Shown piece after piece: positions 1 through 27,384 of a DNA stretch of 27,384 bases. The position numbers and the translations under genes are program-made. Position 1 is the stretch's first letter, and each line of letters opens with the position of its first letter. This stretch comes from a virus. The DNA is taken from IMG/VR virus record IMGVR_UViG_3300032288_003132, positions 1-27,384 of that record; one strand, written 5' to 3'. Under the pieces are notes generated by a model. The model saw only the letters and a list, made by a program, of their open reading frames with translations, did not search any database and was not told the origin of the DNA.

Positions 1-48
1 ATACCATTTGTTAATAGTACCGGTTTTTGAATATGAAAAATTGAAATA

Positions 49-171
49 TTAGTAGATTAGAATACACTTATCCATTCTCAAAGAACAATCAATGTTTGCT
101 AAATCATCTCTAGAATAATCTAAATCACCAAAGTTTAAATCAGTCATGAAACAACCTTCAAGTAACCATTT
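49..171 (-). other. C-terminal remainder of the tail tube gene, in frame after the TAA
   Basis: Reading on in the same frame past the TAA at 172-174 gives KWLLEGCFMTDLNFGDLDYS, then RDDLANIDCSLRMDKCILIY, then TAA at 49-51. The LNFGDLDYS...DLANIDCSLR pattern is what I recall for the C-terminal strands of gp19-like tube proteins in T4-like phages. The combined length is right for the family. Neither a +1 nor a -1 shift at the stop joins the two parts, because both alternative frames close within about 20 codons. Only a point substitution, such as a GAA (Glu) codon changed to TAA, or readthrough or suppression, joins them. An internal ATG (residue M of CFMTD) exists but would give only about 32 residues. 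Confidence 0.8.
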
Positions 172-537
172 TTAAACAACTACTCCTGTTGGGTCTAACA
201 TTTCTAATTCAATATCTTTTTTATAACCAGCAGCATATCCCATACGACCAGTTACTGTTTCAGCGTGAAGACGGAACCATTCCATTAATGCTTGTGCAGC
301 TGAAGGTCCAATTGGGTCTCTAAATTTCACTTTAATTTCATTCCATTCAAATTGACCTGCTACGTATGTTTTTGTGTTCAAAAAAGGTATTTCTACTGAT
401 TTGATTTTTGCGTTAGGTCTACTTGCAGAAGTTACGTACCATTCGTTGATACCCAAAGTTGATGGAAATCTAACGATAAATCGGTTGACTCTTTTTGGCT
501 CGTACGGAGACGGCATTTTCATTAATAAATCGGCCAT
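172..537 (-). CDS. 19: Tail tube protein, T4 gp19-like (N-terminal 121 residues, ends at an in-frame TAA)
   Basis: This gene encodes the inner tube of the contractile tail, through which DNA passes. The 121 residues begin MADLLMKMPSPYEPKRVNRF and contain features typical of T4-like tube proteins: an N-terminal NRF(I/V)VRFP strand, a SVEIPFLN segment near residue 50, and DPTGVVV just before the stop. The ORF ends at a TAA (172-174), but the same frame continues for 40 codons (52-171, stop at 49-51) with an unmistakable tube C-terminus. The uninterrupted product would be 162 residues, nearly the 163 of T4 gp19. The gene lies downstream of the sheath gene on the same strand, as gene 19 follows gene 18 in T4. 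A TATTTATA box lies 37 nt before the ATG. The family call is confident. Whether the stop is real, read through or an assembly error cannot be decided here. Confidence 0.85.
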   Translation of the reverse strand: MADLLMKMPSPYEPKRVNRFIVRFPSTLGINEWYVTSASRPNAKIKSVEIPFLNTKTYVAGQFEWNEIKVKFRDPIGPSAAQALMEWFRLHAETVTGRMGYAAGYKKDIELEMLDPTGVVV

Positions 538-574
538 ATTGTGTTTGTTAAGTTTTTAGTATTATTTACTTTCT

Positions 575-582
575 TATAAATA
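575..582 (-). promoter_or_regulatory. TATTTATA promoter-like box upstream of tail tube gene
   Basis: On the minus strand the sequence reads TATATTTATAAGAA, 37 nt before the tube ATG. The sheath gene has nearly the same string at exactly the same 37-nt spacing. T4-type late promoters have only a -10-like TATAAATA element and no -35. This box resembles that arrangement but not its exact sequence. Promoter function is inferred. Confidence 0.45.
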
Positions 583-666
583 TACCAGTATTAGAAAATA
601 TTTTTTTAAAATTAATTATACGAAAAACTTGATTTTTCATTTTTTTTTTCGTAGTTTTTTACTATT

Positions 667-771
667 CCAGTATATAAGTACCAGTATAAATAAATATTCT
701 TTATATTTCTTTTTTAAATTCAATTAAAATTAATAAATAATGGTACCAGAATATAAGTTCCAGTATACTGG
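667..771. repeat. CCAGTATA repeats with a 12-bp palindrome
   Basis: A 22-bp unit, CCAGTATATAAGTACCAGTATA at 667-688, recurs at 746-767 with two substitutions. Each unit contains two CCAG(T/A)ATA copies spaced 14 bp apart. The last copy extends to the perfect palindrome CCAGTATACTGG (760-771). A further partial copy (ACCAGTATTA) lies near 584-593. The arrangement resembles binding sites for a dimeric DNA-binding protein or replication iterons. The function is unknown. Confidence 0.6.
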
Positions 772-823
772 GTATATCTTTATAATTTTCTTATTAGTTA
801 TGTTCATTTAACATAATATCTAG

Positions 824-837
824 GTTCCACGTGGAAC
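824..837. promoter_or_regulatory. Perfect 14-bp palindrome matching a parS core (GTTCCACGTGGAAC)
   Basis: The string GTTCCACGTGGAAC is fully self-complementary. Its CACGTG centre and flanking TTC/GAA match the core of bacterial centromere (parS) sites bound by ParB, as in the GTTnCACGTGnAAC pattern. The outer bases (G on the left, G on the right) differ from the usual T...A ends. It lies between the sheath terminator and the CCAGTATA repeats. No parA or parB gene is in this window, so ParB binding is only a hypothesis. Confidence 0.45.
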
Positions 838-848
838 GTGTACAATAA

Positions 849-875
849 AAAAGGGAGTCTTTCAACCCCCCTTTT
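849..875 (-). terminator. Rho-independent terminator after the tail sheath gene
   Basis: On the minus strand a 9-bp stem (AAAAGGGGG pairing with CTCCCTTTT, one G-U pair) encloses a 9-nt loop and runs into six consecutive U residues, about 18 nt after the sheath stop codon. It should end the sheath transcript before the tube gene, which has its own promoter-like box. Confidence 0.7.
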
Positions 876-892
876 CCTCTAATCAATTTCGA

Positions 893-3800
893 TTAAATAT
901 TCTCAAATGAAGCTCCTGTTGGTGTAATTACAAATTCCAAATCTATGTACTCCAAACTTCTAGTTGGCTTTATGTAGATTTTTCCTCTTAATGTATTTGC
1001 ATCAATGTCAGCAGGGTCGTTAGATACCGATACACGGAAATCATATAAACCTCTTTCTTTCTTAATTGAATCTAATATTGGATTTACTAATTTTAAGAAT
1101 TCATTTCTTACTTGCTCATCGTTTTGTTCGAAAAGTAATCTTACAGAAACAGCTGAAATAAGCTTTCTTGCTCTTAATAATAGTCTTCTTACGTTAATTC
1201 TATCTAAAGCTGATTCTCTAACTTGTAACGTTTTGTTACCCCAAATAATTGTACCAGTGTCTGAGAATGTCGCAATAGGGTTAACTCTATTCTTATATAA
1301 AGTATCTCTTTCGTCTAAAGTAAGCTTTTTAGCTGCTTTAATAGATGTTACCAAACCTCTAGAATAACCCGCCACCGCGAACCATGGATAAGATACATTA
1401 TCAGTTAAAGCAATGTTTCTTAATACCTCACCTGTTGGTGGAAGGTAAATTTGAGTTGCGTTATCTGTGTCTCTTACTTGAATCCAAGGCCAATATGTTG
1501 CAGAATAGTTAGAATCTATTGATACTAAATCTAATTCACCAACTAAACTATCTGAATCTGATACATCAACAGGGCCTGGTGAATTCATAATATATAATGA
1601 ATCTGCTCTATCTGATTCAATCATTTCAATTGCTTGATTCACCAAAGAACTATGTTGGAAGAAGTTAATACCCGGAGTTGCAAAAACATTAATGTCAATT
1701 GCTTCTGGATTAGCGTATGTCTCAATACCTTGTAGATATGAATAATAATCTGAGTTACCAAGAGTTTCACTAAAAACACCATTGTTTACAGTGTTACCTG
1801 AAACATATGTTTTTTTACCAAAAATATACTCATCGCTATTTGTTCTATTTTGTCTGTAAATGTCCCAACCATCTCTACCACCAAACACCACTGTTGTGAA
1901 TTTTCTATAGTTGATGTTTTGCATGTAGTTTGTTGAACCATCAGTAGGGTCGCTTTGGCCTTCTAAATCATAAGGAGTTGTCATGTATGCAAACCCAACA
2001 GTATTTCCTGAAATATTTGGTAAATCTAATACTGAAACCCCTTTAGAATCAACAGTTAAAGATGTTGCTCCGGTAATGTGTGCCGCGTTATAAGATAAGT
2101 GGAAACCGAATGTTTGAGCTTCCGCTGACGCACCTTTATATTTTAATAAATCACTATCAAAACCTGCTTCAGAAGAAACACCTAACATTACTTTTCTTAC
2201 TTTATCTCCTGATTCAACTCTTGCAATACCATCTTCTGTATATGTTTCAATATCACCAGCAACATTATATTTGGTTTTATATGCGATATTACCAAACTTA
2301 GCTCCTTCGTATAAACCAGCATCATTATATTGTGGTAAACCTTTGAAACCAGCAGGGAATGCATCTGTTGGTGCATTTGTTGCCATGTTTAACATGATAT
2401 ACTTAGAATTCAATGGATATTCACCATCAGAAGTACCAATTTTTCTTGCTACATAACCCGGAACATCAGGATTCATTGAACATCTTGTGTATTTTTCAAT
2501 AGCAACTTGATTGTCATCAGTATCGTTAAAATCACGAACTAAAATATCAAATTCCGATGTATCAACATTAATATTTTGAATTGTTATTTTTATTTGCGTA
2601 TTTGCTGTTTCACCATCAGGAACAGTAATAACTTCGAATAAATCTGCAACTTTACCACCCCTTACTTCAGATACAATCATTGGTGAGATAGGTGTGTCGT
2701 AACCCTTTAAGAAATTATCGTTAACATCTTCATCAACATAAGTTGCAGTCATTTTTATACCTCTAATTAATCCTTTTTCATATGCTTTTTTCAATAAATT
2801 AGGATATACTTCATGAACGTATACTGGAAATTCTCCAAATGTTTTATCAAATGTTTCAGTACCAAATACCTTAGATATGAATTTTGTTGATGCAGTATTA
2901 AAAGAAACACCGAATTGCTTAACGCCACCAGTTGCACCTGTTACATTTACAAAGAAATCACCTAATGGGTTTATTGCCATATTGTCGGTATCAACCTCTA
3001 ATGTAAAAGCATTGTCATTGGTAACTTCTAATTCTAAAATCTCATTAGCTACGTAACGTCCTCTTGAACGTAATGTTGCAATTACCGCATTATTATACTC
3101 AGTATATGGTGTAGCATCGTAGAATATTTTAGTTACTTCCCAATGCGGGGTATTTCCTGTAAAACTTGGTGTTGCACCACTAAAGAATTGGAAAACGTAA
3201 GAATAAACAGCATCTACGTTATTATCTTCATCAGCGCCACTGCTAACATGATACATAGAATTATACCATTCTTTGTTATTAGGGCTATCTTCATATAGTT
3301 TACCTGTTAATGGTGAAGCTTGTTCTTTAGTAGATGGTAATGTGATATTAGCATCATCTAAATAATCTTCAATTTTACCAATTGCAAACCATTTAAGGTT
3401 GTCAGCACTGGTATAACCACTAAAGTTTTTAACGATATAATCGTCCATTGATGATCCATCAACCGCAGTTAAATTAGCGATAAATTGATAGTCATTGAAC
3501 GAAGTTGAGAAAGAAGACAATGATGTTAAGATTACGCTGGTATCTTGATCCGTGTAACCTGTATATTCCTCTAGTCTAATACCACCTATTGCTGTAATAG
3601 CAAAAGATTTATTAGGTTTATAACCCGTTAGACCCAATACTCTTGTTACGAATAATTGGTTTGATTCTTGTAAATAAGATTTAGCGTTGTATGGTAATTC
3701 ATACTTTGGATAACCATTACCATACTTTTCTGGTGAAGTGCCACCAAAATAAGTTTTGAACTCATCAAAATTTGTAATCAAAATTGGTTCAAAAGCAGGA

Positions 3801-3922
3801 CCTTTTAATGTTTCACCTACTAGACCTAATGTTGTTACACCTACACTTTGAGCTACGAATGTAAGATCTACCTCTGATGTATAGACACCTGGTGATACAA
3901 ATACTCTGTTGTTACTAGCCAT
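893..3922 (-). CDS. 18: Tail sheath protein, T4 gp18-like, enlarged (1009 aa)
   Basis: This is the contractile sheath subunit that polymerises around the tail tube. The N-terminus (VFVSPGVYTSEVDLT, about residues 7-21) is the classic sheath start, with a GLVGETLKGPAF handle shortly after. The last roughly 140 residues carry the conserved core: TGTIIWGNKT, the RINVRRLLLRARK helix, and a terminal IKPTRSLEYIDLEFVITPTG strand. T4 gp18 has 659 residues, so this protein has about 350 extra, mostly in the middle, where variable surface-exposed domains of sheaths are normally inserted. The gene is followed by a terminator hairpin (849-875) and preceded by a TATTTATA box 37 nt before the ATG. It sits between the gp15-like and tube genes, matching T4 gene order without genes 16 and 17. 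The family call is certain; the role of the inserted domains is unknown. Confidence 0.95.
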   Translation of the reverse strand: MASNNRVFVSPGVYTSEVDLTFVAQSVGVTTLGLVGETLKGPAFEPILITNFDEFKTYFGGTSPEKYGNGYPKYELPYNAKSYLQESNQLFVTRVLGLTGYKPNKSFAITAIGGIRLEEYTGYTDQDTSVILTSLSSFSTSFNDYQFIANLTAVDGSSMDDYIVKNFSGYTSADNLKWFAIGKIEDYLDDANITLPSTKEQASPLTGKLYEDSPNNKEWYNSMYHVSSGADEDNNVDAVYSYVFQFFSGATPSFTGNTPHWEVTKIFYDATPYTEYNNAVIATLRSRGRYVANEILELEVTNDNAFTLEVDTDNMAINPLGDFFVNVTGATGGVKQFGVSFNTASTKFISKVFGTETFDKTFGEFPVYVHEVYPNLLKKAYEKGLIRGIKMTATYVDEDVNDNFLKGYDTPISPMIVSEVRGGKVADLFEVITVPDGETANTQIKITIQNINVDTSEFDILVRDFNDTDDNQVAIEKYTRCSMNPDVPGYVARKIGTSDGEYPLNSKYIMLNMATNAPTDAFPAGFKGLPQYNDAGLYEGAKFGNIAYKTKYNVAGDIETYTEDGIARVESGDKVRKVMLGVSSEAGFDSDLLKYKGASAEAQTFGFHLSYNAAHITGATSLTVDSKGVSVLDLPNISGNTVGFAYMTTPYDLEGQSDPTDGSTNYMQNINYRKFTTVVFGGRDGWDIYRQNRTNSDEYIFGKKTYVSGNTVNNGVFSETLGNSDYYSYLQGIETYANPEAIDINVFATPGINFFQHSSLVNQAIEMIESDRADSLYIMNSPGPVDVSDSDSLVGELDLVSIDSNYSATYWPWIQVRDTDNATQIYLPPTGEVLRNIALTDNVSYPWFAVAGYSRGLVTSIKAAKKLTLDERDTLYKNRVNPIATFSDTGTIIWGNKTLQVRESALDRINVRRLLLRARKLISAVSVRLLFEQNDEQVRNEFLKLVNPILDSIKKERGLYDFRVSVSNDPADIDANTLRGKIYIKPTRSLEYIDLEFVITPTGASFENI

Positions 3923-3959
3923 TGATTAATGTTTGGATTAATAAAATTTATTGTTTTCT

Positions 3960-3967
3960 TATAAATA
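3960..3967 (-). promoter_or_regulatory. TATTTATA promoter-like box upstream of tail sheath gene
   Basis: The minus strand reads GATATTTATAAGAAAAC, with the box 37 nt before the sheath ATG. The spacing and flanking AAGAAA are the same as at the tube gene. Function is inferred from recurrence. Confidence 0.45.
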
Positions 3968-4014
3968 TCTTTGTTTATTGCAAAGATTTCGCTAGTTTTC
4001 ATTAAAAAGATAGT

Positions 4015-4022
4015 TATTTATC
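4015..4022 (+). promoter_or_regulatory. TATTTATC promoter-like box upstream of the small plus-strand gene
   Basis: TTATTTATC lies 16 nt before the ATG of the 51-residue gene. It is a one-base variant of the box found elsewhere, so support is weaker. Confidence 0.3.
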
Positions 4023-4038
4023 TTAAAGTATCTTTTAT

Positions 4039-4194
4039 ATGAAAGCACAACAGAAAAATGTCAAAATCAGCGAAAAACACCACGAAATGCTAAAAACCTA
4101 TTGTGACCAGAAAGGACTTAAAATTTATAAGGTTTTAGAAAAATATATTGACGAATTGTGTAAACCCAAAAAGAAAGATATCTATGGCGAATAG
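4039..4194 (+). CDS. Small ribbon-helix-helix-like protein, possible DNA-binding regulator (51 aa)
   Basis: A 51-codon ORF starts MKAQQKNVKISEKHHEMLKT and ends KKKDIYGE before TAG. The pattern is a short basic N-terminus, a strand (NVKIS), a helix (EKHHEMLKTYCDQKG), a second helix (KIYKVLEKYIDELC) and a lysine-rich tail. This is what Arc/CopG-type ribbon-helix-helix repressors look like, and such small proteins are frequent in phages. It reads opposite to its neighbours, diverges from the sheath gene, and its stop codon directly abuts the stop of the gp15-like gene (4195). A TATTTATC box lies 16 nt before the start. A local repressor of the divergent sheath promoter is a reasonable guess, but function is not demonstrated. 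Codon use looks genuine. Confidence 0.65.
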   Translation: MKAQQKNVKISEKHHEMLKTYCDQKGLKIYKVLEKYIDELCKPKKKDIYGE

Positions 4195-5469
4195 CTAGAA
4201 CAGATATTTTACATTTACAACAGAACCAATCGAGGGTATCCCTAGTAATTTTATTTGTTTAACATTCGTAATAATAAAATTGTCATTTTCATCTTGAGCC
4301 AACCCATTGATATCTAAACTAATAAACGTGTCAATATTATTAGTCAAATTTATAAATGGTGAGCTACTTGTGATTGTTATATTATCGGTAAATAAATTAA
4401 CCACTTTACCATAGTTGTTAATAAAGGTTGTAACGTTATCCGCTTTTTGCGTTTTTTTACCTTTGAAATATTGTATTGTTATAATATCATCAGTTTGTGG
4501 TGCACCAAGCGTTGTAATCTTCGAAGTACCCGGTATATGGAGGTAGTTTATATCCTTGATTATTAACTCATTATTGATATACACATTAAAAATTGTTGAC
4601 ATAGGTTCCCCAACACTAAAAACAGTTTGGGTGCCATTTGCTCTGATATTAACAGTAGTAACATCGATACCGCCATTTTTCATTGTTTTATTAACTGGGT
4701 TATCAATAATAAACTCAGTCATTAATAACGCTCTACTAATAGCTGGTTTTACCTCAAATTCTTCATGGTCAATCAATAGCCCTAACATTATAAATGTATA
4801 TGTTTGTAAATAAAACCTACGTGAATCTATATTTTCAATAGGAGAATTGTCCGCAATTGATTCTAATATAATTGGAATATAATGACCTTTGATATTTGTA
4901 TATGCTTGTTTTGATGAAAACTTTTGCATAACCAGTTTACTAAATTTATTTAAATCCCTGAATTTTGTACAAACAATTGTAACGTCAAATGTTAAATCAA
5001 CAGCAACAGGCTGCGGAATTTTATAAACATCAGCACCCATTTGATTACCATTCCATGTTGGAACTGTTGCATAAAAAAATGTTCTTCTATCAGGAATATT
5101 ATAAATCGTACTTGGATTTTTACCAATTTGAGCGTCCGGTTTTCTAATAACCGCAATTAAAGGTAGTTTAGGGTTTCCGTCGTCATCTGAAAAAGACCAA
5201 TTGTTAGCAAACTCACCCCATCTTTGAATTGTCATAATCTTATCAACAACAGGGATTTTCTGTCCATCTGTAACAATTTTAAAATTCTCTTTTACAAACT
5301 CCAACATACCCATGTCTAAATCATCATGCAAAACAGAGTCTGGTAAGAATGTGTCAGATTTAGTTATGGATTCTAAAAGATCTTGTCTTCTATCCATAAT
5401 CTCACTTCCGTATAGTACGGGTTTATTCCCGTAAACGTTTATATTGTTTTTTCTTTTAGGTATTCCCAT
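4195..5469 (-). CDS. Tail completion / sheath terminator protein, T4 gp15-like
   Basis: This protein probably caps the proximal end of tube and sheath and joins the tail to the neck. In the middle of the protein the pattern VDLTFDVTIVCTKFRDLNKF, then YIPIILESIADNSPIENIDS, then RRFYLQTYTFIMLGLLID follows the order and spacing I recall in T4 gp15 (YELSIFTRYEDDMFQIVEQI ... IKIVLMSAAIDEAID ... RRRIEWSLTFEVNGWM). About 170 extra C-terminal residues follow, with no recognised domain. A longer frame opens at 5508, but I prefer the ATG at 5467-5469 (MGIPKRKNNIN). It follows the upstream stop by one base and has GAGGAG about 8 nt before it, one of the few Shine-Dalgarno-like sites in the window. Its place between gp14-like and sheath genes supports the call. 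Confidence 0.7.
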   Translation of the reverse strand: MGIPKRKNNINVYGNKPVLYGSEIMDRRQDLLESITKSDTFLPDSVLHDDLDMGMLEFVKENFKIVTDGQKIPVVDKIMTIQRWGEFANNWSFSDDDGNPKLPLIAVIRKPDAQIGKNPSTIYNIPDRRTFFYATVPTWNGNQMGADVYKIPQPVAVDLTFDVTIVCTKFRDLNKFSKLVMQKFSSKQAYTNIKGHYIPIILESIADNSPIENIDSRRFYLQTYTFIMLGLLIDHEEFEVKPAISRALLMTEFIIDNPVNKTMKNGGIDVTTVNIRANGTQTVFSVGEPMSTIFNVYINNELIIKDINYLHIPGTSKITTLGAPQTDDIITIQYFKGKKTQKADNVTTFINNYGKVVNLFTDNITITSSSPFINLTNNIDTFISLDINGLAQDENDNFIITNVKQIKLLGIPSIGSVVNVKYLF

Positions 5470-5470
5470 G

Positions 5471-5983
5471 TTATACTCCTCTAAATTCCCCTTCCTGTAC
5501 AATCGCACAAGTAATGGTTCTGTAATGCGGTTTATAACCGAACATTTTATGTTTATTATCTGAAGTTACTTTTCCATCATTCACAACAGTGTAAAACCTA
5601 ACCTTGTCTTCAGAATCCTGATACCCAATATAATCACCATATCTAATATCAATATTTAATTCATTAAGGTGTTTAATATATACGGAAACAACCATATTAC
5701 CTGGTTCTTGATATCTTAATATACCATTTTTATATGTTGCATTTTTTGGTTCATCAATTTTAACCAATCCATTGAATTCAATCGGAGGTAGATATTTTAT
5801 ATCATCTTTACCCGCTTCAGCATAAACCGAATCTGTTCCTGTTTTATTCATGTCAACACGATATAAAACTAACTTCATATTTAAATCGCCATGAAGATAC
5901 TCTTCACCCATTTGTATATTGATGTCAAAATCGTCTTGAGAGAAAAATTTACCTAAACGCGTAATTGGTAATTTGTTTTCCAT
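5471..5983 (-). CDS. Neck protein, probably T4 gp14-like (170 aa)
   Basis: This is a predicted connector between head and tail. The 170-residue protein contains KLVLYRVDMNKTGTDSVYAE, a GLVKI strand, and the segment YGDYIGYQDSEDKVRFYTVV followed by an aromatic FGYKPHYRTI strand. T4 gp14 has a comparable layout (GDLIYFP...FEINWVEPY...FYQLG), and proteins of this pattern accompany sheath genes in other T4-like phages, as far as I remember. It is shorter than T4 gp14 (256 residues). It is translationally coupled to the gp15-like gene, with the stop and the next ATG separated by one base. A TATTTATT box lies only 5 nt before its ATG. The gp14 assignment rests on synteny plus weak similarity; a structural head-tail protein is safer. 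Confidence 0.6.
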   Translation of the reverse strand: MENKLPITRLGKFFSQDDFDINIQMGEEYLHGDLNMKLVLYRVDMNKTGTDSVYAEAGKDDIKYLPPIEFNGLVKIDEPKNATYKNGILRYQEPGNMVVSVYIKHLNELNIDIRYGDYIGYQDSEDKVRFYTVVNDGKVTSDNKHKMFGYKPHYRTITCAIVQEGEFRGV

Positions 5984-5988
5984 ATCCT

Positions 5989-5996
5989 AATAAATA
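5989..5996 (-). promoter_or_regulatory. TATTTATT box 5 nt before the gp14-like gene
   Basis: The minus strand reads CTATTTATTAGGATATG. If the box is a -10 element, the transcript would start at or beside the ATG, giving a nearly leaderless mRNA. Confidence 0.35.
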
Positions 5997-6041
5997 GTTT
6001 AATGTTACAATCTATTTAACTATATTTTTATATATATTGTT

Positions 6042-7793
6042 ATGGAAATTAAGATACCTGAAGTAGAAGCTAGGGGGATATTAGAAAATTATGAAGGTTC
6101 TAATAATCAACTATTAGAATGGAAAAGAAAATTTGTCGAGCAGAAAGGCTTCAAGTTAACTAGACCGCAATCTGAATATGTTATAAAATACAAAGATGTA
6201 ACACCTAAAATTGCTAGAAAATATATTGATATTGTCGGTTCATTCGCAGATAAAATAATGGAAGATAAATTACTTCCAAAACCACCTGAAAAAATATGGG
6301 TCGAAAAATTATTATGCGAAACGGATAAAGCATATCATATGTGGGGTAAGGTTACCGAAAATGAAACCCTACATGCAATGTGGATACCAAAAGTTGCAAT
6401 CGTACAACAAGAAAAAAAATTAGCTAGAGAAATTGATTATACACCATATGCAAATCGCGCACCTATGGAACATCAAAAAGTTGCGATTGAAAAACTATTA
6501 GCAAATAATAAATTTATTCTTGCTGACGACATGGGTTTAGGTAAAACCACATCAGCAGTTATTGCCGCATTAGAAAGTGAAGCTAAAAAGATTTTAATTG
6601 TGTGTCCAGCATCTTTAAAGATAAATTGGGAAAGAGAAATCAGAAATTATAGTGACAGAAAAATTTTAATAGTTGAAGGTCGTAAATGGGGTTCAACGTT
6701 TGACTTTTATATTATTAATTATGATATAATTAAAAATTATCATACAACAGATAAAAGTGAAGATAGTGACGATTATAAATTATTAGTTAACGCCGGATTT
6801 GATTTAGCTATTGTTGATGAAGCTCACTACGTATCAAACAATACAGCACAAAGAACACGTTTATTAAATGATGTTTTAGAACAAATACCAAAGGTTTGGT
6901 TATTAACTGGTACGCCAATGACGTCAAGACCAATCAATTATTTTAATTTATTAAAGATTGTAGATTCGCCATTAACATTAAATTGGCAAACATATGTTAG
7001 AAGATATTGCAAAGCATTTCAATTTAAAGTTGGTAATAGAAAAGTTTGGAACACAAGTGGTGCAAGTAATTTAGATGAATTACGTGAACAAACAAAATCA
7101 TATGTTTTACGTAGAATGAAAACTGACATTCTTGACTTACCTGAAAAAATTGTTACACCTATTTTTGTTGAATTGAATAGTAAAATGTATGATGAGGAGA
7201 TGGACGATTTCACAAGAATCAGTAATGATAATAAAGATAAGGAAACAATATCTGTAACATTGAATCGTTTAATGAAAGTAAGACAATTAATTTCATATGA
7301 AAAAATACCATATACATGTGAGATAATTGATAGGTGCTTGGAACAAGGAAAGAAAGTTATTATATTAACTAATTTTACGATGACATTAGATATGTTACAT
7401 GAAAAATATAAGAAAAACTCTGTAACACTTGATGGTCGAATGTCTAAAGATAAAAGACAAGACGCTGTTGATAAATTTCAGAACGAAAAAAAATATCAAA
7501 TTTTTATTGGTAATATTAAAGCTGCCGGTGTTGGTATTACATTAACTGCCGCTGAAGTTGTTATTATGAATGACCTATCATTTGTTCCTGCCGACCATTC
7601 TCAAGGTGAAGATAGAGCATATAGGTATGGACAGAAAAATAGTGTTTTAGTTTACTATCCCATTTTTGAAAACACAATAGAAAGAGTCATTTACAATATT
7701 TTACAAAAGAAAAAAGGTGTCATTGACCAAGTGATGGGTGACGGAGAATATTCTGAATCATTCAGCAAAGACTTTATCAAACAGCTATTCTAA
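6042..7793 (+). CDS. SNF2-family DNA helicase/translocase (583 aa)
   Basis: This is a superfamily 2 ATP-dependent DNA motor, probably acting in phage DNA repair, recombination or fork remodelling. All expected motifs are present: Walker A in DDMGLGKTT (about residues 162-170), motif Ia CPASLKINW (188-196), DEAH (259-262), motif III LTGTP (288-292), the SNF2-typical YVLRRMKTD (354-362), motif V GVGITLTAA (496-504) and motif VI QGEDRAYRYGQ (521-531). The RAYRYGQ motif and LRRMK place it with SNF2/SMARCAL1-like proteins rather than with T4 UvsW, although the role may be similar. The N-terminal 140 residues are unassigned. It is placed unusually between gp14-like and gp13-like neck genes. It ends overlapping a small convergent gene by 9 nt. 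Confidence 0.9.
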   Translation: MEIKIPEVEARGILENYEGSNNQLLEWKRKFVEQKGFKLTRPQSEYVIKYKDVTPKIARKYIDIVGSFADKIMEDKLLPKPPEKIWVEKLLCETDKAYHMWGKVTENETLHAMWIPKVAIVQQEKKLAREIDYTPYANRAPMEHQKVAIEKLLANNKFILADDMGLGKTTSAVIAALESEAKKILIVCPASLKINWEREIRNYSDRKILIVEGRKWGSTFDFYIINYDIIKNYHTTDKSEDSDDYKLLVNAGFDLAIVDEAHYVSNNTAQRTRLLNDVLEQIPKVWLLTGTPMTSRPINYFNLLKIVDSPLTLNWQTYVRRYCKAFQFKVGNRKVWNTSGASNLDELREQTKSYVLRRMKTDILDLPEKIVTPIFVELNSKMYDEEMDDFTRISNDNKDKETISVTLNRLMKVRQLISYEKIPYTCEIIDRCLEQGKKVIILTNFTMTLDMLHEKYKKNSVTLDGRMSKDKRQDAVDKFQNEKKYQIFIGNIKAAGVGITLTAAEVVIMNDLSFVPADHSQGEDRAYRYGQKNSVLVYYPIFENTIERVIYNILQKKKGVIDQVMGDGEYSESFSKDFIKQLF

Positions 7794-7979
7794 TTTCATT
7801 TTAACATCCTCGATAAGTTTAGGTAAATCTTTCGCTTCAGAATCGCCAATTGTGGCTGTTATTATTTTATTATCGTCATCAAGGGTAATCGTATTAGTTT
7901 TTTCCTCTGAAATATTAAAATGGAACTCATAGTTCTTTTTTATCCCTAATTGAAATAGTTCTAAAATTGTAGTATTCAT
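7785..7979 (-). CDS. Small hypothetical protein (64 aa)
   Basis: A 64-residue acidic protein begins MNTTILELFQLGIKKNYEFH and ends EDVKMKLE before TAG. It alternates predicted strand (YEFHFNI, TNTITL, KIITATIG) with a C-terminal helix (KDLPKLIEDVKMKL), consistent with a small folded alpha/beta protein. It overlaps the helicase end by 9 nt (convergent) and starts 37 bp from the divergent gp13-like gene. A plus-strand frame in the same place is low-complexity and less protein-like, so I favour this one. I do not recognise the family. Confidence 0.55.
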   Translation of the reverse strand: MNTTILELFQLGIKKNYEFHFNISEEKTNTITLDDDNKIITATIGDSEAKDLPKLIEDVKMKLE

Positions 7980-7994
7980 AACCTAAATATAAAG

Positions 7995-8002
7995 TATTTA
8001 TT
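7995..8002 (+). promoter_or_regulatory. TATTTATT promoter-like box upstream of gp13-like gene
   Basis: GTATTTATTAG lies 14 nt before the ATG at 8017, within a 37-bp divergent gap. It has the same box and strand orientation relative to the gene as elsewhere in the window. Confidence 0.35.
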
Positions 8003-8016
8003 AGAATATACCAAAT

Positions 8017-9138
8017 ATGGCACAGATTATTACACAAGAAGAAAAAGACAAATTATATACCCAAGTATTCCATTTATTAGGTATGCCTGTACGTGGAATA
8101 GAATTAACCGAAGAACAAATGGATACGTTCTTGGAGCTTTCATTATCCGAATACGAACAATATGTTAGTGATTGGTTAATCGAATCTCAGTGGTCTGCAT
8201 TAGCAGGTTTAGATGTTGATAATCAATCTTTGACTAGAGCATTTACAACCCGTAGTCTAGATTATGAAACACAATTTACATATTCATATTCTAAGATTGT
8301 TGGCCTACAAGCAGGGGGTGATTGGGAATTAAAAAAAGACTTTATTACATTGGAAAGAGGTGTGCAGAGTTATCAAATCCCTGCTGGACGTGAGGTTAAT
8401 GAGTTATTATGGTTTACACGTGCAGCATTAACAGATTCAATCATAGATCCGTTTTTAGGTGGATTTGGTGGATTAGGTGGTGTTGGCTTTGGTGGTATTG
8501 GCGGGTTTGCTCAGATGGGTAATGCAGGTTCATATTTTATGATGCCAGCTTTCGATTTATTATTAAGAATTCAAGATAGAAAACTGAAGAATAAAATTAT
8601 TGGTGGTGAATTAACATATAGAATTACCGCGGGGCCAGAAGGCACTAAAGTAATTCATTTACATAATACACCGGGCGGTAAATTTGACTTCTCTAATATT
8701 GCATCAAATAACTATCAAGTTTGGTATTGGTATTATGATACTCATGATAAAGATAGAGACGAATGTTTAGCAAAAAACAAAGATATCATTAAACTACCAT
8801 CAGATGTTGAGACTGAATCATTAGATTGGGAATCATTAAATAAACCAGCACAAAACTGGGTAAGAAAATATTTGATTGCATTTTCTAAAGAAGGCCTCGC
8901 AAGAATTTGGGGTAAATTCTCAGGAGACCTTCAAGTACCAGATAGCTCTGTTAAATTAGATTATAGCTCTTTATTGACAGAAGCCAAAGACGAAAAATCT
9001 AAATTGGTTGAAGAGTTAATGCAACGTCTAGAAAGATTACGCCCTGACAAATTATTAGAAAGAAAAGGTAATGAAGCTGAATACTTAAACAAGTCGCTTA
9101 AGTACAGAGCTATGCCAATACCAATTGAAGTAATTTAA
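8017..9138 (+). CDS. 13: Neck protein, T4 gp13-like (373 aa)
   Basis: This is a head-completion or neck protein that links portal and tail. The N-terminus (KLYTQVFHLLGMPVRGIELT, then EEQMDTFLELSLSEYEQYV) matches the T4 gp13 pattern LGAP..NVELTPDQI..C...AL..Y.EY. The C-terminal region (NWVRKYLIAFSKEGLARIWG, then KFSGDLQVPDSSVKLDYSSL and LTEAKDEKSKLVEELMQRLE) parallels the gp13 end (RWVKDYATALAKE.NGQILAR...LPGGV.IDGQRLIEEA..EK..L.EEL). A glycine-rich stretch near residues 147-165 occupies the position of the gp13 glycine-rich loop. It is somewhat longer than T4 gp13 (309 aa). It lies on the opposite strand from the gp14/gp15-like genes and its stop overlaps the polymerase stop by 4 nt. Confidence 0.75.
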   Translation: MAQIITQEEKDKLYTQVFHLLGMPVRGIELTEEQMDTFLELSLSEYEQYVSDWLIESQWSALAGLDVDNQSLTRAFTTRSLDYETQFTYSYSKIVGLQAGGDWELKKDFITLERGVQSYQIPAGREVNELLWFTRAALTDSIIDPFLGGFGGLGGVGFGGIGGFAQMGNAGSYFMMPAFDLLLRIQDRKLKNKIIGGELTYRITAGPEGTKVIHLHNTPGGKFDFSNIASNNYQVWYWYYDTHDKDRDECLAKNKDIIKLPSDVETESLDWESLNKPAQNWVRKYLIAFSKEGLARIWGKFSGDLQVPDSSVKLDYSSLLTEAKDEKSKLVEELMQRLERLRPDKLLERKGNEAEYLNKSLKYRAMPIPIEVI

Positions 9139-12041
9139 GACTCTATAGCATGTAATGCATAATCATGATTATCGTTATTGATTATTTCTTCCTCATTAGA
9201 AATAATACTCATTTCTTGCATAGATACTACCTTTCTATTTTTATCTACCCAATATGGGTCTGCTAATTCTAAACTATCTTCTACATACATGAAGTAAGGG
9301 TCTCTTTGAACTCTATTCCAAAACAACACCTCACTATCAGATAGTGTCATAACTTCTTCTAATTTATCTTGTCCTTCTTCTTTTAATGGAAACCCATTTA
9401 CTAATTCACATTGCATCTTAGTAAAATATTGTCTATCTTTCGGGTCTTCAATTAAAATGTCTTCTCTTATTTCAGGTTTAAAAACAACTAATAAAGGTTC
9501 TAGTCTTTTATTGAACACACTTAAGTATCGTGCAACATTATATTCACCGGTTAAGTCAGGATTGTTTTGAATTTCCTTCTCTGGTATCATATAACAATTG
9601 ATATTAAGAACTGAATGATTTTCAGGCATTGGACTTCCATTTTTTTCTAGATATTCTGCAACTTCCTTTTTAGTCCATTTGTTTTTCTTTTCAACATCAC
9701 CCGATGATTTTTTTACACCATTGTTAACATAATAAATCGTGTCACCTAAACCTGCAGGATGGTCATTTAAAATGATTAATTCCATATGTGCTTGTCTAGA
9801 CATTAATGAACCTGATTTTGTTGTTTTAGTAATATGTTTTTTATAATCTTCAACAGATTGTTTAACACGAGACTTATTTGCAATTTTAGCTAATGGAATT
9901 TTATTATTAAAAATTCTATCAACATAATCATAATACAATTCAACAAACTCTAACCCCTTACCATCTAATAACATTTTTAAACCTTCATCTAAAAACTCAA
10001 CAATATATTGTTGCATCTTTTTTGATTTAATTGTGTTACCAGTTAATTTAATTTTTTCTTTCCCTTTCTTTACTAATTTGATAATATAATTTTTACGAGA
10101 AACATTAATACACGCCGGTGCCGTGTAGTCAATATCCAAGCCCATTTCATTTCTCATGAATGTATCATTGAATTCTGCTGTATCCGCTTCGATACCATTA
10201 TATTCTTTACCTTCTATTACTAATTCATTTAATCCTTTACCAATATATTTGTGTTCTTCAATATCAATTGGAGTTTCAAAGTTTACACCATCCGTATCCA
10301 TTACCAAAGGCTTATACCCTTTCTTCATATAGAACATAATCATCATGCGAAGACATTGACGACCAACACATGTGATTGTTTCACCCATATTCATATCACC
10401 CCATGGAAATACGTGCGGTGCTGATAATGAACCAAAGTATGCGTTAATAAAAATTTTAATCGGTAATTGCTTTCTATCATACATTTCCGATTCAACAGGA
10501 TTTGTTTTTGCTAATTCAGCAGTTAATCTTTTATATTTAATACGAATGTTACGAAAATATTTTAACATCGATTTTTGTACTCCCATCACATCACATTCAG
10601 GAAACACATCATACACTAATTGTATTGATGGATAAAGTGACGCAAAGTCAAACTTAACAATATTCTTAGAATAACCAACATTTAATAATCTTGATAACCC
10701 ACCCGTAATTGGTCTTTTTTCATCTTTAGCTGGTATTGCCAATCCGTTTTCAAATGACCATGCTAACATGATAATTTTCCATAACGTTGCAGTACCCATT
10801 GTTGCAATCCTTTCATATGTAGTAGGTACTAGCTTTGATAATAAAAATGTTGATTGTGAAAACGAATCATCAACAACCATTGTTTCATACAAGTCATCAT
10901 CTAGATATTGTTCTACTATTTTTCTACCTGTCCATATTTCAAATTTACCCGGATATTTTTCTAATAAATTTTCAGTACCGGGTTCACCAATTAATTTATA
11001 ATTTCCTGTTTTTGGATTTGTATAATAGCTTTCATTATCTAAATAAATTTTAGAAATTTTACTACCCTCAACATACACACGATTTGGTTTTTCTTTTTCC
11101 AAATACGTTGTAATATATTTTAATCCCCAACTTTTAATTTCACTATTAATTGCTTGCGCTCTACGAACTGAATGTGCAATGTCAATAATATTAAATCCCC
11201 ATATCACATGTTGCTTATATGGTTCAACTTCGTTTGCAAGTTTTAACATTCCTTCCTTTTCCTTCATCCCTTGTGTTGTGAATATTTGTGTTAATCCATC
11301 AACATCAATTCCAAGTATTTCAGCTCGTTTTAAAATAAAAGGCCAATCGAATGACGCCGAGTTGTATCCACTAATAATAGTTGGTTTTAATTCACGAATA
11401 ATCTGAAAAAACTCTTCGATACATTTCTTTTCACCATCATCACCAAATGCGGGTATTGTTTTTTGTAAACCACGATTATCTTTAACTCCAATCAAAATGA
11501 TTTTACATTTTTCTGGTTCAAGACCCGTGGTTTCAATATCGAATACAAATCTATAAACACCTGAGTATTCATCGATACCTTTGAACAATCTTTTTTTCTT
11601 TTGTATCAAGTATTGTTCTACCGGATTTAAAACAGTAAACAAATGCCTACATTTTTCATCCCACGGATTTAACCCACCTTGCCTAAAAAAAGAAATTAAA
11701 TCTGTGTATGATTTTATACTCTTAACCAAGTACTTCATACCAGCCTCTAATCTTTCATTACCATGAGTTTCTAATTTATCGATAACAATTCCATATTCCC
11801 CCATTCTTTTCTTCTGAAGGGACTTAGAACCATTATAAAAATTCATTTCAGATAAATCACCAACCCAAATAAATGGTGTAAATGATGTATCTGGTTTTAC
11901 GATTTTTCCCTTTTCAGGGTCTTGTATAATTTTGAAAATTGTATTGGTGGGGTAGTCATATTCGATACCAACGATGTACATTTCATCGTCACCACCATTT
12001 AGAAAGTTTTCTATAACTTCCTGAGAGATAACCTCTTGCAT
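9135..12041 (-). CDS. 43: Family B DNA polymerase with 3'-5' exonuclease (T4 gp43-like, 968 aa)
   Basis: This is the replicative phage polymerase. Exonuclease motifs are intact: Exo I FDIETTGLEPE (D168, E170), Exo II GYNSASFDWPF (N227, D232), and Exo III around YLDDD (Y379, D383). Polymerase motifs are A, FDFASLYPSIQ (D465); B, KIFINAYFG (K529, Y535, G537); and C, VMDTDGVNF (D582, D584). Motif C carries Gly after DTD where most family members have Ser, and motif B has NAYFG where T4 has NSLYG. Length is close to T4 gp43 (898 aa). A second in-frame Met (residue 21) is a possible alternative start. The gene has its own box (TATTTATT, 65 nt upstream) and ends overlapping the convergent gp13-like gene. 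No helicase or clamp genes adjoin it. Confidence 0.95.
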   Translation of the reverse strand: MQEVISQEVIENFLNGGDDEMYIVGIEYDYPTNTIFKIIQDPEKGKIVKPDTSFTPFIWVGDLSEMNFYNGSKSLQKKRMGEYGIVIDKLETHGNERLEAGMKYLVKSIKSYTDLISFFRQGGLNPWDEKCRHLFTVLNPVEQYLIQKKKRLFKGIDEYSGVYRFVFDIETTGLEPEKCKIILIGVKDNRGLQKTIPAFGDDGEKKCIEEFFQIIRELKPTIISGYNSASFDWPFILKRAEILGIDVDGLTQIFTTQGMKEKEGMLKLANEVEPYKQHVIWGFNIIDIAHSVRRAQAINSEIKSWGLKYITTYLEKEKPNRVYVEGSKISKIYLDNESYYTNPKTGNYKLIGEPGTENLLEKYPGKFEIWTGRKIVEQYLDDDLYETMVVDDSFSQSTFLLSKLVPTTYERIATMGTATLWKIIMLAWSFENGLAIPAKDEKRPITGGLSRLLNVGYSKNIVKFDFASLYPSIQLVYDVFPECDVMGVQKSMLKYFRNIRIKYKRLTAELAKTNPVESEMYDRKQLPIKIFINAYFGSLSAPHVFPWGDMNMGETITCVGRQCLRMMIMFYMKKGYKPLVMDTDGVNFETPIDIEEHKYIGKGLNELVIEGKEYNGIEADTAEFNDTFMRNEMGLDIDYTAPACINVSRKNYIIKLVKKGKEKIKLTGNTIKSKKMQQYIVEFLDEGLKMLLDGKGLEFVELYYDYVDRIFNNKIPLAKIANKSRVKQSVEDYKKHITKTTKSGSLMSRQAHMELIILNDHPAGLGDTIYYVNNGVKKSSGDVEKKNKWTKKEVAEYLEKNGSPMPENHSVLNINCYMIPEKEIQNNPDLTGEYNVARYLSVFNKRLEPLLVVFKPEIREDILIEDPKDRQYFTKMQCELVNGFPLKEEGQDKLEEVMTLSDSEVLFWNRVQRDPYFMYVEDSLELADPYWVDKNRKVVSMQEMSIISNEEEIINNDNHDYALHAIES

Positions 12042-12106
12042 ATTTTATTTTTTATAATGTGACGTATTAGCTTACAACCTAAATTGCAATTTGCCTTGTT
12101 TACATC

Positions 12107-12114
12107 AATAAATA
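12107..12114 (-). promoter_or_regulatory. TATTTATT promoter-like box upstream of DNA polymerase
   Basis: The minus strand reads TATATTTATTGATG, 65 nt before the polymerase ATG. The gap 12042-12132 holds no gene. The recurrence of the box is the only evidence. Confidence 0.35.
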
Positions 12115-12132
12115 TAAAAAAAATATGCCGTA

Positions 12133-12501
12133 TTAAAAAATGTTAATGTATAATTTTTCTCTAATCGGTAATATTAACTTGTTAGTATTATTACCATTAC
12201 CATCATTGAATTGTATAGTTATTTTACCCTCATACCTACCAGATTCACTAGTTTGTTCTTCGGTAAACCTGTATGTGATATAATATTCGTCGTTTGTGTA
12301 ATTAAATTTTTTTGTTCTATTTGTTAATTCACATTCTGCACCATATACATAAGGTGTACCAGTTTTAACATCAACCATTTCAAATGTGATATCAGCATTC
12401 TCAACCAATTCATTGAATTGAGATTTGTCATTTTTTCCATCGTCAACCATTCTCATTTTTAAAATTGGGTCGGTTGCGCCTTGTCTTATATAAAAGTCCA
12501 T
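12133..12501 (-). CDS. Baseplate/tail accessory protein, possibly BppU N-terminal-like (122 aa)
   Basis: The 122-residue protein starts MDFYIRQGATDPILKMRMVD and continues with ADITFEMVDVKTG, a YYITYRF strand, SGRYEGKITIQF and a final LILPIREKLYINIF strand. This all-beta pattern (RQG...P.L...L.D...DL..ADITFEM.D..TG...Y.W...T...G.YEGEI.I.F....L..P) resembles the N-terminal domain of BppU-type baseplate upper proteins, which attach receptor-binding proteins. Similar small proteins occur next to fibre genes in other tailed phages. It starts within TAATG, overlapping the previous gene's stop by one base, so the two are translationally coupled. The family link is from memory of the pattern and moderately uncertain. 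Confidence 0.55.
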   Translation of the reverse strand: MDFYIRQGATDPILKMRMVDDGKNDKSQFNELVENADITFEMVDVKTGTPYVYGAECELTNRTKKFNYTNDEYYITYRFTEEQTSESGRYEGKITIQFNDGNGNNTNKLILPIREKLYINIF

Positions 12502-12743
12502 TACTTAATTGTTAAAATATATTCGTTACCTGATTTAAATGGTGCAACATCCGTGTCTTTTAATTCCTTTGACATATAGTAAAATTCTTCTTTTACCATT
12601 TCAAATGGAAATCCTAATTCACCTTTAATTACACCTTTAATATGTTCTACCGTTAATGATTCGTCAGTTATAAAAGATTTTGTAACTCTTTTAATCTTCT
12701 GACCATCTTTTTTTACTATCGTATTTACATCTAATGTTTTCAT
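12501..12743 (-). CDS. Hypothetical protein (80 aa), coupled to baseplate-like gene
   Basis: This 80-residue protein (MKTLDVNTIVKKDGQKIKRV ... EYILTIK) is of mixed charge with no membrane segment. Its TAA overlaps the ATG of the following gene by one base (TAATG), so the two are probably made together and may interact. I do not recognise the family. The context, at the start of the fibre block, suggests a small structural or assembly protein. Confidence 0.65.
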   Translation of the reverse strand: MKTLDVNTIVKKDGQKIKRVTKSFITDESLTVEHIKGVIKGELGFPFEMVKEEFYYMSKELKDTDVAPFKSGNEYILTIK

Positions 12744-12767
12744 ATTTTATTCTTTTTTAGTTCGTTA

Positions 12768-14873
12768 TTAATCGTTCCACCAAATATAATCATTTAGAGT
12801 ATTTGTATTATCATAAGAGTCAAGCTCTACCGAGGTGATAGTATCATCACTAACCAAATAGTATACATTAGTGTCATCATCTTCATTATAGAAGTTTACT
12901 ACAAATCTATCTTTTACTCCCCACCAGTTACTCACTGACGTATAAGTTGTAGACTGACTATTTAATAACGTTCCTGAAAAGTTATATAAATTAATTTTCT
13001 TATAAAAATTATCGTTAGGGTCTCCATAAATAATCATAAACTTATCTTTACCAATTGTAACATCGTAAGTATCCATTTCAGGGAGACTAATTTGATTACT
13101 CATACCCGTTGAAGTTAGTATTCTACCGAATACACCTCCTTGATCTAAAAGAAATATTACATCAGGAATTTGTTTATTTTCTGAGCCGAATACACCAGAT
13201 GTAAATCTACCAAAATAGTAATCGGTTGTGATTATTTCACTACTACCACTATATACGTAAAATGCAATATTACCATTAGTAGATGTATTAAGTGACATAT
13301 AAGCCACTTCACCCTCACTATACATTTGTGAATCATACTGACTACTTAATGTGTCAGTTACAGTATCGGTTACAACACCGGCAGCATTAATATATTTGTA
13401 TGTAACATCATTAGCACCATCAGTGAATATTTGAACTAATGATTTGTTATTTAAATAATGGCTATTAAAACTAAAAATGTCCGATACATTCACACTCATA
13501 CTTTCAATACGAGTGCTACCTGACATAATAGTTAGGAAAGATAAAAGACCATCACCATTATCAACTGCCGCCCTATACATATCACTTAATTGACCCCAAG
13601 TTTGGATAGATTTTGTTTCATTGTTGGCAAATGTGTATGTACTAAAAGACGATTGATTATCAAACATATATAGAATGTCACAATATGAAACCTGTGCACC
13701 AATGTTGTTACCACCTAAATAATTATAGAACATAATAACTACACCACCTCTATTCTCATTATTGGTTGATGGGTAAAAGTCAACATTACCATTTATATCA
13801 ATACTACTATATGAAGCACCTTTAACGTGAGATGTTTCAATTAATGTATCTGTATTTCCATTATAATGTATAATTTTATAATCAACCTCAACATCATTAT
13901 TATTCCAATATATAGTCGTAAATTTGTTTGTTCCGTGGAATTCTGTGCTATTGGAAGTATATGTGTTACCTGTTAATGATACTGTATCTAAAACTGTTCC
14001 AGTTAAATCACATATTTCAAGATTTGTATAACTATAATTTGCATCTTGATTTTGTGTTTCAACAACAATAAAGTTAGAACTTGGACTTATTTTGTGTCTA
14101 ATATTGGTACCGTCTGTCCAAGTTTTGAATAATGTTGTTGTACCATCTTCTGGATTAACGATGTATGATTCCCCATCACCATTATAATTCCATGAACCAA
14201 GTTCAAATTTGTTAATAATAAATGTACCATCGGAAGCCTCTTCATCCCAAGAGCTTTCTATATCTATGTTATGTGTTGTATTGTCCCAATTATATGTATA
14301 TACGTTGGTGCCGTCAGAATATTTTAAAACACCAAGGTTAACGAATTCCGCATATGTCCATTTTTCTTGAAGTATACCTCTACTAAAACTACTAGTTGCA
14401 CCACTATATCTTTCTATTTCAGTATTTGATGAATCAGTGAAGATTACCAATCTCTCACTAGAATTAGAACGAAGAGTAAAATAATACATAAATCCAGACT
14501 CGTTTGAGAAATAAACATTACGATTATTCCAAACACTAGCGTCTATACCTAAATCAATTATTTCTGCGGTAAAGTCATTAAAGTTCAATATTGCCGCACC
14601 ATAGTTATCCAAACCAGGCATTCTATCTACCGCAGCAAACATTTGAACATCACCTACAGCCGGTTCAGGTATTGTTAATGTATATACATAATCATAATCA
14701 GTCACATTAATAGAATAATTACCATAAGGATGTGACGTGATGTTATCGAAAGGAATTGTAACTGACCCCATATCAACCGTTGTTCCAGAAGTGGTTCCTG
14801 TTAATGGTGTAAACTGAACTGTTGCGGTTTTACCACTTAAATTATTACTTATGATTCTTGCACCTATTAACAT
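12768..14873 (-). CDS. Large beta-rich putative fibre/adhesin protein (701 aa)
   Basis: This 701-residue protein is rich in Asn, Ser, Thr, Tyr and Asp with almost no Lys/Arg clusters. It begins MLIGARIISNNLSGKTATVQ with a short N-terminal beta domain ending near PEPAVGDVQ. After that it is a succession of short strands of the form (F/Y)(I/V)(I/V)xx...NxxxxxLYxxxG, for example ERLVIFTDSSNTEIERYSGA, TNLEICDLTGTVLDTVSLTG and KKINLYNFSGTLLNSQSTTY. This recurring blade-like pattern suggests a beta-propeller, a fold used in carbohydrate or surface binding. It has no signal peptide and no Pro-Thr linker, unlike its neighbours. The location in the fibre cluster supports a virion adhesin. The propeller idea is inference. 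Confidence 0.6.
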   Translation of the reverse strand: MLIGARIISNNLSGKTATVQFTPLTGTTSGTTVDMGSVTIPFDNITSHPYGNYSINVTDYDYVYTLTIPEPAVGDVQMFAAVDRMPGLDNYGAAILNFNDFTAEIIDLGIDASVWNNRNVYFSNESGFMYYFTLRSNSSERLVIFTDSSNTEIERYSGATSSFSRGILQEKWTYAEFVNLGVLKYSDGTNVYTYNWDNTTHNIDIESSWDEEASDGTFIINKFELGSWNYNGDGESYIVNPEDGTTTLFKTWTDGTNIRHKISPSSNFIVVETQNQDANYSYTNLEICDLTGTVLDTVSLTGNTYTSNSTEFHGTNKFTTIYWNNNDVEVDYKIIHYNGNTDTLIETSHVKGASYSSIDINGNVDFYPSTNNENRGGVVIMFYNYLGGNNIGAQVSYCDILYMFDNQSSFSTYTFANNETKSIQTWGQLSDMYRAAVDNGDGLLSFLTIMSGSTRIESMSVNVSDIFSFNSHYLNNKSLVQIFTDGANDVTYKYINAAGVVTDTVTDTLSSQYDSQMYSEGEVAYMSLNTSTNGNIAFYVYSGSSEIITTDYYFGRFTSGVFGSENKQIPDVIFLLDQGGVFGRILTSTGMSNQISLPEMDTYDVTIGKDKFMIIYGDPNDNFYKKINLYNFSGTLLNSQSTTYTSVSNWWGVKDRFVVNFYNEDDDTNVYYLVSDDTITSVELDSYDNTNTLNDYIWWND

Positions 14874-14902
14874 TATATGTTATGTTTGGGTTTATGTTAT
14901 TT

Positions 14903-16621
14903 TTATGTTAATATAATTTTAATCTTATCAGTTGGTGATATTGATAATCCACCAAGTGTTACTGCACCAGCAGCATATCCATTTAATACAGATCCGTAAC
15001 CATCCACATCATTTTTCAATATTGTAAATGTTGACCAAAATCCTGTACCACCAAAATCAAGTTGAAGTGTGTTCATTCCATTTCCATCAACGTTAATGTC
15101 ATGATTTGCTCTATATACTTCACCTACACCTAATGGTAATGACCCACCATCTAATGATAAAGGTTCACTAATTGCCCCATATTTTATTGCTGTAACCGTT
15201 CTTGTTGAATTACTATTAACAATCCAAAACTCAGGGATTGGTGTTGGTGAAGGGGTCGGTGTTAACGTTGGTGTTTCTGTTGGTGTAGGAGTTGGTGTAT
15301 CCGTTGGTACCGGTGTTTCAGTTTCCGTTGGTGTTGGTGTAGGAGTATCTGTAGGTACTGGTGTAGGTGTAACCGTTGGTGTGCTTGTTGGTGTTGCAGT
15401 TGGTGTAGGTGTTGGGTCAAGAACTGTTGTTAAAACCACTTTCATCCATGATGTGTCAGTATGAAAATATAAATTTGAACCAGAAACAACCATATCACCA
15501 AGTGATGAACTTGTTGGTAATTCTAATATTGAATTTAATTTTAATAAATTATTTATTGTTGTTCCGCTTGTTGCATTAATTGTAATTTTTTCATCATTTG
15601 AATCTATTTTAACATAGTTCGTGTCGTCACCAAAAAATGAATATGCTGCATTACCCTTAATATGTATATCACCAGCATCGGTATTATATATTTGAACGCT
15701 TCTACTATCAGTAATATCTGGTTGTATATTCAATGAACCTGTAGCTTGTATTTGTGATGTTTCAACATAACCAGCAACTTTCAAATCATTAGCTAATTTA
15801 ACACTACCACTAAATTCATATGTAAATCCTGAAGTAATACCAGATGTATTAAAACCAACTTGTTTATTACTTAATATATTAATTTGTGGGTCTTCAAAAC
15901 TACTTGAAGCAAAAAGATGTATATGTCCGTGATTCTCACCACCATTCATTGAACCAATAAATAAATCCTGTCCGTTCATTATTAAGTAACCATCATTTTG
16001 TCCACCAACATTTTGTACTTCACTATAGTTACTTGAGTTAATACCTAAATTAATATATAACTCATTTTCATTACCATTATCCGCGGTCAATACTAAATCG
16101 GTTGAAGACGTTTCGCCAGAAACTGTGTTTTTAACATTAATTTGTGAATATGTATCGCTATTACCAACTAAGTAAGCAATATTATAGCTACCAGAGCTGT
16201 ATACATGAATCATTTCCGGATTACCACTAATTAAAGAACCACTACCAATAATAATTGAGTTTGAAAATTTAGTTGTATCGGCATTTACAGATAAAACATT
16301 TGCTTCTTCATTAATATCATGACCTATTTTTGGGTTGTTATTTCCGGCACCAAACTTAATAATACCAGAGCCTGTGTCATACACACCCTTAACAACTACA
16401 GTATTTAAACCTGAGTCATCACCCAACCATGCAGCATTTCCAACTTTAAAATTGTCAGTTGTACCGGTATTCGTTGCGTGAAAAAATGGTTGTATATTAC
16501 TACCAGTTAGTAAATTACTTACACTTATTTTTTTAGTTTCTCCTGAATTAACAATTGGTAACGTATCACCCGATAATGGTGCTGTAAGTTCGTTTAATTG
16601 TGATATTTTTTGATTTGCCAT
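14903..16621 (-). CDS. Putative tail fibre with Pro-Thr linker (572 aa)
   Basis: The N-terminal 40 residues ([20 protein letters not shown] then [14 protein letters not shown]) form a module shared with the collagen-like protein at 20481-22805, suggesting a common attachment or trimerisation element. The following roughly 360 residues are repetitive and beta-rich ([19 protein letters not shown] at the end), as expected for a fibre shaft. A (Pro-Thr)n linker of about 60 residues (15235-15417) leads to a C-terminal globular domain of roughly 90 residues ([20 protein letters not shown] ... ILT), the likely exposed tip. A TATTTATA box lies 19 nt before the ATG. It is probably a host-recognition fibre; the receptor is unknown. 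Confidence 0.7.
15235..15417 (-). repeat. (Pro-Thr)n linker-coding repeat
   Basis: Degenerate GGTGTTGGTGTAGG-type DNA encodes [20 protein letters not shown] and similar strings. It separates fibre shaft and tip domain in the gene at 14903-16621. Confidence 0.9.
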
Positions 16622-16640
16622 TTTGTTGTTTTATCTTTTA

Positions 16641-16648
16641 TATAAATA
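16641..16648 (-). promoter_or_regulatory. TATTTATA promoter-like box
   Basis: The minus strand reads ATATTTATATAAAAG, 19 nt before the ATG of the 572-residue fibre gene. The box matches the recurrent motif exactly. Confidence 0.4.
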
Positions 16649-16690
16649 TTAATTTTTATTTGTATCTTTTATTATTTATTGTTTTTTATT

Positions 16691-18670
16691 TTATATTGGT
16701 GTTGGTGTCGGAGTATCCGTAGGATTTGGCGTTGGTGTTGGAGTTGGTGTGTCTGTAGGTACAGGTGTACTTGTTGGTGTAGGTGTAGGTGTCATTTCAG
16801 GGAACACAGCTTTTAATGTTGCTGTATCACCGGTGACAGTTACAATGGTATTAGATGAATTAGATACAGGTAAATTGACATTAGTACCCTCCCAATTTTG
16901 GAATAACCCACTACTATTAAATGCAATGATAGAATATTGTTGATTTTTAATAACATTAATTGTTGTATCCGATGTATATGTGACTCCATTGAATGAAATA
17001 CCGCTGTACCCCATAACTATATCAATATCTAACGACGCCATTTCTGGAGTTGGTGTTGGAGTTGGTGTAGGTGTCGGAGTTGATGTTGGTTCAGGTGTTG
17101 CAGTTGGTGTCGGCGTAAGTGTAGGAGTTGGTGTTGGAGTTGGTGTATCAAAAGTTACAATTGGTTGTGATTCACATAATACTATAAATGTTCTTTCATC
17201 GGCAATAACAAATGAGCCGTCAGCAACTAATAACCAACCACTACCATTTGGAGCCGGTCCAGGTCCGTAGAACCATATATGACCATTTGTTAGTTGTCTA
17301 ACCGTTCCCTGATCATCAACGAAATACCAACCTGGTTGCGGTGGATTACTTGGATTTTCAAATGATTGTCCTATTGATATGTAATTATAATCATACCCGT
17401 TCCATGCAACTCCAGCTTGTTTAAAGAAATAATGTGATGTTCCACAATTACTTACACTAAAGCCATTATATACTGGTATTGGATATGGTGTAGATGTTGG
17501 TGTAACTGTAGGAGTTGCTGTTGGTGTTGGCGTAGGTGTTAATGTAGGTGTAGATGTAGGTTCAGGTGTTGGTGTTACCGTAGGCGTTGGTGTTAGCGTA
17601 GGTGTAGGTGTAATTGTTGGAGTCGGTGTTGGGGTTGGAGTTAATATTAATAATTCATATGTAAAATCATTAGATGGAAAATCTAATAATATATAATCAT
17701 CATTTTCTTGTAATAAGAAATCACCATCCTCTTTTAATAAACTATAATTTTGAGGTTCAGGTGTAGGGGTTGGTGTAACCGTTGGATCTGGTGTTGGGGT
17801 AACCGTAGGAGTTGCAGTTGGTTCCGGCGTTGGAGTTGGTGTAGGACAAGCTATACAATTGTCTCTATATGTTGCAACATTGGTGTTATTTAAATCAACG
17901 GTTTTAACATAACCACCATAGGTAATATATCCATAACCATTTAAACTAAATTCATCTCCGTTTGTTACAAAATTATTTGATTCACAAAACGTTGCTCCGT
18001 CTCCTGTCACATAAAATGTTGGACACCCAGGACAATTATCACAAACTTCAGGACCTTCTCCTAGTGTTATTTGACCATAGAATAATGTTGGTGTTGGTGT
18101 AGGTGTTGGTGTGTCAGTAGGCACCGGTGTAGGTGTTGGTGTATCAGTAGGTACCGGTGTAGGTGTTGGTGTTGGTGTATCTGTCGGTGTCGGTGTTTGT
18201 GTCGGTGTTGGGGTTGGCGTATCCGTCGGAGCACTTGTTGGTGTTGGTGTTGGCGTAGGTGTTGGTGTATCAGTAGGTACTGGCGTAGGTGTTGGTGTAG
18301 AATCAGTATATGATGTCCAGTATCCATTATTTAATAACCATGCTCTAGCATCTAAACCATCAACAAAAACCAATCCAGATGTAAATGGTAATACCGCTAA
18401 TAAAGATAAAAAGGATTGCTCTGTTAATAAATCAGAACGATAAAATCCAACATACGCTTCGTCAGATGAAACCGGATTTGGATGGTCACCAGTTGGCACT
18501 TCAAAAGCAACAACATAACCTAATTCTTCATCTGGTCCCATCCACCATTTTACTCCACCATAATCTAATGCGTATTCTACTTCTATGTTACCAATTACAA
18601 TATTACCATATTGTGTTGTTCCGAATATTGGTAATCCAGTATTTCGTGCGAAGGGTCTTGTTGTTGCCAT
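16691..18670 (-). CDS. Multi-domain adhesin-like protein with five Pro-Thr linkers (659 aa)
   Basis: Beads-on-a-string architecture. The N-terminal domain of about 125 residues (FARNTGLPIFGTTQYGNIVI ... WWMGPDEELGYVV ... AWLLNNGYWTSYTD) is followed by PT linker 1. Next come a Cys-rich module (GPEVCDNCPGCPTFYVTGDG ... YRDNCIACP), linker 2, a short SLLKEDGDFLLQENDDYILL element, linker 3, and a module of about 100 residues (FSVSNCGTSHYFFKQAGVAW ... FIVLCESQP). After linker 4 there is a bacterial Ig-like module (LDIDIVMGYSGISFNG ... LKAVFPE), and then linker 5. The protein ends inside linker 5 ([11 protein letters not shown], stop), with no terminal domain, unlike its neighbours. It is probably a virion surface protein binding host or environmental glycans. 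A TATTTATA box lies 7 nt before the ATG. The function of the individual modules is inferred. Confidence 0.7.
   Translation of the reverse strand: MATTRPFARNTGLPIFGTTQYGNIVIGNIEVEYALDYGGVKWWMGPDEELGYVVAFEVPTGDHPNPVSSDEAYVGFYRSDLLTEQSFLSLLAVLPFTSGLVFVDGLDARAWLLNNGYWTSYTDSTPTPTPVPTDTPTPTPTPTPTSAPTDTPTPTPTQTPTPTDTPTPTPTPVPTDTPTPTPVPTDTPTPTPTPTLFYGQITLGEGPEVCDNCPGCPTFYVTGDGATFCESNNFVTNGDEFSLNGYGYITYGGYVKTVDLNNTNVATYRDNCIACPTPTPTPEPTATPTVTPTPDPTVTPTPTPEPQNYSLLKEDGDFLLQENDDYILLDFPSNDFTYELLILTPTPTPTPTITPTPTLTPTPTVTPTPEPTSTPTLTPTPTPTATPTVTPTSTPYPIPVYNGFSVSNCGTSHYFFKQAGVAWNGYDYNYISIGQSFENPSNPPQPGWYFVDDQGTVRQLTNGHIWFYGPGPAPNGSGWLLVADGSFVIADERTFIVLCESQPIVTFDTPTPTPTPTLTPTPTATPEPTSTPTPTPTPTPTPEMASLDIDIVMGYSGISFNGVTYTSDTTINVIKNQQYSIIAFNSSGLFQNWEGTNVNLPVSNSSNTIVTVTGDTATLKAVFPEMTPTPTPTSTPVPTDTPTPTPTPNPTDTPTPTPI
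16694..16794 (-). repeat. C-terminal (Pro-Thr)n repeat of the 659-residue protein
   Basis: This encodes [20 protein letters not shown] and the following [14 protein letters not shown], running directly into the stop codon. Confidence 0.85.
17045..17150 (-). repeat. (Pro-Thr)n linker-coding repeat
   Basis: This linker sits between the VSNCG...LCESQP module and the Ig-like module, encoding [20 protein letters not shown] and a following [17 protein letters not shown]. Confidence 0.9.
17480..17643 (-). repeat. (Pro-Thr)n linker-coding repeat
   Basis: This is the longest internal linker of the 659-residue protein, encoding [20 protein letters not shown] onward to STPYPIPVY. Confidence 0.9.
17755..17852 (-). 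repeat. (Pro-Thr)n linker-coding repeat
   Basis: This encodes [20 protein letters not shown] and DPTVTPTPTPEPQ between the Cys-rich module and the short LLKEDGDFLL element. Confidence 0.9.
18085..18303 (-). repeat. (Pro-Thr)n linker-coding repeat
   Basis: This encodes the first linker of the 659-residue protein, roughly 70 residues of PT, VPTDTP and SAPTDTP units. Antisense reading gives a spurious Gly-Val repeat frame (18111-18443). Confidence 0.9.
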
Positions 18671-18677
18671 TATGTTA

Positions 18678-18685
18678 TATAAATA
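18678..18685 (-). promoter_or_regulatory. TATTTATA box 7 nt before the 659-residue gene
   Basis: The minus strand reads GTATTTATATAACATAATGG. The box ends 7 nt before the ATG, in a gap of only 32 bp. Confidence 0.4.
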
Positions 18686-18702
18686 CTTTTATTTTCTTAT
18701 GA

Positions 18703-20466
18703 TTATATAAATTGTCCTTGTTTTGTTGTTAAATTATATTGCAATGTCGCTACAAGCTCTTGATCTTCACAAGTCTGTGATTGTAACGTCACAATAGTAC
18801 CTGTTGATGCAACGCCAAATATGCCCGAATAACCAACATTTGCAAACATAAATACTTCTTGAACTAATGACATAGTTCCACCTTTATACATCATAACATC
18901 CATAACAACTGGATTTGAACCAGCACTACCATACCACATTGCGTTCATGTCAATTGTAATTGTTGAACCGCTTTGAGAAGGATATTGTAATTTGAATTCA
19001 ATTAAATTAATAAGAACCGATTCAAAACCTTGTCCCGTATTGTCACCACTCCAAGTTAGGATTGGATTACCATCGGCTGGATATGTTTCAGCTCTACACC
19101 AACCAAGATAGGATGATGTATCGTTTTGACCGATATTAGGGTTACTTATTCTAGTTCTAGTATCCAAATCCGCGCCATCAGTAAATGCGTATGTGACAAC
19201 GATATAATCCGCATCAAAAGTAAACCCACTTGGTGTTTGTGTTGTAAACGGATATGGTGTTGGTGTTATAAATGGTGTAGACGTCGGTGTTACAGTTGGT
19301 GTACTGGTTAACGTTGGTGTAGGTGTTGGCGTTAATGTTGGAAACAAAGTCGGCGTAGGCGACGGCGTAGGTGTCGGCGTCAATGTAGGTGTTGTCGTTG
19401 GTGTTGGTGTTGGTGTTGGTGTTAATGTAGGCGTCGGTGTTGGTGTCGGAGGGTCAGTATAATTATAAGGCGCGTCATTACATTCAGAACACTCAACAAT
19501 TTCATAATTTAATTTATGTGCTTTATAACTTTTTTTAATTGCTAAAGCGTTCATTGGTTCTTCCAAATATTTTACGTATAAAATATCAAAAGAAGTATTA
19601 CCAGTATGTAGGTTGTTTATCCCATCAGTACCACCACCAATAACTTGTACTAATGGATTTAAATCTGTTTTATAGTAAACAATTGTAATAGTGTCACCGC
19701 TAGTAGGAGTATGTATTTCAACAAATTCAATTACTGATGTATCATCTTCATGTGTATAATGAAGACCCTCAACTCTTGGTCTATTGTTAACCTCAACACT
19801 AACTAGAGTACCAATATCCTCACCAATGTCAACAGAAGTTAAACCATCAGCAATTAAACTAATAGTTTTAATTTGTCTTTCAGATGGAATAATTTCTTCC
19901 CAATTTTTTAATTCGTATATTTTTTGGCCGTTAAGATAAACTTTAAGTTTACCTAATCTTTTACTTCTATTTTGATACCATTTTTTACTTAATTGTTCTA
20001 TTGTAATAGACTCTTGTGTTGTACCGGTTAAAAATGATTTGTCCCCAATAGTAATTGTGTTACCAGTTATTAAATCATTGACACCACCAAAATTACATAA
20101 ATCACAATTTGCTAATTCAATATTTCTTTCAAATGTTATTGTTAAATTAAAATCATTTGATGTTCCACCAGAACACATTACTTCGGTGTAACCAGAAGCG
20201 TTGTAATAAACTGGTGACTCGCAACTATCATATTTGTAATGTATTGCTTCCCATAAAACTCTACCATCATCGGTGAAAGAAAATGATAAATTATTATCTG
20301 CATAATTTTTTTGTTCTGTCTCACCGCTAATTCCCCAATAATAAAATGTTGAACCGTCTGACCAATCAAATCCGTCTTTATTAAAGACAAAATCTAATGT
20401 CCATCCTTTTTCAGTTCTTTTTCTTATGTATGGGTCACCCGATTCTAAAATATATGTTGTTGCCAT
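18703..20466 (-). CDS. Fibre/adhesin protein with Pro-Thr linker (587 aa)
   Basis: The N-terminal half (residues about 1-340) is a beta-rich domain starting [29 protein letters not shown]. It contains a carbohydrate-module-like stretch ([27 protein letters not shown]) and the pair [20 protein letters not shown] / [20 protein letters not shown], which resemble fibre or receptor-binding domains of T4-like phages. A short cysteine pair ([10 protein letters not shown]) precedes a PT linker of about 70 residues (19250-19452). The C-terminal domain of roughly 165 residues ([20 protein letters not shown] ... [12 protein letters not shown]) resembles surface-exposed beta-sandwich modules. It is likely a virion protein. 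A TATTTATA box lies 4 nt before the ATG. The exact role is unknown. Confidence 0.65.
19250..19452 (-). repeat. (Pro-Thr)n linker-coding repeat
   Basis: This encodes [20 protein letters not shown] and continuing PT units to [10 protein letters not shown], between N-terminal and C-terminal domains of the 587-residue protein. Confidence 0.9.
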
Positions 20467-20470
20467 TATC

Positions 20471-20478
20471 TATAAATA
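20471..20478 (-). promoter_or_regulatory. TATTTATA box 4 nt before the 587-residue gene
   Basis: The minus strand reads CTATTTATAGATAATGG. The box is almost on the start codon, and the whole intergenic gap is 14 bp. Confidence 0.4.
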
Positions 20479-20480
20479 GT

Positions 20481-22805
20481 TTAATATAATCTTTCTATTG
20501 AAATGAAGTTGTTATTGTAAGAAGCCCCAATTTGTAATGTAATACGATACACTCTACTATTGGTGGTATCATTCAATATATAAGTTGAAGTATGTCCTTC
20601 AAGAAATCCCCAACCAAAAACCGCATTACTTGCCGTTGTTGTATATGTTATTCCGGTTCCAGTTTGACCACCTACTGCCGCATTTGAAAAAGTTGCACTT
20701 ATATTGGCAACAAATGAAGTCGATACTGCACCAACACTTAATCCGGCATATCCACCACCTGCACCTGTTCTTGTTGGTCCTACTTTAACATTATCTAATG
20801 TTACAAATGAACCAGTATTTATCAATCCACTTGATTTTGTTAGGATTTCAGAACTAACACCATCTGCTTGTTTTGTTAAATCTAAATACGCACCTCTTGC
20901 ATTACCACCACCTTCCCAAAATCTTAATCTATTTCGCCAAATATCTATATTAATACTTCCCGTTAAATTGTTATTTGTTTGTGCCAATGCTAAATTTATT
21001 TCACCACCTTCATCTCCACTACTTGTCCCAACATTTAGATTACCATTAACATTTAATGATCCTGAAATTGTTTGTGTTCCCCCTAATGAACCTGACGTAA
21101 TTAAACCCGTATAACTAACAACCCCACTTGTACCAGAAGAACCATTAGAACCTGACGTACCACTTGTACCCGATGTACTACCAACAGCTGTACCAACTTG
21201 TTTAATTACAAAAATAACAGATGGTGATGAAGGCCTTATCGGTAAAGTTTGAGTTGCAAGTGCAGATAATTGACAATCAGCATCATCAGCCGAAACCTTG
21301 AGTTCAATATAATCACCTGCTTGTAAATCTAAAATGAATGGTACAAATGGTAATTGGTACGCACTATTTGCAACTACTGTGGTTGTAGATGTTGAACCGG
21401 TTAAATTATTGCCGTTTACTGCAATCCAAAAACTTATATTTGTTGAAGTACCACCTTGTGTTTTTTCAATTTGAGCCGAAAATCCGAATTCATACTGCCC
21501 ATTTGATGGTACTGTAAATTTTGTATTATCAACCAAAGTAATACCATATTCATAATCAATAGTGTTTCCACTAACAGTAGTTATTCCATCTTCAGCTATT
21601 AATTGCGTTGTGGTATCTGAATACTGTGCCGCATAATTCATGATACCAGCGCCACTAGTTCCTGAACTACCATTAACACCACTTGTTCCAGATGTTCCGT
21701 TTGAACCTGATTCACCACTGGTTCCTGAAGTACCATCGGTACCATTAAAATAATCAACACCAAATACTGGTGTATATCCATCCATACCGTTTATACCATC
21801 AATACCAGGTGCACCATCCATACCGTTTATACCATCAATACCAGGCGCCCCGTCCATACCATTAAAATAATCAACACCAAATACTGGTGTGTAGCCGTCA
21901 AATCCAGAAGTACCTGAAGAACCATCACTACCAGATGTTCCATCTATTCCCGATGTACCTGAAGACCCGGATTCACCACTAGTACCAGAAGAGCCATCAC
22001 TTCCAGATGTTCCATCTATTCCCGATGTACCTGAAGAACCATTTATACCAGAGGTTCCGGAAGTACCATTTTCTCCGGATGTTCCGCTTGTGCCATCAAC
22101 ACCACTAGTTCCTGACGAACCATTCGTACCTGATGTACCACTTGTTCCGGATGTACCATCTCCTGAAGTACCACTAGTACCATCAATTCCACTTGTTCCA
22201 GATGACCCATTTTGTCCTGATGTGCCAGAAGAACCACTTGTTCCTGATGTACCTGAAATACCGCTAGTTCCCGAAGAACCTGATATTCCGTCCGAGCCAC
22301 TTGTCCCTGATGTACCGTTAGAACCTGATGTGCCACTTTCTCCGCTAGTACCTGAACTACCCGAAGTTCCTGAAGAACCGTTTGAACCTGATGTACCACT
22401 TTCTCCACTAGTACCTGAACTACCCGAAGTTCCTGAAACGCCTGACGTACCACTAGTTCCATCAACCCCACTCGTACCTGAAGTACCATTAGAACCATCA
22501 ACACCATTTATACCAGAACTTCCACTACTTCCTGAAGAACCACTTAACCCCGAAGACCCGGATGTTCCACTTGAACCTGATGTACCTGAAATACCCGAAG
22601 ACCCGGACGTTCCACTTGAACCAGAACTACCATTTGTACCAGATATACCTGACGTCCCACTCGTTCCAGATGTTTGTGAGTTTCCTAAAATTGTTTCTCT
22701 TACTACTTTATATGTGGTTGTTTCACCACTATTATTCATTATAAAATATGCGCCGGTCGTGTCTCCTGTGAATAGCGGTAACTCGTTAATTTTTTTATTG
22801 TTCAT
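20481..22805 (-). CDS. Collagen-like Gly-X-Y tail fibre (774 aa)
   Basis: The N-terminal module (KKINELPLFTGDTTGAYFIM then NNSGETTTYKVV) resembles that of the 572-residue fibre. Residues of about 45-385 are an almost unbroken Gly-X-Y stalk dominated by GTSGTSGSSG units. The Asp-rich part GMDGAPGIDGINGMDG is flanked by two copies of GYTPVFGVDYFNG, a motif seen in phage collagen-like fibres. A beta-rich domain (AAQYSDTTTQLIAEDGITTV ... VGTAVGS) interrupts it, a short second GTSG patch follows, and then comes a C-terminal domain of about 210 residues ending NFISIERLY. Collagen-like fibres form trimeric coils, so this is likely a trimeric tail fibre with a receptor-binding tip. A TATTTATT box sits 4 nt before the ATG. 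Stalk length may be misassembled because of DNA repeats. Confidence 0.8.
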   Translation of the reverse strand: MNNKKINELPLFTGDTTGAYFIMNNSGETTTYKVVRETILGNSQTSGTSGTSGISGTNGSSGSSGTSGSSGISGTSGSSGTSGSSGLSGSSGSSGSSGINGVDGSNGTSGTSGVDGTSGTSGVSGTSGSSGTSGESGTSGSNGSSGTSGSSGTSGESGTSGSNGTSGTSGSDGISGSSGTSGISGTSGTSGSSGTSGQNGSSGTSGIDGTSGTSGDGTSGTSGTSGTNGSSGTSGVDGTSGTSGENGTSGTSGINGSSGTSGIDGTSGSDGSSGTSGESGSSGTSGIDGTSGSDGSSGTSGFDGYTPVFGVDYFNGMDGAPGIDGINGMDGAPGIDGINGMDGYTPVFGVDYFNGTDGTSGTSGESGSNGTSGTSGVNGSSGTSGAGIMNYAAQYSDTTTQLIAEDGITTVSGNTIDYEYGITLVDNTKFTVPSNGQYEFGFSAQIEKTQGGTSTNISFWIAVNGNNLTGSTSTTTVVANSAYQLPFVPFILDLQAGDYIELKVSADDADCQLSALATQTLPIRPSSPSVIFVIKQVGTAVGSTSGTSGTSGSNGSSGTSGVVSYTGLITSGSLGGTQTISGSLNVNGNLNVGTSSGDEGGEINLALAQTNNNLTGSINIDIWRNRLRFWEGGGNARGAYLDLTKQADGVSSEILTKSSGLINTGSFVTLDNVKVGPTRTGAGGGYAGLSVGAVSTSFVANISATFSNAAVGGQTGTGITYTTTASNAVFGWGFLEGHTSTYILNDTTNSRVYRITLQIGASYNNNFISIERLY
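21647..22675 (-). repeat. Collagen-like (Gly-Thr-Ser)n coding repeat
   Basis: Degenerate 9-bp-period DNA encodes GTSGTSG/GSSGTSG units. Longer direct repeats are nested inside: the DNA for GYTPVFGVDYFNG occurs near 21742-21783 and 21856-21898, and that for GIDGTSGSDGSSGTSG near 21925-21970 and 21990-22035. A second short patch lies at 21121-21183. Confidence 0.9.
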
Positions 22806-22809
22806 TTAA

Positions 22810-22817
22810 AATAAATA
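22810..22817 (-). promoter_or_regulatory. TATTTATT box 4 nt before the collagen-like fibre gene
   Basis: The minus strand reads AATATTTATTTTAAATGAAC. The box ends 4 nt before the ATG, in an 18-bp gap. Confidence 0.35.
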
Positions 22818-22823
22818 TTTTTT

Positions 22824-23108
22824 TTAATGTTGATATTGAATACACTCTTCATTTTGTGTTAAAATTGAAAATTCATCTTGTGTTAAAATGGTATAATCAC
22901 ACCCAAATTCAGTCATCTCATATAAAATCGGAATCACATACTCCTCGTAAACAGGTGTGCTATCTAATTGGAAATCATATTCTTCAGAATAGTCTAAAAC
23001 TAAGTCTACCCACCCACTAGTATCAATGGTGAAATCATAAGTTTCCGAAAAATCTAATTTTAAATTTAATTTAGACCCATAAAACCGCAAAATATTCTGT
23101 CCTACCAT
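22824..23108 (-). CDS. Small repeat-containing hypothetical virion protein (94 aa)
   Basis: The 94-residue acidic protein contains two internal duplications: LKLDFSETYDFTIDTS (about residues 15-30) repeated as LVLDYSEEYDFQLDST (36-51), and ILTQDEF repeated as ILTQNEE near the end. The latter echoes the SLLKEDGDFLLQENDDYILL element in the 659-residue adhesin. It is the first gene of the minus-strand fibre block and has a TATTTATA box 5 nt before its ATG, back to back with the box of the divergent gene at 23162. No known family is recognised; a small fibre-associated protein is a guess. Confidence 0.6.
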   Translation of the reverse strand: MVGQNILRFYGSKLNLKLDFSETYDFTIDTSGWVDLVLDYSEEYDFQLDSTPVYEEYVIPILYEMTEFGCDYTILTQDEFSILTQNEECIQYQH

Positions 23109-23113
23109 ATTTG

Positions 23114-23121
23114 TATAAATA
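23114..23121 (-). promoter_or_regulatory. TATTTATA box, minus-strand half of a divergent promoter pair
   Basis: The minus strand reads GATATTTATACAAATATGG, 5 nt before the ATG of the 94-residue gene. An opposing copy lies 17 bp away at 23139-23146. Confidence 0.45.
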
Positions 23122-23138
23122 TCTTTACGAACCTTTGA

Positions 23139-23146
23139 TATTTATA
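23139..23146 (+). promoter_or_regulatory. TATTTATA box, plus-strand half of a divergent promoter pair
   Basis: The plus strand reads GATATTTATATAAAAAG, 15 nt before the ATG at 23162. It shares the leading GATATTTATA with the divergent copy, which argues that the box has direction and is read from both strands here. Confidence 0.45.
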
Positions 23147-23161
23147 TAAAAAGCTTTTTTA

Positions 23162-23914
23162 ATGAACAATTTTATTAAATCGATAATTGAAGAGAAATTT
23201 GCGTCTAAAGCGCAACAAAGATATTTTTACGCTCAAGCTGGTAAAGGTGGAAAGAAAGGAAAAAAATTCGCTAAATTGGCTAAAGAGTTTTCAGATAAAA
23301 CTGACTTTAAAAAAATACCCGATAAAGTAGGAAAAGAAGAGGAGGTTGATGAAATCGTTGACGCGGAAGGTAACATTAGTCACGATAAATTTCCTATAAC
23401 ATTAAAAACTAAAGGTGTCACCTCAAATTCAACAACAGACGATGTTGTTAAAACTGGTAGAGGTGCTATGGGTTCATACGGAACAACAGGAGTTCAAAAC
23501 TATAGAAGATATTGGGGTGAATCTGATATGTCAAAAGCATTAGGTGCTGACGAGTTATTACACGATGATGACGTAGATTATGAAGAGGCTAAAGATGAAT
23601 TTGCAGAATTAGGTATTGACGACCCTGCAGAACAAGACGAAAGAGCTAAACAAATGGGATTTGACCCAAGTTTACCAGACGATAAAATTAGATTAGTTGA
23701 AAATCCAAGAACATTTATTGAAGAATATTTGGAAAGCATATTAAAGGGAAGAGCTAAAGATAATGAAATTGTGGACCATGGACTTGAAGAAGATGAAGAC
23801 ATTGAAATAAATGGTATTGTTAAAAAACAAATTAAATCATTGAAAAACTCAATGAAAACTTTTGGATTAAAACCAGGCCATATACTGAAAGGTTTAAAAG
23901 ACGATAATGAATAG
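23162..23914 (+). CDS. Putative prohead core / virion-associated protein (250 aa)
   Basis: The 250-residue charged protein starts MNNFIKSIIEEKFASKAQQR, followed by a basic patch (AGKGGKKGKKFAKLAKEFSD) and a long acidic middle (GADELLHDDDVDYEEAKDEF ...). It ends with a helical, Lys-containing segment (IVKKQIKSLKNSMKTFGLKP). High charge, helix content and lack of a catalytic motif fit a scaffold or internal core protein. The KAQQRYFYA motif is one I associate with phage proteins of unknown function. It is the first gene of a tightly packed plus-strand operon and overlaps the next gene by 8 nt. The role is inferred from context only. Confidence 0.5.
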   Translation: MNNFIKSIIEEKFASKAQQRYFYAQAGKGGKKGKKFAKLAKEFSDKTDFKKIPDKVGKEEEVDEIVDAEGNISHDKFPITLKTKGVTSNSTTDDVVKTGRGAMGSYGTTGVQNYRRYWGESDMSKALGADELLHDDDVDYEEAKDEFAELGIDDPAEQDERAKQMGFDPSLPDDKIRLVENPRTFIEEYLESILKGRAKDNEIVDHGLEEDEDIEINGIVKKQIKSLKNSMKTFGLKPGHILKGLKDDNE

Positions 23915-24398
23915 TGAATTAAAACCACGAATTTTTGATATACCACAAAACATTTTAGACATGATAAGTCGACAAATATCAAGTCTTAATGGTCAGCATG
24001 TTCATGGTTTACATCGTGCTCAAAGATTATTAACCGATAAATCAGTAAAATATGGTCAGTTGAAAAGAATCATCAATGACTTACAAACAATTGATAAGGT
24101 TAAAGAAAAACAAAGATACGATTTATTTGGTGGCTATGAAATGGAAAAGTGGGCTAGTCCATTTTTACAAGGAGAAAGAAATTTGATAAGTGCGAGACAA
24201 GATTCAAAACAACAAGCACAAAATATTGCAGGTACAGGAGAAGAAAAAAATTCACACCTGAAGAAACATAGCAAAAAACCAGATTCACTAACATCTATGA
24301 ATATGGTAAAGTCTAGTCCACATAAAGCGTCAATTTCTGCTGCTGGTTCATTAAAACTATTTGAAGAAGTTGAAAAAATAAAAAAATTAATGTTATAA
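23907..24398 (+). CDS. Putative virion structural or assembly protein (163 aa)
   Basis: The 163-residue, mostly helical and basic protein has a conserved-looking core: GQHVHGLHRAQRLLTDKSVK, YGQLKRIINDL, then QRYDLFGGYEMEKWASPFLQ and GERNLISARQDSKQQAQNIA. It ends in LFEEVEKIKKLML, a C-terminal motif shared with the 283-residue protein at 25085-25936 (ILKIKRLMFS). It overlaps the upstream gene by 8 nt and is separated from the next by one base, so the operon is coupled. There is no enzymatic motif. I have the impression of similar unannotated proteins in Bacteroidota phages but cannot name a family. Confidence 0.55.
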   Translation: MNSELKPRIFDIPQNILDMISRQISSLNGQHVHGLHRAQRLLTDKSVKYGQLKRIINDLQTIDKVKEKQRYDLFGGYEMEKWASPFLQGERNLISARQDSKQQAQNIAGTGEEKNSHLKKHSKKPDSLTSMNMVKSSPHKASISAAGSLKLFEEVEKIKKLML

Positions 24399-24399
24399 T

Positions 24400-25098
24400 A
24401 TGCCAACACAATTAGAAATACTTGGACAACAATTTTTTAAACAAGAAATTATTAGAAATAAATTTACACCAAAAAACGAGTATAACTCTAATAATGCAGA
24501 CGCATTATCTGATGGTGATGAAATGGGTAAAGGACAGGTAAATGATGTTGGTAATGTTGGTTCTAAAACAGATATTAACGTTAGAAAAACTTTATTAGTA
24601 AAAAATAAATTCTCTAAAGAAAACGAATATAATTCAAAAAACGTCTCCGCACTATCCGATGGTGATGATTCAGGAAAAGGTGAAATTGGCGATACTGGTA
24701 TTGCAGGTTCAAAAACAGATATCAATACCAGAAATTCTTTATTGGCAAAAAATCGTTTTTCTAAAAACTTTAATTACAATTCAAAAAATATTGATGCGTT
24801 ATCAACTGGCGACGAAAATGGTAAAGGCCAAGTGGGTGATACAGGAAATGTTGGTTCAAAAACTGATATTAACTTAAGAACAGAACTAACGGCTAAAAAC
24901 AAATATGGTAACGAGAATGGATATAGTAGAAAAAATAAAAACGCACTATCCGATGGTGATGAATTTGGAAAGGGTCAAATAGGTGATACTGGTACCGTTG
25001 GTTCTAAAAGCGATATTATGGAAAGAACAAAATTAATTGCATTCAATAAATTTAATGACAGCAAAACCTACAAAAGCACTTTAGATGGCGCTAAATAA
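24400..25098 (+). CDS. Four-fold 49-residue repeat protein, putative virion component (232 aa)
   Basis: After a 19-residue N-terminus (MPTQLEILGQQFFKQEIIR) the protein consists of four consecutive units of exactly 49 residues. NK/RF/Y recurs at residues 20, 69, 118, 167 and 216. Each unit contains YNSKN, ALSDGDExGKGQ, GDTGxxGSK and TDINxR...LxAKN. The DNA copies have diverged, so the duplications are old and under protein-level selection. The Asp/Gly-rich loops might bind metal ions, and periodic proteins of this kind could bridge capsid or core lattice positions. It overlaps the next gene by 14 nt. I do not recognise the family; the structural role is from operon context. Confidence 0.6.
   Translation: MPTQLEILGQQFFKQEIIRNKFTPKNEYNSNNADALSDGDEMGKGQVNDVGNVGSKTDINVRKTLLVKNKFSKENEYNSKNVSALSDGDDSGKGEIGDTGIAGSKTDINTRNSLLAKNRFSKNFNYNSKNIDALSTGDENGKGQVGDTGNVGSKTDINLRTELTAKNKYGNENGYSRKNKNALSDGDEFGKGQIGDTGTVGSKSDIMERTKLIAFNKFNDSKTYKSTLDGAK
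24457..25044 (+). repeat. Four 147-bp (49-codon) tandem coding repeats
   Basis: Units begin at the NKF/NRF/NKY codons at 24457, 24604, 24751 and 24898, with a partial fifth from 25045. The period is exact at protein level with no indels, while the nucleotide sequence differs substantially between units. Confidence 0.85.
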
Positions 25099-25936
25099 TA
25101 CCATTTTTATTATATTAGAAGAAAACGCAATTGAGGGTAATTCAAAACTATCCCCATTGTCTGATGCTGTAAAGAACAGAAATCCAATTACATTCAATTA
25201 TAGCGGACCTAGAAAACTTGTTAAATCTGGTGGTAGATTTAGAGCTGAAGGTGTTGCAATAGGATTAAACAAAAAAGGTAACTTAGTTTTAAGGGCTTAC
25301 ATTGATAGCCCATCAAGGTCAAAAAGAGGCACACCAAGTCAAGTCGGTGACGAAAAAGCAAATTACGGATGGAGAACGTTTTTAATATCTAGAATGAGTA
25401 ACATTACTGTAATGGACCATCAAACCTTTGACGTTAAAAGACCAAAATATCAAGAAGGTGATGACCGCTCAATGTCAGTAACATATGTAAAATCAGATTG
25501 GGGTAAAAAACAAGAGGTCCCTGTTAAACAAGAACCACAACCAATTGAACCAACAAAACCAATTACTAAGAAAAAACCAACTGAAAAACCAGCACCAACA
25601 CCTACTGAACCAGCTGCAACAGAACCAACACCTACTGAACCAGCTGCAACGGAACCAGCACCTATTGAGCCAACTGCAACTGAACCAACTGACATTGAAG
25701 TTGTACCACAAACACCAGAAAAATTACCAAAACCAAAGCCAAAAACAAAACCGCAACCGATTGAAAAACCGGCTGCTCAACCAAAACAAAAAGTTGAACC
25801 TGAAAAGATTAATACAAAATCAAAAGAGTTACCTCAACCAAAACAGCAGGAAAAACCAGCTTTAAATCCAGAAGATAATAAAAATAATAATCTTCAGGAA
25901 TCAATTTTAAAAATTAAACGTTTAATGTTTTCATAA
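25085..25936 (+). CDS. WYL-like domain protein with Pro/Thr/Glu/Gln-rich tail (283 aa)
   Basis: Residues of about 30-120 follow the WYL-domain pattern: an ITFNYSG strand, GGRFRAEGVAIGLNKKGNLV, LRAYID, then YGWRTFLISRMSNITVMDHQ TFD. This resembles the (I)xFxY...R...P..L....GxxYLxAxD...RxFxLxRI arrangement of WYL domains, which bind ligands or nucleic acid and are usually regulatory. There is no DNA-binding helix-turn-helix. Residues of about 145-265 are low complexity (TEPAATEPTPTEPAATEPAP, then Lys/Pro/Gln-rich). The last residues, LQESILKIKRLMFS, resemble the C-terminus of the 163-residue protein. The start ATG lies inside the previous gene (14-nt overlap). The disordered tail plus terminal motif suggests a packaged or scaffold-docked protein; the WYL assignment is moderate. 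Confidence 0.55.
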   Translation: MALNNTIFIILEENAIEGNSKLSPLSDAVKNRNPITFNYSGPRKLVKSGGRFRAEGVAIGLNKKGNLVLRAYIDSPSRSKRGTPSQVGDEKANYGWRTFLISRMSNITVMDHQTFDVKRPKYQEGDDRSMSVTYVKSDWGKKQEVPVKQEPQPIEPTKPITKKKPTEKPAPTPTEPAATEPTPTEPAATEPAPIEPTATEPTDIEVVPQTPEKLPKPKPKTKPQPIEKPAAQPKQKVEPEKINTKSKELPQPKQQEKPALNPEDNKNNNLQESILKIKRLMFS

Positions 25937-25967
25937 AAAACATTATTTTATAAAAAAACATATTAAG

Positions 25968-26543
25968 ATGTCACAAGCACAAGGTCCAATATCAGCAAAC
26001 GATTTGATGAGTAAATTAGTTCAAGCTAAAAAAATTATGAACAAGGTTGATGGGGGTGATTACAAAAGAGGTCAAATTGACGAATCTCTGTTATTATCTG
26101 ATTCTGCAGAATACGTTACAAACGAATCAGTGAAAGCACCAACAAAACAAGCCGCAGCTCCAAGTGTTGATAGAATTAATAATTCAAAATTACCAGATGC
26201 AATAAAAAAAGCAATGATTGAACATCCGATAGAACAAATGCCATCAATTTCATTAAGTGAAACATTAGATATGGACTTTGTAAAAGGGGCTAGAAGATTA
26301 ATGGAACAAGAAGGTGTTTCATCTAAAAAACCACAACCACAACAAAGACAATCAGTTGGTGGTAATATTGATATGACAGCTTTGGCTGCATTAGTAGAAA
26401 ATACAGTACGTAAAGTGATGGATGAAAAATTAAATCAACTTCTTACAGCTCAACAAACACAAACAATTAGCGAGAATTTAGTGTTAAAAGTTGGTGATTC
26501 CGTATTCAAAGGAAAAATTACTGGTGTTAATAAATCAAAATAA
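25968..26543 (+). CDS. Putative prohead core / scaffold-like protein (191 aa)
   Basis: The 191-residue protein consists of an N-terminal helix (SANDLMSKLVQAKKIMNKVD), a flexible Ala/Pro/Gln-rich middle, a helix that may be a coiled coil (MTALAALVENTVRKVMDEKL, then NQLLTAQQTQ), and a small terminal beta element (NLVLKVGDSVFKGKITGV). Helix-plus-linker architecture, without enzymatic motifs, fits a scaffold or virion-associated protein and matches the neighbouring genes. It is 31 bp downstream of the WYL-like gene with only a weak TATTTTATA variant upstream. The family is not recognised. Confidence 0.5.
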   Translation: MSQAQGPISANDLMSKLVQAKKIMNKVDGGDYKRGQIDESLLLSDSAEYVTNESVKAPTKQAAAPSVDRINNSKLPDAIKKAMIEHPIEQMPSISLSETLDMDFVKGARRLMEQEGVSSKKPQPQQRQSVGGNIDMTALAALVENTVRKVMDEKLNQLLTAQQTQTISENLVLKVGDSVFKGKITGVNKSK

Positions 26544-26594
26544 TTTCTTTTTTTAATATATTTTCCCTATATTATTAGTGTTAATATATTATAA

Positions 26595-27384
26595 ATGTCG
26601 AAAATCAAAATTTTAGCAATTCCATCAGATAAACACGGCGTGGGTAAGTTCAGAATAATGGACCCATATAAGTTTATCGCTGAGAATTACACAGACGATA
26701 TCCATGTTGATATCACATATAACGCAGAAAATAGAGATGAATATTTTTTAGATTACAACATCGTTGTATTTCATACTTTTATTCATCAAACAACGCACGA
26801 CCACAACAAAGAAAGAATCAAGTGGTTACAATCTAAAGGTATTAAAGTTATTATGGATATTGATGACTTATGGTTTGTTGACCAAAGACATCCAATGTTC
26901 CACACTATCAAGCATTCTAAGATTGGTGAAATGAAAGTTGATATGCTCAAATCAGTAGATTATGTTACAACAACAACACCAATATTTGCACAGACAATTA
27001 AAGAAAGATTAGGCATATCTAATGTACTAGTTTTTCCCAACGCAGTTAATGAAGATGAACCGCAATTTAAAAAAGAAACAACAAAATCAGATTTAGTTAG
27101 ATTCGGTTGGTTAGGTGGGTCATCACATTTACATGATTTAGAATTAATGGCAAATGGTATTTCATCAATCCATAATTCATATAAAAATAAAGTTCAATAT
27201 GTTTTATGTGGATTTGACTTAAGAGGTACAGTAACGGAAATAGACCAAAAAACTAAACAACAAAGACAAAGGCCAATACAACCAATGGAAACAGTTTGGT
27301 ATAAGTATGAAAAATTCTTTACAGATGATTATAAAGTATTGAATCCATCATACAGAGCATATCTTGATAGTTTTGTGGAAGGAA
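26595..27384 (+). CDS. Glycosyltransferase, partial (runs off the window)
   Basis: The ORF opens at MSKIKILAIPSDKHGVGKFR and stays open to the end of the window (263 codons). It has the N-terminal Rossmann half of a GT-B glycosyltransferase: a first strand ending at PSDKHGVGKFRIM, DYNIVVFHTFIHQ, the KVIMDIDDLWFVD segment, the NVLVFPNAVN linker, and the start of the second domain at VRFGWLGGSSHLHDLELMA with a following YVLCGFD strand. These are typical of GT4-like enzymes using nucleotide sugars. The C-terminal half, with the expected E-x7-E motif, is not in the window. Phage GT-B enzymes can glycosylate DNA or virion proteins; the Ser/Thr-rich fibres nearby are a candidate substrate. It is preceded by a 51-bp AT-rich gap. 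Confidence 0.8.
   Translation, partial: MSKIKILAIPSDKHGVGKFRIMDPYKFIAENYTDDIHVDITYNAENRDEYFLDYNIVVFHTFIHQTTHDHNKERIKWLQSKGIKVIMDIDDLWFVDQRHPMFHTIKHSKIGEMKVDMLKSVDYVTTTTPIFAQTIKERLGISNVLVFPNAVNEDEPQFKKETTKSDLVRFGWLGGSSHLHDLELMANGISSIHNSYKNKVQYVLCGFDLRGTVTEIDQKTKQQRQRPIQPMETVWYKYEKFFTDDYKVLNPSYRAYLDSFVEG

Follow-up and report, generated by a model that had tools for sequence, protein, structure and literature searches.

A tail tube gene of the T4 gp19 type, located on the minus strand (537..49) of a viral record that is linear and 27,384 nt long (hereafter, as a whole, the window), was found by translation to contain, as its codon 122, an in-frame TAA (172-174) that splits it. The comparisons reported below make it probable that this TAA is a one-base consensus error (G to T, converting GAA to TAA) situated near the end of the contig, in a tube gene that is otherwise normal and intact; a rare but real nonsense allele ranked second. 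The feature is consequently most likely an artefact, a nonsense codon confined to a single record, rather than a new way of reading genes.

Layout and identity of the interrupted gene

The tube gene lies only 48 nt from the left end of the record and extends on the minus strand from an ATG at 537 to a final TAA at 49-51, thus comprising 162 codons plus a stop when codon 122 is counted. The open part ahead of the internal stop (codons 1-121; 175..537, minus strand), evident from both the list of open reading frames and the translation, encodes 121 residues ending in DPTGVVV. After the internal TAA (172..174, minus strand), the same frame continues through codons 123-162 (52..171, minus strand), which encode the 40 residues KWLLEGCFMTDLNFGDLDYSRDDLANIDCSLRMDKCILIY corresponding to the conserved C-terminal strands, before reaching the final stop (49..51, minus strand), an ordinary TAA occupying the same position as in relatives. 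The original prediction had placed the in-frame TAA directly after DPTGVVV, had recognised a gp19-like C-terminus in the following 40 codons, and had set the total of 162 residues beside the 163 of T4 gp19; each of these statements was confirmed, the coordinates being correct although the minus strand had not been mentioned. The C-terminus after the stop is homologous over its full length in the relatives, and the homology downstream of the TAA is therefore not due to chance. A frameshift or slippage was rejected as an explanation because downstream of the TAA the reading frame is correct as it stands and any shift would disrupt it; the original prediction had likewise stated that frameshifts in either direction do not repair the gene.

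Profile searches conducted with the read-through protein gave a match to PHROG 4542 ('tail tube protein') of 96 bits over residues 10-159, as against 57.5 bits for the truncated form; with PF06841, the read-through protein scored 24.9 bits, short of that family's cut-off (28.2). Across these tail-tube families the truncated form had a lower score or none. The sole sequence relative found in the PDB was T4 gp19. The adjacent gene (893..3922, minus strand) is an intact tail sheath gene, placed in the same order as in relatives and matching PHROG 23 at 213 bits. Taken together, the profile match, the predicted tube fold and the neighbouring sheath gene identified the product as a T4 gp19-like tail tube protein. 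The window's protein thus resembles T4 gp19 (PF06841; PDB 5W5F, 5IV5) in length, profile, predicted fold and sheath-gene neighbour, and differs from it in the low level of identity (18% by structural alignment) and in the internal TAA. The 1009-residue sheath protein matches PHROG 23 over residues 7-1007, yet the alignment takes in no more than some 450 positions of the profile, an indication of large insertions.

Predicted fold and effect of truncation

A structure model built on the intact tube protein of a relative (G011; mean pLDDT 69.6) contained nine predicted strands, those of the C-terminal part being located at 120-135, 148-154 and 157-160. In structure comparisons the model resembled 5w5f, the T4 tube (Foldseek E = 3.1e-7, TM = 0.64; VIA Z = 11.0, with an rmsd of 5.3 for 152 residues), as well as tubes of related injection systems. 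Since the stop at codon 122 cuts into strand 120-135, the long one, close to its beginning, the short form would lose three of the nine predicted strands, and on this model should not assemble into a tube.

Codon 122 in related tube genes

The IMG/VR collection was searched with residues 1-121 only, thereby excluding the stop itself from the query, and at least 594 relatives were recognised among at least 600 candidates. The best 80 were kept, of which 79 were read at codon 122: 77 had GAA or GAG (Glu), one had CAA, one (L039) had an in-frame deletion, and none had a stop. A tally of all loci compared gave 150 GAA, 52 GAG, one CAA and one TAA, the last being the window itself, although these figures take in overlapping loci and 120 loci picked by a pattern that requires Glu. 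An additional scan of IMG/VR for the pattern Gly-Val-Val-Val-(stop or Trp)-Lys-Trp, which recovers the window when run on the window, returned five loci, and no tube gene was among them; nor are L082 and L083, hits of a pattern with one Val fewer, tube genes. By sequence comparison the TAA at codon 122 was accordingly unique to the window's record among the records examined, in a collection that was compared without records very near the window and in which the window's own population is not sampled.

The exceptional L039 (IMGVR_UViG_3300008111_000027) carries, at 3001-3384, a tube gene with a clean in-frame deletion of 105 nt that removes codons from about 120 to 154 and leaves 127 amino acids. 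The deletion lies mid-contig, its flanks are identical to L020, and no microhomology was seen at the junction; it eliminates a large part of the segment lost through the stop in the window. No relatives of the tube gene turned up when bacterial and archaeal genomes were scanned, and hence there was no clue to the host.

Divergence on either side of the stop

Two contigs from two other metagenomes (L258 and L259), found by means of exact words of the window, aligned with it without gaps over 537 nt at 94% identity, and both had GAA at codon 122. As they were 99.9% identical to one another in their overlap, they were counted as one lineage present in two samples. The next closest relative, G011, proved collinear with window positions 36-12507 at 82.6% identity, and throughout this region the tube gene was the only interrupted gene, the other shared genes being intact. 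Tail tube genes of uncultured T4-like phages in IMG/VR, of which these three provide examples, share about 93-96% protein identity with the window's product, have the same gene order and carry a terminator in the same place; they differ from the window in having Glu at codon 122.

Changes relative to these close relatives were mostly synonymous after the stop, as they were in the N-terminal part. Between the window and G011, dN was 0.030 and dS 0.45 before the stop, while the corresponding values after it were 0.031 and 0.61; relative to L259, the C-terminal 40 codons showed four synonymous and two conservative changes. With dN equally low on the two sides of the stop, the codons downstream show no decay, and an old truncation followed by decay was ruled out both by this value and by the few changes relative to L259. 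Low dN does not, however, distinguish between an error and a mutation of very recent origin. The other changes near this end of the contig, D138 and K157, are also present in relatives, so that no cluster of obvious errors is seen there, a point against a consensus error.

The small number of nonsynonymous changes on both sides of the stop speaks against the proposal that the window's copy is dispensable owing to a second tube gene elsewhere in the genome, of which the window is only a part. One of the 15 long relatives (G004) does have a second tube-like gene, 44% identical; in the other 14 a single match was found, and the proposal is considered very improbable. In G004, a 310-kb relative and the contig of L030, this second, distant gene is located at 104383-104661.

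The contig end and the origin of the stop

In L259, and likewise in L258, the tube gene is followed by a complete terminator hairpin, of 15 bp in L259. The window retains only part of this intrinsic terminator (1..29, minus strand), the contig ending inside the 3' arm of the same hairpin. A chimeric contig end was rejected because the gap-free alignment with L258 and L259 extends up to and includes base 1 of the window. A distance of 174 nt, about one short-read length, separates the internal TAA from the contig end, and by our own arithmetic the chance of a random disrupting change falling within 174 nt of this end is approximately 1.4% (174/12,500, for the 12.5 kb compared).

The most likely sequence of events is as follows. 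The assembly would have broken inside the terminator hairpin after the tube gene, leaving the stop 174 nt from the break, in a part of the contig where read coverage may be thin; low read support could then have allowed a wrong base, T in place of G in the coding strand, to convert GAA to TAA. G to T changes are a known class of oxidative artefact in sequencing (PMC12390751). On this account the tube protein of the actual phage would be a normal gp19-like one of 162 residues. A consensus error is favoured by the uniqueness of the stop, the conservation of both flanks, the otherwise unbroken state of the comparable 12.5 kb, and the termination of the contig in a hairpin.

Against this, divergence among strains is another cause of contig breaks, so that a rare true allele may be found near a contig end. 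A genuine nonsense allele of this kind would be a recent mutation, probably lethal or conditionally complemented, such as one carried by a defective particle or by a phage that shares its cells with intact phage. It would need only a single substitution, the undecayed C-terminus is what a very recent mutation would be expected to leave, and the predicted loss of strands 120-135, 148-154 and 157-160 is consistent with loss of function. By way of contrast, a lethal change in an apparently single-copy structural gene would presumably be too rare to become the consensus, and the stop was present in none of the relatives examined. On balance, such an allele is judged unlikely, albeit a serious second to a consensus error. 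Both the substitution error and the nonsense allele had been among the three options offered by the original prediction, and both still stand, whereas the third, readthrough, is disfavoured by the sense codon in relatives, the lack of conservation of the stop and the lack of RNA structure. As a practical consequence, in-frame stops located no more than about one read length from the end of a metagenome contig, and especially those beside a terminator hairpin, need to be checked against relatives before recoding is claimed.

Readthrough, suppression and reassignment

Programmed readthrough or ochre suppression, yielding short and long tube proteins, would have been new in an essential, high-copy virion protein, and is suggested by the continuation of the conserved C-terminus in the same frame. 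The window being part of a genome, a suppressor tRNA may moreover be encoded elsewhere. When judged by codon 122 of the homologues, the proposal was not supported, every relative that has the codon carrying a sense codon there: a stop was present in none of the 79 relatives and in neither of the 94%-identical contigs. Bacteria terminate efficiently at UAA when the next base is A, which also counts against readthrough, as does the prediction that the short form would lose a third of its modelled strands. No stimulatory RNA structure was found after the stop, where the RNA folded no better than shuffled sequences (z = 0.08). There are no tRNA genes in the 27,384 nt of the window, and in eight long relatives, whose tRNA loci were searched with ARAGORN, no tRNA with a UUA anticodon was detected, either in the arrays of six (about 22 to 31 tRNAs) or among the few tRNAs of the other two. 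Production of two forms is judged highly unlikely. It is harder still to credit a strain that truly carries the TAA and makes a full-length tube through ochre suppression or readthrough, by means of a tRNA supplied from outside the fragment or by the host. The dense arrays, each of at least 22 tRNA genes, occur in the related large phage contigs G001, G002, G004, G005, G008 and G010 (L247-L253); G003 and G006, of similar size, have no tRNA genes.

Genome-wide reassignment of TAA to an amino acid is the least credible reading and is already contradicted. Reassignment of TAG or TGA does occur in phages (PMC11210395), but in the window TAA terminates 18 of the 21 candidate genes listed, upholding the earlier statement that it is not globally reassigned; the orthologues compared in G011 end with TAA at the same aligned places, and over the 12.5 kb collinear with G011 no other conserved gene contains an internal TAA.

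In Crassvirales and other phages in which TAG is read as Gln or TGA as Trp, in-frame stops occur within conserved genes, as in the window; such reassignment affects many genes, involves TAG or TGA, and is often accompanied by suppressor tRNAs (PMC11210395), whereas the window has one TAA in one gene only. The literature on readthrough in tail tubes yielded only a P2-type frameshift. In the P2 E/E+E' system one tail-region gene gives two forms, as was proposed for the window's tube, but the gene is a different one and the mechanism a -1 frameshift at a slippery sequence (PMC3091744); in the window there is no frameshift and the stop is not conserved.

Elsewhere in the window, beyond the part aligned with G011, positions 14903-22805 are occupied by a succession of long genes containing Thr-Pro repeats (TPTPTPT), together with a gene with Ser-Gly-Thr repeats.
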